Shown piece after piece: positions 1-64,000 of a stretch of DNA of 64,000 bases. Below the pieces are notes generated by a model. That model was not told where the DNA came from. It saw only the letters and a program-made list of their open reading frames with translations, and ran no database searches. Position numbers and translations under genes: made by a program. Numbering within the stretch: the stretch's first letter is position 1; each line of letters begins with the position of its first letter. This DNA is from Candidatus Zipacnadum vermilionense (lineage in GTDB: Bacteria > Armatimonadota > Zipacnadia > Zipacnadales > Zipacnadaceae). The stretch covers positions 62,001 through 126,000 of the forward strand of contig JALGSV010000004.1 of NCBI GenBank assembly GCA_029821755.1, in the 5' to 3' direction.

Positions 1-697
1 GGCCGGGCATCAACTGCTGGAGCAGGTCGAGCGAACTTCGCAGCTCGGCGCGTCCGCGCTGGCGCTCGTCGGTGATGCCCTCTGAGACGACCCCTTCCAC
101 GACGAAGCGCTTCGCATTCGGATCCCCGCCGGTGGCGAAGGGCTTGTACCGCGGCCCCAGGAAACCGGCCTCGTCGAAACGGCCCTGCGGCGCGGTTAGC
201 ACGATATAGGGCGGGACGAGGCCGGTGTAGCCGCCCTCGTATCCCTTGAGCCGGGAGACGAGGGCCCCGAGGGCGGGGTACACCAGTCGCTCCCCGGGCT
301 GGTGGCCGGTCTGGACGAGGTACGCCGCGGTCTCGTGGCCGTTGTTGCCGTGGGTCATACTGCGGATGATGGAGTACTTGTCGGCTTGCTGCGCGAGCTG
401 CGGCAGCAACTGGCCGATGCTGATCCCCGGTACGTTGGTCTCAATCGGCTTGTTGAAAGGACCGCAATAGTCGTAGCCTGCCTCCGGCTTGGGGTCGAAG
501 GTGTCCAGGTGCGGCGGCCCGCCCCACAGCCAGACCTGGATGACCGACTTGGCCTGGGCAACCAGCGGCTCGGGGGCGGTGGTCTCCTGCGCCCCTGCCG
601 CGGTGCAGGTGAGAAGCATCACTCCTGTGAGCCACACCAGGCCCAGCACCAGGGGCAGGCGTCGCGTAGTGGCTGCAGCAACTTGTACACCTTTCAT
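1..697 (-). CDS. DUF1501 (sulfatase-like) secreted protein, C-terminus cut by window start
   Basis: Open reading frame on the minus strand that runs off the left end of the window, 232 codons visible. The translation begins MKGVQVAAATTRR, followed by a hydrophobic signal segment ending near CTAAGA. The DUF1501 hallmark follows: VIQVWLWGGPPHLDTFDPK at about residues 51-70, then PGISIGQLLPQLA, SIIRSMTHGNNGHETAAYL and the PALGALVSR region. DUF1501 proteins belong to the alkaline-phosphatase/sulfatase superfamily, but their substrates are unknown. The start at 697 has an AGGGAGA ribosome-binding site a few bases upstream; an in-frame ATG at 718 is the alternative. It lies 47 bp downstream of the DUF1549/DUF1553 gene, the usual pairing in Planctomycetota-type genomes, so the two are probably co-transcribed. 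Confidence 0.85.
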   Translation of the reverse strand, partial: MKGVQVAAATTRRLPLVLGLVWLTGVMLLTCTAAGAQETTAPEPLVAQAKSVIQVWLWGGPPHLDTFDPKPEAGYDYCGPFNKPIETNVPGISIGQLLPQLAQQADKYSIIRSMTHGNNGHETAAYLVQTGHQPGERLVYPALGALVSRLKGYEGGYTGLVPPYIVLTAPQGRFDEAGFLGPRYKPFATGGDPNAKRFVVEGVVSEGITDERQRGRAELRSSLDLLQQLMPG

Positions 698-744
698 GGA
701 TTCTCCCTTGCCTCTCATGGCTCAGACACGTCCCGCATCCGCCT

Positions 745-2310
745 TCAGTGCCGGTACTGGAACTCAGCGCTGTTGATCAGCGCCCACGCCAAGTCGGTGG
801 CGGCCTCGGCGGCGCTTAGGCCGGGGGTCTGCCAGTACGCCTCGGCGGCAGCCTGCTCGGTAGGCGTCGGGTCGCGGGACAGAAGGGTCATGTACGTTTC
901 CCGGATCAGTTCTACTCGGTCGCCGCCCGCGGCGGCGGCGACGGCCCGCAACCTCGGGCTCCCGGCAATCCGGCGCTGGACTTCGCTGGAGTTGAGCAGG
1001 TATAGCTGCTGTGCGTCCGAGGGCTGATTGCTGCGCTCCGACTCCAGTCCGGTATCGCGCGCGGGGCGCCCGAACATCATCAGGAACGTACTGGTAATGC
1101 TGCCATCGGACAGGCCGATGGACCGCTGGTCTTCGGGGAGGTAGGTGAAGGGCTCCGGGATGGGACTCATGTAGTCCTCCCCGGTGCCACCCACCCAGTT
1201 CAGAGCATCGATGAGCACCTCCGCGTCCAATCGCCGCACCGGGTAGTACGCGCACAAAGCCTCGGCCTCCGGGCGGTCGCTGCGGGGCAGGGCGGACTGC
1301 TGGTAGGTGCGGGAGTTGAGGATCAGCCGGTAGACCTGCCGCAGATCGTACTTGGCGGCAACCAACTCTTGTTCGAGGTAGGTCAGCAGCTCGGGATTGG
1401 CGGGCGGATTGTTCGGCCGAATATCGTCCGGCTCGTGGATGATGCCGCGGCCCAGGAGCCAGGCCCAGAGACGGTTCACGATGTTGCGTGTGAACCACGG
1501 GTTATCCGGCTGGATCAGCCAGTCTGCGAAGGCCACGCGAGGGTCCTCGCCCGGCGGGATTACCGCCGTCGTGCCATCGGGGAACACCACCGGCAGCGGA
1601 GTGGTCGCCGTCAGGTCCAGGTAGACGATCTCTTCCTTCCACTCGCCGGTCTTCTTAAAGGCCACCCGCGAGAAGAAGGCCGCCATGTCGGCGCGGCGGT
1701 CCTCCGGCCAGGTCGCCAGGCGCGTCCCCATGAAGGTCAGGGCCACCGCCGCGGCAAAGTCTGACGGCGCACGGCCCTGCACCGCACGGTAGAAGTTCGC
1801 GCACGGCACACGGAAGTTGCTGCCGCTGGAGGTCAGCAGCTCGCGGACGAACTGATCGTACGGTCGGTTGCTCTTAACCGCCTCGCGGATCCAGCGATGG
1901 TAGGCCTGCACGGCATTGGGCCACAGGTTGATGGGGAACTCAGCCTTGACCCGCAGCAAGTCGCCCCACTTGAGCGCCCCGTAGTCGGCGAACTCCTCGC
2001 GCTGCAGAAGGGCCTCGATCAGCGCGGCGCGTTTGTCGGGGTTGGGATCCTGGAGGAACCGGCGCACATCCGCGGGCTCGGGCAAGGTGCCGATGACATC
2101 CAGGTACACGCGCCGGATGAAGACCTCGTCCGAGCACGGGTGGGCAGGTTCGATGCCTGCTTTCTGCAACGCGGCCAGCACCCGTGCATCCACACCATTT
2201 CCCGGTATGGGCCACGCGTCGCGCTCGAACGGGCGCGCTATCTGCGGCTCCGCCGCCTGCCCGGCGCAAATCGCTACCAGCGCGCAGAACGCCGGCAGGG
2301 CCAGCCTCAT
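745..2310 (-). CDS. DUF1549/DUF1553 domain secreted protein
   Basis: 521 residues from the preferred ATG at 2310, which has GGAGG about 8 bases upstream and starts a good signal peptide (MRLALPAFCALVAICAGQA); the open frame extends to 2373. The DUF1549 domain covers roughly residues 35-220, with the motif FIRRVYLDVIGTLP. DUF1553 follows from about 260 to 505, with DNPWFTRNIVNRLWAWLLGRG and NPELLTYLEQELVAAKYDLRQ. The protein lacks the CxxCH heme motifs (PSCyt domains) found in many larger relatives. Function is unknown; the family is typically secreted and paired with DUF1501, as here. A dyad at 2361-2383 upstream may regulate it. Confidence 0.88.
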   Translation of the reverse strand: MRLALPAFCALVAICAGQAAEPQIARPFERDAWPIPGNGVDARVLAALQKAGIEPAHPCSDEVFIRRVYLDVIGTLPEPADVRRFLQDPNPDKRAALIEALLQREEFADYGALKWGDLLRVKAEFPINLWPNAVQAYHRWIREAVKSNRPYDQFVRELLTSSGSNFRVPCANFYRAVQGRAPSDFAAAVALTFMGTRLATWPEDRRADMAAFFSRVAFKKTGEWKEEIVYLDLTATTPLPVVFPDGTTAVIPPGEDPRVAFADWLIQPDNPWFTRNIVNRLWAWLLGRGIIHEPDDIRPNNPPANPELLTYLEQELVAAKYDLRQVYRLILNSRTYQQSALPRSDRPEAEALCAYYPVRRLDAEVLIDALNWVGGTGEDYMSPIPEPFTYLPEDQRSIGLSDGSITSTFLMMFGRPARDTGLESERSNQPSDAQQLYLLNSSEVQRRIAGSPRLRAVAAAAGGDRVELIRETYMTLLSRDPTPTEQAAAEAYWQTPGLSAAEAATDLAWALINSAEFQYRH

Positions 2311-2360
2311 CAGGCGCCTCCGTCCCAAGTTGCACCTCCAGCCGTCGGACATCTTTCTGA

Positions 2361-2383
2361 AGTGTACCCACAATGGGTATACT
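2361..2383. promoter_or_regulatory. Operator-like interrupted palindrome in divergent intergenic region
   Basis: The sequence AGTGTACCCA-CAA-TGGGTATACT has two 10-bp arms around a 3-base spacer; nine of ten arm positions are complementary. It lies 51 bp upstream of the DUF1549/DUF1553 start (2310, minus) and about 210 bp upstream of the gene starting at 2594 (plus). The right arm contains TATACT on the plus strand and overlaps TATACC on the minus strand, so a bound repressor could block a promoter in either direction. No cognate regulator is adjacent; the assignment rests on symmetry and position only. Confidence 0.45.
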
Positions 2384-2593
2384 CCATGCGTGGGCTGAAC
2401 AACCTCCCCTCAATATTAATTCGCTCTGGGGACTACAATTTCCTTCCTTTCAGGTCGCCGCTCGGCGCGAACGGGAATCCTGCCTTCGCGTGGCGGAATG
2501 ACAAGGGCTTTGTGGGTGGGGCGACGAAGGTATACCTGCACGGGCGCCGGCAGCAGAGCAGGCCGGCGCCTAGCCGGCCAGGGAGGCGAGAAT

Positions 2594-3343
2594 ATGGACA
2601 GACTGCGCGCAGGGACGATCGTCGTGAGTCTAGTCGCCGCTGTGCTTCTGGGAGCGGCGCCGGGACTGTGGGCGCAAGAGACACTCTCCGCGAAGCTGGA
2701 CCCCTCGGGCATGGTCCGGGTGGTTGCGGGCGACGTGGAGTTGGCCACCATACAGCTGAACGCCCACGGCCCTGGGTGGCAATACGCCCCGCAGGTGAGC
2801 GCTACGGCCCGGGTCAGTGATCTCCCGGACCAGGCCGGGAAGCAGTTCGTCGGCACGTTGCCGGTCCCCAATACCGACGGCGGCGCCCTGGAGTTCACCG
2901 AGACCTTGAGGCCGCTCCCTCAGGGTGTCAGGCTGGAGTACGAGGTCGGCGTGACTCAGGCCATGAAGCTTAACGGCCTACAGGTCTCCATCTGTTTGCC
3001 GGTGGCGCAGTATGCCGGTAAGGAGCTGGTGATCGCGCGGCCCGACAGCGACCCGCGGGTGGCCACGCTTCCGCAGGAGCAGCGGGAGAATACGTTCCAG
3101 GTTTGGGGTGGCGAGGGTGCCAAGATCGAGGTGGCGAAGGGTACCGACCAGGCGATCACGATCGAACTGCGCGCCGCGGCGGACGTCGTGATCCAGGACC
3201 TGCGCCAGTGGGACCAGCCCACCTTCGAGATCCGGTTCCCGGCCATCATGGAGGCCCCGGCGCGCGAGGTGGCCGTCGAGGACCGGTTCCACCTCGACCT
3301 CACCGTCACCTTCGCGGCGCCCGTGCAGCTGGCGGGACCATGA
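2594..3343 (+). CDS. Secreted protein of unknown function
   Basis: 249 residues from ATG 2594, which has GGGAGG 7 bases upstream and opens a signal peptide (MDRLRAGTIVVSLVAAVLLGAAPGLWAQ); the frame extends upstream to 2498 without a better start. The mature part is beta-rich, with alternating hydrophobic strands (VRVVAGDVELATIQL, VRLEYEVGVTQAMKL, FHLDLTVTFAAPVQL), resembling a beta-sandwich such as carbohydrate-binding or galactose-mutarotase-like folds. I recognise no family. It is divergent from the DUF1549/DUF1501 pair across 283 bp and ends just before the recombinase remnant. Confidence 0.75.
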   Translation: MDRLRAGTIVVSLVAAVLLGAAPGLWAQETLSAKLDPSGMVRVVAGDVELATIQLNAHGPGWQYAPQVSATARVSDLPDQAGKQFVGTLPVPNTDGGALEFTETLRPLPQGVRLEYEVGVTQAMKLNGLQVSICLPVAQYAGKELVIARPDSDPRVATLPQEQRENTFQVWGGEGAKIEVAKGTDQAITIELRAAADVVIQDLRQWDQPTFEIRFPAIMEAPAREVAVEDRFHLDLTVTFAAPVQLAGP

Positions 3344-3365
3344 TCTAGGGGGACAAGCACCGCGC

Positions 3366-4110
3366 TCATGCCCCGCGGCGATCTCCAGCGTCCCCGGTGC
3401 CCGGCGCGATCTGTGCGCCCAGGTCCGGCGCCGCCGGCTGTCCCTGGGCCGGGGCCCTGCCTGCCCCGTCCCGCAGGGCCAGTATTGCCTCATCCACGTC
3501 GCGCGGTTGCAGGTGACTGTACAGCGCCGCGGTGGCGGTGATCTGCGCGTGGCGCGGGGCCTTGCGGGTCAATTCGAGGTCGCCGCTAGCCCGCAGGAGG
3601 TGAGTGGCGAAGGTGTGCCTCAAGGTGTGCGGGCTCACGTGCCTCTCCATCCCGGCCTCCCGCGCGAGCCGCCCCGCCAACTCCTGCACGGATCGGGCGC
3701 TTACGGGTAGGCCAGCGCCGCTCTTGATTCGACAGAAGATCGGGACCTTCCCGTTCGCAACTCCCAGGGCAGCGCGTGTGTCTAGCCAGCGCATGATCTT
3801 GTCGCTCAACTGTGGCGTCGCGTAGACGATGCGGCCCTTGTCACCCTTGCCGGCGTGAGCGGCGATCGCGGTTATGCGGCCGTTCTGGCGTCGCAGATCG
3901 TGCGTCCGCAAGGCTAGGGCCTCGCTCACTCGCAGGCCAAGCGTCTGCCATCGTCTGCAGGAGCGCCCGATCGCGCTTGCCAGTGGCCGGGGCCTCGTTG
4001 ATCTGCTAGTAGACCGCTGCCCGTTCCTCGTCTGTCAACACCGTGGTTGTTCACCTGGCCGTTTTGCCCGCCTCCCGTGCTGTTCATCGCTCCATGCTCC
4101 CTATACGTGG
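3366..4110 (-). pseudogene. Degraded tyrosine recombinase (XerC/D-like integrase)
   Basis: The intact frame, about 3366-3929, encodes the catalytic half of a phage-type integrase: SEALALRTHDL, SPHTLRHTFATHLL (the H-x-x-R box) and HAQITATAALYSHLQ with the putative nucleophile Tyr. The GLRVSEAL motif with the first catalytic Arg (codon 3932-3930) lies in the same frame just upstream. The preceding part (LTDEERAAVY-stop-QINEAPATGKRDRALLQTM) is in another frame and contains an in-frame TAG. A second shift separates it from MNSTGGGQNGQVNNHG near 4098. The core-binding N-domain is therefore lost or scrambled. The usual LGH before the last helix is PRH. This is a decayed mobile-element or integron-type integrase; no attachment site or cargo could be delimited. 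Confidence 0.75.
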
Positions 4111-4263
4111 TTCCTGGACTGCTTCCTCCTGCGCCTTCGGGGAACCGTAACGGCGGACCCGCACGTCAGATGGGCAGTTATTTGGCCCATGCAGGAACGA
4201 CTCCCATCTGCTATGGGTAATTCCAGTCTGATGTGCTCCTAGCAACCCAGGGAGGGATTGACG

Positions 4264-5457
4264 GTGAAGTACAAGGTTCACACCATCTGTGCGGGGCTGT
4301 TTGTGATGTTGCTGTCGCGCGGGGTTTGGGGCGACGGCGGCTTCTTCCCGGTCGTGGAAACTGCCACCGCCGTTGAGTCTGGAGATCAGCGCGCGATCCT
4401 CGTGTACGAAGACGGGATCGAGACCGTCATCTTACAGACCGCCTATACTGGCGCCCAGGCAGATTTTGCCTGGGTCCTGCCTACCCCTGCTCGGGCGCGG
4501 AGAGCTGATATCAAACCGGCTGGCTCCCGGGTGTTCGACGATCTCCACTGGCTCACCGTGCCTCGCGGCATGACCAACGGATCCACGGGGCTCGGCTGTG
4601 GGGTCGGCTGCGGGGGCGGCGCAAGTTCGGCTCCCGGCGCGGTGAACGTCTGGGACCAGTTCACTGTAGCAGGGCAAGATGTAGTCATCCTCTCGGCGGA
4701 CGCCTCAGCCAACCTCGGCGGCTGGCTGAATGAGAATGGCTACCGGGTCCCAGCTAACGCCAACGAAGTCCTGCAGTCCTATGTAGCGCGCAACTGGTGT
4801 TTCGTGGCGATCAAGCTGCATGCAGCCCAGGACCACGACTCCTCCGGCGGCGGCAGAAGGACAGAGCTGGCGCCGTTGCAGGTCTCCTCCCCCGCTGAGC
4901 AACCCGTCTTCCCCCTGCGCATCTCGACGCTGAGCAGCAGCCCGTCAAACGAAACCTCGGTGCTGCTCTATGTGATAGCGGCGCACCGCATGGCGACCGC
5001 TGCCGGAGCCTACCGCACCCGCGAGGTCAATACCCGTGGCTGGAACGGCACGGACTTTCGCAGCTTCTATGCTGCGAGGTATCGACAGGCACTCGGATCG
5101 CCGCCCGGATTTGCTGTGGAGTACGTGGGAAGGTCGGACGGGACCCAGCCCTGGTCATCAGAGCTGAGAAGTGCGTTGCCTCTACGACACCCGGAGGGAA
5201 GCTACTATGTAACTCGGCTTCGAACCAGTCTGCTGCAAGGCGACATGAGCGAGGACGTGGTATTCGCCCCCGCTGCCGCCGACACCGAGTTCAACGCCTC
5301 AGTGGGGTCTGTAGCTGTGGCGGTTCTCGACCAGGCGCGGCTCAAGGTTTCGGGAATAGTCTTCCTGGGCGTGCTCGCGTCGACGTACGCTCGGCGACGG
5401 AAGGGGTGGTGGCAGCGGGCGCTGCTCGCGGCCTTCCTTGCTCTGCTCCTGCTCTGA
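4264..5457 (+). CDS. DUF2330 domain secreted/membrane protein
   Basis: 397 residues from GTG 4264, chosen because GGAGGG lies 7 bases upstream; the TTG at 4258 is too close to that site. A signal peptide (VKYKVHTICAGLFVMLLSRGVWG) is followed by GGFFPVVETATAVESGDQRAIL, ETVILQTAYTG and FAWVLPTPA, which are characteristic of DUF2330. A glycine/cysteine patch (GLGCGVGCGGG) lies near residue 115. The C-terminus has a hydrophobic segment (VSGIVFLGVLAS), a basic stretch (RRRKGWW) and a final LLAAFLALLLL, consistent with membrane anchoring. DUF2330 has no established function. The gene stands alone, between the recombinase remnant and a long gene-free stretch. Confidence 0.85.
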   Translation: MKYKVHTICAGLFVMLLSRGVWGDGGFFPVVETATAVESGDQRAILVYEDGIETVILQTAYTGAQADFAWVLPTPARARRADIKPAGSRVFDDLHWLTVPRGMTNGSTGLGCGVGCGGGASSAPGAVNVWDQFTVAGQDVVILSADASANLGGWLNENGYRVPANANEVLQSYVARNWCFVAIKLHAAQDHDSSGGGRRTELAPLQVSSPAEQPVFPLRISTLSSSPSNETSVLLYVIAAHRMATAAGAYRTREVNTRGWNGTDFRSFYAARYRQALGSPPGFAVEYVGRSDGTQPWSSELRSALPLRHPEGSYYVTRLRTSLLQGDMSEDVVFAPAAADTEFNASVGSVAVAVLDQARLKVSGIVFLGVLASTYARRRKGWWQRALLAAFLALLLL

Positions 5458-6274
5458 ATCCGAGGACGGGGGTGCCGCTGCAGAACCTCCCGGCCTGGTC
5501 CCGTTGCGTGCGTTCCTCTCCCTCCCAGGATAGCTCCCAGGCCCATAGGAGCCCCAGGACGCGTCGGCAGAGCCCGGGAAGCGCCTTGGGCCTGGCCTTT
5601 GTGGCTTGTGGTGCCGTCCCTGGGCGCTCCTGCGTCTCCCTGTGACTGACCCCGGGGAGGCTGTGATAGGGAGGGCGGGACACAGCCCTCAGACGCGTCG
5701 CAGGGGCATCCGGGCAATACGGCCGGAGGCATCCAATGGGTAAAAGTCAATAGGAGCGGTTGAACCTAGGGTTCGACCCTCGGGTGCGGCTGGCGTTCGT
5801 GAGTGACCAGATTACCTCCATGACCTGGCCAGGATGGCCAGACTCTAACTCGAGAAGTGGTAGCGCAGAATATACGCTGTGGACTTCCGGGGGGGTACGC
5901 GTCAAGCCCCCGAGGGCAGGTATCTGTGGATTGCTCGATAGCGCAGTTCCGACCTGGGGAATCCGGGAAGACTGTCTGGGTTGGGCAGTGTTTGGTGGGG
6001 AAGCGTTTTGCGTGGGAGGGAGAGCTGGACGAGGCGCAGTCATCGAGACCCAAGGTGACTACGGAACTTCTGCAGCTAGATCGCCTTGCGGACGGTTCTC
6101 CGGAGTTGGGAGGATGGGGAAAGTCGCGCTGGTCGGTGAAGCGCCAGGAGGTCTCGAGGGGGGGCCCCGGCGCGTCCTGGCGCGGCTGGATGGATGGCGG
6201 CTCAGTTTGTCCGTCTCATGCCGCTAATTGCAGGGGCATTCGCCAGGGCGGGCCTCATGTCGTCTTCGCGAGGG
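5458..6274. other. 817-bp stretch without a recognisable gene
   Basis: Short open frames exist on both strands, but none has a plausible start with ribosome-binding site, family motif or coding-like composition. Two mutually exclusive small hairpins can be drawn just after DUF2330: GGCTGTG/CACAGCC at 5659-5665/5681-5687, and GAGGGC/GCCCTC at 5671-5676/5685-5690. They may end that transcript. A GGGTTCGACCC motif near 5768 recalls a tRNA T-arm, but no cloverleaf could be built. The stretch may be decayed DNA related to the nearby recombinase remnant. Confidence 0.5.
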
Positions 6275-7370
6275 TCAATGGACATCTTGCGCCTCCCAGA
6301 GAATCGTGACCGCGGGCGCCAGGCCGGTTGGCAGGACGTGCGTTTCGGGCACCAGCAGGAGTTCTCGATCCCGGGGCTGGGCGAAGTCGCGTTGTCCGGT
6401 GTAGTGCGAGGTGGTAACGAGGGGCGGATCGCCGAGGACATGGTGTGGTGGGCCGAACAGGTTGAAGGAGGTGGTGTAGAGCTCCACTTCCAGCAGATGC
6501 GACCCCTGCTCGATCCTCCCCTCCAGCGGTGCCGCCCAGCGCGGCCCCCAGGTCCAGCCGAAGTCCCGGCCGTCCCAGGTTACACGCGCCGCCGCTCCCC
6601 GTACCTCCTGCAACTCCAGCGCCAGGGCGACGCCGCCGGTCGGAACGAAGACCTCGCCCCGGTAGCGCACCGTGCCCGTGAAGAAGGGGTAGCCGCTCTG
6701 GGCTAGGTCTGCGCCATCCGGCCGCCCCCCTGTGTCCGGAGCCAGCACGAAGGGGCCCAGCGCCGCGAGGGTCTCGGCGGGGCCGAGCTGCCAGGGGTCG
6801 GCAGAACACACGAGGAAATCGCTGGCGAGCCAGAGACGGAGCGGCGCTACGTCGGTCCAGGGCTGGGCCAGCGTGACGGCGATCTTGGTCTCGCCGGCGG
6901 GCAAGCCGCCCGGCAGTATTCGCTCTCGAAGAGGTCCCCTCGGACACCTAGCGGCAGCGGCCTGACTGGGCCAGCTGCCGGATCGCGCCTCGCCGCCAGG
7001 GACTCGGCAACATCCACTCGCTCCCTCCGCAGGTCGAATACCGACCTTGCTCCGTCGCGCCATTCCGGGAGTATGGCCTCGCCCTCCGGGGTCAGGCTGC
7101 AGCCCTCCATCACCACAACCGCCAGGTACTCGGCTGAGGGCCACTCGAAGTCGGCTTCGCTGACCACGTCGTAGCCGATCAGCGCCGCGTCTAGCTCGTG
7201 CAGCCCCTGGAGGAAGGCGGCATTGAGCCGCCCCGCCGGCGAATCAGCGATGGTCGACGCCTTGTGGATGTCCATTTCGGCTCGCTCCGCCGGGCGTAGC
7301 AGCTCGATCAGGCCGCGGTAAGGGACGATGACCAGCACTTCATGAACCGCCTGCGCAACCGAGAGACCCC
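6275..7370 (-). pseudogene. Middle and C-terminal parts of a GH106-like glycoside hydrolase, out of frame
   Basis: This continues the gene whose N-terminal part is 7308-8522. After a one-base loss in a run of five C (plus strand, 7367-7371) the protein continues in a second frame (GGLSVAQAVHEVLVIVPYRG ... GVRGDLFESEY), down to about 6916. A second one-base loss moves it to a third frame (LPGGLPAGETKIAVTLAQPW ... PAVTILWEAQDVH), ending at 6275. The C-terminal part looks like a galactose-binding/jelly-roll domain (PFFTGTVRYRGE, GWTWGPRWAAPL, HLLEVELYTTSFNLFGP), as found at the end of GH106-type rhamnosidases. Restored, the protein would be about 749 residues. Sequence error and recent inactivation cannot be separated from the sequence. 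Confidence 0.7.
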
Positions 7371-8522
7371 CAGCTCCTCCCGGAGCCGGGCGAATAGCGC
7401 GGGTAGGCACGCGGCCCAGGGCTGGTGGAAGGGGAGGGAGGGAGGCCAGTCGTGGATTGCTTGCGGGGTAAGCTGGTACTGGGCTTGGTGCAACACGAGC
7501 GTGTCCAGGCCGTGCAGGCCGAGCCACCACAGATAGGCGTACAGGCGCTGCGGGGTCAGGCCCCAGCCGCTGCCACCGGTGCACTCGATCATGCCCGGTC
7601 CCAGCCCTTGCCGCCGCAGCGTCGCCGCCTGGCGCAGGATATACCGCTCGCCGGGGGAGCGCTCCAACATGTCGAGGCCGACGTGGCCCATCGCCCGGAA
7701 GAGCGGCGCGAGGGGGCCGCAGAACCAGAGCTGGAAGTAAGGGTGTTCCTCGCCCTTGAAATGGCCGGTCCAGACAAAACCGTGGTCGCGGCACCAGGTT
7801 ATCAGAGGTCCCACAAAGCGCTCGCGGAAGAGGTCCGCGGTCAGCTCGTAGAAGCGCACGCGGGTGGCGGCGCTCTCTGGGAGGTCGAAGAAGAGAGCCG
7901 GTAGGAGGGGGAGGAGGTCCCCGCCCGCGCGCTGGGACCAGAGAGCGGGGAGGTCGTCGGTCCAGGCCAGGGCGCCGAGGGGTGTGCCGCCGCCGAAGCG
8001 GCCGGTGTGATCCAGGGGGCCGAATTGAGGCTCGTCGCAGAAGAAGCCCAGGAAGGGACGGCCGCGGAAGTCGTCCAGGGCGCAGTAGGGCTCGTAGGTC
8101 AGCTCAATGAAGCGGTCGGCGACCTCGAGGTTGAGGGTGTCGGCGTAGCTGCCCCACTCGCGCACGTACACGTACTCCCCGTCACGGCACAGCTCTTCGG
8201 CACCTTCCGGGGCGCTGCCGGTGGGGTAGCGGGCGACCCAGGACTGGCGCAGATCCGGGTGGCTCTCCAGGAGGCGCCCATCCACGCTCGGAGCCGGCCA
8301 GCCATTTTCGTCTTGGATGAGCAGGTCGAAATCGGGCCGGGCTCGGCAGAACTCGCGCAGGGCCGCTATCCACTCCGGCGAGAGGTATTCCGGCGGAGGC
8401 ATGTAGAACCGCGGCTGCAGCACCGCGCCGTCGAACCCGGCGGCGGCGAGCTGGTCCGCCTGGGCGACGAGACGCTCGGCGCTCAGGGGGGCGTTGAGCG
8501 CCCAGAAGCTGTAGAACTTCAC
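7308..8522 (-). CDS. GH106-like (alpha-L-rhamnosidase-type) hydrolase, N-terminal TIM-barrel part
   Basis: 404 residues from GTG 8522, with GGAG 8 bases upstream, 22 bp after the end of the lyase-like gene 8545-11961 and so probably in its operon. The opening FYSFWALNAPLSAERLVAQ, GFDGAVLQPRFYMPPPEYLS and EWIAALREFC matches the start of GH106-type barrels (bulky WN motif, Q-x-x-x-M/A-x-x-G). GFFCDEPQFG supplies candidate acidic residues, and WTGHFKGEEHPY and GLDMLERSPGERY continue the barrel. The last residues (GVSRLRRRFMKCWSSSLTAA) come from a frameshift; the true continuation is in another frame (see 6275-7370). There is no signal peptide, so the protein would be cytoplasmic. The family call is moderate. 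Confidence 0.65.
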   Translation of the reverse strand: MKFYSFWALNAPLSAERLVAQADQLAAAGFDGAVLQPRFYMPPPEYLSPEWIAALREFCRARPDFDLLIQDENGWPAPSVDGRLLESHPDLRQSWVARYPTGSAPEGAEELCRDGEYVYVREWGSYADTLNLEVADRFIELTYEPYCALDDFRGRPFLGFFCDEPQFGPLDHTGRFGGGTPLGALAWTDDLPALWSQRAGGDLLPLLPALFFDLPESAATRVRFYELTADLFRERFVGPLITWCRDHGFVWTGHFKGEEHPYFQLWFCGPLAPLFRAMGHVGLDMLERSPGERYILRQAATLRRQGLGPGMIECTGGSGWGLTPQRLYAYLWWLGLHGLDTLVLHQAQYQLTPQAIHDWPPSLPFHQPWAACLPALFARLREELGVSRLRRRFMKCWSSSLTAA

Positions 8523-8544
8523 AGCGAATGCTCCATGTGGAGCC

Positions 8545-11500
8545 CTACTTGGTCAGCTTGATACTGGTGCCTCCCACCGGTACGGTCAGCCGGTAGGCCC
8601 CATGGACCATGTCAAGCTTCACGCCGGCAGCGGAGTGATCCAGCTTCCAGCCGGCGGGAGCGGTGAGGGTCAGTTGCCCGGCGGGAGTGCCCGGGGGTAC
8701 GGATATGACTAGGGCGTCGGGGGCGATCCGCAGGCCGGTGGCAAAGGGCGCGGCGAGGCCGTACTGCTGGTAGCGGACCTCCCCGGCGGCGCAGAGCGTG
8801 AGGCTCAGTCCGGTCGGCCGGGACTGGACGGCCCCTGCAGTGCCCTGGAAGGAGGCACCCTCGGCGGCGGCGTTGCCGGGCTGGTCGGTCAAGAACGCGT
8901 AGTCGGTCCCGAAGGCGCCGGTGACCTTGATGACCTTGCCATCAGCGAGGGTGGCGAAGGTAGGGGCTTGCTCGGCGCGGGCACGCGGGAAAATCGCCAC
9001 GAAGTAGTGCCCGTCCCCCGGGAGGCGGAGGTTGAGCAGGTCCTGGTACTCGGGGACGTTAAGGCGAGCGCCGCCGTAGCGAAGGGTGGCGCGGGGGGTG
9101 TCGGCGGGGGCGGCGATGAAGTACTCCAGGTCTACCTCGAACTGCCCAACAGCCGTGTAGCGGGCCCCGGCGGGCAACTCGCGGGCCGCGACGGGGTTCG
9201 GGCCGGGCTTATCGGCGAGGAAGGCCGGGTCGGCCATTTGCGCCGGGGTGCCAATCTTCTCCGACAGCGACCGGAACTGCCATTCCGTCGGCTGTCCACC
9301 GGCCGTTGTGTCACGAAAGACCAGGTAATTAGCTCCAGCGGGATCGTCGTCCTTGAGGAAGAGCACTTGGCGCGTCCACTCCAGCTTCGGGGCGGTGGCG
9401 GCGGTCACGGAGGGCCAGGCTGGGAGCTGGTCGGGGAACCATTCGCGGTCATCGGGCTTGGTCACCGTGTAGGTGGCGCGGACGTAGTCCAGCCGCGGCA
9501 GCAGGGCACAGTTCTCCGGCTTGGTGGTGGTGTAGTAGCCGAAGGGGGCCTTGGTGGCGGCCGCGCCGTCCCAGTTGTGGGCGAGGAGCACGCCGTCGCG
9601 AAGTAGTTCGTGGCGCTCATTGTAGCCGGTGGCAAAGTAGAAGGCCTCCGAGACCGGCTTGCCCTTGGCATACCACTGGGCCAGGCTGCCGACCTCCGCC
9701 ACCCAGACGTCCAAGTTGCGCAGCGAATCGACGTGGGAGAGCAGGTTGACGTAGTTCTCGGCATCGGTGCCAACGCCAGTGCGGAAGATGACGCCCAGGT
9801 TCGGGAAGAGCACCGAGCCCCAGTCAGGCTTCTGAGCGGGCAGCGTCCGGTCCATGTACAGCGGTTCGAAGCCGCCCATGCGCCAGTCGCCGAACTCGGG
9901 GGCATAGCCGTTCTCCTCCCACATCCACTGCATCACCTTGGAGTAAGCGGGGTCGCTCTGAGCGGTGGCACGGGCCAACACACCGAACATAGCTGAGGTA
10001 TCGCCGGCCGTACCCCGGCCCACCGGCGGCGAGACGCGCTTCAGCGTACGCTGCGGGTCAGCGGGGGTCCACTGCTGGGCGAAGTAGAGACCGATGCGCT
10101 TGAAGCGCGGGTCGGTGAGGAAGTCGTGGAAGCCGGCGCGCTGGGCGGCGACGGCGTAAGCAATGATTGGCGTCACGCTCACCTGGCCGTAGTGCGAGCC
10201 CTCCGGCAGCCACTGGCCGCCAGGCCCCACCTCGTTGTCCAGCCACTGCTCCATCCAGCCGTTGCAGTAATCGGTCCACGTCTTGGCCATGGGATGGTCG
10301 GGAATGAGGCAGGCGAGCACGCCCAGAGAAAGCGTATAGGAGACGGTCATATTGGGGTTGCCGCTCAAGTAGCCGCGCTCCATCGACCAAGTGGAGGGAT
10401 CGGCTATGTTATAGGCGAGGTAGGCCAATTGAGACCGGTACAACGTGCGTTCCTGGGGAGTGATCAGGTCGGTGTCGATGAGGGCGTCGTACATGGCGCC
10501 GAGGGCAATAGCATGGCGCATGGTGTCGAAGCCGCCGAGCAGAGCGAGCGTGTCGCGCAGTGACCGAGGGACCTCCGCCTGGGCGGCGACTTCCTTGTCG
10601 CCGCCGGAGTAGAGATAGGCCTCATTGGCCCAGCCCAGGTAGCCTTTGACGGCGGTGAGGAACTGCAGGCGCGTCGGGTCAGGCTCCACGCGCTTCCAGG
10701 CCTCCTGCATCTCCGCCTTCGAGACGAACAGGAGCGGATGCTCGCCGGCTTTGTCGGGCCAGTCGAGGACGTAGTCCTTGACGAGGTTGAGGCGCTCGCC
10801 GAGGTAGGGCATCCCGGCGCTGGTGGACCACTTACGCCGGCCGGCGGCGAGGCTGATCTGGAGGGAGACGGCCCCATCGGCGGCGTAGGTGACGGGAAGG
10901 CGCTTGCGCTTCCAATTCTCCCACATCTGGGGGATGGCCTCCAGGTCCCAGGACTTGAAGCCCGCGTAGGTGAAGGGCGCGACGGGGTCGGCCCAGCAGC
11001 CGGGGTCGCGGGAGCGCAGGACCAACTCCGGGCCTGCCTCGACGGCGAGGCGCAAAACCGCGGGGTTCTCCGGGAAGGCATTGACGAGGCTGGAGTCCGG
11101 ACTCAGGTAAGCGCAAGGAGCGGCGTTGGGGGAGAGGGGTGCGGTGCGGTCCTTGGCCCATTGCCCCCAACCTTTGGGCATGACCATCTGCTTGACGCCG
11201 GGGAGGTTGGCCAGCGTCATCTCCACTCCGACGTCGGGCTGATCCCCCTTGGCCTCAATACTCCAGCGAACGGCGCTGTCACCGGCGCCTATCCGGGCGG
11301 TGAGGCGCGCAGTACTGTTGTCGGTGAACTCAACCAGGTAGTCGACCTGCGCGAAGACTGGGCCCTCAGCGGTCAGTTGGGAGGACCAGGATTTGACCGA
11401 TGCGTCGCCGTACCAACGGCTTTCCCCGGCCCAGGGAGTATTGCCCAGGCGCAAGGAGGCGAGTGGGCCAGGGAGGTCCTGGAGCTTGGCCGGGGTAGGG

Positions 11501-11961
11501 AAGGTCTGTGCCCCCAGGGCGAAACGGGCGCCGAGGCGGCTGGTAGTGATCTCCACGGTGGCGTCGCCGGGGTGGCTGGCGAGATCAGTGGCTACGGCGA
11601 TCTGACTGGGTGCGCCGCCGTAGGTGACGGTGTAGGAGTTGGTCGCCAGCGGCGGGAGGGTATCGACCAGGAACGACAGTTGCGCCGACTTGACGGACCG
11701 GGTGCCGGGCCAGAATTCGACCGCGGACAACTGTACCGCCACCGGGCCACGGGGACCGGTAAGCTGGACCGAATCGGCGAGGCACGCGCCCTGCGGAGCG
11801 GTAAAGGGATAGCTGACCCATTCGTTGGCGTAGCTTTGGTTGAGCAGCTCGCGGACGGCGATGGTCTGCGTGGCGGGAGCGCACTGGAGATGGCCTGCGG
11901 CGCAGAGGAACAGCAGGAGGAGAGCAGAGATAACAGCCTGATCACGGCGGAGAATACGCAT
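8545..11961 (-). CDS. Large secreted polysaccharide-lyase-like protein (heparinase II/III-type architecture)
   Basis: 1138 residues. Start 11961 is preferred because AAGGAG lies 8 bases upstream; ATG 11967 is only 2 bases from it. A signal peptide ends near HLQCAPA. The N-terminal third is a beta-sandwich (VRELLNQSYANEWVSYPF). An alpha-helical region of the alpha/alpha-toroid type follows from about 400 (HPLLFVSKAEMQEAWKRV, STWSMERGYLSGNPNMTVSY, GGQWLPEGSHYGQVS), and then a beta-rich C-terminal half. His590-Tyr591 and His743 (SHVDSLRN) sit where heparinase II/III-like lyases keep catalytic His/Tyr; this is inference from layout. The plus-strand neighbour 12783-16259 is a paralogue. Substrate unknown. 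It probably forms an operon with the GH106-like gene. Confidence 0.7.
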   Translation of the reverse strand: MRILRRDQAVISALLLLFLCAAGHLQCAPATQTIAVRELLNQSYANEWVSYPFTAPQGACLADSVQLTGPRGPVAVQLSAVEFWPGTRSVKSAQLSFLVDTLPPLATNSYTVTYGGAPSQIAVATDLASHPGDATVEITTSRLGARFALGAQTFPTPAKLQDLPGPLASLRLGNTPWAGESRWYGDASVKSWSSQLTAEGPVFAQVDYLVEFTDNSTARLTARIGAGDSAVRWSIEAKGDQPDVGVEMTLANLPGVKQMVMPKGWGQWAKDRTAPLSPNAAPCAYLSPDSSLVNAFPENPAVLRLAVEAGPELVLRSRDPGCWADPVAPFTYAGFKSWDLEAIPQMWENWKRKRLPVTYAADGAVSLQISLAAGRRKWSTSAGMPYLGERLNLVKDYVLDWPDKAGEHPLLFVSKAEMQEAWKRVEPDPTRLQFLTAVKGYLGWANEAYLYSGGDKEVAAQAEVPRSLRDTLALLGGFDTMRHAIALGAMYDALIDTDLITPQERTLYRSQLAYLAYNIADPSTWSMERGYLSGNPNMTVSYTLSLGVLACLIPDHPMAKTWTDYCNGWMEQWLDNEVGPGGQWLPEGSHYGQVSVTPIIAYAVAAQRAGFHDFLTDPRFKRIGLYFAQQWTPADPQRTLKRVSPPVGRGTAGDTSAMFGVLARATAQSDPAYSKVMQWMWEENGYAPEFGDWRMGGFEPLYMDRTLPAQKPDWGSVLFPNLGVIFRTGVGTDAENYVNLLSHVDSLRNLDVWVAEVGSLAQWYAKGKPVSEAFYFATGYNERHELLRDGVLLAHNWDGAAATKAPFGYYTTTKPENCALLPRLDYVRATYTVTKPDDREWFPDQLPAWPSVTAATAPKLEWTRQVLFLKDDDPAGANYLVFRDTTAGGQPTEWQFRSLSEKIGTPAQMADPAFLADKPGPNPVAARELPAGARYTAVGQFEVDLEYFIAAPADTPRATLRYGGARLNVPEYQDLLNLRLPGDGHYFVAIFPRARAEQAPTFATLADGKVIKVTGAFGTDYAFLTDQPGNAAAEGASFQGTAGAVQSRPTGLSLTLCAAGEVRYQQYGLAAPFATGLRIAPDALVISVPPGTPAGQLTLTAPAGWKLDHSAAGVKLDMVHGAYRLTVPVGGTSIKLTK

Positions 11962-12289
11962 GGTCATGACTCCTTGCAGAGGCGTTTGCAGCTTGCCTAA
12001 GCCGCCAATAATTCCCTATTCGCCGTTCGTTAGGCGCAATCCTGTCTCGCACTCTGCGCCGGAATCGGCCCGGGACGGAGGAAAAGCGGCGTGCTTGCCG
12101 AATAGGGCCAGCGTACCATCCTGCGCCCGGGGCCGATTGACGAGGTGGAGACGACCTGGTTCAAGGGACGGGGCTTCCGGCCGTGCCTTTCCCAATCGAT
12201 CTCCGCGGCAGTTTACCGCCCATCGCGTGGATGTTATAGTTCTATCATAGTCGCCCCAAGCAACGGTTGTATCCCAGGTGGCAGTCAAC
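11962..12289. other. 328-bp divergent intergenic region
   Basis: Lies between the minus-strand lyase-like gene and the plus-strand HTH/two-CW gene and must hold the promoters for both. The only clear signal is the AT-rich patch at 12232-12249 (listed separately). No additional gene is supported. Confidence 0.6.
12235..12245 (+). promoter_or_regulatory. Candidate -10 / small dyad upstream of the HTH/two-CW gene
   Basis: TATAGT at 12235-12240 resembles a -10 hexamer and overlaps the dyad ATAG-TT-CTAT (12236-12245) in an otherwise GC-rich region, about 45-55 bp before the start at 12290. The overlap would suit autoregulation by the HTH protein. No convincing -35 was seen. Confidence 0.35.
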
Positions 12290-12715
12290 ATGGAGAACCT
12301 CGACCTCAAGTCGGTCCGCGAGAGCCTCGGTCTTACGCAGGACCAGTTTGCCGCGATGCTCGGGTATTCCATTCGGGCCATCCAGAGCTGTGAGCAGGGC
12401 TGGCGGAAGCCGAGCCCGGCGCTGGAGAAGATGGCGCTGCTGCTATACATGGCCCACCAGCAGGGAGGTGCGCTTGGGGAACATGCCTGCTGGGAGGCGC
12501 TGCAGTGCTCGCCGCAAGTCCGGGAGACCTGCGTGGCCTACATGTCCCGCCAAGGGCACCTGTGCTGGTTTCTGACCGGGAACATGGCCTGCGCCAGGAC
12601 ACGCCTGCACAGTTGGGAGGAGAAGAAGGCGATCTGCGCAGCGTGCCCCTTCTTCCAGCGAATGCTGGAAAGCCCGCCGTCGCCAGAGGCGGACGGGGAG
12701 GTTTCGGAGGAGTGA
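12290..12715 (+). CDS. XRE-type HTH regulator fused to a cysteine-rich two-CW domain
   Basis: 141 residues from ATG 12290 (AGGTGG 9-14 bases upstream; GTG 12278 is the alternative). Residues 6-50 form a Cro/C1-type helix-turn-helix (VRESLGLTQDQFAAMLGYS, then IRAIQSCEQGWRKPS). Residues 66-122 carry Cys67-Trp68, Cys73, Cys81, Cys92-Trp93, Cys101, Cys116 and Cys119, the pattern of two-CW domains, which probably bind metal or an Fe-S cluster. A redox- or metal-responsive transcription factor is therefore likely. It lies between two divergent ~1150-residue lyase-like genes and ends 67 bp before the second, so these are its likely targets. The fusion is clear from sequence; ligand and targets are inference. 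Confidence 0.8.
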   Translation: MENLDLKSVRESLGLTQDQFAAMLGYSIRAIQSCEQGWRKPSPALEKMALLLYMAHQQGGALGEHACWEALQCSPQVRETCVAYMSRQGHLCWFLTGNMACARTRLHSWEEKKAICAACPFFQRMLESPPSPEADGEVSEE

Positions 12716-12782
12716 GGCGGCCCCGGGCCCACGGTGGACGAGGTCGCAGTACATATATGTGAGTCCGAAGGGAGCATGGTAC

Positions 12783-15700
12783 ATGCGGACATTCGTGGTT
12801 GGGTTGATGATCGGGATCATACTGCTGGGTGGGATAGCATGGGCCGCGTCGGGGGCGGATCGTCAGATTGTGCTGCGTGAGTATCTGGGGCAGTCCTGGG
12901 CGCCGGCGCTGCTGACCTATCCCCTCGAGGCGGCACAGGCGGACAACTGCGACCCGCTTAGTGTGCAGGTGACCGGACCGAACGGGCCGGTGGCCGCGCA
13001 GTTGATTGCCGTGCAGCGCTGGCCGGGGACCGAGTATGTAAGGTCCGCCCGGCTGGTGTTTGTCAGTGACCTGCCTCCCAACGGGGAGAAAATTTTCACC
13101 GTGAAGTACGGGGAGAAGTCGGCGGTTCAGCCCGCGACGGACCTGAGCGTGAAGCCCGCCGCCGGACAGGTGGAGGCGGGGACGCGCTACTTTGGCTTGC
13201 GTCTGCTGCTGGGAGACAAGACCTATGACCAGCCCCAACCAGCGGCGCAGGTCCCCGGGCCGGTCGTGGGTATGCGCCGGCCGAGGGGGCAGTGGTTCGG
13301 CAGAAGTTCCCTCTATGGCGAGCGGAAGGTCAAGTCGTACGCTGCCCGCATCACCGAGCGGGGGCCGGTGCTGGTGGAATGGACGATTCGCTACACCTAC
13401 GAGGACGACAGCACGCTCGATCTGACGGTGCAACTCGCGGCGCGTGACGCGCAGGCTCTCTGGACGACCAACTCCAGCGCCGACCACCCACGGGACGGCT
13501 GGAAACTCATGGTGACCCCCGGGATGGATCCCCTGGTGATGACGTGGGCGCCGGAATTCGGGAAGAACAAGTGGAAGCCCTTGGAGATGGTCGACGGGCG
13601 CTGGGATTTCGACCCGATTGACGTGCCCCTTGACGAGGAGCCGGAGGGGATGATCACGCAGCTCACTCCGTGGAAGGACTGGTGGAACGGCACGACGCAG
13701 ACCTCGTGGACCTTCAATAATCCCGCCGGGGTGCCGGTGCTGCATGCGGAGATTCAGGACCCCGGCGCCTGGGTGGTGCCGGACCCGCCGGGAACGCTGC
13801 GCGTCTGGGATGCCTGGCATCATAAGCTGCTGCCGCTGTGGAAGGAACCCGGCGGCAACCTCGGGCTGCGCGTGAACAACGCCCAGGGCGTGCGCCAGTG
13901 GCTGCTGGGGAGCGGGGAGCAGGCGCTGGGCCGAGAGTTGGACGTGGTGAAGGACTACGTGCTGGACTGGCCGGAGGGCGAGTTGGGCCACCCGCACCTG
14001 TTCCTGAACAAGCAGGAGTTGGAGGACTACTGGGCTAGCCACCAGCCGGACCCGGCGGAGATCAAGCGACTCACCGACTGGGGGCAGACCATCCAGCCGC
14101 AACCGCATTCGAGTGACGGTGGGGCCCTGGCGGCGTGGCTGATGACTGGTACGCCGGAGGTGGCGGAGCAGGCCAAGCTGGTGGAGCGGCTGGGGCAGCA
14201 CCTAAACCTGCTCGGCGATTTCGATCTTATGCGCGCCACGCCGCTGTTGTGCGACCTGTACGACGGCGTCATGGGTAGCGGTCTGGTCTCCGAAGAGGAT
14301 CGCAAGCTCTTCCAGGCCCGGATGGCATACCTGGGGTACAAGGTAGCCAACCCCTCCACCTGGTCGATCGAGCGCGGCTACCGCTCGTACAACCTGAACA
14401 TGAGCGTGGCGCACGTGCTGAACCTGGGGATGATCGCGGCGACGCTGCCCAATCACCCCATGGCGAAGCAGTGGGTGGCCAGCGCTGAGGCGATGATGGA
14501 GAACTTCCTGAGCAAGAGCGTAGGTCCGGCGGGCGAGTGGCCCGAGAGCGTGTCGAACTATGCCTACGTCAGCGCCAGTATGCTGGAGGTTTTCGCCATC
14601 GCGGCTAAGAACGCGGGCTTCCACGACTACATCAGCGACCCGCGGATGCGGCGCCTGATGGAGTACCTGGCCAAGCAGTACACGCCGCCCGATCCTCGGC
14701 ATACCGAGGGGGGCAAGGACGGTTCCTCCGGGTTGCTCTCGCCGCTGGGACGGGGCGGAGCCGGCGGGCGCAATGGGATGAGCGGGATGATGGCGCGGGC
14801 GACGCTGAAGGATGATCCCGAGTACTCGGCCGTGCAGCAATGGACGTGGCTGCGCACCGGGGCCAGCCGGAGTGTCCCCGACGCACGCCTGGGCGGCTGG
14901 GAGTACGTCTACATGGACCCGGACCTGCCTGCCCGGCAGCCCGACTCAGCGCTTGATTACTTCCCGGAGACGGGGGCGATCATGCACTTGGGCGTCGGGA
15001 CGCCCGACGAATGGTACGTCTACCTGATGGCGGAGCGGACCTTCGGCTATGTGTCGGAGAGTGGGGGATTCCCGGTCATCTTCGCCAAGGGGGCGCCGAT
15101 CTCGGCGCGGTTCGCCGGCGGTTACTCCCAGCGGGAGGAACTGCAGATCAGCCGGGTGCTCCTGGGTCGTGAGCGGGGGACCAAGGAGGAGCGGACGGCC
15201 CAGTTCTGCCACGACGGGGAGCGGCGCATCACCGAGGTGTCAGCCCTGCCACGCCAGCAGTATCTGGCGAGCGACTTCACCATGCGCACCCCGATGCACA
15301 TCTCCCACGAGGCCGGGGCGACCTGGGACCACATGAAGGACCTGCCGCTGTGGCCCCAGCCGTTGGGTATTGGGCAGCCGCCGCTGGACTGGCGGCGACA
15401 GGTGCTGTTCGTGCATGAGCAGGACCCGGCCGGAGTGGGCTATCTGGTGCTGCGCGACACCGTCACCGGCGAGCAGCCTTCCATCTGGCAGATGTGGACG
15501 GTGAGTGAGAAGATCGGGACGCCGGAGCAAGCGGCGGACCGGGCGGCCTTCCTGGCCGACAAGCCGGGGATGAGCCCGGTGGACGCATACCAGTTGCCTC
15601 AGAGCAACCGTTACACGGCGGTGGGGCAGTTTGGCGTGGATGTGGAGTACTACATCGCCGCGCCGACCAACACGCCGCGCAACACGCTGCACTTCGGGCA

Positions 15701-16259
15701 GTCCTATGGGTACTCCCCGATCCAGGGGTACGAGGAATATCAAGACCTGCTGCACCTGCAGATGCCGGGAGACGGAGCGTATTTCGTGGCGCTCTACCCA
15801 CGGAAAGGTGGGGAAGAGGTGCCGGAGTTTGCGACGCTCGGCGGTGGGCGAATCATCCGAGTGACCGGCGCCTTCGGCAAGGACTACTGCTTCCTGAACG
15901 GCGCGAACGCGGCGGTGGAGGCGGAGGGCGCGTACTTCTTGGGCAGCGCGGCGTCGGTGCAGGACCGCGAGAGTGGACTGGTGCTGTCCCTGGCGGCGCC
16001 GGGGCAGATCCGCTACGGCGGTTGGGACCTGACCTCCCAGTGCGCGGCCAGCCTGGAGGTAACGCCGGAGGGGGCTGTCGTCCGGGTGCCGCCGGGCGAC
16101 ACGTACGGAGGAATGCGGACGCTCAAGCTGGATATCCCCGGCCAGTGGCAACTGGGGCCGGACAGCGAGGGCGTGACCCTGGTGCCCCCGATGCCGGGCA
16201 CCCCTTGGCTACTGCAGATCGAGCGAGGCGCTACTCAGGCGCGACTGATCAGGCAGTAG
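12783..16259 (+). CDS. Large secreted polysaccharide-lyase-like protein, paralogue of 8545-11961
   Basis: 1158 residues from ATG 12783, with GAAGGGAG 8 bases upstream, opening a signal peptide (MRTFVVGLMIGIILLGGIAWA). It shares layout and many motifs with the minus-strand gene: VLREYLGQSW, VQVTGPNGPVAAQL, NPSTWSIERGYRSYNLNMSV, LPNHPMAKQW, VEYYIAAPTNTPRNTL, DLLHLQMPGDGAYFVAL. Key positions differ: the His-Tyr pair of the paralogue is Asn592-Tyr593 here, and the SHVD His is replaced around Glu751 (LMAERTFGYV). It may thus have another substrate, another mechanism, or only bind glycans. It follows the HTH/two-CW gene by 67 bp and could be co-transcribed with it. Confidence 0.7.
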   Translation: MRTFVVGLMIGIILLGGIAWAASGADRQIVLREYLGQSWAPALLTYPLEAAQADNCDPLSVQVTGPNGPVAAQLIAVQRWPGTEYVRSARLVFVSDLPPNGEKIFTVKYGEKSAVQPATDLSVKPAAGQVEAGTRYFGLRLLLGDKTYDQPQPAAQVPGPVVGMRRPRGQWFGRSSLYGERKVKSYAARITERGPVLVEWTIRYTYEDDSTLDLTVQLAARDAQALWTTNSSADHPRDGWKLMVTPGMDPLVMTWAPEFGKNKWKPLEMVDGRWDFDPIDVPLDEEPEGMITQLTPWKDWWNGTTQTSWTFNNPAGVPVLHAEIQDPGAWVVPDPPGTLRVWDAWHHKLLPLWKEPGGNLGLRVNNAQGVRQWLLGSGEQALGRELDVVKDYVLDWPEGELGHPHLFLNKQELEDYWASHQPDPAEIKRLTDWGQTIQPQPHSSDGGALAAWLMTGTPEVAEQAKLVERLGQHLNLLGDFDLMRATPLLCDLYDGVMGSGLVSEEDRKLFQARMAYLGYKVANPSTWSIERGYRSYNLNMSVAHVLNLGMIAATLPNHPMAKQWVASAEAMMENFLSKSVGPAGEWPESVSNYAYVSASMLEVFAIAAKNAGFHDYISDPRMRRLMEYLAKQYTPPDPRHTEGGKDGSSGLLSPLGRGGAGGRNGMSGMMARATLKDDPEYSAVQQWTWLRTGASRSVPDARLGGWEYVYMDPDLPARQPDSALDYFPETGAIMHLGVGTPDEWYVYLMAERTFGYVSESGGFPVIFAKGAPISARFAGGYSQREELQISRVLLGRERGTKEERTAQFCHDGERRITEVSALPRQQYLASDFTMRTPMHISHEAGATWDHMKDLPLWPQPLGIGQPPLDWRRQVLFVHEQDPAGVGYLVLRDTVTGEQPSIWQMWTVSEKIGTPEQAADRAAFLADKPGMSPVDAYQLPQSNRYTAVGQFGVDVEYYIAAPTNTPRNTLHFGQSYGYSPIQGYEEYQDLLHLQMPGDGAYFVALYPRKGGEEVPEFATLGGGRIIRVTGAFGKDYCFLNGANAAVEAEGAYFLGSAASVQDRESGLVLSLAAPGQIRYGGWDLTSQCAASLEVTPEGAVVRVPPGDTYGGMRTLKLDIPGQWQLGPDSEGVTLVPPMPGTPWLLQIERGATQARLIRQ

Positions 16260-16288
16260 GAGGCGCTCCCCGCACCCCGATAGGTTCG

Positions 16289-16337
16289 TAGGGGCGGATG
16301 CCGCGCGCTCGTAGTGAGCACGCAGCGTCCGCCCCTA
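16289..16337. terminator. Hairpin between convergent genes
   Basis: TAGGGGCGGA (16289-16298) is perfectly complementary to TCCGCCCCTA (16328-16337), with a shorter GCTC/GAGC pairing inside the loop. It sits 30 bp after the stop of the plus-strand gene and before the end of the minus-strand gene at 16413. It is probably a bidirectional transcription end, although no clear T-run follows. Confidence 0.5.
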
Positions 16338-16412
16338 TACGCTTGTTCCGCGGGTGACGGTTCGAGCTACCCCGGAACTCCCGCCAGCTCCGGCCGTAGC
16401 CCGGCTATACTG

Positions 16413-19190
16413 TTACGCCGTACTTGGGTGTCTCGTGACCCACACGTCAGATATCGCCACGCTGTAGGGCACCTGCTTGCGCATGTCAACGCCCCGGGCC
16501 AGGTAGCCCTCCATGACCACGATGTCGAAGTGGTCCAGGGCCAGGAATTCCGGCGGGATGCTCAAGGAGGCGAGGCTCGCGCGGTCGTCGCGGCCCTCCG
16601 GGCCCGCGGACGGGATCCAGACGCGCTTGACCTCCACCGGCAGGCCTCCGGCTATCTCCCGAGCGGCCAAGCACACACTGTAGGCCCGCCCCAGGCGGTC
16701 GTAGTCGTAGCCGTGTAGGTGCAGCACCACTCTCTCGTCTTGGTAGGTGCTTAGACCGGCTAGGCGCAGCGTGAACGCTCGGCCCATGTGCCAGGCGGCG
16801 TACCCAGGCGCCCAGGACACCGCGTAGTCGTAGATCGGAATCGAGAACTCCACCCCCGGCGCGCAGTCCATGACATCCTCCAGGTCCGCCTTGTCTCGCC
16901 ACGGCCCGCCCAGGTGGCCCTTGACGTAGGCATGCGCCGCCACCAGCACCTCTCCCGCCTCGCGCTCGCCGAGCATCTCCCGGAACCACTCGCGGCGCTG
17001 CGTCACCAGGTCGGCCCAGTGGGCCTGGATGTAACGGTTCTGACGAGTGCGAGCGGTGGCGAGCAGGAGCGGCAGGTGCTCCGCCTCCGCAGGCGGGACC
17101 CGCTGCGCAAGCTCTTGTCGGGACTGATCCAGGACCGCCTGCTCCTCGGCCGCCTTTTCGAGGGGGTACTTCTCCAGCATCTCCTCCAGATGATCGAGGG
17201 CCTGTAGGTCCAGTTCCGGCCCGTTGGCGATCTCAAGCTCCTCAGCTCGCGCGTTCCACACTCGCACCCAGGGGCGGGGCCAGGACAGGGGCAGCGCCAG
17301 CTCCCCCCGGCTAGCCGAGACGCGGCCGCCGTCGTAATACTCGGCCCAGACCTCCTGCCCCTCGGGCAGGCGCAGCCGCACGGTCGTTTCTCCGGGCAGC
17401 TCCGTCCAGACGTAAGTGTAGGGGATGCGCCCCGGATTGGGGGTAGTCTTGAGGCCCACGAGATTGTGATAGGTCCGCAGGTGCGGGGTGTACGAATGGC
17501 GCGGGCAGCGCAGCAGGAACTCCCAGCGAGTGCTTCCTGCTTGCACCGGCCCGAGGGCGAGCGCATGTTGGCTGCCCTCCAGAGCGGCCGTCACGGGGAC
17601 CAAGCGGGTGCCGTGCATGACCGCTTCCACCTCGCTACGTCCCAGATCATGCGACACCTCCCAGAGGGCCACCGGTAGCTGGGCGAACTCTCGGTCCGAC
17701 TGGATTTCCACGACCAATCGGGCGCCGTCCTCCTCCGGTAGCAGACTGGTGTGTATTCGCACCCCCTCCGTCCGCTCCGGTTCGGGGCCGAACTTGGTCA
17801 GGTCGCGGAACTGCTCATCCGGGTAGTCCCAGGTGCGGTCGTAGTTGTAGAGGTAGTCCGGCAACGCTTCGCCCCGGTTGAAGGCAGCGTGGAAGTGCGC
17901 ATTCTCCATCTGGATCACGTCGGGGTGGTGAATCGGCTTGTCGATCAGCCACGAGCCGACCATGAAGTCCCGCGTGTAGGACACGGTCTCCGGCTGCTCG
18001 GCGACGTGGCGCAAGTAGTAGTCCCGCAGCGTTCGGGTGGTGGCGAAGACCAGCTTGCCCTCGCGAGCCTTCTGGATGGCATAGCGCATGGAGTTGCAGT
18101 TGTTCTCGTATACCGCCGGGGGGCCAAAGTTCTGCATACCCATGGGGAAGATGAGGGGTACCTCGTTGCGCGGCTGGTCGCAGAGCATATCGAGCACCTC
18201 CGCGGAGCGGTAGGCCCGCGGCCCGCTTTCAATGCTCCGGTCCCATACCATCTGGATATCGGTTGCCCAGTGCGCGTCTACATTGCCGCCGTGGAAGTTG
18301 GTGGGGATGACGACGCTGAATACGGTACACAGCAGGGCATCATCCGTGCGGCGGCCAGCCTTGCGGAAGTCCTCCTCGTCCATATAGTACGGCCGCAGTG
18401 GCGTGCCCGTAGCGATCTCGCGCGACTCGCCGTCACGCATGTAGTAGTTCTCCACTAGCGCCGCCAGCACTTTGAGCCCGCACCGGCGCGCCGCCCGCAT
18501 GGTGACGTTGCCCATGCACCAGTGGATATTGAGCACCTCCAGGGGCCGGAAGCCCCACTCGACCCACAGGCGCTGGAGGCTCTCAATCGCCGCCACCGTC
18601 TGCTCCTCGGTCAGTTCCCACAGGCTGTGCAGGTCGTCGTGCCCGAAGTTGACTGTGGTGGCCATGGGGACGATAGTGTCGCCGTAGAGGTATTCGAACT
18701 CGACGAAGGGAGTGAATAAGTCGCGAAGCTCGGGCCGGAACTTGCCGCCGACATGGTAGTCAAAGGGGATGTTGAGGGGATGGACAATCTCGTCGTAGAC
18801 GCGGGTATAGTAAGCTGCGACATCCTGGTCCCACACTGAACCCATACTGCTACCGAAGAAGGCCCCGTTCATGAAGGCGTTGCACACGGCCATGTCCGGC
18901 GTCGCTACGCCAAAGTAGCGCGCGGGGAGTGGGGCGGGAAGACCGGCCAGTTCCAGCAGATGACTCCCCGGCCCAGCCGGACGGTAGCGGGCCTGTCCCC
19001 GCATGGCGCCCGCCGTGGTGTCCTCGTGCCACTCAACCTTCACCTCTTGGGCTGCCGAGGAGGAGTCCTGTAGGTAGTGGTCACGCACTGTCAGCTCCGG
19101 CAAAACGCTGGGCTCCGCGAGCAGCTCAATCTCCACCTCCTCGCCGGGATGAAGTAAAGGATTGCCTATTTCGAGAGTTGGAAGGCGCAT
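16413..19190 (-). CDS. 925-residue protein of unknown function, possibly a carbohydrate-active (beta/alpha) barrel
   Basis: The preferred start is ATG 19190 (MRLPTLEIGNPLLHPGEEV); the open frame reaches 19322, but that leader is Arg/Gly-rich and not protein-like. No signal peptide, so it is probably cytoplasmic. An N-terminal beta-domain (residues 1-100) is followed by a long region with VATPDMAVCNAFMNG, TTVNFGHDDLHSLWEL, EWGFRPLEVLNIHWCMGN and AARRCGLKVLAALVENYY. That region recalls the barrel of NodB-type deacetylases or GH57/GH38-like enzymes (His, Asp and Cys near strand ends). A beta-rich segment follows around 500-640, then a charged helical part, and a C-terminal beta-domain (VSWAPGYAAWHMGRAF, DHFDIVVMEGYL). 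I cannot name a family. It is divergent from the six-gene secreted cluster. Confidence 0.65.
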   Translation of the reverse strand: MRLPTLEIGNPLLHPGEEVEIELLAEPSVLPELTVRDHYLQDSSSAAQEVKVEWHEDTTAGAMRGQARYRPAGPGSHLLELAGLPAPLPARYFGVATPDMAVCNAFMNGAFFGSSMGSVWDQDVAAYYTRVYDEIVHPLNIPFDYHVGGKFRPELRDLFTPFVEFEYLYGDTIVPMATTVNFGHDDLHSLWELTEEQTVAAIESLQRLWVEWGFRPLEVLNIHWCMGNVTMRAARRCGLKVLAALVENYYMRDGESREIATGTPLRPYYMDEEDFRKAGRRTDDALLCTVFSVVIPTNFHGGNVDAHWATDIQMVWDRSIESGPRAYRSAEVLDMLCDQPRNEVPLIFPMGMQNFGPPAVYENNCNSMRYAIQKAREGKLVFATTRTLRDYYLRHVAEQPETVSYTRDFMVGSWLIDKPIHHPDVIQMENAHFHAAFNRGEALPDYLYNYDRTWDYPDEQFRDLTKFGPEPERTEGVRIHTSLLPEEDGARLVVEIQSDREFAQLPVALWEVSHDLGRSEVEAVMHGTRLVPVTAALEGSQHALALGPVQAGSTRWEFLLRCPRHSYTPHLRTYHNLVGLKTTPNPGRIPYTYVWTELPGETTVRLRLPEGQEVWAEYYDGGRVSASRGELALPLSWPRPWVRVWNARAEELEIANGPELDLQALDHLEEMLEKYPLEKAAEEQAVLDQSRQELAQRVPPAEAEHLPLLLATARTRQNRYIQAHWADLVTQRREWFREMLGEREAGEVLVAAHAYVKGHLGGPWRDKADLEDVMDCAPGVEFSIPIYDYAVSWAPGYAAWHMGRAFTLRLAGLSTYQDERVVLHLHGYDYDRLGRAYSVCLAAREIAGGLPVEVKRVWIPSAGPEGRDDRASLASLSIPPEFLALDHFDIVVMEGYLARGVDMRKQVPYSVAISDVWVTRHPSTA

Positions 19191-19375
19191 CTGGGGTTGC
19201 CTGCCTTTCTTTGAAGTGCGCGCGCTCTTCCCCGTGCGTGCCCCTCTAACCTGCCTTGACAGACCGGTTCCTGCAGCGACGAGGTGATGCCATGGCCCTC
19301 TTCCGGGGAGGTCGTGCTTCACCCACCGGGGAACGGAGATACATGTCGCAACGCCTCGACTCTGGAGGACATCCT

Positions 19376-21325
19376 ATGGGCATTTTCCTTTCACGCCGGT
19401 CATGGACGGCGGCGGTGCTGGTACTGGCGGCTACGGCCATGGGCTCGACTGTCTGGGCACAGGCTACCGCCCGTCAGGAGACCGAGGGCCAACGCCAGGT
19501 CCTGGTCATGGAGAACGAATACTGGAAACTCACCGTCTGGCCTGATCTGGGCGCGCGGGTGATGCACGCCGTCTACAAACCCACCGGCCACGACTGGATC
19601 TTCGAGAAGGGCGGGCTATTCTGCGATCACGTGACCCAGCAGACCTGGCCGGGGGAGCTCATGGACGCGGCGTATCAGACGCAGATCATGAGCGCCGGGC
19701 CGGAGGAGGCTACCGTACGGGTCTGGCGCAAGATTGACGGCAAGGGCGATGAGGCCATCGCCGGGGTGGTGTTCGAGCGCGACATGACCCTCAAGCGTGG
19801 CGACCCGCGTCTCCACGCGGTTATCCGTCTGAAGAACGAGACCGAGGCCCCGCGCGCGCCCACGCCCTGGGTGCAGAACATGTTCCACGTCGGCGGGGGC
19901 AAGACCGACAATCGCGACTTCCGCCCCACGACCACCGGCATTCAGGAAGCCTGGGCCGAGTACACTGCTACCGAGACCAAGCGCAACGGCGAGGACTTCG
20001 TCCGCGAGCCTACCGCCGGATGGACGGCCGTGGCCAATACCGCCAACGGGGAGGGCGCCGTCTTCCTGGTCACCTACAACGACCTCTTCTGGCTGTACAA
20101 CTGCATCGGGGCCTTGACCACGGAGTGGTGGTACGACCCGGTACCCCTAGCTCCCGGCGCCTCCTGGGAGTCCCCGGTGACCATGGTGCCCTTCGAGGGG
20201 CTCAAGTCAGTGGCCTATGCCGACCAGAAGGTCATCGCCAGCCTCGACACCACCTACCAGGACCAGAAGTTGGACGCCACTCTCCGCCTCCTGTCCGCCT
20301 CTCCCGAGGCGATGCCTCCAGTAACCGGGGAGTTGACACTGGTCTCCTGGCCCGAGCAGAAGGTGCTCAAGAGCGAGAAGTTTACCACCCCGGAGGTTGG
20401 CGCCAAACCAGTGAGCCAGACCTTCGATCTGGGCGCCCTGGCCAAGACCCAGGAGGCGGTGATCCGGGTCAAGCTCACCTCTGGCCAGTACACCGCCACC
20501 TTTGAGCGGTACTTCGATCCCTTGGCCGCGGAGAAGGCCCAGTTTGGGCAGGTGACCTCCAACTATCGCATCCCCAAACCCCGCAAGGAGAAGCACTTTG
20601 AGCTCCCCGCGGAGGCCAAGGTAGAGCGCCACGAGCAACCCCGGGTGCTCCTCTATGAGGGCCTGCATACCCGGTACTGGGGCCTAGACTATGCCCTCCG
20701 TTACCTGGACGTAGACAAGATCCAGAAGAGCCATCATACCATCTTCGTCTACGGCGACCAGCTCGACTACATGGTCGGCTCCCCCTCCGAGCTGCTCCAG
20801 TACGACCTGGTGATCCTCTCCAACGTGCCGGCGGAGGCGCTGACCGATGTCGGGCAAGCTTTCCTGAAGCTGTACGTCGAGCACGGCGGGTCCCTACTTA
20901 TCCTGGGCGGGAATGCGGCGTACGGGGCCGGCTCTTATGGCGAGGGTGACCTGTCCAGCCTGTTGCCCGTCGAGGTTGGCGGCTTCTTTGACCGGGTGGA
21001 GATCAAGGGTGGCTGCGCCCTGGCGCCCTCCGGCACGCTGGGGGAGTCCCTCTTTGCGCGCTGGCCACGGGGGGGCAACGCCCCGCGCGTTTACTGGATG
21101 CACCAGATCGCCGGCTTGCGACCGGGTGCACAGGTGGTCATGAAGGCCGGCGACCGTCCCGCCATCGTCACCAACCAGGTGGGGGAGGGGCGGGTCGCCG
21201 CCGTGCTGCTCACGCCCTGGGGCGTTCCCGCCGAGGGCCAGATCGGCTTCTGGGAGTACCGACTGTGGCCGCGGCAGCTGGCTGGTCTTATGGATTGGCT
21301 CCAGGCCCAGGAAAGAGGTCGCTGA
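19376..21325 (+). CDS. Secreted mutarotase-like protein with C-terminal glutamine-amidotransferase-like domain
   Basis: 649 residues from ATG 19376 (GGAGGAC upstream, signal peptide MGIFLSRRSWTAAVLVLAATAMGSTVWA). The N-terminal part (VLVMENEYWKLTVWPDLGARVMHAVYKPTGHDWIF) resembles galactose-mutarotase/DUF5107-like sugar-binding beta-supersandwiches. The C-terminal part, from about residue 435, is a Rossmann-like GATase1-like domain (LLQYDLVILSNVP, YVEHGGSLLILGGNAAYG) without a nucleophile Cys at the elbow, so it is probably not a true amidotransferase. The same C-terminal module occurs in 24923-26806. This is the first gene of the tight six-gene run, with a 2-bp gap to the next. Confidence 0.7.
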   Translation: MGIFLSRRSWTAAVLVLAATAMGSTVWAQATARQETEGQRQVLVMENEYWKLTVWPDLGARVMHAVYKPTGHDWIFEKGGLFCDHVTQQTWPGELMDAAYQTQIMSAGPEEATVRVWRKIDGKGDEAIAGVVFERDMTLKRGDPRLHAVIRLKNETEAPRAPTPWVQNMFHVGGGKTDNRDFRPTTTGIQEAWAEYTATETKRNGEDFVREPTAGWTAVANTANGEGAVFLVTYNDLFWLYNCIGALTTEWWYDPVPLAPGASWESPVTMVPFEGLKSVAYADQKVIASLDTTYQDQKLDATLRLLSASPEAMPPVTGELTLVSWPEQKVLKSEKFTTPEVGAKPVSQTFDLGALAKTQEAVIRVKLTSGQYTATFERYFDPLAAEKAQFGQVTSNYRIPKPRKEKHFELPAEAKVERHEQPRVLLYEGLHTRYWGLDYALRYLDVDKIQKSHHTIFVYGDQLDYMVGSPSELLQYDLVILSNVPAEALTDVGQAFLKLYVEHGGSLLILGGNAAYGAGSYGEGDLSSLLPVEVGGFFDRVEIKGGCALAPSGTLGESLFARWPRGGNAPRVYWMHQIAGLRPGAQVVMKAGDRPAIVTNQVGEGRVAAVLLTPWGVPAEGQIGFWEYRLWPRQLAGLMDWLQAQERGR

Positions 21326-21327
21326 CC

Positions 21328-23103
21328 ATGCGTAGGGTGTGTCTAATGGCCGCAAGCACGGGCTTGGTCGCGCTGCTCGCCTCGGCCGTCTGTGCCGACC
21401 TAGCCCTCACCAAGGTCTGGCCTGAAAAGATTCGCTACGTGGAAGGGGAAGAGGCGGTCTTCGCCATCCAGGTAAAGAACACTGGTCAGCAACCCTGGCA
21501 GGGCCGCGTTTCGGGCACCATCGAGAGCGGGTTGGCCGAGCGCACCCCGGTCTTTGACCGGGAGATGACGCTGGCCGCCGGCGAGGAGAAGACCCTAACC
21601 GAGAAGTACGAGGTCCACTTGGGCGAGTTCGGCCACGCCCTGTACGTGGTCGCGGACAACGGCCAGGCCCGGACCGAGGCCCGCGAAGTTTTCTGCGTCG
21701 GCCCCTGGTACTACAACATGGGCCGCTACCTTACTGCCTTCGAATTGGGCAAGTTTAGGAGCCCGGAGGAAGTGCAGGCCGCCATGCAGAGCAAGTGGCG
21801 CTCGTGGTACGTAACCTGCCACGAGTTGTTCTCCACTGCCCCCGGCATCTGGGCGCAGATGACGCCCACCGACGAGACCTGGTTCTCCGGCCAGAACAGC
21901 TTCTACGAGTCCCTTACCGGAGAAACAGCGTTTATCGAAGCCGCCCACCGCAACGGCATGGCGGTCATGCTGTACGATATCACCGCCTGTCATGCCGCCC
22001 CGGCGGAGGAGTACTCCCGCGCACACCCGGATTGGCTCAACTACAACGACCGCGGCCGGCCCCAGGGCGCCTACAACATGGCTGAGATGGAGAGATGGCG
22101 TGCTATGACTTTGGAGGCGCGCGAACACACCAGTCCGGTGCAGTTGGCGCCGAATGTGGCCAGTCCCCAGGTGCAAGACGCGCATTTGCAGGATATTATC
22201 GCCTGCTCAAAGGTGCTCGGCTATGACGGGATTCGCTGGGACGGTCAGCTTATCACCGCCGGCTACGATGTCTTTGGCAAGCGGATCGACACCGATCTGG
22301 ACGCGCAGAACGCGGCCTGGAACACCAAGATGCGCAGGACGCTAATGGACGCGATTCCGGGCTACACCGTTAACTACAACTACGGTCCGCAGAGCCAGGG
22401 CGAGGGCGTGCCCCTGCCCCAGACGTACAAGACCCTGGGACCGAACGCCTACCTGCTGTGGGAGTCCATCCGCGGCACCTACAAGGACCCCAACAGCCCC
22501 CTCAACGTCTGGGAAGGCTTCATCGAGGGAACCCGGGCCGAGATCAACGACTACGCGCGGCCCCACGGTAACTTCCAGCATTTCGGTTGGTACGGGATGG
22601 ACTCCGAGGTCCAGCAGAACCACACCCAGGCCATCCTCTACGCCCTCGGTGGCCACTGGGACACCTGGAACCCCCTCAAGTACGACGCCTTCTCCATGCG
22701 TTACGGTGAGTACCTGTGGGACACCCACCTGAAGAATCTGCAGGACGGTTCCGCCCTGGTGCAGGTTGCCGACCCCCAGGACCGCCTGTGGTGGCAGCAG
22801 TTCGTGCAGGAGCGGCCCCGCGCGGGCGGTGGCCGCACCATTGTGACACATGTGCTCAACAAGCCGGTACATGAGCGGCAGAACGAGTTTGAGAAGGACG
22901 CGCCGCCGCTCCAGACTGACGTCAAGGTCACTCTCGCTCCGCCCCCCGGGGCCCAGGTACTCAAGGCATACGTCCTGACTCCCGATGCCAACCGCGCCCA
23001 CTGGTGCGCGGAGGTAACGCCGACGGTTGAGGGCGGGAAGGCTTCAGTCATAGTGCCCAGCGTGGAGTACTGGAGCTTCGTGGTCTGGGAAACGGGCGCC
23101 TGA
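21328..23103 (+). CDS. Secreted GH66-like TIM-barrel glycosidase (copy 1)
   Basis: 591 residues from ATG 21328, 2 bp after the previous stop. Signal peptide, then an N-terminal Ig-like domain (VWPEKIRYVEGEEAVFAIQVKN ... TIESGL) and a barrel from about residue 125. The barrel motifs are GMAVMLYDITACHAAP, AHPDWLNYNDRGRP, GYDGIRWDG with Asp305, and NAYLLWESIRG with Glu379. These are candidate nucleophile and acid/base, as in dextranase-type GH66 enzymes. The C-terminus is a beta-sandwich ending VPSVEYWSFVVWE. It is a tandem paralogue of 23133-24926, similar over its whole length. Assignment to GH66 is by pattern only. Confidence 0.7.
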   Translation: MRRVCLMAASTGLVALLASAVCADLALTKVWPEKIRYVEGEEAVFAIQVKNTGQQPWQGRVSGTIESGLAERTPVFDREMTLAAGEEKTLTEKYEVHLGEFGHALYVVADNGQARTEAREVFCVGPWYYNMGRYLTAFELGKFRSPEEVQAAMQSKWRSWYVTCHELFSTAPGIWAQMTPTDETWFSGQNSFYESLTGETAFIEAAHRNGMAVMLYDITACHAAPAEEYSRAHPDWLNYNDRGRPQGAYNMAEMERWRAMTLEAREHTSPVQLAPNVASPQVQDAHLQDIIACSKVLGYDGIRWDGQLITAGYDVFGKRIDTDLDAQNAAWNTKMRRTLMDAIPGYTVNYNYGPQSQGEGVPLPQTYKTLGPNAYLLWESIRGTYKDPNSPLNVWEGFIEGTRAEINDYARPHGNFQHFGWYGMDSEVQQNHTQAILYALGGHWDTWNPLKYDAFSMRYGEYLWDTHLKNLQDGSALVQVADPQDRLWWQQFVQERPRAGGGRTIVTHVLNKPVHERQNEFEKDAPPLQTDVKVTLAPPPGAQVLKAYVLTPDANRAHWCAEVTPTVEGGKASVIVPSVEYWSFVVWETGA

Positions 23104-23132
23104 CACGCCCACGAGATATGGAGGTTCCTCTC

Positions 23133-24926
23133 ATGTCAAATCGCAAGAGTCTATCGCTGCTGATTCTGGTTCTCCTCGCCACGGTCGTGGCGGCCGCCGC
23201 CGCCGAGGCGGCGGTTACCTTCACGAAGGTCTGGCCGGTCAAGATCCGCTACCTCAACGGCGAGGATGCCACCTTTCTGGTGAACGTGAAGAACACCGGC
23301 GCCCAGCCCTGGTCGGGCCGGGTCAGCGGGGTCATCGAAAGCGGCCTGGACCAGACTACGCCGGTCTTTGATGACGCCGTGACCGTGGCCGCGGGCGAGG
23401 AGACCAAGCTGGAGAAGCATTGGAAGGTGAACCTGGGCGAGTTCGGCCATACCCTCCACGCCGTGGCCGAGAACGCCGACGGCACCCTAGCCGCCGAGGG
23501 CCGTGAGGTCTTTTGTGTGGGGCCCTGGTACTACAACATGGGCCGCTACATTACCTTCTTCAACTTGCGCAGCCTCCAGACAGTTGCGGCGGCCGAGCAG
23601 GCCAAGGTCCTGCCGTGGCGCAAGTGGTACATCACCTGCGCCGAGCATTTCGCTGGTCCGCCCGGCGCCTGGGGAGCGATGGTGCCGGAGACCGAGGAAT
23701 TCTACACTGGCCAGGCCGCCTTCGCCGAGAGCCAAACCAGTGAGCGCGCGCTCATCGACGCCGCGCACAACAACGGCCTCGCCGTGATGCAGTACGACGT
23801 CATCTCCACCTGGGGCCCCCTCCTGGAGGACTACTCCCGGGCCCATCCCGACTGGATCGCTTACAACGACCGGGGCCGGCCCGCCGGCTTCTTCAACATG
23901 ACCGAGATGGACTACTTCCGCGCCATGACTCCCGAGAACCTCGAGCACATGTCCCCCGGCGCTATCACGGGTAACGTGTCCCACCTCCAGGCTCAGGAAT
24001 CCGCCCTGGACGACATCATCGCCGGGCTGAAGATGTTCAACTTCGACGGCATCCGCTGGGACGGCCACACCTTCGCGAAGGCGCTGGACATCTACGGCAA
24101 GCCTACGGTGGCAGGTGACCTGGACGAGGCCAATGCCAAGTGGGTGGTCCACATGAAGGAACGCCTCCACGCGGCCTTGCCCAACGTCACCATCAACTAC
24201 AACTACTATCCGCAGAGCATGGGTGAGGGGGCTCCCCTGCCCAAGACGTACCAAGTCATGGGGCCCAACGCGTATGTGCTGTGGGAGTCCATGCGGGGGC
24301 GCTTCAAGGACTCCAACGACCCCCTCAACGTGTGGGAAGGCTTCGTGCAGGGGGTGCGCGACGAAATCAACGACTTCGCGCGGCCCCACGGCAACTTCCA
24401 GCATTTCGGCTGGTACGCTTGCGACTCCCCTATCCAACAGAACCACACCCAGGCTATCTACTACGCTCTGGGTGGCCACTGGGACACCTGGACGCCGCTT
24501 CGCTACGACGCCTTCTCCATGCGCTACGGTGCCTACCTGTGGGACTTGCGCTTCAAGAACCTGGACGACGGGAGCAGCGTCGTCCAGGTTGCCGATCCCA
24601 AGGATCGGCTGTGGTGGAAACAATTCGTGCAGGAGCGCCCCCGCGAGGGCGGCGGGCGTCTCATCATTACCCACGTCCTGAACAAGCCGGTGCACGAACG
24701 CCAGGACGAGTTCGAGAAGGAGGCGCCCCTGCTGCAGCAGGACGTCCCGGTCACCTTGACCCCGCCCGCAGGCGAGAGAGTCCTCCGCGCCTTCCTGCTC
24801 AACCCCGACGCTGAACCGACCGACTGGTGCACCGAGATGAATCCGGCCCGGGAGGGCGACGCGTGGTCCGTGGTGATGCCCTCGGTGGAGTTCTGGAGCT
24901 TCGTCGTTTGGGAGGTCGGAAAGTGA
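23133..24926 (+). CDS. Secreted GH66-like TIM-barrel glycosidase (copy 2)
   Basis: 597 residues from ATG 23133 (GGAGG 8 bases upstream). Co-linear with copy 1: signal peptide, Ig-like domain (VWPVKIRYLNGEDATFLVNVKN), and a barrel with NNGLAVMQYDVISTW and AHPDWIAYNDRGRPAG. FNFDGIRWDG holds Asp310, and NAYVLWESMRG holds Glu385. The C-terminal part contains NKPVHERQDEFEKEAPLLQ and PSVEFWSFVVWE. Candidate catalytic residues are kept in both copies. Most differences lie in the segment around residues 135-200 (the barrel entrance), which suggests related but distinct substrates. The stop overlaps the next gene (GTGA), implying translational coupling. Confidence 0.7.
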   Translation: MSNRKSLSLLILVLLATVVAAAAAEAAVTFTKVWPVKIRYLNGEDATFLVNVKNTGAQPWSGRVSGVIESGLDQTTPVFDDAVTVAAGEETKLEKHWKVNLGEFGHTLHAVAENADGTLAAEGREVFCVGPWYYNMGRYITFFNLRSLQTVAAAEQAKVLPWRKWYITCAEHFAGPPGAWGAMVPETEEFYTGQAAFAESQTSERALIDAAHNNGLAVMQYDVISTWGPLLEDYSRAHPDWIAYNDRGRPAGFFNMTEMDYFRAMTPENLEHMSPGAITGNVSHLQAQESALDDIIAGLKMFNFDGIRWDGHTFAKALDIYGKPTVAGDLDEANAKWVVHMKERLHAALPNVTINYNYYPQSMGEGAPLPKTYQVMGPNAYVLWESMRGRFKDSNDPLNVWEGFVQGVRDEINDFARPHGNFQHFGWYACDSPIQQNHTQAIYYALGGHWDTWTPLRYDAFSMRYGAYLWDLRFKNLDDGSSVVQVADPKDRLWWKQFVQERPREGGGRLIITHVLNKPVHERQDEFEKEAPLLQQDVPVTLTPPAGERVLRAFLLNPDAEPTDWCTEMNPAREGDAWSVVMPSVEFWSFVVWEVGK

Positions 24927-26806
24927 GACCCCTTCACCTGGGACCGCTGACCGCCCTCCTGGTTCTGGCTGTCTGCGCTGTCTGCCTTCCGGGATACGCT
25001 CAGCCCGCCACCGACTTGCCCGCTCTCGCTCCCGACCAGGGCCCCGATCTCTCTCAGGTCCGCGTTTCCGAGATACCCCTCAGCAAGCAGGCCGACGACG
25101 ACAAGCGCACCGTCTACATCCAGGACATCATCCTAGACAACGGCCTTCGCCAGTTCGGCCTGCATAAAGCGGATATCCTCTACAAGCCGGCCACCGTACC
25201 CGCCCAGAACGTCGGCTGGAACGCCCCCGACCAGGCCAACTGGTACCACAGTAACATGTTCGACCTGTTCGTCAACGGGAAGAACGTGAACGTCGGAAAG
25301 TCCACCTTCACCATCCTCGAATCGGGCCCCCGGGGCGTCGCCGATTTTACCCTCGACAACGAGTTCGGCAAGTTCCGCTGCCGCTTCGTGGTGATCCCCA
25401 ATAGCGAAGTGCTCTTCGCCGATTTCGCCATCGAGCCGGTTGGGGAGGTCAAGAGCCTGGTGTTGAAGCTGCACAACTACCCCAGCAGCTACAAGGCCAC
25501 CCGCGAGGGCAAGCGCCACCGTCAGGTCCTCAACGCAGAGGGGACGCTCGAACCCCAGGCTCAACCTTATCCCCTCAACCCCGCCACCGACTGGTGGTAC
25601 TTCTACCAGGATGCCATATTCGACAAGGACGTCCCCGAGTACCGCGACCCCACCTACGGCCCCTCGGCGCTGGTGCTGCCCTCCGATGAACCGCGGAAGG
25701 TTAAGATCACCGTGGGTGACTACGAGGTCCCCACCGAGATCGAATACGCTCCGGACCGTCGGCATTTCCGGATGGCCTTCCTTGATTACTTTGGCTTGGG
25801 CAACAAGCCGGCCTTGGCCCGCTTCGTCAAGGAGCGCGGCCCGGTGCGGACGACGCTGGACAACCTGGTCTTCGTCCCGCAGCGCCTGCGGAAGGCCCAA
25901 GGCGCCCTGCCGCAGATCACGCCGGACGGCCTGACTGGGGAGGCCGCCGCGGCAGTGCCGGAACTCAAACAACTGCTGGGCGCGCTCCCGGAGGGCGATC
26001 CTTGGCCGCAGAAACCGGTAACCGCCGAGGACCGGGCGCTGCAACTGCTGGACCAGTACGACAAAGCGTGCTGGGCCGTGGTGAAGAAAGACCGGCCGGG
26101 GATCGGGGTACTGGTGATGCGGGGTCTGCACTGGCGCTCCTGGGGACTGGACCAGGCGGAGAAGTCGCTGGGCAAACTCCTGCGTGAGACGGGGGTATCG
26201 CACTACGCCGAGTACTACTGGAAGAGCGAGGAGATGACCTACTTCCCCGCCACCTGGGAGGAGATATCACGGTTCGACGTAATCGTCTTTGCCAACGTCC
26301 CCTTCACGGTACTCGGCCCGCAGCGCTCGCAGGCGCTGGCGGAATACCTGCAAGCGGGTGGCGCAGTGCTGCTGCTGGGTGGGACCCACGCTTACGGCCA
26401 GGCTGGCCTCGACCAGGCCCCGCTCGGCCCGCTGATGCCGGTGCAGCCGACGAAGCTCTTCGACCTGCAGCGCTTCGACAAGTACCAACCGCTGGTCAAG
26501 ACTAAGGACGCGCCGGTGTGGCTCAACGGAGCGGGGATTGACTGGAAGGCGGCACCGACCGGGCTGTGGTATCACCAGGTGCAAACGGCGCCGACGGGCA
26601 AGGTGTGGCTGGAGGTCGGCGGCAGGCCTTTCCTGGTGACGGGAAGCGCCGGGGCGGGGCGCGTGGCCGCTCTCTGCGCGCCGCCCTACGGCGAGGTGGG
26701 GAGGGGGGACGCCCCCTTCTGGGAGTGGAAATCATGGCCGGGCCTGATGGCGAGGCTGCTGTTGTGGTTGGGGAGAGGGGAGACGCCGAACCTGCCGACT
26801 GGGTAG
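24923..26806 (+). CDS. Secreted protein with C-terminal GATase-like domain, unknown function
   Basis: 627 residues. The start is GTG 24923, overlapping the previous stop by 4 bases, with GGGAGG 7-8 bases upstream; a signal peptide ends at PGYAQPA. The N-terminal part is beta-rich (YIQDIILDNGLRQFGLHKADILY, FRCRFVVIPNSEVLFADFAIEP). From about residue 390 it carries the module seen in 19376-21325 (GVLVMRGLHWRSWGLDQ, SRFDVIVFANVPF, YLQAGGAVLLLGGTHAYG), again without an elbow Cys. Such modules are related to the beta-galactosidase trimerisation fold and may bind partners or sugars. Confidence 0.65.
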   Translation: MRPLHLGPLTALLVLAVCAVCLPGYAQPATDLPALAPDQGPDLSQVRVSEIPLSKQADDDKRTVYIQDIILDNGLRQFGLHKADILYKPATVPAQNVGWNAPDQANWYHSNMFDLFVNGKNVNVGKSTFTILESGPRGVADFTLDNEFGKFRCRFVVIPNSEVLFADFAIEPVGEVKSLVLKLHNYPSSYKATREGKRHRQVLNAEGTLEPQAQPYPLNPATDWWYFYQDAIFDKDVPEYRDPTYGPSALVLPSDEPRKVKITVGDYEVPTEIEYAPDRRHFRMAFLDYFGLGNKPALARFVKERGPVRTTLDNLVFVPQRLRKAQGALPQITPDGLTGEAAAAVPELKQLLGALPEGDPWPQKPVTAEDRALQLLDQYDKACWAVVKKDRPGIGVLVMRGLHWRSWGLDQAEKSLGKLLRETGVSHYAEYYWKSEEMTYFPATWEEISRFDVIVFANVPFTVLGPQRSQALAEYLQAGGAVLLLGGTHAYGQAGLDQAPLGPLMPVQPTKLFDLQRFDKYQPLVKTKDAPVWLNGAGIDWKAAPTGLWYHQVQTAPTGKVWLEVGGRPFLVTGSAGAGRVAALCAPPYGEVGRGDAPFWEWKSWPGLMARLLLWLGRGETPNLPTG

Positions 26807-27061
26807 GGGCGTGTCCTCGCTAGGGGCAGCGGCGTCGGGTAGACACCGGAAGCTGGAGGCTGGCGCACTTGGCCTGGTGCAAGATTCGGTGAGTAGGCTT
26901 CCCGCTAGGCAGACATCCTTCGCCGACACCAGTTCAGGAGTCGGCAGACCCGCCCCAACTGGGGCTGGCAGGGCAGGCAATCTCGCCTTCCACAACGGAA
27001 AGCAGATTGCAGCGCCACCCCGAGCGGCGCTGACGAGACCACACCCCAAGGAGAGCGACTA
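26807..27061. other. 255-bp gap inside the secreted-protein cluster
   Basis: No gene is seen. It contains the hairpin GCCCCA-AC-TGGGGC (26952-26965), a GAGCGGCG half-motif near 27022, and the AAGGAGAG ribosome-binding site of the next gene. It probably separates two transcription units or holds an internal promoter. Confidence 0.5.
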
Positions 27062-30000
27062 ATGCGCGCACTGTTACTGGTCCTTGTTACCTTGACGCTG
27101 CTGGCCGGACTAACCACCGCCTGGGCCGCCGATGCACCCGCCACCCTCGCCGGCGTCCCCGTGCTCGACAAGGCCCCCTCCTCTCCCGCGGAACTGGTCC
27201 GCGCCTTGCGGGACTATCCGGAGCTGTCCGCCTTCTCCCGTAACGCCGAGGTCATCGACACCGGGATACAGACCATGATCTACGGCGAGGACTTCCCCGT
27301 GGGACCGGCTGCCGCCACCCCTTGGGCCAAACCCCTCCCCGGCGGTCCACTCAAGCTAGTCATCATCGGCCAATCCGCCAACTGCTTCGATTTGGCCGAG
27401 GTCCAGCGGCGTGTGGACTGTCAGGTCCGCTTTGTCCATCTCCCCGACCAGTACTACTTCGCTAAGGCCCACCCCGAGGCGGTCGCCGGCTACTACTCGT
27501 CTCAGGCTCTCAAGGCGCTGGCCCAAGATGCGGACGTCATCCTGGCCGATTCACTGGTGCGCATTCTCAGCCCTGAGGTAGTGACGGCAATCACCGAAAA
27601 GGTCCAGGCCGGCTGTGGCCTGGTCATGTCACCCGTGATCCGCTGGGGCGGCGGCGGCCAGTGGGGCTACTGGCCCGCGGTCGAGGAGGGCGCCCCCTGG
27701 AAGGAATTCTCTGCCTCGCTAGTCAAGTCTGCCGATCCGCTGCAGGGCGGGCAACACAACTACATCGCCCTGCACTCCGTCACCTCAGAGCCGGGCTTCT
27801 TCGATGGCCTCCCCTGGACTCTCCTGCCCGCTCACAACCTCATCGGCATGGAGGCCGCCGATACGGCCACGGTCCTGGCCCAGGACGGCGACGTGCCCCT
27901 CGCTGTCGGCGGCCCTGTCGGTAAGGGGCGTGCCGTCTACTTGGCCTGGGGATCGTACATGGGTTGCTTCCCTCTGGCGGAGGACAACAAGCCCGCCAAG
28001 ATTGACCAGTACCAGGAGTATTACTCCGGTGCCATCATCCGCGCCCTACTCTGGGCGGCCAACCGCCCCAGCCCGCTGATCCTCTCCCTCGCCGACGGTG
28101 CCCAACAGTCTGCCGGCGCTACCGGCACGGCCCACCTCCAGGTGGCAGGAACCGTCCCCGCCGGGGCGAAAGTGGAGTTGCGTCTTCGCGACCTGCTCTG
28201 CCGCGATGTCTGGAACAAGACCGTCCCCGCCGCCGGGGGCGCCGTGGAGGCCAAGCTACCCGCCCTCGCCGGTGGCGACTACCTTCTCGACGCCATCGCC
28301 CGCGACGGCCAGGGCAACAGCCTTGGCTGGGCGAGCTTCGTCGTCTCCGCTCAGGCCCAGATGGACCTCGGTGTCAGCCTGGATAAGGAGGTCTATGAGC
28401 CCGGCCAGCCGGTGATCATCACCGCCCAGATCGGCAACGGCCCCGAGGGCGACTACACCGCCACGCTCCAGGTCTGGGACGCCCTGGATCGCCTGCTGCA
28501 AGAGGAGACCAAGCCCATGCCGGCCGCCAAGGCACAGTTCACCTTCGCCAACGGCGATCCGCTCACTGTGCTGCACTATGCCGACGTGCAGGTCAAGCGT
28601 AACGGCCAGCCCTACCTTACCCAGCGCACCGACGTCTTTGTCCCCCGGTTCACCTTCACCGACTTCCGCAACAGCCTGTGGGGCGCCTGGCTGCCCCCTT
28701 ACGCCACCAAGCGCATTGACCGCCGCCTGCGGGAGGGCATGGGTTTCGACATCATGCTCTGCGGCGGGTACGGAGGATCCCATCGGGAGGGCAACTACGC
28801 CCACTTGGCTAGTGGCGTCCTGCCTTTTTACACCAACATCGCCTACGTCTCCCCACAGGAGGTGGAGAAGGCTCCTGACAAGACCAAGGAAGCCACCGTC
28901 CAGTTGCTGGAGGGCAGCCTCCCCGAACTTAAGCAGTTCGGCGGTGCAGTCCTTTTCTTCCAGGACGAGCGCCACGGCATGAGCGATGCCGGCCAGGTCA
29001 CCGACGAGGCCCTAGCCTGCTTCCGCGCCTGGCTCAAGCCCCGCTATCCCAGCATCGACGCGCTCAACGCCGCCTGGGGCCGCGAGTACGACAGCTTCGA
29101 CCAGGTTATGCCCCTGCTTACCAAGGAGTACGATCCCGCCAAGGAGCAGAGCCTCTCTCCGTGGCTCGAATGGCGCTTGTGGGTCATGGACACGGTCGTA
29201 GACATTGACCGCACCAACGCCCATCGCCTCAAAGAGTATCTGGGGCACGACGCCTGGGTGGGCCTCGAAGGCATCTTCGGCCTCGGCGGACACAACATTC
29301 CCTACGGCGGCGTCGACCTTGCCGCCCAAGCCGACGACTGCTTCAACACCGCCGCTCCCTACGGCGAGTACCTGATGAACGGGTGCCAGAGCTTCTACTC
29401 CGGCCCCTCCTTCTCGTGGAACGGGTATGGCAACCCTTATCCCGTTTACCAGCGTTACGTCTGGGCCCGCGCCCTGCAGGGCGACTGGAGCCTCGGCTGG
29501 TTTTGCGGGAACACCTTCTACAGCCCCAACGACGCCTTCCTACCCCAGGCCCGCTGGGTCGCTGACCTCACCAAGCCCCTGCGCGAGGGCGTGGGCAAGC
29601 TCTTGTCCGAGATCCGGCCCCTCCTCCGCGAACCCATCGCCTTCCTGTACAGCCAACCCAGCCTCTACAGCATGAGCATCCTCGGCAAAACCGTGGACCC
29701 CACCAACAGCCATCTCTTCACTCGGCCCGCTGAGTGGGCCCGCGACAGCTTGCAGCGCATGTTCACCGACACCGGCGTCCAGTTCTCCTACCTCTCCGAG
29801 AAGCAGGTCCAGCAGGGCCAGGCTCGTAACGTGAAGCTCATGGTCCTCACCTCCTGCTTGGCCCTCGAGCCCGCCACCTGCGCGGCCCTGGAGAAGTTCG
29901 TCGCTGATGGCGGCATCGTCCTCGCTGACCTGTGCCCCGGCGTCTGGGACGATCACGGCGGATATCACAGCCCCGGGCAGCTTGACCAGCTCTTCGGAGT

Positions 30001-30868
30001 CCAGCGCGCCGAGAAGTTCACCTTCGCCACCATGCCGCTCGACTGGAGCATCGGCATCTTCGAGGCTGAGCCGGACTTCAACCTCAAGAACGACTGGCTC
30101 ATCGGGCAGTACTACGAGAAGACGCTGCAGGTTGCCGATGGCCACGCCCTGGGCAAGCACATCTTCGGGCCCGTCCAGCCGCCCGCCTTCGTCTTCAAGC
30201 GCACCGGCAAGGGCGCCGCGATTCTGATGAACTATCTGGAGACCGAGTATAAGCGCGTCCCGGAGCACTGGCAGATGCTGGTTGCCAACGAGGTTCTCAA
30301 GCTCGCCAAGATCACGCCGCAGGTCACCCTGCGCGACGTGGCCCGCGACGACAACCCTATCACCGAGGGGGTCAAGATCATGCGCTGGCAGGACGGCGAC
30401 GCCCAGTACTTCGGTGTGCTGCTCGACGACGGTCGGAACACCAAGATCGAGCTGCCCCAGGCGGGCCACCTCTACGAGCTGTCCAGTGGCGGCCGCTACC
30501 TGGGTCAGGCTCAGTCGGCCACCCTGGACCTGCGCGACAATCCCCACGCCCTGCTCGCCGTATTGCCCTACAAGATCGACGGGGTTACCCTCAAAGCCCC
30601 GAACGGGAAGCTCGGCCAGGACCTCCCGCTCGACTTCACCATGCAGGTCACCGGCGGCAGGCCCGTCCGTCACGTGGTGCACCTGGACGTGTATCAGCCG
30701 GACGGCACGCTCAACTATTCGCTCAGCCGCAACTACGCGTTCTCCAACGGCAGATGGCGCGGCACGGTACTCCTGGCCCTGAACGATCCGCAGGGTCAGT
30801 GGACTATCAAGGCCCGGGAAGTGGATTCGGGGCTGACCTCGGAAGTCAAAGTGCAGGTGCGCAAATGA
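27062..30868 (+). CDS. Very large secreted GH42-like (beta-galactosidase-type) protein
   Basis: 1268 residues, ATG 27062 with AAGGAG 8 bases upstream, signal peptide MRALLLVLVTLTLLAGLTTAWA. An N-terminal GATase-like domain (LKLVIIGQSANCFDLAEV) and Ig-like region (to about 540) precede a TIM barrel. AVLFFQDERHG holds Glu636 as candidate acid/base. CFRAWLKPRYPSIDALNAAWGREYDSFDQ is a strong GH42 signature. The segment DSLQRMFTDTGVQFSYLSEKQV with VLTSCLALEPATCAALEKFVADGG matches the GH42 trimerisation-type domain. C-terminal beta-domains follow. The size is far above ordinary GH42 enzymes (about 650-700). The stop overlaps the next start (ATGA). Confidence 0.75.
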   Translation: MRALLLVLVTLTLLAGLTTAWAADAPATLAGVPVLDKAPSSPAELVRALRDYPELSAFSRNAEVIDTGIQTMIYGEDFPVGPAAATPWAKPLPGGPLKLVIIGQSANCFDLAEVQRRVDCQVRFVHLPDQYYFAKAHPEAVAGYYSSQALKALAQDADVILADSLVRILSPEVVTAITEKVQAGCGLVMSPVIRWGGGGQWGYWPAVEEGAPWKEFSASLVKSADPLQGGQHNYIALHSVTSEPGFFDGLPWTLLPAHNLIGMEAADTATVLAQDGDVPLAVGGPVGKGRAVYLAWGSYMGCFPLAEDNKPAKIDQYQEYYSGAIIRALLWAANRPSPLILSLADGAQQSAGATGTAHLQVAGTVPAGAKVELRLRDLLCRDVWNKTVPAAGGAVEAKLPALAGGDYLLDAIARDGQGNSLGWASFVVSAQAQMDLGVSLDKEVYEPGQPVIITAQIGNGPEGDYTATLQVWDALDRLLQEETKPMPAAKAQFTFANGDPLTVLHYADVQVKRNGQPYLTQRTDVFVPRFTFTDFRNSLWGAWLPPYATKRIDRRLREGMGFDIMLCGGYGGSHREGNYAHLASGVLPFYTNIAYVSPQEVEKAPDKTKEATVQLLEGSLPELKQFGGAVLFFQDERHGMSDAGQVTDEALACFRAWLKPRYPSIDALNAAWGREYDSFDQVMPLLTKEYDPAKEQSLSPWLEWRLWVMDTVVDIDRTNAHRLKEYLGHDAWVGLEGIFGLGGHNIPYGGVDLAAQADDCFNTAAPYGEYLMNGCQSFYSGPSFSWNGYGNPYPVYQRYVWARALQGDWSLGWFCGNTFYSPNDAFLPQARWVADLTKPLREGVGKLLSEIRPLLREPIAFLYSQPSLYSMSILGKTVDPTNSHLFTRPAEWARDSLQRMFTDTGVQFSYLSEKQVQQGQARNVKLMVLTSCLALEPATCAALEKFVADGGIVLADLCPGVWDDHGGYHSPGQLDQLFGVQRAEKFTFATMPLDWSIGIFEAEPDFNLKNDWLIGQYYEKTLQVADGHALGKHIFGPVQPPAFVFKRTGKGAAILMNYLETEYKRVPEHWQMLVANEVLKLAKITPQVTLRDVARDDNPITEGVKIMRWQDGDAQYFGVLLDDGRNTKIELPQAGHLYELSSGGRYLGQAQSATLDLRDNPHALLAVLPYKIDGVTLKAPNGKLGQDLPLDFTMQVTGGRPVRHVVHLDVYQPDGTLNYSLSRNYAFSNGRWRGTVLLALNDPQGQWTIKAREVDSGLTSEVKVQVRK

Positions 30869-31929
30869 GGAGCGGACCAAACGCGTGCCGGGGACTACGT
30901 ATCCCGTCGCTTCCTGCCTGGACCTTCGCGCTGCTCCTGGGCGTGGCTGCCGCCGTCTGCGCCCAGGGCCCCGCACCCCTGACTTGGGGTACCTACATGG
31001 CCACCGACGGCCACGCCACGCACCTCGAGTGGAAGACGCAGAACCTAAAGGCCTCCGAGACAGCCGACGCCCTGCACCTGGAGGTAGAGCCCAAGACCAG
31101 CGGCACTGCTACCACCGTCCCCCTCGCGCTGGCCCCTCTGCGTCTGTACACAATCACTATGACCTGCCGGCGTGGGCCCGGAACGCGGCTGGATGTCTTC
31201 GTGAAGTGGCTCGATGCCGAGAATAAGTCGAACCAGCGCCTCATGGTCTGGCAGCTACCCGACCGCTTCCGCGTCAACTGGTGGCCGCTCTCGGCACTCA
31301 AGACCACCTACGCCCAGCGCTTCTGCCTGCCCCCCGGCGCCACCCAGCCCACCCTCCAGGTCGCCATGAGGGGCCACCCGGACGCTGGCTACAACTACTT
31401 CGACCTTTACGACCTCAACCTCACCCGTGGCCCCGAGGTCCCCTACGGCCCCCGCCTTGGCCCCAACCTTCTCGCAACGGGCACGATGGACGCCGCCGAC
31501 GCCAACGGCATGGCCCTGGGCTGGACTTTCTGGGGAGCCAACCCGGACGCGAAGGTGCTCGACCAGGACCCCGACGGCCGCCCCGCCCGCGCCAGCCGCG
31601 CCTTCCTGGCCATCCCTGCGGGAAAGAACTGCATCCTAGCCGGCGGGACGATCCCCGTCCAGCCCGGCCGCGCCTACCGCTTCTCCTTCTGGGTGCGCGG
31701 GCAGGGCGATCTCAGCCCCGGCCTGCAGTCCCTGGAGCCCGATCAGGGCCAGCGCGTCGCCGACGCCCAACAACGCCCCTTCCACGTCGAGGCCGCCGAC
31801 TGGCAGCAGCTGTCCTTCGACTGGTTTGCCGAGTCCCTCTGGATAGATAGCGCTAACCCCTTCATGGGAATCGGCACCCAGACCGAGCTTGACCTCGACG
31901 ACTTCACCTTCCAGTTGGTGGAGCCCTAG
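30865..31929 (+). CDS. Secreted carbohydrate-binding-like (jelly-roll) protein
   Basis: 354 residues from ATG 30865, overlapping the previous stop by 4 bases. A signal sequence (LPAWTFALLLGVAAAVCAQ) is followed by two galactose-binding-like beta domains. The first contains LRLYTITMTCRRGPGTRLDVF, and the second PVQPGRAYRFSFWVRGQGD and LDLDDFTF. The LDLDDF end is typical of CBM-type jelly rolls. No catalytic motif is seen. It may assist the GH42-like enzyme, to which it is translationally coupled. It is the last gene of the secreted cluster. Confidence 0.65.
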   Translation: MRSGPNACRGLRIPSLPAWTFALLLGVAAAVCAQGPAPLTWGTYMATDGHATHLEWKTQNLKASETADALHLEVEPKTSGTATTVPLALAPLRLYTITMTCRRGPGTRLDVFVKWLDAENKSNQRLMVWQLPDRFRVNWWPLSALKTTYAQRFCLPPGATQPTLQVAMRGHPDAGYNYFDLYDLNLTRGPEVPYGPRLGPNLLATGTMDAADANGMALGWTFWGANPDAKVLDQDPDGRPARASRAFLAIPAGKNCILAGGTIPVQPGRAYRFSFWVRGQGDLSPGLQSLEPDQGQRVADAQQRPFHVEAADWQQLSFDWFAESLWIDSANPFMGIGTQTELDLDDFTFQLVEP

Positions 31930-32070
31930 ACTCTCGATCCACGTTCCCACCGCTCGGTCCGACTCGCCCTCCTGCAAGGAAAGGGGGCTGGCGGTGTGGC
32001 CAGCCTAGAAGGAATCACCCCCTCCGCCGTGGAATTATCGCCCAACTTTACGAGATTGGATGGATCACTC

Positions 32071-34089
32071 ATGCGTGTAGTCTTGACCGAATCCGAAATC
32101 GCCTCCCTGCGCTCGGCCGCTGACGCCTTGCGTTGCCTGGCTATGGACGGCGTACAAAAGGCCAACTCCGGCCATCCCGGCATGCCTATGGGCGCTGCCG
32201 ACTACGCCTGGACGCTCTGGAGCCGCTACCTGCGCTGCAACCCCGCGGACCCTTGCTGGCCCGCGCGCGACCGCTTCGTCCTGTCGGCCGGCCACGGCTC
32301 CATGCTGCTGTACTCCCTCCTGCATCTGTTCGACTTCGGCCTGAGCATGGAGGACCTACAGAGCTTCCGTCAGCCCGGGAGCCTCACCCCCGGCCATCCC
32401 GAGTTCGGGCTCTCCCCCGGTGTGGAGACCACCACCGGCCCGCTCGGTCAGGGCCTGGGCAACGCCGTGGGCATGGCCTTGGCGCAGAAGATGCTTGCCG
32501 CCCGCTTCAACCGCCCCGGCTATCCGCTCTTCAACTACCGGGTCTGGACCATCGTGAGCGATGGCGATATGATGGAGGGCGTCGGCTCTGAGGTGGCCTC
32601 CCTGGCCGGGCACCTGAAGCTGGACAGCCTGGTGGTCCTGTACGACAACAACCGCATTACCATCGAAGGCAACACCGACCTAGCCTTTTCCGAAGACGTG
32701 GTGGCCCGCTTTGCCGCCTACGGCTGGGAGACGCTCGATATCGACGGCCACGATTACGGAGAGATCGATGGCGTCCTGGAGCATGCCTGCGCCGAGCGCG
32801 ACCGGCCACTGCTCATCTCCTGTCGTACCCATATCGCCCAGGGCGCCCCCGACGCCCACGATACCGCCGAAGCCCACGGCGCCCCGCTGGGGGAGGACGA
32901 GGTCCGCGCCACCAAGGCCGCCCTGGGCTGCCCGGTGGACCAGGACTTCTGGGTTCCTGACGAGGTCCGCGAGGCCTGCGCCGCGCGGATTGCCGAGCAG
33001 CAGGAGGCTTACGGGAAATGGCAGGCCCTCACCGAGGCCTACCAGGTGGAGCATCCCGACTTGTGGCAGCAGTGGGAAACCATGTGCGCAGCGGAGCTTC
33101 CGGCGGACTTGGAGCAGCGGCTTCTGGCGGCGATCGCCCCCGGCTCGGACGCTACCCGCAAGTTCTCTGGCGCAGTCCTGCAGGCCGCGGCGGAGGTGGT
33201 TCCCTGGTTGGTGGGCGGCTCGGCTGACTTGGCCCCCTCCAACAACACCATGTTGAAGAAGTTCGACTCCATTGGGACCGGCAACTTCAGCGGCCGCAAC
33301 CTACACTTCGGCGTCCGCGAACACGCTATGGGCGCGATCATGAACGGCCTGGTGGAGTCCGGCTGGCGGGCCTACGGGGGTACCTTCGAGGTCTTCGCCG
33401 ACTACATGCGCCCCAGCCTCCGCCTGGCCGCGCTCAGCCACCTGCCGGCCATCTACGTCTTCACCCACGACAGCATCTTCCTGGGCGAGGACGGCCCCAC
33501 CCACCAGCCCATCGAGCACCATTGGGCCCTGCGCACTATCCCCAACCTCAACGTCATGCGCCCCGCCGACGGCCCGGAGACTGCCCTGGCTTGGACAGTA
33601 GCTCTGGAACGCAGGGACGGCCCCACCGCCCTGCTGCTCACCCGCCAGAAGGTCGTCGAGATCGACCGCGCCAGGTACGCCCCCGCGCAGGGCCTGCGCC
33701 AGGGCGGGTACATCTTGGCCGCGGTGGAGGACCCGGAGCTGGTCATCGTCGCCACCGGCTCGGAGGTGGGCTTGGCCCTGGGCGTCGCTGACGAGCTAAC
33801 TGCGCAGGGCCGTCGCGTGCAGGTGGTCAGCATGCCCTCCACCGACCTCTTTGACCAGCAGCCGGAGGAGTATCGCCGCTCAGTGCTCCGCCCCGACTGC
33901 CCCCGCCGCATGTCCATCGAGGCGGGGATCACTCACGGCTGGGAGCGCTACGTGGGGGAGAACGGCCTCCTCATCGGTATCGACCACTTCGGCGCCAGCG
34001 CCCCCTACGAGGCCCTGGCCGAGTCCTTCGGCTTTACCGTGCCGCAGATCCTGGAGCGCATCAAATGCTGGGCCGAGGAGCTGGCGTAG
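32071..34089 (+). CDS. tkt: Transketolase
   Basis: 672 residues from ATG 32071; the frame is open from GTG 31996, but the conserved N-terminus ([27 protein letters not shown]) fits the later start. A thiamine-diphosphate enzyme moving two-carbon units between sugar phosphates in the non-oxidative pentose phosphate pathway. Visible motifs are [22 protein letters not shown], the cofactor motif [19 protein letters not shown] with [10 protein letters not shown], and [18 protein letters not shown]. The order of Pyr and C-terminal domains is normal and the length is typical. It sits directly after the glycan cluster and would feed pentoses into central metabolism. A strong terminator follows. Confidence 0.96.
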
Positions 34090-34131
34090 GTCCGCGTGGC
34101 GTGGGCTTCTCGCCCGCCCCCTGAACACGAG

Positions 34132-34165
34132 AACGGCCGACAGGACTCCCCTGTCGGCCGTTTTG
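34132..34165 (+). terminator. Rho-independent terminator after transketolase
   Basis: A perfect 13-bp stem (AACGGCCGACAGG / CCTGTCGGCCGTT, 34132-34144 and 34150-34162) closes the 5-base loop ACTCC, and the T-run starts within the stem (TTTTGC). It separates the transketolase transcript from the convergent gene ending at 34214. Confidence 0.9.
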
Positions 34166-34213
34166 CTGTCCCGGTCTGGGCGGGCTGGAGACTCGCCCCG
34201 GCGGAGCAGATCC

Positions 34214-34891
34214 CTACAGCGCGGGCGGATACTCCGTGCACAACAGGTGCAACGGCTCCTCATCTGCCTGGGGCTTCGGCAGGCGCACGACCTCCTCGAG
34301 GAAGCGATTGTCCGTCCGGTCGTCGTTAACTGCCGATACCTCCACAGTCAGGGACATCCCGCCCTCGGCCCAGAACTGGTGGTATTGGTACGGCGGCAGC
34401 GTGATCGACTCCCCGGGCCGTAGGCGTATGACCGTTCCCGCCAGCACCTCCCGCCAGTAACCGTCCGTCATCACCGGCACCGGCGTTTCGGCCAGCCGCT
34501 CCTGCGGGTCGGAGTTGTAGACCTGCACCAGCAGGTCCGCGCCCGCCTGGCAGATGATGTCCTCGCTCTTCTGGAAGTGGAAGTGGTAGGGGGTGTATTG
34601 GTTCTCCCCGATCAACAGGAGCTTCTGGCAGTAGCTCTTCACGTAGCGCGTGTTCTCCAGGCTCCCATTGCGCAGGGTGAACAGCAAGAGCCCCAGGCGA
34701 GCGTAGTCGCTCCCGCCGTAGTCAGTCACATCCCAGCCCAACATGCAGTCGCGGATTTCGTTGTATTCGGGCCCCTTGTCCTCCCAGTCACGTGGCGACC
34801 AGTAGGCAAAGGGCGGCAGGCCGAAGTGGTAGTTCCGGCAGAAGGCAATGGCGTCATCAATGTAGTGGTCTACCTCGGAGCGCTTGAGCAT
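34214..34891 (-). CDS. D-lyxose isomerase family protein (cupin fold)
   Basis: 225 residues from ATG 34891, with GGAGG upstream; the frame extends to 34936. A cupin-like sugar isomerase of the D-lyxose/D-mannose ketol-isomerase family, interconverting D-lyxose and D-xylulose. Candidate metal ligands are His103 and His105 (YHFHFQKSED), Glu110 and His171 (PPYQYHQFW), the usual set for this family. Also typical are the N-terminal RSEVDHYIDDAIAFC and GWDVTDYG. No signal peptide, so cytoplasmic. It lies 132 bp downstream of a GH172/DUF2961 gene on the same strand, and its xylulose product leads to transketolase next door. Confidence 0.85.
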   Translation of the reverse strand: MLKRSEVDHYIDDAIAFCRNYHFGLPPFAYWSPRDWEDKGPEYNEIRDCMLGWDVTDYGGSDYARLGLLLFTLRNGSLENTRYVKSYCQKLLLIGENQYTPYHFHFQKSEDIICQAGADLLVQVYNSDPQERLAETPVPVMTDGYWREVLAGTVIRLRPGESITLPPYQYHQFWAEGGMSLTVEVSAVNDDRTDNRFLEEVVRLPKPQADEEPLHLLCTEYPPAL

Positions 34892-34959
34892 CAGCCCTGA
34901 TCCTCCCGAATCTCGGAATGGCGCGGGATTCCCCATGCACGGCGAGGATACCTGCCTCG

Positions 34960-34978
34960 GCGGGACGGATTGTCCCGC
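34960..34978 (-). terminator. Small GC hairpin between GH172 and lyxose isomerase genes
   Basis: GCGGGAC-GGATT-GTCCCGC (7-bp perfect stem, 5-base loop) between two same-strand genes. It may attenuate read-through or protect the upstream mRNA; there is no T-run. Confidence 0.35.
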
Positions 34979-35023
34979 ACCGCGGGGTCCTGCACGCTGG
35001 AGGTGGGGAAAGGGGGGGTGAAA

Positions 35024-36088
35024 CTACATAGGTGTCGTCCGGGCATGCCGCGCCCTTCTCCCCGGCATGTCCGGGAAGGGCGCGTGCGGCTCGCGCTGGT
35101 ACCAGTAGCCCACCGACGATATGTCGTCCTCCAGGGGTTCGTACGCCCCCTGAGGCCACCAGCCCAGCGCCTGTATGGTGGCCTTGAACTCCTGGCGGAA
35201 GCGCACTGGGTCCAGGATGTGCCACCGGTACAGCCCGTGCTTGGGTACCTGCCCGGGCTCCCTCGACCACAGCGGATACCCCAGGAAGGGTGTGGAAAAG
35301 GTCTCTCCGAAGCCCCAGGCCCCGCCGAAGTAGTCCTCCGTCCCCGTGCCACAGTAGGTCGGGAACTCGGTGTCTCCGTCCAGGAAGAACTTGACCTCCC
35401 CTTCGCCCCACCAGCCATCGGAGAACTGCGTCCAGGCCAGGTAGGTCCCCACATACTGCCCGTCACCCCGCACCCCGTCCAGAATCACATGCTCCGGGTA
35501 CTCGCGGGTAGTAGTCGACCGCCGCCACTGTGCGTGGAAATAGCCCGCCTCCTCGGGGACCTCCCGCAGCGCATAGTCCACCTGGTAGAAGAATCCGCCG
35601 ATCTCTTCGGGTCGCTGGTTCTCGATGGTGATCTCGCAAGACCCGCGGAACGGCATCGGCCAGTAGGAGTTGAACCCTCCGCTGGGATTGACGGCGATCG
35701 GTAGCGAGTTGATGTTGCAGCGCAACTCGTGTCCGTTGCAGAAGAAGTCACCCAGCGGCACCTCCACCGACGCCGTCGCCTCCCCGTCCCACCGGACGCG
35801 CAACAGGCAATCGCGGTAACTTCCGGGGCTAGCGGTGATCCAGATGTGTTGAATGACCCCTGGCCCCTCAATGTCGGCCAGCGTCGTAGTGGACTCCGGA
35901 GGCAATGTAATGCACGGCTTGATCTTCCAGCCGCGCCCCAGCTCCCGCCCTGCACTGTTCTCGTCGGGCGCTTCCTTCGCCCCGCCGCCCCGCTCACCCC
36001 GCGGGTTCTCGGCGCTGATCGAGCGGCTCTCCGTTTCCTGCAATAGGGGCAAATCACTCAGGCCCTGGAACATAAGGGGTGTGCTCAT
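35024..36088 (-). CDS. DUF2961 / GH172 family glycoside hydrolase
   Basis: 354 residues, ATG 36088 with a GAAGGAGAA site. DUF2961 motifs are clear: TTTLADIEGPGVIQHIWIT, LRVRWDGEATASVEVPLGDFF, NSYWPMPFRGSCEITIEN, YQVDYALREVP, GEGEVKFFLDGDTEFPT and GTGTEDYFGGAWGFGE. GH172 members include difructose-dianhydride and D-/L-arabinofuranose-acting enzymes and usually form oligomers. The EDYFGGAW segment holds conserved acidic residues, probably catalytic. No signal peptide, so probably cytoplasmic. Pairing with a D-lyxose isomerase suggests that a furanose pentose or ketose is processed. Confidence 0.88.
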   Translation of the reverse strand: MSTPLMFQGLSDLPLLQETESRSISAENPRGERGGGAKEAPDENSAGRELGRGWKIKPCITLPPESTTTLADIEGPGVIQHIWITASPGSYRDCLLRVRWDGEATASVEVPLGDFFCNGHELRCNINSLPIAVNPSGGFNSYWPMPFRGSCEITIENQRPEEIGGFFYQVDYALREVPEEAGYFHAQWRRSTTTREYPEHVILDGVRGDGQYVGTYLAWTQFSDGWWGEGEVKFFLDGDTEFPTYCGTGTEDYFGGAWGFGETFSTPFLGYPLWSREPGQVPKHGLYRWHILDPVRFRQEFKATIQALGWWPQGAYEPLEDDISSVGYWYQREPHAPFPDMPGRRARHARTTPM

Positions 36089-36210
36089 GCGTTCTCCTTC
36101 TTGGTGGGGCGGCTTGGCGTATCCCGATGCGCAGGGCTAAGTAAGTCGCCGGCCTCAACCGTCCCAGGTTCCGCCTGCGTGCGCTCAAACCCTTCTTCAC
36201 GGTCCGGCTA

Positions 36211-36240
36211 TTGCGGAAACCGCCCCGCTCCTCGTATACT
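36211..36240 (+). promoter_or_regulatory. Sigma-70-type promoter for the thioredoxin-like membrane protein
   Basis: TTGCGG (36211-36216) and TATACT (36235-36240) separated by 18 bp, about 80 bp before the ATG at 36320. No competing signal in the region. Confidence 0.6.
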
Positions 36241-36319
36241 CGGAATGAGAATTGTTCTATGTTTGGGGAGCCCTCCGGGGCCTTCAGGGTTATCTTCCAA
36301 TAGGGGGAATGGTCTTTCC

Positions 36320-37648
36320 ATGCGGAGATTCGTCCTTGCCATCCTGATCCTGGCCGACCTGTTTCTGGCCGCCTCATCCCTCCTGGCGACGCCTCCCGCC
36401 CCGGTGCCCGGGCTCCCCGCTGCCGGCGCTCCACCCGCGGCAGCTCCTGCCTCGGGCGCTCCGGAAAAGCCGTCTTCTCCGGTCCTCGCGCGCGAGTTGC
36501 CCTCTGGTCCGCTCGACTTGTACATCTTCCACAATCCCGGCTGTTCCTTGTGCGAGAAGATTGTCGCCCTCAAGCCGGATATGGAGAAGTTGAGCCCTAA
36601 GTTGCGGGTTATCTCGGAGAACAACACTGTCGCCGGGTCGATAGAGAAGGCCCAGGAACTCCGAAAGGAGTCGAAGATCCAAGCGGAGATTTGGGGACCT
36701 TCCATCGCGATTTTCGTGGGCGACGGTTGGGCCACCACCGAGGGCGCGCACCTGTTGGCGTCAATACACCACGTGCTCAGGGACCGAGTCGAGGTCGAGG
36801 GACGTGCTTGGGCCGGCGACAGTCTGCAGGCTGTCAATGTCAAGCGGGACCGCATGCAGATACTGGGCGAGTTCCGGGCTATCAATCCCCGTGACCTGCT
36901 CCGCCAAGGCGCGATCAGTGGCCTCAACTTCCCCTTGCTGGCGGCGTGGTTCTGCTTGCTGGCTCTCTTGATCCTGGCGGGGCGGGGAGCCCGCCGTACC
37001 GCGGCCCTGGGACTTGGCTTTTGGGCAGGGGCCGTCCTGGCTCTCGCCGCCCATAGCTTGGGAGGGTCCGACTTCGTGCGGTCCAAGCTCCCCCCGGATT
37101 TCCTCTTCTGGGCCGCCCCTGCCGTCTACGCGATCCTGGCCGTGGCCGCCCTAGTCCTTGCCCGCCACTGGTGGCGCGCTTACCAGGCTGCTCCCGCCGC
37201 GGCACTCCCCCGGGCCGTGGAAGGGCCCGCCCCCGCCACTGAGCCCGCCGGAGAACCGGCGTCTGAGGGCACCTCCTTAGCCGGGCCTCGGCCCTTCGTG
37301 CGCCGTTTCGCCCTCAGTGGATTCCTCCTCGGAGGAATCCTGGTGTTTGCTGCCCTTATGCTCCGTCCCCCGCAGCAGATCGCGATCCTGGGCGAGGTCT
37401 GGGGCCTAGGGGACTTGCCGGGCCTGGTTGCGTCGTATCTCGGCTGTTTCCTGGCCACGGCCGCCTTTCTGCCGCTGCTTGTCGCTCTGGTCGCCTGGCT
37501 GGTGACGGCTCTCCCCACGGTGCGCCGGCACTTCGCCCAGCGCCCTGCGGAGCTGCCCTTCGCCGCCTTCCTGGCCTTCCTCATCATGGGCTGCTTCTTG
37601 CTGGCGCAGGTCGTCACAGTCGCTCTGGAGCGCCTGCCCGTGGGTTGA
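36320..37648 (+). CDS. Membrane protein with periplasmic thioredoxin-like domain
   Basis: 442 residues from ATG 36320 (AGGGGGA about 11 bases upstream; a leader in the same frame reaches 36101 but looks non-coding). A signal/TM segment (FVLAILILADLFLAASSLL) is followed by a Pro/Ala-rich linker and a thioredoxin-fold start (LDLYIFHNPGCSLCEKI) with a CSLC redox pair, then a segment to about 195. Four or five transmembrane helices follow (for example FPLLAAWFCLLALLILAG, AVYAILAVAALVLARHW, GFLLGGILVFAALML), interrupted by a Pro/Glu-rich loop. The domain order suggests a thiol-disulfide or electron-transfer role at the membrane. No close family was recognised. Confidence 0.7.
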   Translation: MRRFVLAILILADLFLAASSLLATPPAPVPGLPAAGAPPAAAPASGAPEKPSSPVLARELPSGPLDLYIFHNPGCSLCEKIVALKPDMEKLSPKLRVISENNTVAGSIEKAQELRKESKIQAEIWGPSIAIFVGDGWATTEGAHLLASIHHVLRDRVEVEGRAWAGDSLQAVNVKRDRMQILGEFRAINPRDLLRQGAISGLNFPLLAAWFCLLALLILAGRGARRTAALGLGFWAGAVLALAAHSLGGSDFVRSKLPPDFLFWAAPAVYAILAVAALVLARHWWRAYQAAPAAALPRAVEGPAPATEPAGEPASEGTSLAGPRPFVRRFALSGFLLGGILVFAALMLRPPQQIAILGEVWGLGDLPGLVASYLGCFLATAAFLPLLVALVAWLVTALPTVRRHFAQRPAELPFAAFLAFLIMGCFLLAQVVTVALERLPVG

Positions 37649-37671
37649 CGCTGCGCAGCGATTGTGATAAT
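37645..37671 (+). promoter_or_regulatory. Candidate promoter of the rpsB-tsf-pyrH operon
   Basis: TTGACG (37645-37650) with GATAAT (37666-37671), spacing 15, or TAATCT (37669-37674), spacing 18. It gives a leader of about 250 nt before rpsB. The upstream gene ends at 37648, overlapping the -35. Confidence 0.5.
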
Positions 37672-37801
37672 CTAATTCGCGGTGTGCGGCAAGAATCATC
37701 TGGCGAACTCCGCTTCGCCCTTTGGTGTGCGCATCCCGGTCCAGCCTCGCGGCGAGGGCTTTCCTGCGAGGCGGGCGGGGATGATTTTTGCCCTCGGCCG
37801 G

Positions 37802-37856
37802 CCGCTTCGGCGTCCCGCCGGCGCCTAATCCCAAAACCCATACAACGCCGAAGCGG
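37802..37856 (+). promoter_or_regulatory. Long-range hairpin in the rpsB leader
   Basis: CCGCTTCGGCGT (37802-37813) is a perfect 12-bp inverted repeat of ACGCCGAAGCGG (37845-37856), with a 31-base loop containing a CCCAAAACCC patch. It lies within the 283-bp gene-free leader of rpsB, ending 75 bases before the start codon, and is not followed by a T-run. A ribosomal-protein leader that senses S2 is plausible; it matches no motif I know. Confidence 0.45.
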
Positions 37857-37931
37857 GGAGGCCCCCTCCCCCTTGGTGTGCAGCCGGCCAGTCACGCCCT
37901 CGCCCGCCGGTCTGTGTAAGGAGCGACCACC

Positions 37932-38798
37932 GTGCCCGTAGTCTCCATGAAGGACCTCCTAGAAGCGGGTGTCCACTTTGGCCATCAGAGCCGCCGCTGG
38001 AACCCCAAGATGGCGCAGTACATCTACCACGAGCGCAATGGCATCTACATCATCGATCTGCACCAGAGCCTGCGCATGCTCGATGATGCTTACGAATTCG
38101 TCCGCAACATGGCCGCCGAGGGCGGCTCCTTGCTCTTCGTAGGCACCAAGCGCCAGGCTCAGTCGGCCGTCCAGGAAGCCGCCGACCGTTGTGGCATGCC
38201 CTACATCAATAACCGCTGGCTGGGTGGCATGCTCACCAACTTTGAGACCATGCGCACCCGCATCGCCCACATGGAGAAGTTGATTCGCCAGCGGGATGAG
38301 GGCGAGTGGGATCGCCTCTCCAAGAAGGAGGCCCTGTGGTTGTCCCGCGAGTTGGACAAGCTGCAGCGCGTCCTGGGGGGCATCCGCAACATGACCGTAC
38401 TGCCCAAGGCCATGTTCGCCGTGGACATCAAAGCTGAGGAGATCGGGGTCAGGGAAGCCAACAAGCTCAAGATCCCGGCTATCGCGGTCGTGGATACTAA
38501 CTGCGACCCGGACACGATCAACTATGTCATCCCCGGCAATGACGACGCCATCCGCGCCATTCGCCTGGTAACCTCCCGCATGGCCGACGCCGTCATTGAG
38601 GGCCGGCAGGAGTTCGAGAGCCGCCGGGCCGAGGCCGAGGCCATCGCCGAGGAAGGCGCCGCCGAGGGCCCCGCCGACATCCCCATCGAGGAGCGCGAAG
38701 TCCTGCGCTATGAGCCCGAGCGCCTCTTCGTAGGGACCGAGGGCGGGGACGACGAGGTCGCCGCCCAGTTCGTCGACCTCTTTGACAAGCCGGCGTAG
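37932..38798 (+). CDS. rpsB: 30S ribosomal protein S2
   Basis: 288 residues, GTG start with TAAGGAG 8-9 bases upstream. Family signatures are [48 protein letters not shown] and [25 protein letters not shown]. The C-terminal tail (residues 230-288) is an acidic extension (EERE, EGGDDEV) longer than in E. coli, as in many other phyla. First gene of the conserved rpsB-tsf-pyrH-frr-uppS order. Confidence 0.98.
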
Positions 38799-38893
38799 TC
38801 GTGGGAGGGCTTTCCCTCCCCGCCGCGCGGCTGCCAAAGCGGGCGCTAGAGAGCCCGCGCCCCATGAGTTTCGGAAGAAGGACGAGTGTAGAT

Positions 38894-39499
38894 ATGAGTC
38901 GAGAGATCACCGCGCGAGAAGTCAGGGAACTTCGTGACAAAACCGGAGCCGGAGTCCTGGCCTGCAAGAAGGCGCTGGAGGAAGTTGACGGCGACATGGA
39001 AGAAGCCATCTCCCTGCTGCGCAAGAAGGGCGAGGAGATCGCCACCAAGCGTGGGGGGCGGGCCACCTCCTCCGGCATCGTCTTCTCCTATATTCACGCT
39101 GGCGACCAGGTCGGGGTCATGGTGGAGGTCAACTGCGAGAGCGACTTCGTCGCCCGCAACGAGGACTTCCGCCGTTTCGCCAAGGATGTGGCCATGCAGA
39201 TCACGGCCATGAACCCCAAGTGGGTCACCCGCGAGGACGTACCCGCGGAGGCCGTCGCCAGGGAGCGTGACATTCTGCTGGAGCAAGCCCGCGCCGAGGG
39301 TAAGCCGGAGCACATCATCGAGAAGATGGTCGAAGGTCGCCTGAACAAGTTCTACGAGATTCACTGCTTACTCGACCAGCCCTTCATCCGCGATGATAGC
39401 GTGACCATCCAGTCGCTACTCACCGACCTGGTCGCCCGCTCGGGGGAGAACGTTGTGGTGCGCCGCTTCTGTCGCTACCAGGTAGGGGAAGAAGATTGA
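38894..39499 (+). CDS. tsf: Elongation factor Ts
   Basis: 201 residues from ATG 38894 ([20 protein letters not shown]); the frame runs back to 38801, but that part is not EF-Ts-like. The N-terminal UBA-like domain with [14 protein letters not shown] is followed by a single core domain ([32 protein letters not shown]) and a C-terminal module. This is the short EF-Ts type (about 200 residues), not the 280-residue E. coli form. It exchanges nucleotide on EF-Tu. The stop overlaps the pyrH start. Confidence 0.97.
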
Positions 39500-40242
39500 C
39501 CGAGTCCGCCGGCCTAGGCCAGTTTCGCAGAGTCCTGCTCAAGCTCAGCGGCGAGTGTTTCCGCGGGCAGCTTGAGTTTGGCTTGGAGGCGAAGACGGTA
39601 GACCGCATCGCCGGCGAGGTCCGTGAGGCCCTGGCGAACGATCTGGAGATCGCTATCGTCGTGGGTGGTGGAAACATCTGGCGAGGGCAGGAGGCGGCGG
39701 ACCAGGGGATGGACCGCGCCGCCGCGGACTATGCCGGGATGATCGCCACCGTCATCAACGCCCTACGCCTACAGGACTCCCTGGAGAAGCTCGACGTGGC
39801 GACTCGCGTGCAAACGGCCATCGAGATGCGTGAGGTCGCCGAGCCCTTCATCCGCCGTCGCGCCATCCGGCACCTGGAGAAGGGGCGCGTCGTGATCTTT
39901 GCCGGCGGGACCGGCAATCCCTTCTTCACCACCGACACCGCCGCCGTCCTGCGTGCGAACGAGATCGGCGCCGAGGTCATCATCAAGGCGACCAACGTGG
40001 ACGGCGTCTATGATAGGGACCCGCGCCACCATCCCGAGGCTAAGCTATACGACCGTCTCACCTACCTGGAAATCCTTAGCCAGGGCTTGAAGGTAATGGA
40101 CTCTACCGCCATCAGCCTGAGCATGGATACCGATCTGCCCATCATCGTCTTCAACGTGACGGAGCCGGGCAACATCGTGCGTGTCCTGCGCGGCGACCGC
40201 ATCGGTAGCATTGTCAGCGGCAGCAGCCCGCCGGAAGCCTAG
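39496..40242 (+). CDS. pyrH: Uridylate kinase (UMP kinase)
   Basis: 248 residues from TTG 39496, overlapping the tsf stop (TTGA), with AGGGGAAG just upstream. An amino-acid-kinase-fold enzyme converting UMP to UDP. Motifs are [77 protein letters not shown] and [11 protein letters not shown]. Length is normal. The TTG start is the only one compatible with the conserved N-terminus. Confidence 0.97.
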
Positions 40243-40399
40243 TCCCCGTGGGCCGGGCTTGCTACCCCCGCCCGGGGCAGGTGTGCCGACGGGAGGGCGA
40301 GTTACCAGTTGCGTAGGGGTGGATACTGCGCAGTCTTCGGCGCAATGCTGGCCCCCACGCTCCAAAGCGCACTACGCGGAACCGGGAGGAATCAACCAC

Positions 40400-40954
40400 A
40401 TGGACCGCCTTCTATCCGAGGAGAAGAAGCGCATGCAAGCCAGCATCGAGGTCTTCCAGAAGGAGCTGGAGACCATCCGCACCGGTGTCGCCACCCCCGC
40501 CTTGCTCAACCACGTGCGCGTGGAGGTGTACGGTGACCGGCTACCTCTCAACCAGGTAGCCACGGTCGGCGCCACCGAGGGGCGACTGCTCGTCATCACT
40601 CCCTGGGACCGTAGCGTCGTCCCCGCTATTGAGAAAGCCATTCTCACCTCCGACCTCGGCTTGACCCCCAACAGCGACGGTCATGTCATCCGCCTGCAGA
40701 TCCCCAGCCTCACCGAGGAGCGCCGCCACGAACTGGCCAAGCAGGTCTCCCGGAAGGCCGAGGAGGCCCGGGTCGCCATCCGCAACATTCGCCGCGATAC
40801 CATTGCCGGTTTCGAGAAGAAGGAGAAAGCGGAGGGCCTGTCGGAGGACGAGGTGAAGAAGGGCAAGAAGGAAGTCCAGAAGGCGACGGACCAACACATC
40901 GAGAAGATCGATGCCATTGCGGGGGACAAGATCGAGGAGATCACCACGCTGTGA
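40400..40954 (+). CDS. frr: Ribosome recycling factor
   Basis: 184 residues from ATG 40400 with GGGAGGA upstream; the 157-bp gap after pyrH holds no gene. Signatures are FQKELETIRTGVATPALLNHVRVEVYG, LPLNQVATVGATEGRLLVITPWD, LGLTPNSDGHVIRLQIPSLTEERR and the C-terminal ATDQHIEKIDAIAGDKIEEI. It releases ribosomes after termination together with EF-G. Its stop overlaps the next small gene. Confidence 0.97.
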   Translation: MDRLLSEEKKRMQASIEVFQKELETIRTGVATPALLNHVRVEVYGDRLPLNQVATVGATEGRLLVITPWDRSVVPAIEKAILTSDLGLTPNSDGHVIRLQIPSLTEERRHELAKQVSRKAEEARVAIRNIRRDTIAGFEKKEKAEGLSEDEVKKGKKEVQKATDQHIEKIDAIAGDKIEEITTL

Positions 40955-41181
40955 CCGACTCCCCGCCCGAAGTAGTGGGGTTGCCTCTGTCGGAGGCGGA
41001 GCAAGTCCTGACACTCGCCGGCGCAACCTACGAGGTGCGCCTCACCGCCCCCCGCCGCTTTGGCCCCGGCGTCGCCGAGACCTCTGAGGAACCGCGCGTC
41101 ATCGAACAGCGTCCCAGCGGCGCCGGCCTTCTCCTCATCGCTGCCCTACCTCTCGCGCTCCCCTCGGACGGGGCCGCCTGA
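40951..41181 (+). CDS. Small PASTA-like protein between frr and uppS
   Basis: 76 residues, GTG start overlapping the frr stop (GTGA), so translationally coupled. The sequence VVGLPLSEAEQVLTLAGATYEVRLTAPR ... RVIEQRPSGAGLLLIAAL follows the PASTA pattern (V-x-G-x-x-x-x-x-A-x-x-x-L-x-x-A-G ... V-x-x-Q-x-P-x-x-G). A lone PASTA-like unit without kinase or penicillin-binding domain is unusual. No signal peptide. The position in a translation/undecaprenyl operon hints at a cell-wall or ribosome link, but function is unknown. Confidence 0.65.
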   Translation: MTDSPPEVVGLPLSEAEQVLTLAGATYEVRLTAPRRFGPGVAETSEEPRVIEQRPSGAGLLLIAALPLALPSDGAA

Positions 41182-41230
41182 CGCTCGCCCCGCTCTTCAC
41201 TTGCCACTTTTCGTTTCCCCTCCCAACGGG

Positions 41231-41236
41231 TATAAT
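41231..41236 (+). promoter_or_regulatory. -10 element upstream of uppS
   Basis: Perfect TATAAT in an otherwise GC-rich gap, 51 bp before the uppS start. No good -35 at 16-18 bp (TTGCCA at 41201 is 24 bp away). It may give uppS its own transcript. Confidence 0.5.
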
Positions 41237-41286
41237 ATCCCCGGTGCCGTCTCTAGTCCGGCGACCCCCCAGGAAGTGAACGCGTC

Positions 41287-42033
41287 TTGTCTCCCGCTGA
41301 ACTCAACGGTCTGGACCTTCCGCAGCACATAGCCATCATTATGGACGGCAACGGTCGCTGGGCTCAGCAGCGCGGCCTACCTCGTCTGCAGGGCCACTAC
41401 GAGGGCCGCAAGGCCACCCCGCGCGTCGTAGAGGCCTGCGTCAACTGGAAGATCCCCTTCCTCTCCGTCTATGCGTTCAGTGTCGAGAACTGGCGGCGCC
41501 CGTTGGAGGAGGTCGAGGGGGTGCTGGATTTGATAGCCGCGGCTATGGAAGAGGAACTGGATGACCTGCTCCAAAATGACGTTCGTCTGGTCGCCAGCGG
41601 CCGACTCGGTGAGTTGCCCGAAGAATTCCAGGAGGTCATCGCGCGCGTGCAGCGTCGCACAGCTGCCAACCAGGGCTTGGTCCTCAACCTGATCATCAAC
41701 TATGGCGGACGTGCCGAGATCGTGGACGCCGCCCGCCGCTTCGCCCAGCGCGTTCAGGCCGGTGAACTGTCGCCCGATGCCTTGACGGAGCAAACCTTTC
41801 AGGAGTACCTTTACACGCCGGGACTACCGGATCCCGACCTCGTCATCCGGCCCGGCGGGGAACAACGCCTCAGCAACTTCCTACTCTGGGAGACCGCCTA
41901 CTCGGAACTAGTCTACCAGGACGTGCTCTGGCCCGATTACGACGAGGAGCACCTGCTGGAGGCGATTCGCGAGTACAGCCATCGCCAGCGGCGCTTCGGG
42001 GCCGTTACGGATACCGATGCCGGGGACGGGTAG
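41287..42033 (+). CDS. uppS: Isoprenyl transferase (undecaprenyl diphosphate synthase)
   Basis: 248 residues from TTG 41287 (CAGGAAG about 11 bases upstream). It makes the C55 lipid carrier for peptidoglycan and other envelope glycans from FPP and IPP. Motifs are HIAIIMDGNGRWAQQRG with catalytic Asp20, GHYEGRK, VYAFSVENWRRPLEEV and the C-terminal DPDLVIRPGGEQRLSNFLLWETAYSEL. In most homologues the third motif reads YAFSTENW; the Thr to Val change is minor. Confidence 0.96.
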   Translation: MSPAELNGLDLPQHIAIIMDGNGRWAQQRGLPRLQGHYEGRKATPRVVEACVNWKIPFLSVYAFSVENWRRPLEEVEGVLDLIAAAMEEELDDLLQNDVRLVASGRLGELPEEFQEVIARVQRRTAANQGLVLNLIINYGGRAEIVDAARRFAQRVQAGELSPDALTEQTFQEYLYTPGLPDPDLVIRPGGEQRLSNFLLWETAYSELVYQDVLWPDYDEEHLLEAIREYSHRQRRFGAVTDTDAGDG

Positions 42034-42102
42034 GCTTCCCCCGGTCGAGTCAGTGTGGGGGGCTCTTTTGCCCCACCAAGCCTTTAGGAGGGAGACGTAC
42101 AC

Positions 42103-42600
42103 ATGCCACGTTACCGCACCCATCTGTTGCTGTCGTTGCTTACCGCGTTCCTGTTGGTCGGCACCCTCGCTGCAAATGCCGAGATAGTCATCTACCGCGG
42201 TGATGACGACCTCCCCAAAGCGGGGAACCTCCCGCCCGCGACTGCCGGGCAGATCAAGGTCAATGACTGCCTGGTCTTCGACCTCCCCGGCGGCGGAGGC
42301 GGCGTCCCGCTAGCCGTACGCGCGGAGATCCTCGACACTCGCATTACCGAGATTCTTTCCTCGGGCCACGTTGGCCCCATCTTTGTCGGCGATGTCCGCG
42401 GCAAGCCCACCATTTGGGTCGACAACTGGCGGCTCATCACGGTCTACCCGGAGGATGCGGCGGCCAAGGGCATGACCATGCTGGATCTGGCCCACGCCTG
42501 GGCCGAGCGTGTGCGTGTGATGCTGTTGAAATGCAGCCCGGCTGTCGGTCCTTCCTTGGAGGAGACCCAGGCGGGCGTCCCTGCGCCACCCGCCTCGTAG
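42103..42600 (+). CDS. Small secreted protein of unknown function
   Basis: 165 residues, ATG 42103 with TAGGAGGGAG upstream. A signal peptide (LLLSLLTAFLLVGTLAANA) is followed by EIVIYRGDDDLPKAG, VRAEILDTRITEILSSGHVGPIFVGDVRGKPTIWVDNWRL and LDLAHAWAERVRVML. The last parts resemble the substrate-contact region of septal-ring/RlpA-like or LysM-adjacent proteins only loosely; I assign no family. It lies between uppS and thiL, probably in the same transcript. Confidence 0.7.
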   Translation: MPRYRTHLLLSLLTAFLLVGTLAANAEIVIYRGDDDLPKAGNLPPATAGQIKVNDCLVFDLPGGGGGVPLAVRAEILDTRITEILSSGHVGPIFVGDVRGKPTIWVDNWRLITVYPEDAAAKGMTMLDLAHAWAERVRVMLLKCSPAVGPSLEETQAGVPAPPAS

Positions 42601-42628
42601 CCCGCGTGAGGCGGGGGAGAGGTGACCG

Positions 42629-43618
42629 GTGCGTCTGGACGAACTTGGTGAATTCGGCTTCCTAGCGCGTGTGCAGGCTGCTCTGCCCCGCGGCGCGCCC
42701 GGCGTACTTCTGGGCAGCGGCGACGACGCCGCTGTCCTGGTATGTGGGGACAACTATCTCCTCGTTAGTACCGACGCAATGGTGGAGGGCCGCCACTTCC
42801 GCCGCGAGTGGCTCGCCCCCGCGGAGATAGGGGAGAGGGCGGCTCGAGCGGCCCTCAGCGATCTCGCCGCGATGGGCGGCGTTGCGCGTGGGCTGTTTGC
42901 CTCGGTCGCCTTCCCGCCTGACACCGATGTAGCCGACGCTGAGGCGCTGGCGCGGGGTCTGGAGACCGGGGCCGTTGCCGGCGGAGCGCATCTGCTGGGC
43001 GGCGACTTGATCGCCTCCCCGGGCCCCCTGTTCCTGGATGTCACGGTCATCGGCGAGGCCACAGCAGTCTGGCCCCGCGGCGGGACGCAGCCCGGCGAGC
43101 TTCTGCTGGTCTCAGGTGAGCTGGGCCGTAGCGCCAGTGCGCTGGCCCTGCTCGCCAGCGGCGTATCCGTCGCCAATCTCCGGATAGATCTCCGCGAGCG
43201 CTTTCTCCGCCCTCAGCCCGCCTTCGACCTCGTCGCCGCCCTGCAGCCGCTGCAGGTGGTCACTGCCGCCCTGGACCTCTCCGACGGACTCCTGGCCGAT
43301 CTGGGACACCTCGCGGAGTCCAGCGGCGTTCAGCTTCGCGTCAATGCTCCCGCGGTCCCCGTCGCGGCGGCCGCCCGCCAGACCGCCGCCAATCTTGGTC
43401 GAGAGGCTCTTCCACTCGCCCTCGCCAGCGGCGAGGAATACGAACTGGCCTTCACCATCCCGCGGGAGTCTCTGGAGGCAGTACAGCAAGCCGTGGTGCA
43501 AGGCGGAGCGCGACCGGTAACGGTCATCGGGGAAGTCGTGTCGGGAAGCGGGATAGTTGTCGAGGGAGCGGACCTGCCCCGGACGGCGGGCTGGGATCAT
43601 TTCGGGGATGCGCCCTAG
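42629..43618 (+). CDS. thiL: Thiamine-monophosphate kinase
   Basis: 329 residues, GTG 42629 with GAGAGGTG upstream. It phosphorylates TMP to the cofactor thiamine diphosphate. AIR-synthetase-type signatures are LGEFGFLARV, GSGDDAAVL, LLVSTDAMVEGRHF, ARAALSDLAAMGG, GGDLIASPGPLFLDVTVIGE, LDLSDGLLADLGHLAESSG and ASGEEYELAFTI. Length is normal. The only thiamine gene in the window; its cofactor serves transketolase, among others. Confidence 0.96.
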   Translation: MRLDELGEFGFLARVQAALPRGAPGVLLGSGDDAAVLVCGDNYLLVSTDAMVEGRHFRREWLAPAEIGERAARAALSDLAAMGGVARGLFASVAFPPDTDVADAEALARGLETGAVAGGAHLLGGDLIASPGPLFLDVTVIGEATAVWPRGGTQPGELLLVSGELGRSASALALLASGVSVANLRIDLRERFLRPQPAFDLVAALQPLQVVTAALDLSDGLLADLGHLAESSGVQLRVNAPAVPVAAAARQTAANLGREALPLALASGEEYELAFTIPRESLEAVQQAVVQGGARPVTVIGEVVSGSGIVVEGADLPRTAGWDHFGDAP

Positions 43619-43637
43619 TGGAGGGGCCAAATACGAA

Positions 43638-43658
43638 CGCCGCTCGGAATGAGCGGCG
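43638..43658. terminator. Hairpin after thiL
   Basis: CGCCGCTC-GGAAT-GAGCGGCG, a perfect 8-bp stem 20 bp after the thiL stop. The same arms occur in the hairpin at 58994-59013. Confidence 0.55.
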
Positions 43659-43698
43659 CAAAGTATCCGACCCACTTTGCCGTTTCTCTTGGACACCC

Positions 43699-43724
43699 CC
43701 CTCCTGCAAGTAGCAGGGGTGAGG
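43699..43724. repeat. GC-rich palindromic element between convergent genes
   Basis: CTCCTGC-AAGTA-GCAGGGG hairpin (43701-43719) flanked by C- and G-runs. Its left part CCCTCCTGCAAG (43699-43710) is identical to 31967-31978, and its tail GGTGAGG recurs at 62328-62334. It probably serves as the transcription end of the PEGA gene. Confidence 0.5.
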
Positions 43725-43739
43725 GGGGGGTGAGGCTCC

Positions 43740-46700
43740 CTACCGCGGCGCCGCCATCAGCTTATCCATAGTGACGAAGATGAAGCCCGCTCGCCGCAAT
43801 CGGCCGATGATATCCGGTAGCGCCTGCCGGGTCGGCACTACCCCATCGTGCAGCAGGATAATGTCCCCCGCGTGGCACCCCTGCACCACGCGGTCCGCGA
43901 TGACCTGCGCCTCCGGCGTATCGTAGTCGTGAACATTGACGTCCCAGCCCGCGGTGGCCAGCCCCAGGGCGCGAGCAACGCGGATGACCTCGGCATTATT
44001 GCGGCCGCCCGGCGCCCGGTAGAAGGTGGGGGTCTTTCCGGTGATCTGCTTGATCACCTCGTTGCACCGCTGCAACTCGAACTTCACCTGCGCCGGGGAC
44101 AGCGTGGTCAGCTTAGGGTGCGTCTGACTGTGGTTCTGGATGCTATGCCCGTCCTCGTGAGCCTGCCGGATCACGGTGGGCATGTTCGCCGCTTTGTGCC
44201 CGATCACGAACATCGTTGCCACCACTCGATACTCCCTCAGCAGCTTCAGCAGACGCTCGGTGTGGCCGGGGAAGGGCAGGTCATCGAAGGTCAGCGCGAC
44301 CTGCTTCGAGTTGCCCATCAGTAACGGCCGTCGGATCTTCAGCAGCAGTTCTCCCGTCGCCTCCGGGGTTCCGCTGGCGGTTACCTGTGCGCGGGAAGCC
44401 AGGGTCAGCGTCAGCTGCAGCTCACCCTCGGGACCGGCGTTGGTCAGCCGCACGCCGTGGATGGGCCCCTCTTTGATGCGTACTCCGGCGGGGTTGTGTA
44501 GCGCCCGCAGCCCGGGGAGATTGACGACCACCGTCCCCCCGTTGCGCTCCAGGTCCACCTTCGCTGGCAGCGCCTGCTTGGTGCGAATCGCCACCGTGAG
44601 GCTCCCGTCGGCATGGGGTTGGAAGTCAAGGCGGATCTGGTCGGAGGGGCTGTTCTCGACGTCGTTCTTCCGCAGCAGGCCCATGGTCCACGAACGCGCC
44701 TGCCCGTTGCCCAACTCCAGCAGCCCGAAGGACCTCGTGTCCTCCGTACCCTCAAAATCGCGTCCGCCTGGCCCGCTAGCCGTGCCCCCGGGGAAGGGAT
44801 CCGGCACCGGGGGTTTGGTCGGCGCGGTGGGCGGCAGCGGTTGCACTCCCGGCTGAGTCCCCATGTCCACCGTCAGCGGCAGTAGCCCCACCTGCACCTG
44901 CGTCGTCTGCTCGTCCTTGACGGTGACCTTAGCCTCCCACGGTCGCAGGTTGGGCGACTCCAGTTTCAGGTTGTGGTCGCCCGCGGGGATGTCCTCTAGT
45001 GTGGCCGGAGTGGTCCCTCGGTCCTGTCCGTTCAGGGTGATCTTCGCCCCCGCCGGCACCGTCTTGATATGGATCACCCCGACCCGCCGGGCCATGACTA
45101 CCTTAACGTGCGCTGTCTCGCGAACCTTCACGATCGCGGCTTGCTTGGCCTCGCGATATCCCGCCAAGGTTGCGGCAATCTGGTACTCACCCGGCGTCAG
45201 GTCGACGAGTTCGACCGGCGCCACGCCCCGGGCCTTGCCGGCCACGGTGATCTGTGCCCCTGCCGGTTCGGAGGTTACTCTCAGCTTCCCGACCAGCTTC
45301 ACCATCGGGAAGGTCAGCTCCGCCGGCTTGCCCCCAGCCTGGATCTCCACCTGCCGCTCCACCTCGTCGTAACCGGTCAACGACAGCTTAACGGTGTGCG
45401 CGCCCACCGGGGTCCGCGCGATTGCCGCCGGCGCCTTACCCAGGTCCTGTCCGTCCCAGGTCACCTGCGCCCCTTTCGGTTGGGACACCACTCGCACCCC
45501 CCGCATCTGCCGCTCGAGGGTGAACGCTGCCTCCGCCGCCTGCGCGCGCGCCACCTCTATCTCCCTCTCTGCGTTCTCCCACCCGGCCAGCCGTACCGAC
45601 ACCGTATACTTGCCCGGCTGCACGTTCGGGTGGATCAGGGGTGTCTTGCCGATCTGCTTGCCGTCTAACAGCACCGTCGCCCCGTCCGGCTCGCTGACCA
45701 CCCGCAGCGCCCCCACCAGGGGCAGTTCCTTCAGCGCGAACTGATCGGCCAGCAGCCCGGTCACCGCCGCTAGCGTGATCGGCTTCTTCTCATAGTTGGT
45801 CAGCGCCAGGTTGAAGTCGCCCGGCATCGTGTCCGCCGGCACCAGCAGTGGCGTGAGCCCCAGCACCCGACCGTCCTTGATCACCTGCGCGAAGGGCGGG
45901 TCGCTCAGCACTAGCCGCCCGGTCGAAGGCACCGCCACCACTTGTTTGGTCAGTGCCAGCCCTACCATGTCGCTCGCGCGAATCTGGGCAGTGTCCTCGG
46001 GGGTCGCGCCGATTACATCGTCGAGCCTGGCAGCCGCGGTCAAGAATCGGCCGGAGTAATCGCCATTCCACAGGGGGGGCAGATGCTCAGGCCGGTCGGG
46101 CGGCAGTTCGGTGCCCAGGGGCGGCACGGAGCGGAAGGCCAGATAGCTTGTATCGGTGCGCAGGGGTGTCTTAGCGAAGGGGAAGACTTGGATCTCCGTC
46201 TTGCCATCGACCGTGATTGTAGCCAGCACGCGCCCGACCGGGGGGAGGACGGCCTGTAGCGCCGACAGCAGCAGCGGTTGTTGCTCGTCTGGCCTGGCCG
46301 GCCAGGCCAGGGGCGGGGTGACATACAGCCGCGCCACTCGCGGCCGGCAGTCTATCCCAGTCAATTGCAGGAATTGCGCTCCCTTCGGATCCGCCCACAG
46401 CACGCCGTAAACGAGCACCCGACAAGTCAACTGGTCAGAGACGGCCTGCGCCACCCCCGGCTTGTTAGCGAGTATCCGCGCCCCGTCGCTCCCCATTATC
46501 CTCTGGACCCGCACGCTCTCCTTCAGGTTGAGCAAGGGGCTTCCCGCCAGTCCCTGGCGCAGCAACTTGGCCGCCCCGACGCCCAGGGAGGCTTCTAAGC
46601 CGCTCGTGGCGAAACTGCCTACCGCCAACGACATGGGGGTGAAGGGAGCAGGGACATCCGTCGGGGCACCGTAGCCGGCCGCGGCCAGGGCCGTGCTGCA

Positions 46701-46751
46701 GACCAGAAGTGCTAAGAACCGGAGGAAACTCCGGCATTCCCTGAGCGTCAT
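43740..46751 (-). CDS. PEGA-repeat / AMIN / polysaccharide-deacetylase secreted protein
   Basis: 1003 residues from ATG 46751, which best fits a signal peptide (RFLALLVCSTALAAAGYG); the frame is open to 46841 and no start has a clear ribosome-binding site. Residues up to about 340 resemble a FlgO/curli-type N-domain (MSLAVGSFATSGLEASLGVGAAKLL, DQLTCRVLVYGVLWA). Four PEGA repeats follow, near 346, 417, 487 and 555 (GALRVVSEPDGATVLLDG type). An AMIN-like domain lies at about 700-800. A NodB deacetylase from about 819 shows TFDD, HSQTH, RAPGGR and LLHDG, the metal-site and catalytic motifs. The layout suggests an enzyme held at peptidoglycan or the outer membrane that deacetylates wall glycans. 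Confidence 0.85.
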   Translation of the reverse strand: MTLRECRSFLRFLALLVCSTALAAAGYGAPTDVPAPFTPMSLAVGSFATSGLEASLGVGAAKLLRQGLAGSPLLNLKESVRVQRIMGSDGARILANKPGVAQAVSDQLTCRVLVYGVLWADPKGAQFLQLTGIDCRPRVARLYVTPPLAWPARPDEQQPLLLSALQAVLPPVGRVLATITVDGKTEIQVFPFAKTPLRTDTSYLAFRSVPPLGTELPPDRPEHLPPLWNGDYSGRFLTAAARLDDVIGATPEDTAQIRASDMVGLALTKQVVAVPSTGRLVLSDPPFAQVIKDGRVLGLTPLLVPADTMPGDFNLALTNYEKKPITLAAVTGLLADQFALKELPLVGALRVVSEPDGATVLLDGKQIGKTPLIHPNVQPGKYTVSVRLAGWENAEREIEVARAQAAEAAFTLERQMRGVRVVSQPKGAQVTWDGQDLGKAPAAIARTPVGAHTVKLSLTGYDEVERQVEIQAGGKPAELTFPMVKLVGKLRVTSEPAGAQITVAGKARGVAPVELVDLTPGEYQIAATLAGYREAKQAAIVKVRETAHVKVVMARRVGVIHIKTVPAGAKITLNGQDRGTTPATLEDIPAGDHNLKLESPNLRPWEAKVTVKDEQTTQVQVGLLPLTVDMGTQPGVQPLPPTAPTKPPVPDPFPGGTASGPGGRDFEGTEDTRSFGLLELGNGQARSWTMGLLRKNDVENSPSDQIRLDFQPHADGSLTVAIRTKQALPAKVDLERNGGTVVVNLPGLRALHNPAGVRIKEGPIHGVRLTNAGPEGELQLTLTLASRAQVTASGTPEATGELLLKIRRPLLMGNSKQVALTFDDLPFPGHTERLLKLLREYRVVATMFVIGHKAANMPTVIRQAHEDGHSIQNHSQTHPKLTTLSPAQVKFELQRCNEVIKQITGKTPTFYRAPGGRNNAEVIRVARALGLATAGWDVNVHDYDTPEAQVIADRVVQGCHAGDIILLHDGVVPTRQALPDIIGRLRRAGFIFVTMDKLMAAPR

Positions 46752-46826
46752 ATATGGGGTAGAGTCTGGCATCCGAGACAGTCCGACAGGAAGATACCGC
46801 CACGCAGCGGCAATCACAACACGCCA

Positions 46827-46858
46827 AGTATACTGCCACACGGCCTACCCTTTGTCAA
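46827..46858 (-). promoter_or_regulatory. Possible promoter of the PEGA/deacetylase gene
   Basis: On the minus strand a consensus TTGACA (46858-46853) and TATACT (46832-46827) lie 20 bp apart, longer than usual, upstream of the start at 46751. The palindrome AGTATACT could also serve the plus strand toward lipA. Confidence 0.35.
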
Positions 46859-46937
46859 GATTCCGCCCCCGCGCGGCGGGTGAGGCTCCCAGGCTCGCGG
46901 CACCATAAAAGAGGGACAATACCGCCAACACTAGCCC

Positions 46938-47843
46938 ATGAACGCCCACTCCACCACATCTAGCGCCCCCCCTCCTCGTCTGCCGGACTGGTTGCGCGTC
47001 AAAGTCGGCAAGCGCGATCAGAGCCGCGCCACCCACGCCCTGCTGCGCGAGTTGGGCCTCAATACTGTCTGCTCCAGTGCCCGCTGCCCCAATATCGGCG
47101 AGTGCTACGGCTGCCACACCGCTGCCTTCTTGATCCTGGGTAATCGCTGCACCCGCAACTGCCGCTTCTGCGCCATCGCCGGCGGCGCTCCGGAGCCCCT
47201 GGACGAGGACGAGCCGCGCCGCGTCGCTCTGGCGGCGAGCCGCCTCGGGTTGCGCTTCGTGGTCGTTACCTCCGTCACCCGCGACGACCTCTCCGACGGC
47301 GGCGCTGCGCATTTTGCCCGGACGATCGCTGCCCTACATGAAACCGTACCGGAGTGTCAGGTGGAGGTGCTTACGCCCGACTTCCAGGGCAGTCGGGAGG
47401 CCCTCGCCACCGTGTTGGCGGCCGGCCCGGTCGTCCTCAACCACAACGTGGAAACAGTCCCCCGGCTGCAGCTCACCGTGCGCCCGCAGGCTTCTTGGGA
47501 GACCTCGCTCGGCGTGCTGAAGGCCGCAGGGAAGATCGCCCCCGATCTCCCCCGCAAGTCCGGCCTAATGGTGGGCCTGGGCGAGACCGACGAGGAGATC
47601 CGCTCCGCCTTGGGCGACCTGGGCGCCGCGGGCGTGAGCATCGTCACTATCGGCCAGTACCTACGCCCGACCACGCACCATCTGTCTGTGGACCGCTACG
47701 TCCCGCCGGAGCAGTTTGCGCGCTACGCCGACTGGGCCCACGAGGCCGGCATCACCTACGCTGCCTCCAGCCCCTTCGTACGCAGCAGCTACCACGCGGC
47801 CGAAGCCGCCGCCGCCGTCCACAACCGGGGAGGGGCCGCCTAG
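46938..47843 (+). CDS. lipA: Lipoyl synthase
   Basis: 301 residues, ATG 46938. A radical-SAM enzyme inserting two sulfurs into octanoyl chains on lipoyl-dependent dehydrogenases. The auxiliary cluster ligands are Cys45, Cys50 and Cys56 (VCSSARCPNIGEC); the radical-SAM cluster ligands are Cys71, Cys75 and Cys78 (CTRNCRFC). Also VVVTSVTRDDLSDGGAAHFA, LNHNVETVPRL, KSGLMVGLGETDEEI, TIGQYLRPT and the terminal SSPFVRSSYHA Ser motif. Length is normal. No lipB or lplA gene is nearby. Confidence 0.97.
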   Translation: MNAHSTTSSAPPPRLPDWLRVKVGKRDQSRATHALLRELGLNTVCSSARCPNIGECYGCHTAAFLILGNRCTRNCRFCAIAGGAPEPLDEDEPRRVALAASRLGLRFVVVTSVTRDDLSDGGAAHFARTIAALHETVPECQVEVLTPDFQGSREALATVLAAGPVVLNHNVETVPRLQLTVRPQASWETSLGVLKAAGKIAPDLPRKSGLMVGLGETDEEIRSALGDLGAAGVSIVTIGQYLRPTTHHLSVDRYVPPEQFARYADWAHEAGITYAASSPFVRSSYHAAEAAAAVHNRGGAA

Positions 47844-47859
47844 GTGGCTCGTGCGCAGA

Positions 47860-50800
47860 ATGCGTGCGAGACGGAACCTATCCGGCCCACTGGGACAACC
47901 TGTCCCTCGCCAACCGAGAACCTTGCGCAACCTCCTCCGCATAATCCTAGCCCTTATCTGCTTGGGCATGGCCCTGGTACTGGCCCTCGCCTTTCTGTCC
48001 ACGCGTCCGGCTTTCCTGCGTTCTCGGGTCCGCAATGTCCTGGCCCAAGAGTTAGCTGAGCTCAGCGACCGTCAGGTACAGATCGGCGAGGTTAGCGGCA
48101 ATCTCCTCACCGGCATCCAGGTGGACAACCTCGCCCTCGCCGACGAAGGTGGCTTCCAGCAGGGCGCGATCCTGGCCGCCGGACGGGTGACCATAAAGTA
48201 CGACCTCCCCGCCGTCCTACACGGTCGCCTCAAAGCCCCCGCCAGCATCAAGGAGATCACCCTCGACCGCGTCTACGCTCGAGTTGAGCGGGCTGCCGAC
48301 GGTGAGATCAACCTCGCCCAGCTCTTCAAGCGCAAGGTGGCGAAACGCTTGCCGCTCGAGGAGCGTTTCCAGCCACTTATCACTATCCGCGACTCGGTAG
48401 TGGACGTAGTCGCCGCCGGCGCGGGAAGGTATACGCTCCGCACCCGCCTTGCGCCGGTCAACGGCACCGTGAAGATCAACGCCGTCGGCCCTACTCGCCT
48501 CGCGCTCACCACCCGGAGCGCCGACGGGGCCTTCGGCGCCCTTTCGCTGCGAGCCTCAGCAGACTTTGACCAGCAGTACTTCCTCGCGGAGGGTCGCCTA
48601 GAGAACCTCCCGCTCGGACGCTGGGCCTCTTTGGTCCCCGATTCCAGTCCTGTGCGCCTCCTGGGCGGTAGCGCCACCGCCGACTTCCAGCTCTGGTCCG
48701 TCCCTAGCGGCAACGCGACCGTCGGCCCCGTTGCCTTGCCCCCGCTGGAGGTGGCGCTGCCCAAGGTCAAGACCGAGTTCGGCTATTCGGCCCAGGTAGC
48801 GCTGCAAGGCGTCAATCTCGGTTTGCCCGCCCCCATCGGCGGGGAGGTTCACGTCGCCGGCGCCCGCGTCCAGGTCACGCCTCAGGGTGTCGAGATAGTC
48901 AACCTGGATGCCTCCTGGGACAGCCTCCTTGTGCGCGCCACCGGCTGGCTCTATGACCTGTCGCATCCTCGCGCCGATCTGCACCTGGAGGCACACGGCG
49001 TTGACTTGGCGGTCCTGCGTCGCCGCCTGCTCGCGGTGCTCCCGGAGCCACTGCCCTTTGACCTGGCCGGCAATGGCGACCTGACCGTCGATGCCGTGGG
49101 GCCCCTGCAGAATCTCAACGCCACCCTTGCTCTCTCTCTGCCTGAGGGAGGGGTGCTCACTACCGACCACACGGGCGAAGTAGTGCTGGGCAGTGTCCGT
49201 CTACAGGCCGAGCTGCTCGACTCCGCTGAGCCTGCAGTGATCGCCGACCTTACTGCCACCGGCGCGACCTTGCAGACCAGCTTCGTTCTCACCGCCCTGA
49301 GTGAGTCACCGCGTCCCGCCGACTCGGAGCCTGCTCCCGAACTCTCCCTCCGGCAGGTCGGCGCCTTGCAGGCTGAGACGCTTCTGGCCGGTTCCACCTC
49401 CGTGGTCAGCGCCACGGTCAACGGCGTCGAGGGCGCCTACGAGGGCCGAGACTTCACGGCCCTGAGCGCGGACCTAGCGATGGCCGGGAACACTCTTCGC
49501 CTCCCCCGCCTGGAGGCAGACGTGCTTGGCGGACACGTGCAGGCCGAAGCGCTGGTGGCCCTGCCCGCCGTCCCCGGCGGCAAGCCGCGGGTTATCGCTA
49601 ACGGCAAGGCAGACAATCTCAACTTGGCCAGCCTTCCTCCCTCGCTGCTGGGCGACGCGGACGGTCATCTCCGCGGGGTGGCCTCGAGCGATTTCGGCAT
49701 AACCTGGCAGGGCGACCGCGGCCGCGTCGCAGGCACCCTTCTGCTGCGCGATGCTGCTTATGACGATTACACCGCCAACCGCATTGAGGCTCTGGCCTCG
49801 GCCGAGTTCGGCCCCCATGGCCACTGGCAGGTCTCTGTGCCCCTGGCCGACGTGCAGGCGCCCGCCGGCCGCTTCTCGGTCACTGGTACGGCGGAGCAGC
49901 AGGGGCCGGTGGACTTCCGAGCGGATCTATCCGGAGTGGATCTGGCCTTGTTGCCAGTCAAGGGCGACAAACCCTCCGGATACGCCTACGGCCAAGTTCG
50001 CTTCACGGGCTCCCTCCGCGAGCCGCGATTCTCTGGACAAGCCGTCGTCTTCCGGCCGAGTTACCAGGACTACCAGGCCAGCGCCGTAATCACTGACTTC
50101 TCCGCACAACCTCGGAGTTTGGCGGCCGCCGATCTCTTTCCTCCGGCCCAGGGCCAGGTGGAGGCCTACGCCTCTTACGATTCGGCCGTAGCACATGCGG
50201 ACCTGACTCTCACCGGACCTGCCGGTTCGGAAGAGGCTCCCACCCTCGCCGGGGACCTTCGCCTCTCTGGTCTGCGTCTGGCCAGCCTCCCAGATTTGCT
50301 CCGCGCGCACTGGAACGGGGAGTTCCCGCCCATGACCGGCCTTGCCCAGGTCAGCGCCACTCTCAGCGGCACCACCAGCGCCCCCGTGGCCCGCGGGCAG
50401 GCCGAACTTTCCCAGGTGGACTATGAGCACTTCTTTGTCAACGCCGTCCGAGCTCCCTTCACCTTCGAGTGGGCGCCGGAGACCCAGGAATACCTCGTGG
50501 TCAAGGGCGGCACCCTCAGCACCGCGGGCGCGAGCCTGTCCTTCGACGGTGCCCTTCGCGATCTCCGGGGCGATTGGAGTTTCACCGCCCAGGCCCAGGC
50601 CAGCGACGTCCACCTCGAGCGCCTCGCCGCCGTCCTCCCCGTGCGTTTACCCTTGGGCGGCGAGGTCTTGATCCCCCAGATCACGGTCACGGGCTCCGCC
50701 GCCGGAGTCACCGGCGAGGGCCGCCTGCTGGCGCCCGAGCTTACCGTCGCCGACTCACAGGTCAGAGGCCTAGACACCCGCTTCCTGATCGAGAAGGGAC

Positions 50801-53232
50801 AAGTGAAACTGGAGCGCACGACGCTGCATGCGGCCGGCGGTACCCTGCAGGCAGAGCTAACCTACACCATAGCCGACGGTTCCCTACAGGGCGCCGTGGA
50901 GGCCGCGAACGTGGACCTCTCCAGCGGCTTGGCTCTCGCCGCTCCCCTCGCGGCGGCCGCCGCCAAAACGGAGGAGACCTACGCGACGACGGAGCGCCTC
51001 TGGCAGAGCTGGAGCCTGCGCAGCCACGGGTTGCTCTCCGCCGCCGTGCAGTTCCACGGTCCCCCGGACCAACTTATCGGTACCGCTACTATCGGCCTGA
51101 CCGAGGCGGCGTACGAGGAGAAGCCCGTTCCTGACGTTCGGGGCACCTTCGTCTTTGACGCCGGGCGGCGCGCCCTGACCGACCTCGATGTCGAGCTGCA
51201 GTCCGGCCAGGCGCTTATGACCGTCTATGGGCAAGCCGAGCTGGACGGCGCCCTCTCCCTGGTCGCCGACGCCACTAACGTCGACTTGGCCTCTTGGCGC
51301 GAGTGGTTCCCTACCGGACTCGGCCTGGGCGGTGTGGCCGGCATCACCGTCCAGGCCCAGGGCACCACCGCCGCGCCGGAGATCACCGCCAGCGTCGACG
51401 TGCTGTCCGCCTCCGTGCGCGGGGTACACTTTGATCTGGTCTCCATTCCTATCATGACGGTGGCCGACAGCGGCATCGATCTGGATCGCATCATCTTCAA
51501 ACGCGGCGAGCGCCAGGTCTTGGGCTCCGGGCATCTGCCCTTCTCCTGGGACTCGATCACCATCCCCAAGGACGAACCACTGCGCTTCATTGCCAGCCTG
51601 GAGAACACCGACCTGAGCTTCTTCCCACCGATCATCAGCGAATTCACGCGCTACGCGAGCACCGCAGCGCAAGCGGGACCCAGCCCGTGGCTCGACATGA
51701 CCGCCAGCGGGACGGTCAACTCGCGCCTGCAGGTCTCCGGCACCCTCCGGCAGCCTAACATTGAGGGCTACCTCAAGCTGGCCGACGGTGCCATCGCCCG
51801 CCCGACCTGGAAAACGCCCCTCACCGATCTCTCGGCCGACCTGACCATCCGCAGCGTCGGCGCTGGCAATCTCGTAGAAATTAGGCAGTTCTCTGGTCGC
51901 TGGGACCACACTAGCCTGGCGCTCACCGGATCAGCCAACCTCGCCAGCTTAGAGCGCGAGGAACTTGCCCGCAACACCTACGATCTTGCCCTGGCCGTCG
52001 ACGCCGAGGGCCAGCCCCTGTGGCCGGGGCAGTCGCTTACCGGCCTCCACGGCACCATCGCCCTCACCACCGCGCCCGGGGGCGTACAGATGCTGCGCTT
52101 TACCGACATGGCCGGGACGGTCGGCAAGGGCCATCTTTCCCTCGCTGGCGGCGTTGGCCTCACCAGCTTTGACCCAGAGACCTTCGCGAACAATGACTTC
52201 GACCTCCAGTTCCAGGCCACCGAGGTCCCCGTCAACTACCCGGGCATTCTGCGTGCCCTCGTGGATAGCGGCTTGCGTGTGAGTAACCCCAGCTCCGGAC
52301 AGCCAGCGGTGATCAGCGGGAGTCTCCTGGTAGATAACGGGACCCTTGGTTTCTCGCAGGCGGACGGCGGGTCCGAGAGCAAGGGGCCGCTAGTCGGCCT
52401 GGGGCCCGGCGTCCCCGACTTCGGGCTGGACGTCAAGGTAGGCCTGGGGTCTCGCTTGGCCCTGCGTACCTTGGCGCTTGTCGCTCCCTTCTTGCCCACC
52501 GCGGAGGCCGTGGTCGCCACCGGCAGTCTGCTCGCACCACGGGTCCGTGGCAGTCTGCAAACCAGCCCTGGCGAAGGCAGTCTTCCCGGATCCTCCTTCA
52601 CAGTGCGCGGGCTGAACATTGCCTACTCACTCGTCGCAAGGAACGAACGCGGTCGTCCTCCCTATCCTCTGGTCCTCACCGGCGAGTACCATGGCGCAGC
52701 CGAGCAGACCTTGCCTTACGTACAAGTTGACGGCCGCAATATCGGCCCCGTGCATCTGTCTATGACCATCGACGGCGACCTCGCCGAGGTGAGCAAGGGC
52801 CCGGTCGTCAAGGTCACAGCGGAGCCTCCTCTGACCCAGGAGCAGGTCGCCCTGTTGGTGGGACTCCAGGGATTGGTCCCTGGTGGAACCACCGACTTCA
52901 ACGAGTTGCTATCACAAAGGTTCCTCTCTGTTCTCGGCCGAGGCTTCCGGGAGGCGCTGTTCACCCCTATCGAGACCCAGGTCCGCAAAGCCCTTGGGCT
53001 GTCCGAGTTCACTGTTCTCTTCTCCTTCGGCCAGCCGCTGGAGGTCCGTATGGGCAAGTACCTGACCGACAATTTCCTGGTCACCTACCGCTACTCTCTC
53101 ATCAGCCCCCGCAATGAGCAATGGAACTTGGGCATAAGCTACGACCTGCCGGTCCAAAAGCTCAGGGTCACCTACAGCACCAACGAAAGCGGTGAGAACC
53201 AATTCCGCGTCGGCCGCGCTTACTCATTCTGA
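47860..53232 (+). CDS. tamB: TamB-type translocation/assembly module protein (DUF490)
   Basis: 1790 residues from ATG 47860, 14 bp after lipA; the frame is open from 47716 inside lipA, and GTG 47851 is another candidate. One N-terminal membrane anchor (LLRIILALICLGMALVLALAFLS) is followed by an AsmA-like start (RSRVRNVLAQELAELSDRQVQIGEVSGNLLTGIQVDNLALAD). A very long array of beta-helical strands follows (repeated VxAxGTxxxP-type motifs). The C-terminal DUF490 region includes GTLGFSQ, LRTLALVAP, PLTQEQVALLVGL and FLVTYRYSLISPRNEQWNLGISYDL. TamB-family bridges carry phospholipids or outer-membrane proteins across the periplasm. It heads the envelope cluster with bamA, ompH and lpxD. Confidence 0.93.
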   Translation: MRARRNLSGPLGQPVPRQPRTLRNLLRIILALICLGMALVLALAFLSTRPAFLRSRVRNVLAQELAELSDRQVQIGEVSGNLLTGIQVDNLALADEGGFQQGAILAAGRVTIKYDLPAVLHGRLKAPASIKEITLDRVYARVERAADGEINLAQLFKRKVAKRLPLEERFQPLITIRDSVVDVVAAGAGRYTLRTRLAPVNGTVKINAVGPTRLALTTRSADGAFGALSLRASADFDQQYFLAEGRLENLPLGRWASLVPDSSPVRLLGGSATADFQLWSVPSGNATVGPVALPPLEVALPKVKTEFGYSAQVALQGVNLGLPAPIGGEVHVAGARVQVTPQGVEIVNLDASWDSLLVRATGWLYDLSHPRADLHLEAHGVDLAVLRRRLLAVLPEPLPFDLAGNGDLTVDAVGPLQNLNATLALSLPEGGVLTTDHTGEVVLGSVRLQAELLDSAEPAVIADLTATGATLQTSFVLTALSESPRPADSEPAPELSLRQVGALQAETLLAGSTSVVSATVNGVEGAYEGRDFTALSADLAMAGNTLRLPRLEADVLGGHVQAEALVALPAVPGGKPRVIANGKADNLNLASLPPSLLGDADGHLRGVASSDFGITWQGDRGRVAGTLLLRDAAYDDYTANRIEALASAEFGPHGHWQVSVPLADVQAPAGRFSVTGTAEQQGPVDFRADLSGVDLALLPVKGDKPSGYAYGQVRFTGSLREPRFSGQAVVFRPSYQDYQASAVITDFSAQPRSLAAADLFPPAQGQVEAYASYDSAVAHADLTLTGPAGSEEAPTLAGDLRLSGLRLASLPDLLRAHWNGEFPPMTGLAQVSATLSGTTSAPVARGQAELSQVDYEHFFVNAVRAPFTFEWAPETQEYLVVKGGTLSTAGASLSFDGALRDLRGDWSFTAQAQASDVHLERLAAVLPVRLPLGGEVLIPQITVTGSAAGVTGEGRLLAPELTVADSQVRGLDTRFLIEKGQVKLERTTLHAAGGTLQAELTYTIADGSLQGAVEAANVDLSSGLALAAPLAAAAAKTEETYATTERLWQSWSLRSHGLLSAAVQFHGPPDQLIGTATIGLTEAAYEEKPVPDVRGTFVFDAGRRALTDLDVELQSGQALMTVYGQAELDGALSLVADATNVDLASWREWFPTGLGLGGVAGITVQAQGTTAAPEITASVDVLSASVRGVHFDLVSIPIMTVADSGIDLDRIIFKRGERQVLGSGHLPFSWDSITIPKDEPLRFIASLENTDLSFFPPIISEFTRYASTAAQAGPSPWLDMTASGTVNSRLQVSGTLRQPNIEGYLKLADGAIARPTWKTPLTDLSADLTIRSVGAGNLVEIRQFSGRWDHTSLALTGSANLASLEREELARNTYDLALAVDAEGQPLWPGQSLTGLHGTIALTTAPGGVQMLRFTDMAGTVGKGHLSLAGGVGLTSFDPETFANNDFDLQFQATEVPVNYPGILRALVDSGLRVSNPSSGQPAVISGSLLVDNGTLGFSQADGGSESKGPLVGLGPGVPDFGLDVKVGLGSRLALRTLALVAPFLPTAEAVVATGSLLAPRVRGSLQTSPGEGSLPGSSFTVRGLNIAYSLVARNERGRPPYPLVLTGEYHGAAEQTLPYVQVDGRNIGPVHLSMTIDGDLAEVSKGPVVKVTAEPPLTQEQVALLVGLQGLVPGGTTDFNELLSQRFLSVLGRGFREALFTPIETQVRKALGLSEFTVLFSFGQPLEVRMGKYLTDNFLVTYRYSLISPRNEQWNLGISYDLPVQKLRVTYSTNESGENQFRVGRAYSF

Positions 53233-53324
53233 GGGCGGGAGGAGTCGGGAACGACAAGCGGCGCGTCAAGCGACCTGCCGTTCGCGCTTGGCGGAGGTGA
53301 TCGGTGGCACGCCGGGCAGGCCTA

Positions 53325-53333
53325 TGCTATAAT
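53325..53333 (+). promoter_or_regulatory. Extended -10 promoter for the ECF sigma gene
   Basis: TGCTATAAT (53325-53333) is an extended -10 with a perfect TATAAT hexamer, 45 bp before the ATG at 53378. The -35 region is poor, as common with extended -10 sites. It separates expression of sigma factor and bamA from tamB. Confidence 0.6.
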
Positions 53334-53377
53334 GCGAGCATTCTGATCGTCAGTTCGCCGCCACCTGCTCTCCCGTC

Positions 53378-53926
53378 ATGAGCGTGCTGCAGGAGCATGA
53401 AGATTTCGAGTGTCTGGTTGTCGATAACTACCAGCGCATCTATGGCGTCATCTACCGCCTGGTGGGGGATACCCACGAAGCGGAGGACCTGACCCAGGAT
53501 ACCTTCGTCAACGCCTATCGGGCGCGCAATGGCTTCCGCGGCGACAGCCAAGTCTACACTTGGTTGTACCGTATCGCAGTCAATCTTACGAAGAACCGCC
53601 TGGAGCAGCTCTCCCGCCGGCCCGCGTCTCTGTCCGGCAATCTGGCCGAGGGGGATGATGAGGAGAGCACTTTCCCGGCGAATCCGCCGGAGGCGCCCGA
53701 TCGGCTCGCCGAGAACTCCGAGCTGGGTCGCATGGTAGCCGCGGCGGTCTTGGGCTTGCGACCCGACTTCCGCGAGGTCGTCATCCTCCGCGAATACGAA
53801 CAACTAAGCTACGAGGAGATCGCGGGCGTTCTGGGCTGTACAGTCCAAACCGTCAAGACCCGTCTTTTCCGAGCCCGCAACCTCCTGCGGCGCAAATTGT
53901 CCAACTATCTGGGCGACCTCCCCTGA
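53378..53926 (+). CDS. ECF-type RNA polymerase sigma factor
   Basis: 182 residues, ATG 53378 (no strong ribosome-binding site). Region 2 is VVDNYQRIYGVIYRLVGDTHEAEDLTQDTFVNAYRARNGFRGDSQVYTWLYRIAVNLTKNRL; region 4 is LGLRPDFREVVILREYEQLSYEEIAGVLGCTVQTVKTRLFRARNLLRRKL. A short acidic linker lies between them. Both domains are complete. No anti-sigma gene follows; the next gene is bamA, 109 bp on. The position between tamB and bamA suggests an envelope-stress sigma that controls this cluster, by analogy with RpoE; this is inference. Confidence 0.93.
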   Translation: MSVLQEHEDFECLVVDNYQRIYGVIYRLVGDTHEAEDLTQDTFVNAYRARNGFRGDSQVYTWLYRIAVNLTKNRLEQLSRRPASLSGNLAEGDDEESTFPANPPEAPDRLAENSELGRMVAAAVLGLRPDFREVVILREYEQLSYEEIAGVLGCTVQTVKTRLFRARNLLRRKLSNYLGDLP

Positions 53927-54035
53927 GGGGCCGCGCTTGCCGCGGCCCGGGTTGCCCGGTCTGTGTCCGGCGGGGTGGAGCTTCGGGGCCACGCCCGAGA
54001 TTGGCAAGTCACTCGCATCAGGAGACCATGACCAT

Positions 54036-55910
54036 ATGCATCGACCACGTACCCGCCAACTCCTCGCGCTGCTGATTCTCGGAGCTGCTCTAGTGAGCCT
54101 GGTGGCCGCGGACCGGCCCGCCGCCGCCCAGGAGCCGGCACCCCTGATCGTCTCCGTCGAGGTGGAGAAGAACGAGTACATCTCCCGCGACGTCATCCTC
54201 GATACCGTCAAGGACCTCCTCCGCGTCGGCACAACCTTCACCGACCAGAAGGCGGCCGACGCTCGCGCCGCCGTGTTGGAGATGGGCTATTTCGCCGAGG
54301 TCACCATCTCCCAGGAGGCGGTCGCTCAAGGTGTCAACGTCATCATCACCGTCGTGGAGCGCCAGCGCGTTGAGAAGATCAGCTTCGTGGGCAATACGGT
54401 CTACGACGATGCCACCCTCCTGGGCATCATGCGCACGAAAGTCGGCAACATCGTGGACAGCGATGTCATCCGCCGCGACCGGGGCCGCATAGAGCAGCTC
54501 TACGCGGACAAGGGCTACCTGGCTGAGATTCCCCAGGCGGGCGTGGACGTCCGCGGTACCCTTACCATAGTCATCGATGAGCGGCGCATTGAGAGCTTCC
54601 AGATCGAGGGACTTAAGACTACCAAAGAATGGATCGTGCGCCGCATGATCCACACCAAGCCGGGTACTCTCTTCCAGCAATCCCTGGTCACCCAGGATCT
54701 CCAGCGCATCTTCAACCTACAGATCTTCCAGAATGTGAAGACTGATGTTCGCCCCGGCCAGGTCGACACCACTGCGGTTATCGTCGTTATCCAGGTGGAC
54801 GAGAAGAAGACCGGCGTGGCCTCGATCGCCGCAGCCTACAGCGACCTGGATCGGTTCGTGCTCATGGCATCCGTCGCCGAGAATAATTTCCGTGGCCGCG
54901 CCGAGCGGATCAGTTTGGACCTGGAGGCCTTCGGCCGCACCAGCTACGACATTCGCTTCTTCGAGCCCTTTCTCGATAACAAGGACACCTCTCTCGACGT
55001 GAGTATTTACAATACCGAGCGCCGGCGGCGTTTCGTAGGCGGGGGCATCCCCGTGGCCGACGATAAGTTCGAGGAGCGCCGCATGGGTGGTTCCTTGCGC
55101 CTCAGCCGCCCCGTGGCCCCCACCCAGCGCTTCGCCATCGGCCTGCGCTCCGAGGAGATCACCAGTTCCTTCCTGCATGCTACCCGCAACATTGGCCAGT
55201 CTGGCGGTGTCGGGCCCATGTCTGCCGTCCGTCCCGCCCAGGGCGGCTTCTACCCGCCCCCTGGCTCCTTCGGTCCGTCCGGTCCTGGTGAGGCCCCCGG
55301 CGACATCGTCGTCTCCGCACCCCTGCACCCCGGTGGCCGCGTTAACAGCACCACCCTCCAGTATACCTGGGATACCCGCGACATCCAGACCGACCCTAAA
55401 CGCGGCAACTTCCGTGATCTCTCCGTAGAGATAGCCGGCGGTCTCTTCGGCGGCGCTAGCAACTACAACCTCTACTCCGTCGAACAGCGCCGCTATATCC
55501 CCATGCGCGGCGGCAAGGATGTACTCGCCCTGCGCCTGATGATCGGCGCCAGTACCGGCGGCCTCCCGCTCTTTGACTCCTTCAGCGTTGGCGGTGCCAC
55601 CAGTCTCCGCGGCTACGAGCAGGACCGCTTCCGGGGTGAGAAGATGGTCCTGGGCAACGTCGAGTACCGCTACCGCATGAATGATAGCCTCAGGTTAGTG
55701 GGGTTCGTCGACGCGGGCGATGCCTTCGGCGGCGTCTTCCCGACCACGGTGCCCGGTTTCAACATTCCGGCTAAGGATCAGCAGTTCAGCATCCATGTGG
55801 GCTTCGGCGTCGGCCTCCGCGCCGACACGCCCCTCGGTCCCATCCGCATCGACTATGGCATCGGCAGCGACGGCTCCGAGGTCCACTTCGGCTTCGGCAA
55901 TTCCTTCTAA
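54036..55910 (+). CDS. bamA: Outer membrane protein assembly factor BamA (Omp85)
   Basis: 624 residues from ATG 54036 (AGGAGA 10 bases upstream), signal peptide to about residue 32 (AADRPAAAQ). Three POTRA domains: about 33-108 (VSVEVEKNEYISRDVILDTV), 110-185 (KISFVGNTVYDDATLLGIM) and 186-268 (SFQIEGLKTTKEWIVRRMI). E. coli has five. The barrel follows, with GDIVV-type loops, a Gly/Pro-rich extracellular loop near 385-430 and the lid-lock motif GGATSLRGYEQDRF (RGY). It ends in Phe, as barrel proteins do. It folds outer-membrane proteins with partners such as the OmpH chaperone next to it. Confidence 0.94.
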   Translation: MHRPRTRQLLALLILGAALVSLVAADRPAAAQEPAPLIVSVEVEKNEYISRDVILDTVKDLLRVGTTFTDQKAADARAAVLEMGYFAEVTISQEAVAQGVNVIITVVERQRVEKISFVGNTVYDDATLLGIMRTKVGNIVDSDVIRRDRGRIEQLYADKGYLAEIPQAGVDVRGTLTIVIDERRIESFQIEGLKTTKEWIVRRMIHTKPGTLFQQSLVTQDLQRIFNLQIFQNVKTDVRPGQVDTTAVIVVIQVDEKKTGVASIAAAYSDLDRFVLMASVAENNFRGRAERISLDLEAFGRTSYDIRFFEPFLDNKDTSLDVSIYNTERRRRFVGGGIPVADDKFEERRMGGSLRLSRPVAPTQRFAIGLRSEEITSSFLHATRNIGQSGGVGPMSAVRPAQGGFYPPPGSFGPSGPGEAPGDIVVSAPLHPGGRVNSTTLQYTWDTRDIQTDPKRGNFRDLSVEIAGGLFGGASNYNLYSVEQRRYIPMRGGKDVLALRLMIGASTGGLPLFDSFSVGGATSLRGYEQDRFRGEKMVLGNVEYRYRMNDSLRLVGFVDAGDAFGGVFPTTVPGFNIPAKDQQFSIHVGFGVGLRADTPLGPIRIDYGIGSDGSEVHFGFGNSF

Positions 55911-55979
55911 CCGAGCCTCAGCCACCATTGGTCGCGGGGACGCCCTGTCGCTGCCTCGCGGCCTCAAGGAGAACAGTAC

Positions 55980-56606
55980 ATGACTCGACGCATTCTCGTG
56001 AGCGCCTTCGCCCTGCTCCTGCTCGCCGCGGCTCTACTCCCCGCCACCGCCGCCGAGTCCAAAGTGGCGATCGTGGACATGGGTAAGGTCACCGACAATT
56101 ACACCGCCTTGCAGGAGAAGAGCAAAGAGCTTCAGGACTGGTACGCCACGCAGCGGACCTACCTGGAGAAGCTCGTGGACTACCTCTTCCTCTCCGACCA
56201 GAGCTTTGCCGAGGTGAAGGCGTTGCTCAGCACGCCTCAGCCTTTGCCCGACGACAAACAAGAGCGACTCCAAGAACTCACGGATTCCGCGGCCGGTGAA
56301 GAGGACGCCTTCCGCGCCCTCGAGGCCAAGCCGGACCGTACCGCCGCGGAGAGCGAGAGATTCAGGAAGATGGGTGACGCATACACTGCCGGCCAGAACC
56401 GCCTTGCCGTCGAGCAGGCCAGGCTTAACGCCGAGTACGGCGACAGCGTTACCGACGCCCGCGAGGAGTTCATGAATAAGGTAGTGGAAGTCACGGGAGC
56501 CATCGCCAAGAAAGACGGCTATGACCTGGTGCTGGATTCCGGCGTTGTGCTCGTCGGCGGCACTGACATTACCGACAAGATTCTGGCCAGTCTAAACGGA
56601 CAGTAG
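55980..56606 (+). CDS. OmpH/Skp-family periplasmic chaperone
   Basis: 208 residues, ATG 55980 with AAGGAGA 8 bases upstream. A signal peptide (LVSAFALLLLAAALLPATAA) precedes the short strand KVAIVDMGKVTDNY that starts OmpH/Skp proteins. A long charged helical region follows (residues 40-165), then the closing VTGAIAKKDGYDLVLDSGVVLVGGTDITDKIL, which matches the family. Somewhat longer than E. coli Skp (about 161). It follows bamA by 69 bp and would carry unfolded outer-membrane proteins to it. Confidence 0.9.
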   Translation: MTRRILVSAFALLLLAAALLPATAAESKVAIVDMGKVTDNYTALQEKSKELQDWYATQRTYLEKLVDYLFLSDQSFAEVKALLSTPQPLPDDKQERLQELTDSAAGEEDAFRALEAKPDRTAAESERFRKMGDAYTAGQNRLAVEQARLNAEYGDSVTDAREEFMNKVVEVTGAIAKKDGYDLVLDSGVVLVGGTDITDKILASLNGQ

Positions 56607-56641
56607 CGTCGCTCTTGGCGCCGCTTGCGCTTCAACCCACT

Positions 56642-57850
56642 ATGCGCGCTGCCTTTCCCCGGGCCGCTCGCGGCCCCCAACTTACCCGCTCCTGCGGCGC
56701 GCCGGCAGTGCTTCTGCCGGCGCTTTGTCTGCTGCTGACTGCCTGTGCTCCCCAAAAACCTGCAACGCAGACACCCTCAGCTCTGTCTAACCCTGCTGAA
56801 GGTCATGTGTACCTCGCACAACTGATGTGCACGCATCCTCTGTATCCGGCGGCCCGACGCCTGGCAGCCGAAATCGATCGCCTTGAGCGTGTCGAGACGC
56901 CGACCGTCGCTGCCGAGGTGGGGGAGGGGTGGGCCCCGCCGGTATTCGCGAGCCCGGCGCTCCTCGCGTTCCCACAGGACGTTTTCCAGCGCGACTGGCA
57001 GGCCTGGGACGCGGGGCTGGTGACGGCTACTCCCCTGGAGACCGCCGGCCTGCCCCCGGACCTGGAGGCAGCGCGTGACTGGCGCTACCGTGAAATCGAC
57101 CTAGAGCAAGCCCGCAAGCTCGCCCAGGTTCGCGCCGACGAGAGCCGCCGCCTAGCCGAACTCCGTGAGAACCTGGTGCGCGAACGCCTGGAAGAATTGA
57201 CCAACGCCGGTCTGGACTTCTCGGGGCTACCCGCGGAGGCCCGTGCTCGCGGGGAGGAGAAGCGTCGGCAGATCTGGGACCAGATTGAGGGCGCGACGGC
57301 CCGCGAGCAGGCTGAGTACCTCCACAAGCGGCTTCCGGCCCTCCAGGCCCGACTCGCGGCCGAAACCGCCCGCCGCAAGGCGGAGGTGGACACTGCGATT
57401 CAGGCCGAAACTCGCGTCCGCCACGAGAGCGCAATTCCCGCTCTCCTTGAGCCGCGTCACGAGATGGAGCAGCGCATGCAGCGTTTTACTGGCGCTGTCC
57501 GCGGGCAGGAGCCCCCGACGTCATTGCCGGGCATGGGGCCGACCGCCGCCGACCTGCGCGCCGCCGAGGAAGCGCGCGATCAGGCCTTTACCGCGTACCG
57601 CGAGGCTCGCGAGCGGCAACTACAGCGGCTTCAGGAGAGCCAGGTGCAACTGGTTCGTGCCATCATCGCCGATGTCCGTCTAGCGGCCATGCGTGTCGCT
57701 TTCGGGGACAACCTGCGGCTCACCCTCGTGCCGCCGGGGTCGCCCCAGGGCGCCGACCTCACCGATCAGGTTCGGCGGCGTGTAGACTCGATTTGGTTAG
57801 GGAGGAAGTTACTGCCCGCCGGCAGCGTCGAGGAGACCCAACACAGATGA
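56642..57850 (+). CDS. Predicted lipoprotein with long coiled-coil, unknown function
   Basis: About 402 residues from ATG 56642; the start is uncertain (TTG 56615 also possible, no clear ribosome-binding site). A signal with lipobox LLLTAC places lipidation at the Cys. A segment to about 150 is followed by an Arg/Glu-rich helical region ([30 protein letters not shown] ... [19 protein letters not shown]), probably a coiled coil, and a short terminal domain ([26 protein letters not shown]). Placed between ompH and lpxD and overlapping the lpxD start, it may be an envelope tether or an accessory Bam/LPS factor of this lineage; no family recognised. Confidence 0.75.
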
Positions 57851-58887
57851 AAAACGCAGCCTATCCCCTCATGCAACTGGCGCAGATGATTGACGGCGAA
57901 CTCGTCGGCGATGGCGGCATCACCATCACCGGCGCCAGCAACCTCGAGGAGGCCCAGACCGGTCACATCAGCTATGTGACCGGCCCGGAGGTCCTGCCCA
58001 GGGGCGAGGAGAGCGGGGCTTCGGCCCTCATCGTCAGCCCCGCCGCCTGCACGGTCAACAAGCCGACGATCGTGACGGAGGACCCGCGCCTGGCTTTCAG
58101 CAAGGTCCTGGAAATCTTCGCCCCCGAGCGCCGCCTCCCCATAGGGGTGCACGGGAGCGCTCAGTTGGGCCGCGGTGTCCACCTTGGCCGCCGCGTGGCC
58201 GTCGGCGCCGGCGCCTTCGTCGGCGACAACACCATCGTCGGCGACGACACCATCATCCACCCCTTGGCGTACGTGGGCCACGAGGTTACCATCGGCGAAG
58301 GCAGCGAAATCCACCCGCATGTCTACTTGGGCGACCGCGTAGTCATCGGCCGGCGCGTTCTGATCCATGCCGGAACCGCCATCGGCTCCGACGGCTTCGG
58401 TTTCCTGCAGACCGGTACGGGCCACCACAAGATCCCACAGATTGGCACGGTCGTGGTCGAGGACGACGTCGAGATCGGCGCCAACGCCACCGTGGATCGC
58501 GCCACCGTCGCCGTCACTCGCATCGGCCGCGGCACCAAGATCGACGATTGCGTGCATATCGCGCACAATGTCGTCATCGGCGAGCACTGCCTGCTCTGCG
58601 GCCAGGTGGGCGTCTCCGGCAGCGTCGTGCTGGGCAACGGCGTAGTCCTAGCCGGACAGGTCGGCGTGAGCGATCACGTGACCATCGCTGACGGCATCAT
58701 CGTTGGCGGTGGCGCGGCGGTTATCGGCAACCTAACGCAGCCTGGGGTTTACGCCGGCAGTCCCGCCCGCCGCCACCAAGAGCACTACCGGGCCCAGGCC
58801 GGCCAGAAGAAGATACCCGACCTGCGCCGTCGCGTCCGCGAACTGGAGCGTCGCCTGGCGGAGCTGGAGGACGAGACTGAGGCTTGA
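57847..58887 (+). CDS. lpxD: UDP-3-O-acylglucosamine N-acyltransferase
   Basis: 346 residues from ATG 57847, overlapping the previous stop (ATGA), with GAGGAG upstream. The third step of lipid A biosynthesis: N-acylation of UDP-3-O-acyl-glucosamine. N-terminal uridine-binding domain ([37 protein letters not shown]), left-handed beta-helix of hexapeptide repeats from about 105 to 310, with [14 protein letters not shown] (His237, His240, candidate catalytic). A C-terminal helix ([16 protein letters not shown]) is longer than in enteric LpxD. Its presence implies an LPS-bearing outer membrane; lpxA, lpxC and fabZ are not in the window. Confidence 0.95.
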
Positions 58888-58939
58888 CCTCCGTGGGGAC
58901 GGACAGTACTCATCGGCGCCAGCCATGTCCAGCCCCTGA

Positions 58940-58976
58940 ACGGCACGGGTCCTCAGACCCGTGTCGTTTCGCTTCT
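58940..58976 (+). terminator. Terminator of the lpxD operon
   Basis: ACGGCACGGGTC-CTCA-GACCCGTGTCGT forms a 12-bp stem (one G-U pair) with a 4-base loop, followed by a TTTCGCTTCT tail, 52 bp after lpxD. Confidence 0.75.
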
Positions 58977-58993
58977 GCCGCAGACACTGGTGT

Positions 58994-59056
58994 CGCCGCT
59001 CTCCAGAGCGGCGTCCCCTCCCCGCAGAACCAAAACCGCTGAGGTCTTTCGACCTC
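58994..59056. repeat. Two further hairpins downstream of the lpxD terminator
   Basis: CGCCGCTCT-CC-AGAGCGGCG (58994-59013, 9-bp perfect stem) and GAGGTC-TTTC-GACCTC (59041-59056, 6-bp perfect stem) follow in tandem between convergent lpxD and the FecR gene. The first shares arms with 43638-43658. They may end the minus-strand transcript or be REP-like elements. Confidence 0.5.
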
Positions 59057-59132
59057 GGCTGCTTCGGGAGTATAGCCGTAACTCAGGGGCGACTAGAGGA
59101 CGCCTTTCAATCGGCGCCCGGGCTTTGGGAAA

Positions 59133-60014
59133 TCACTTCGCCGCAGTCACTTCTCGGACCACCTTCGTCTCATATCCCCGCTGGTCCTGTGCCACCACCG
59201 TTACAGTTAACCTGCCGCTCTCGGGCGCTTCCAGCGTAGTCGCGAAGCGGTTCAGCCCGTTTACCTCCACGGGCTTCCCGTTGACTGTCACCACCGCGCC
59301 CTTCTCCACCTTTCCCTTCACCTCCACGCCCTCGGGGCCGGTGCCGCCTCCGTCCTGGGGGCTGGTCAACACCAGGTACGGCCCTAGCGCCGACCTCTCC
59401 CGTTCCCAGACTGCCTGGTCCGCGGGCGACAGCTCGCGCATAGTAGCCTTCCCCTCGGACGCCGTCGCCTTGGTCCCCGGCGCCAGGTTCAGCTCCCGCC
59501 CCTGGGCGTCCACTTTCACGTGTCCCTCAATCACTTGCACCTCCGTTCCGCCCTGGTCCACGCGGACCGTGAAGATGGTGCCGCGCACCCCAGCGGTAGC
59601 GGTCGGCGTTCGTATCTCGAACTTGGACTGCCCCGACAGCAGTTTTCGCACCCGTACCAGTATCTCTCCCGCGTCCAGCCGGAACAGGCTCGTCTCGGCC
59701 TGGGTGTTCCGGTTGATTTGGCACTTCAAAACCGTCATAATGGCATCAGCCCCGACGCGGATGCGCGTGCCGTCAATCCAGTTCAGCGTCACCGTAGCCG
59801 CTGGGCCGGTCTTGACCATTGTCCCGGCCAGGATGTTGGTCCCGTCCGTAAGCGGCTGGAAATCGCTGCGCTTGGGCAGCTTCACCTTCACCTCCCCGGA
59901 CAGGGCACTGACATGTGCAATCCGCTGCCCGACGACGAGAAACTGTCCCACGATCATCCCCAGGACCAGCAGGATCAGGAACCCGGCAACGATTAGGATT
60001 ACAGCGCGACGCAT
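59133..60014 (-). CDS. FecR-domain membrane-anchored protein
   Basis: 293 residues from ATG 60014 (GAGAGGTG upstream; GTG 60023 is possible). One N-terminal membrane segment (AVILIVAGFLILLVLGMIVGQFLVV) is followed by a FecR domain (VSALSGEVKVKLPKRSDFQPL, LAGTMVKTGPAATVTLNWIDGTRIRVG, KFEIRTPTATAGVRGTIFTV), about residues 40-175. The C-terminal Ig-like module from about 220 (LVLTSPQDGGG ... VTVNGKPVEVNGLNRFATTLE) resembles glucodextranase-B/bacillopeptidase-type domains. It is divergent from a CHASE2-cyclase, a frequent genomic partner of such FecR proteins, so a joint sensory role is likely. It is not linked to iron transport here. Confidence 0.9.
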   Translation of the reverse strand: MRRAVILIVAGFLILLVLGMIVGQFLVVGQRIAHVSALSGEVKVKLPKRSDFQPLTDGTNILAGTMVKTGPAATVTLNWIDGTRIRVGADAIMTVLKCQINRNTQAETSLFRLDAGEILVRVRKLLSGQSKFEIRTPTATAGVRGTIFTVRVDQGGTEVQVIEGHVKVDAQGRELNLAPGTKATASEGKATMRELSPADQAVWERERSALGPYLVLTSPQDGGGTGPEGVEVKGKVEKGAVVTVNGKPVEVNGLNRFATTLEAPESGRLTVTVVAQDQRGYETKVVREVTAAK

Positions 60015-60221
60015 AATCAGCACCTCTCATTACGCCAAGCACAACTGCAGGTACAGGATCCGCCCAACCAGGGTTCAACGACAGTAACTAACGCAGCAGC
60101 AACAACGGTTGTAAGGGCGGCAGAGCCAGGAGCGGCCCAATGCCGTTGCGCCTGTCCTACCAATAATTTACCCTATCTAGCCAGGTGCTAAACTGACGCG
60201 CCCGGGAGGTCAGCCCGCTCC

Positions 60222-62294
60222 ATGGAAGCCATTCGCCCCGAGCGAATCCATGTATCTCACCTACTGCTCATCGCGCTGGCTGCCGCTGCGGTAGTCACTG
60301 TCGCCTACCTTGCCTCCGGTGGCGATTCCGGCCAGAACGCTAATATCCTCGACCGCCTCGAGTACCGCACGGTCGACTGGCGCTTCCAGGTCCGGGGCAA
60401 GCTTACCCCCGACCCTCGCCTGGTGATTCTGGAGGTCAACGACACCGACCTGCAGCGCGTCGGCAAGTGGCCCTGGCCCCGCGAGAAGTGGGCCCGCGTC
60501 ACTGATCTGCTCCTCCAGGCCGGCGCCCGCCCCATTATCTTCGACATCTTCTTCCCCGAGCGGGAGACTCCTTCCGGTGACATCGGCGTCCGCTTCGGCA
60601 GGCTCAGCGCCCCGAGCGGAGCCGAGGGGTCGCCGGTGCACGGCGGCGCCGGCGACTCTCCCGGTGGCACTGGCCTCTCGCCGGTGCGGGGTGGCGGAGA
60701 AGCGTCATCCCTCGGCCTCACTCCCGGCGACCAGGCCCTCGTCGCTGCTACTGCCCGTGCCGGCATGGTTTACCACGCCGCTTTCGCTTCCTCGGCCGGA
60801 TACTCCCCTCAATCCACACCCCTACCCGCCAGCCTCAGCATACGCGCGACGATCGTCCCTGGCAAGGGCTTCGACACCTGGGCCGCCCTCGGGGAACTCC
60901 ACAGCCTGCTTCCCGGCTACCCCGAGCTGACCGCCGTGGCTGCCGGTGTGGGCTTCGCTGATGTCCTGGACGCCGGCGACGGCATCTTCCGCTACGTGCT
61001 TCCCGTCGCCAGGGTGGGGGACAGGGTCTGTCCCAGCCTGGCCCTGCGTATCGCTATGCAGATGCTGGCCCCCGGTGAGCCGGTGACTGTGGAGCTGGGC
61101 CGCGGCCTCTACGTCGGCGACTCCCTGCATCTCCCCCTCGATCGCGCCGGCCGTATGGCCATCAACTTCAGCGGACCGCACGGCACCTACCCGCGCCTGG
61201 GCGTGGCTGACTTGCTGGAGGGCCGGGTGGCTGCCGCCGCCTTGCGCGACAAGATTGTCCTCCTCGCCGCTACCGCCCCTGGCCTGCATGACCTGCGCCC
61301 CTCGCCGTACGGCGCCATCTTCGATGGGGTAGAGGCGCAGGCCAATGTTCTTGACAATATGCTGACGGGCCACTATCTTTTGGAGTTAGCCCCCGAGCGG
61401 GTAGTCTTCCTGCTGCTCGTCATCGCCCTGCTGGCGGGGACGGCCTTCTGGGCCATGCGCGCCCTGTACGCCTCTCTGGCAGTAGCCGCCTTGTTCCTGG
61501 GCTACGAGGCCGCCGCCCTCTGGGCTTTCGGGGCGCGTGAACTGGTGCTGCCCATGCTGCCGCCCGCCCTGTGCCTGCTGCTGGCCCTGGTGGGCCTATT
61601 GCTGTATTCGGTGCGCTACCACGAGCGAGCCACGCGTACTGCCCACCGCACCCTCGGGAAGTACGTCGCCGCGGAGGTCGTCCGCCGCCTCGCGGACGAG
61701 GAAGAGGCGACGGCTCAGGGTGTGCGCCGCACGGCCACCATACTCTTCTCCGACCTGCGCAATTTCACCGGGAGCACCGCTCGCCTTGAACCTGAGGAGG
61801 TAGTCAGCCTCCTCAACCGCTACTTCACGCTGATGTACGAGACCATCGCCGAGTATGACGGCATTCTCGACAAGTACATGGGCGACGGTCTCATGGCCTA
61901 TTTCATCTCGGCTGAGGGCGACAATGAGCACGCCGTCTTGGCCGTTCAGGCCGCCCTGGAGATGCAGCGCCGCATCGAGGTAAACCGCACTGAATGGGCC
62001 TTCTACGGCATGCCAGACCTACGCGCCGGCATCGGTATCGCCACCGGTGAGGAGATCCTCGGCGACATCGGCTCCCCCGACCGGATGCAGTACACCCTGA
62101 TTGGTCCGGAAGTCAATCTTGCGGCGCGTTTGGTGGAGTTGACTAAAACCGCCGGAGCCGACATAATAATGGACCAACGAACATGCGATTTATCCAAAGA
62201 TTATACGCGGGCCCGCTGCCTGGGTCCGGTCGACATTCACGGCCTGACCGAACCCCAGGTAGTCTACGAGGCCCTGCCTGACGATGACGCCTAA
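60222..62294 (+). CDS. CHASE2-domain class III adenylate cyclase
   Basis: 690 residues, ATG 60222. TM1 (LLLIALAAAAVVTVAYLASG) precedes an extracytoplasmic CHASE2 domain, about 40-375 (DRLEYRTVDWRFQVRGKL, RPIIFDIFFPER, KIVLLAATAPGLHDLRPSPYG), which contains a Gly/Ser/Pro-rich insert near 128-165. Three TMs (390-470) and a class III cyclase domain (505-685) follow. The full residue set is present: metal Asp511 (FSDLRNF) and Asp555 (YMGDG), Lys551 and Thr625 for adenine (class IIIb type), transition-state Asn632 and Arg636. It should make cAMP in response to an envelope signal. A hairpin separates it from the kinase gene. Confidence 0.95.
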   Translation: MEAIRPERIHVSHLLLIALAAAAVVTVAYLASGGDSGQNANILDRLEYRTVDWRFQVRGKLTPDPRLVILEVNDTDLQRVGKWPWPREKWARVTDLLLQAGARPIIFDIFFPERETPSGDIGVRFGRLSAPSGAEGSPVHGGAGDSPGGTGLSPVRGGGEASSLGLTPGDQALVAATARAGMVYHAAFASSAGYSPQSTPLPASLSIRATIVPGKGFDTWAALGELHSLLPGYPELTAVAAGVGFADVLDAGDGIFRYVLPVARVGDRVCPSLALRIAMQMLAPGEPVTVELGRGLYVGDSLHLPLDRAGRMAINFSGPHGTYPRLGVADLLEGRVAAAALRDKIVLLAATAPGLHDLRPSPYGAIFDGVEAQANVLDNMLTGHYLLELAPERVVFLLLVIALLAGTAFWAMRALYASLAVAALFLGYEAAALWAFGARELVLPMLPPALCLLLALVGLLLYSVRYHERATRTAHRTLGKYVAAEVVRRLADEEEATAQGVRRTATILFSDLRNFTGSTARLEPEEVVSLLNRYFTLMYETIAEYDGILDKYMGDGLMAYFISAEGDNEHAVLAVQAALEMQRRIEVNRTEWAFYGMPDLRAGIGIATGEEILGDIGSPDRMQYTLIGPEVNLAARLVELTKTAGADIIMDQRTCDLSKDYTRARCLGPVDIHGLTEPQVVYEALPDDDA

Positions 62295-62300
62295 CCGTCC

Positions 62301-62331
62301 CACCGCCCTCCTCGGCAAGAGGAGGAGGGTG
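62301..62331 (+). terminator. Hairpin between cyclase and kinase genes
   Basis: CCTCCTC-GGCAA-GAGGAGG, with a CACC/GGTG outer pairing, just after the cyclase stop, followed by GTGAGGC. No T-run. Related in sequence to the element at 43699. Confidence 0.45.
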
Positions 62332-62384
62332 AGGCATCTGCCGTGGCCCTGCCTGTGAGCCTGCCGCTGTGCCTGGAGTAACCC

Positions 62385-64000
<1,616 letters not shown>

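Follow-up and report, generated by a model that had tools for sequence, protein, structure and literature searches.

An HTH-two-CW regulator gene between two lyase-like genes of Candidatus Zipacnadum vermilionense, probably a diverged second copy of a rare XRE-type repressor family

The window, a stretch of 64,000 nucleotides from Candidatus Zipacnadum vermilionense (phylum Armatimonadota; contig JALGSV010000004.1, positions 62,001 to 126,000), contains a short regulator gene placed between two divergent lyase-like genes. The features at this locus, in coordinates of the window, are as follows.

8545..11967, minus strand: divergent lyase-like gene of a large paralogous family, weak match to DUF4962
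12212..12240, plus strand: sigma-70-like promoter TTTACC-17-TATAGT with TG preceding the -10 hexamer
12236..12245, no strand: ATAGTTCTAT, the AT-rich "dyad" of the original prediction, overlapping the -10 hexamer; not significant
12290..12715, plus strand: HTH-two-CW regulator gene, an open reading frame of 141 amino acids; the other possible start is a GTG at 12278
12305..12430, plus strand: Cro/C1-type helix-turn-helix (HTH), residues 6-47, from an HTH_3 match, the AF2 model and PDB matches
12485..12667, plus strand: two-CW domain, residues 66-126, with C67 W68 ... G89 H90 x C92 W93 ... C116xxC119, from NF045718
12759..16259, plus strand: downstream lyase-like gene, weak match to DUF4962; an ATG with a possible ribosome binding site is found at 12783

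The original prediction had described the regulator as a Cro/C1 HTH joined to seven ordered cysteines, two of them followed by tryptophan, and this reading of the gene is right. Residues 6-47 match Pfam HTH_3 with an E-value of 1.8e-6 and 28.3 bits, above the cut-off of 23, the HTH region reaches a pLDDT above 90 in the AF2 model, and comparison of the full model with the PDB by sequence and by fold yielded essentially XRE/Cro-type HTH matches only. Residues 66-126 match the NCBIfam model two_CW_domain (NF045718), in which the domain is already catalogued, with an E-value of 6.5e-7. Positions 2-78 of the 80 positions of this model are aligned and both CW motifs and the ordered cysteine set are present, with a score of 29.6 bits, below the cut-off of 35; the paralogue in the same genome, with 34 bits, also stays below it. 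Cysteines 67, 73, 81, 92, 101, 116, and 119 are invariant in nine full-length relatives. In 20 two-CW domain sequences six of them are invariant and C81 is missing only in two stand-alone copies. Conservation does not extend to the eighth cysteine of the protein, C34, which lies in the HTH. Arginine 29, glutamine 32, and serine 33 of the presumed recognition helix are invariant in the relatives and kept in the window copy. A Foldseek search with the model of the two-CW domain, which is of low confidence (pLDDT 68), gave zero matches, viral contigs and plasmids searched for close relatives yielded nothing beyond the HTH part, and no match to the Rrf2 profile was obtained for the window protein. 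A literature search retrieved no paper naming the two-CW domain and none on a haem regulon in Armatimonadota.

The two flanking genes match DUF4962 with 17.6 and 13.1 bits, below the threshold of 28.7, and their paralogues give sub-threshold matches to heparinase II/III models. The position of the regulator between them is as had been predicted; the term lyase-like itself is weakly supported by these sub-threshold matches. Further genes of the window match models for GH66, GH42, and CBM weakly, so that the carbohydrate setting of the window is a fair assumption, not a proven one. A search of the window's own genome (G000) with the flanking-gene family gave 101 matching pieces, corresponding to several dozen genes. 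These DUF4962/heparinase-like paralogues form a large expansion with many tandem groups within one genome of 4.39 Mb.

Full-length HTH-two-CW proteins were found in 11 of 291 genomes of the phylum and in two of four genomes of another group. The genes beside them, named in part by family search and in part by eye, mostly belong to haem, cytochrome c, CO dehydrogenase, cysteine, or methyltransferase functions. At L017, from the same genus, the gene is flanked by ccsB/ccsA (ccsBA) and CO dehydrogenase. Within the same family it is found near precorrin-2 dehydrogenase and hemA together with a HemB-like gene and a NirJ2-type radical SAM gene (L025), beside precorrin-2 dehydrogenase-like, UbiA-like, and UbiE-like genes (L022). 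Elsewhere it adjoins genes for a phosphoadenylylsulfate (PAPS) reductase (cysH), an Rrf2 protein, a [2Fe-2S] subunit, and hemA (L080, and L081 by likeness). MttB-like and corrinoid protein-like genes adjoin at two further loci (L018, L091), an NAD(P)H-hydrate repair gene at L021 and an aminotransferase gene at L024, and Rrf2 genes occur near three family loci (L020, L080, L081). Two distant relatives have a GH116 gene (L083) or a trehalase-like gene (L082) as neighbour. No neighbour is conserved across all family loci read, which argues against a toxin-antitoxin pair as well as against a fixed carbohydrate role, and the genome search for the fusion and its neighbours which the original prediction had called for revealed that the linkage with carbohydrate genes is not conserved in relatives. 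Two-CW coding pieces truncated exactly at contig ends (L026, L027, and L028; G025:C435, G025:C372, and G006:C33) and stand-alone two-CW reading frames (L080:14378, L081:14780) were also observed, and are perhaps repeats or mobile copies which break the assemblies.

MqsA antitoxins pair a zinc-binding cysteine domain with the same type of HTH, and the HTH of the window protein matches MqsA models below the cut-off, so the protein might be an ordinary XRE repressor or resemble an antitoxin, with a two-CW domain that holds no more than a structural zinc. This is very unlikely, as the domain order is opposite to that of MqsA, the cysteine pattern is different, and no adjacent partner gene recurs in the loci read. 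In addition, some proteins of the phylum, about 500 residues long and judged by eye to be GAF/histidine kinase-like (L074, L075, L078), carry the two-CW domain N-terminally, in keeping with an input role.

A candidate operator of the family was found in the palindrome TATCACTNAGTGATA. It is perfect, with zero mismatches, upstream of the genes of the two most distant relatives (L018, L091), and 10 of 16 family genes have it upstream with up to three mismatches, each site beating at least 97% of its own shuffles, a test which is partly circular for L018 and L091 because the consensus was derived from these same upstream regions. The genes of L017 and of L080/L081 are without a clear upstream operator. 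Counting sites with at most one mismatch, there are 19 in the 13 genomes with the gene (50.5 Mb) and zero in 18 related genomes that lack it (68.6 Mb), with a chance probability of about 8e-8 if sites were distributed by megabases alone, and of 2e-4 when G025 and the two autoregulatory sites are left out. Only this class separates clearly from the control; trans sites with two mismatches outside G025 are mostly hardly above the reversed-pattern control. Operator sites were found 20 bp before the start of cysG-N (precorrin-2 dehydrogenase) in G001, at cysG-N in G009, at hemA and cysG-N in G006, and in G025, a genome of the same order, at hemA and at nuoF-like genes. A related radical SAM/SPASM gene carries a site in both G001 and the window's own genome (C48), where a site on C38 without a clear target and some weaker ones were also detected; cysG-N was not found in this genome. 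The putative regulon is mixed, as it also includes an O-methyltransferase, a WD40-like protein, CsgG, and a DUF6259 gene, and the theme of haem and Fe-S electron transfer is therefore a matter of few genes. Two further observations concern single sites: a tandem pair of operator-like sequences with two and three mismatches lies upstream of hemA in G025 (L119:2989-3034), and a family 2B encapsulin gene of the window's genome (NF041163, 573.6 bits; L134:3065-5994, G000:C49:14164-17093), followed by a cysteine desulfurase-like gene, has a 2-mismatch operator 55 bp upstream.

Another finding was the coincidence of these sites with promoter-like sequences. Promoter-like hexamers scoring at least 9 of 12 overlap 11 of 20 operator sites, against 0.9 on average and never more than 4 in 500 shuffles. 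At L020, L082, L083, and L084 the operator fills the promoter spacer in identical register, and at many other sites it begins 5-15 bases past the start of the -10 hexamer; either placement is typical of a repressor. In its half-site, TATCAC, the palindrome resembles lambda-type operators, as fits the Cro/C1 class of the HTH.

The window itself, over its 64 kb, contains zero sites at three or fewer mismatches. The spacer of the promoter at 12212-12240 is without the family operator (9 of 14 positions mismatched), the best match in the gene's own promoter region has six mismatches (p 0.69), and near either flanking lyase start the best match likewise has six. As judged from its residues, the window copy is a member of the family by sequence, not by an operator in its own promoter. 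The 11-bp AT-rich dyad which had been reported at the promoter did not hold up, since the longest perfect arms in 11968-12289 measure 4 bp and were equalled in every shuffle, and the stretch includes the -10 hexamer TATAGT. A 10-bp palindrome, ACATATATGT, precedes the downstream lyase-like gene, and an equally long one arose in 34% of shuffles; no dyad in the two intergenic regions beside the regulator is significant. With carbohydrate linkage not conserved, the family operator absent from the window, and the dyad not significant, the proposed control of polysaccharide breakdown finds no backing, and the case is weak, as nothing was found showing that the window copy controls the adjacent sugar-breakdown-like genes.

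A second HTH-two-CW gene, the sole other copy found in the window's genome, is located on G000:C112 (L020); its protein is 57% identical to that of the window and it has kept a weaker operator with three mismatches. Lyase-like genes of the same family as the window flanks, and divergent likewise, lie about 3.9 kb upstream and 2.6 kb downstream, with HNH and Rrf2 genes in between, and these two loci hold three of the roughly seven members of the closest lyase subfamily. The glycan idea finds its strongest argument in this neighbourhood, yet the evidence is modest because lyase-like genes are so numerous in the genome. Together with the placement of the window gene, the glycosidase neighbours in L082 and L083, and the palindrome ahead of the downstream lyase, it could point to a dedicated local regulator of both divergent lyase-like operons, which would recognise a diverged operator near 12212-12245 or 12716-12782. 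Such a regulator is unlikely, as the gene of the same genus sits between ccsBA and CO dehydrogenase, those of the same family adjoin haem genes (L022, L025), and others lie beside cysH, Rrf2, and hemA or beside MttB. Nearness to lyase-like genes comes cheap in a genome with several dozen of them, HNH and Rrf2 genes intervene at the second locus, the palindrome is matched in a third of shuffles, and the best operator match near either lyase start has six mismatches.

The absence of the operator from the gene's own promoter and from the whole window, its retention in weaker form by the paralogue, and the family copies cut short at the ends of contigs in G006 and G025 would also be compatible with a decaying or idle duplicate which has no specific target left. 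This is quite unlikely in view of the intact reading frame, the retained seven cysteines and recognition residues, the credible promoter, and an end branch which is shorter than most in a tree of 13 family proteins. The same tree did not resolve whether the gene of L017 is orthologous to the window gene or to the paralogue.

The reading preferred here, with a probability of about 0.6, is that the window gene is a diverged second copy of a rare XRE-type two-CW repressor family acting on TATCACTNAGTGATA, and no dedicated lyase switch. Members of the family would bind this palindrome, presumably as dimers, with TATCACTGAGTGATA as the predicted bound site for the paralogue on G000:C112 or for the G291 protein. 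From the position of the operator in the spacer or directly behind the -10 hexamer of sigma-70-type promoters we infer repression, of the family's own genes (autoregulation) and, in trans, of hemA, precorrin-2 dehydrogenase, the radical SAM/SPASM protein, nuoF-type Fe-S subunits, and others. The two-CW domain would be the input, most likely binding a metal, an Fe-S cluster, or haem, a change in the state of which would release the protein from DNA. A sensor of metal, redox state, or haem is suggested by the cysteines and the GH-x-CW motif of this domain, by its occurrence in GAF/histidine kinase-like proteins, and by the haem and Fe-S genes among the targets; the metal or redox role which the original prediction had raised for it is plausible. 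Having lost the operator of its own promoter, the window copy probably escapes autorepression. Binding to the family site in trans may still occur, as arginine 29, glutamine 32, and serine 33 are retained, and the protein would then work on the few trans sites of its genome, or on another target of its own.

More tentatively, at somewhat less than even odds, the family may be described as redox- or haem-responsive HTH-two-CW repressors of Armatimonadota and at least one other lineage, which through TATCACTNAGTGATA couple genes of tetrapyrrole synthesis and Fe-S electron transfer to a signal read by the two-CW domain and which one genome has duplicated beside an expanded lyase-like family. Taken jointly with this description, and with the same reserve, the family would so far have gone unrecognised. 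If true, this would provide a handle on the control of haem synthesis in the little-studied Armatimonadota. As the two-CW domain is fused directly to a DNA-binding part for which an operator is predicted, a simple DNA-binding assay would suffice to test for its ligand.

Among known systems, MqsA (CxxCG_CxxCG_HTH) shares a cysteine domain and a related HTH with the window protein, in which the order is reversed, the cysteine pattern is another one, and a toxin partner is lacking; membership in this family was rejected, as the HTH part alone matches, below the cut-off, with no full-length or N-terminal CxxC match. Proteins of NF045718 have the seven ordered cysteines and two CW motifs in common with the window protein, along nearly the whole model. 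The window protein differs by its score below the cut-off and its N-terminal Cro/C1 HTH, whereas in the kinase-type members the two-CW domain precedes GAF- and kinase-like regions. With XRE/Cro-C1 repressors such as those of lambda and P22 and the controller proteins the family shares the HTH fold, a lambda-like TATCAC half-site, and an operator within the core promoter; it is distinguished by its cysteine domain in place of a peptidase or known oligomerisation domain. The likeness to Rrf2 regulators (IscR, CymR, NsrR), which have an unrelated type of HTH and another cysteine pattern, is a functional one: a small HTH protein whose cysteines form a presumed Fe-S or thiol sensor.

Follow-up and report, generated by a model that had tools for sequence, protein, structure and literature searches.

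The six exported genes at positions 19376 to 31929 of the window (the whole analyzed stretch, 64,000 nucleotides of contig JALGSV010000004.1 of Candidatus Zipacnadum vermilionense) include a recurring two-part module. Its conserved unit is a divergent GH66-type barrel (P0002 and P0003) that lies beside, or is fused to, a protein whose C-terminal domain is GATase1-like and lacks the amidotransferase cysteine (P0001 and P0004). The first-pass annotation had presented the six genes as a single polysaccharide utilization locus (PUL), and that interpretation as a whole is partly supported: the genes are real, but a conserved and expanded GH66-like/GATase1-like module, with a GH42-like/CBM pair apart from it, describes them better. 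Genes 1 to 4 are best explained as one copy of the module in which both barrel and partner have been doubled, and P0005 and P0006 are best explained as an independent GH42-like and CBM pair that lies downstream by chance. The six genes are as follows.

P0001, 19376..21325, + strand: signal peptide; NP1 domain at ~83-408 (DUF5107 edge match); C-terminal GATase1-like domain at ~464-682
P0002, 21328..23103, + strand: exported GH66-like barrel with putative nucleophile D326 and putative acid/base E400 (residues counted from the GTG at 21265)
P0003, 23133..24926 (23118 as the start with the upstream ATG), + strand: exported GH66-like barrel, a paralogue of P0002 (61%)
P0004, 24923..26806, + strand: exported; NP4 domain at ~134-385; C-terminal GATase1-like domain at ~428-648
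P0005, 27062..30868, + strand: exported GH42-like protein; GH42 match at 640-726 and GH42M match at 923-990
P0006, 30865..31929, + strand: exported; weak CBM_4_9 match

The coordinates confirm that all six open reading frames share one strand, and each of the six proteins begins with a hydrophobic export-type signal (read by eye), as had been claimed. The junctions from P0001 to P0006 are, in order, 2 bp, 29 bp, a GTGA overlap, 255 bp, and an ATGA overlap, with the second gap falling to 14 bp if the upstream ATG of P0003 is used; these values agree with the earlier ones, but the number of tight junctions is four rather than five. The GC3 of the six genes (0.82 to 0.87) is the same as that of the surrounding coding genes, and no tRNA or Rfam element was found across the window. 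The earlier view that all six proteins have sugar-binding or glycosidase folds is borne out only in part. P0002 passes the Pfam GH66 cut-off (27.0 bits versus 23.7) and P0003 falls below it, P0005 matches Glyco_hydro_42 (28.3 bits versus a cut-off of 21) over just 87 barrel residues and has an additional weak GATase-like match near its N terminus, and P0006 matches CBM_4_9 below the threshold. P0001 and P0004, however, carry the Pfam GATase1_like domain, which is not a classical sugar-binding fold. The domain scan also bore out the statement that the six-gene cluster contains no SusC/D pair, sulfatase, transporter, or regulator, and a SusC/SusD pair was likewise absent from the scanned neighbors.

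Linkage and spread of the barrel and its partner

The 4.39-Mb genome contains about 24 copies of the barrel and about 33 relatives of the C-terminal domain of P0001 and P0004. A same-strand partner starts within 5 kb of 19 of the 24 barrel genes, whereas in 2,000 random placements this number averaged 0.86 and never exceeded 5; the barrels without a partner in reach are those on contigs C44 and C79 and three on C23. On the last of these, which is short (G000:C23:1-9423, L078), three GH66-like genes follow one another with no GATase1-like partner on the contig. Among a first set of 62 barrel open reading frames, 9 were fused to a partner and 32 were adjacent to one within 3 genes, the rest consisting of 3 for which the retrieved piece showed the partner's N-terminal domain alone, 7 at contig ends, and 11 with none. 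A second set of 19 loci, drawn from three distant genomes (G244, G064, and G242) and chosen for the barrel with the partner disregarded, gave 6 fused pairs, 11 adjacent pairs, and 2 barrels without a partner (one of them at a contig end). The fusions occur in both orders (L071 versus L072 and L073), and the low-GC3 genome G283 shows the same arrangement (L124).

Dozens of such pairs, adjacent or fused, are spread across Armatimonadota, a little-studied phylum with very few cultured members. Full-length, high-scoring barrel matches were present in about fifteen of 291 Armatimonadota genomes, the remaining reported matches being short. The number of matches was 26 in this genome, 19 and 17 in G243 and G244, 9 in G001, 7 each in G064 and G242, and 1 to 3 in the other searched carriers, and there were none in the genus mate G002. 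Few of the roughly 24 copies in this genome pass the Pfam GH66 cut-off, and the literature yielded neither a description of such a barrel/partner pair nor an Armatimonadetes paper that mentions GH66. This is a large glycosidase family in Armatimonadota that is mostly missed by standard annotation and that usually travels with its partner.

Genes for a sulfatase, GH2, DUF4838/GH67-like, and GH116 proteins neighbor the module at sister loci. The first three of these, together with the conserved GH66-type catalytic residues described below, support the original proposal of secreted glycan processing. It is also conceivable, though unlikely, that the module serves the cell's own glycans (capsule, exopolysaccharide, or wall), building or remodeling them by transglycosylation, and is not there to digest food polymers. 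Such a role would fit the transglycosylases (CITase, cycloisomaltooligosaccharide glucanotransferase) among the solved close relatives of the barrel, the place of CBM87 in an exopolysaccharide-modifying enzyme (PMC7229062), and a cluster without transporters. However, 24 divergent copies at many loci with this range of neighbors look more like foraging on diverse external glycans, and the patchy presence of the module, which is missing from a genus mate, also argues against remodeling. URO-D-like genes (L060:10320-11420, with relatives at 7 loci) and Gfo/Idh/MocA oxidoreductase genes (L075:8905-9966, with relatives at 6 loci) also lie near module loci and possibly act in sugar demethylation or oxidation.

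Orthologues of P0003 and P0004 are paired, with the same kind of overlap and 71 to 72% identity, in Armatimonadetes bacterium CG2_30_59_28 (L059; its open reading frames are the same as those of G064:C62). G064 belongs to another class of Armatimonadota, and its ribosomal protein S2 is 59% identical to that of the genome studied here. Because the pair is more alike than S2 and was not found in the searched genus mates, P0003 and P0004 were probably exchanged horizontally as a unit, as judged from these identities. P0003 is closer to its G064 copy (71%) than to P0002, so that either the duplication predates the split or P0002 has evolved faster. With P0002 as the query against genome contigs, one record matched, that of the same Armatimonadetes bacterium. 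The barrel and partner trees of 15 linked pairs within this genome were not correlated (Mantel r=0.03, p=0.41), and a correlation of r=0.42 over all genomes may be due simply to how the species are related. The lack of correlation within this genome could come from swapping of partners or from saturation of the short domain, and it gives no evidence of exclusive pairing or of a pair-specific complex.

The GH66-like half, a probable enzyme

A profile of 52 barrels matched solved GH66 enzymes (PDB 5x7g, 3wnk, 5axg, and 3vmn), with E=1.7e-30 for CITase and 2.7e-21 for dextranase. The alignment spans the N-terminal Ig-like domain, the first half of the barrel, and the C-terminal beta-domain, and the second half of the barrel is unaligned. 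PF13199 was matched at E<0.01 by 30 of the 52 barrel domains. D326 of P0002 aligns with the GH66 catalytic aspartate, a position occupied by alanine in chains 3wnl and 3wnp, and by counting in the profile alignment it corresponds to Asp309 of PsCITase. The catalytic pair of PsCITase is Asp309/Glu381, with a spacing of 72 (PMC5408701); the spacing between D326 and E400 in P0002 is 74. D326 is conserved in 71 of 72 barrels and E400 in 67 of 72, and we infer that E400 is the acid/base, a match that rests on spacing and conservation, since the alignment ends upstream of the GH66 glutamate. Given the profile homology, the conservation of both residues, and their spacing, the barrel is likely a GH66-type retaining enzyme.

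GH66 enzymes act on alpha-1,6-glucan, and by homology this would be the nearest known activity. The module barrels, in contrast to CITase and dextranase, are mostly under the Pfam/NCBIfam GH66 thresholds, are coupled to a GATase1-like partner, and have expanded to about 24 copies here. These copies are about 20 to 30% identical to each other and have probably diversified, and the divergence is too great for a substrate to be assigned; the arabinose or galactose specificity suggested by the first reading found no support. AlphaFold models of P0002 and P0004, built from 3- and 2-sequence alignments, respectively, were poor (pLDDT of 42.5 and 33.1).

The partner half and a proposed mode of action

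The C-terminal domain of the partner falls with PF07090 (14 of 15 members matched), and its profile matches the solved structures 3soz, 2gk3, and 3rht with E values down to 2e-27. Those homologs are short proteins that stand alone and have no assigned function, two of them annotated as cytoplasmic, whereas the module's proteins are exported and tied to a glycosidase. Across 64 GATase1-like domains, no alignment column held cysteine in more than 20% of the sequences; the nucleophile of the Cys-His-Glu triad has thus been lost, and amidotransferase chemistry is therefore very unlikely. A domain of Agd3 from Aspergillus fumigatus, with a fold closest to that of 3RHT and a ThuA-like protein, also lacks the triad; it binds glycan and founded the family CBM87 (PMC7229062). 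Because of this precedent for a triad-less fold, glycan binding is our best guess, by analogy, for the GATase1-like domain. The two share a GATase1/ThuA-type fold and 3RHT as a near fold or profile match; they differ in the enzyme that they accompany, which in the module is a barrel glycosidase and in most cases a polypeptide of its own. We do not assign the domain to CBM87, since the Agd3 chain was absent from the GATase1-like profile matches up to an E value of 0.1. GH42 beta-galactosidases with a trimerization domain (GH42M) likewise combine a barrel with a domain to which the GATase1-like profile gives a weak match (6jow, E 0.006); P0005 is itself GH42-like, whereas the module barrel is GH66-like.

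The partner has two types of N-terminal domain, NP1 and NP4, which are unrelated by profile. In the search against solved structures, the lone match of NP1 was repetitive and designed-propeller-like and was judged spurious. The partner could itself be an enzyme, mutarotase-like or lyase-like in NP1 and ThuA-like and sugar modifying in the GATase1-like domain, that acts on the products of the barrel. The retention of D124, H125, and E290 of NP1 in 24 to 28 of 29 sequences and the weak DUF5107 and ThuA matches of the partner domains are consistent with this. We nevertheless regard it as improbable, as nothing credible among the solved structures is related to NP1, NP4 shows no profile relationship to NP1, and the GATase1-like domain is missing its nucleophile. 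One P0001-type protein (L065:9828-12305, + strand) has an extra C-terminal stretch that is apparently a cyclophilin-type peptidyl-prolyl isomerase domain, and one A4 member matched Pro_isomerase.

The explanation that we favor, with somewhat more confidence than doubt, is that secreted GH66-like retaining glycosidases work with a dedicated glycan-binding partner in a two-part module of Armatimonadota. P0002 and P0003 would be secreted, divergent GH66-type (beta/alpha)8 glycosidases or transglycosidases that cleave or transfer alpha-glycosidic bonds by the retaining GH66 mechanism, with D326 as the nucleophile and E400 as the acid/base. P0001 and P0004 would be their secreted partners, in which a variable N-terminal domain is joined to a GATase1-fold C-terminal domain without the amidotransferase cysteine. 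Like CBM87, that domain may bind the glycan, acting in trans or, in the fusions, in cis; there may be direct contact between the subunits, and the copies of the module may have diversified to many glycans. More tentatively, the pair may form a two-subunit class of glycoside hydrolase, in which the GH66-like barrel needs the separate GATase1-fold protein for substrate binding or for completion of the active site, and which would have expanded and diverged in two or more distant lineages of Armatimonadota, partly by horizontal spread, as a counterpart of the Sus expansion in Bacteroidota. The module shares with the SusC/D PULs of Bacteroidota its repeated loci, exported glycan enzymes, and presumed binding protein; here, however, no SusC/D pair or dedicated regulator was found, and the repeat unit is an enzyme and its partner, not a transporter and a binder. 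Should the partner prove to be a subunit that binds in trans, this would be an unfamiliar way to build a polysaccharide-degrading enzyme, it would give a function to part of PF07090, and the natural fusions would provide a set for biochemistry.

Genes 5 and 6 and the surroundings of the cluster

Orthologues of P0005 and P0006 occur together in the genus mate G001 (G001:C318; 69% and about 50% identity), where they adjoin a GH38 mannosidase, a glycosyltransferase, and a fucose-isomerase-like gene. That 19.6-kb contig carries no GH66-like gene, and P0001 to P0004 are also missing from it; P0001, P0005, and P0006 are in turn absent from the 8.6-kb contig of Armatimonadetes bacterium CG2_30_59_28 that bears the P0003-P0004 orthologues. 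A P0006-like gene remains adjacent to P0005 homologs. In this genome, a second P0005-like gene lies ~50 kb upstream (L061:11990-15806, - strand; G000:C53:31993-35737) in two overlapping frames, due to a frameshift or assembly error, and precedes a P0006-like gene.

The GH172 (DUF2961), D-lyxose isomerase, and transketolase genes reported to adjoin the cluster are real, as judged by their domain matches. Homologs of these three and of P0008 were found at none of the other loci examined. P0008 (window 16413-19322, - strand; 969 aa) is divergently oriented with a very short gap to P0001 and has no Pfam/NCBIfam match. Since genes 1 to 4 and genes 5 and 6 separate in relatives and the neighbors are without homologs at those loci, a single PUL is not supported; unlinked genes in relatives had been named beforehand as evidence against it.

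Two large lyase-like proteins with weak DUF4962 matches are encoded at window 8545-11967 (- strand) and 12759-16259 (+ strand), and the first-pass annotation had included them in the system. About 44 copies or fragments of this family occur in the genome, an expansion bigger than that of the GH66-like family, and 7 of them are at most 10 kb away from a GH66-like gene, compared with 3.7 expected. This enrichment is not significant (p=0.07), and the lyase-like genes were rejected as fixed partners of the module. We give little credence to a six-gene PUL that, with the lyases, GH172, lyxose isomerase, and transketolase, would degrade one polymer and pass its sugars into the pentose phosphate pathway. 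Its tight junctions, single strand, and uniformly exported products, with genes for the last three of those enzymes nearby, speak for such a system; the separation of the units, the neighbors that recur at no other locus, the lyase result, and the 255-bp gap past gene 4 speak against it.

Directly downstream of the neighbors of the cluster, and also telling against a single PUL, are homologs of ribosomal protein S2, EF-Ts, an amino-acid-kinase-family protein, ribosome recycling factor, and undecaprenyl diphosphate synthase. A 515-aa open reading frame without a Pfam match (window 36101-37648, + strand) lies where the AT skew is unusual (-0.241). Farther along, a protein that combines PEGA repeats and AMIN with a polysaccharide deacetylase domain (window 43740-46841, - strand) is adjoined by a TamB-like protein of 1838 aa (window 47716-53232).
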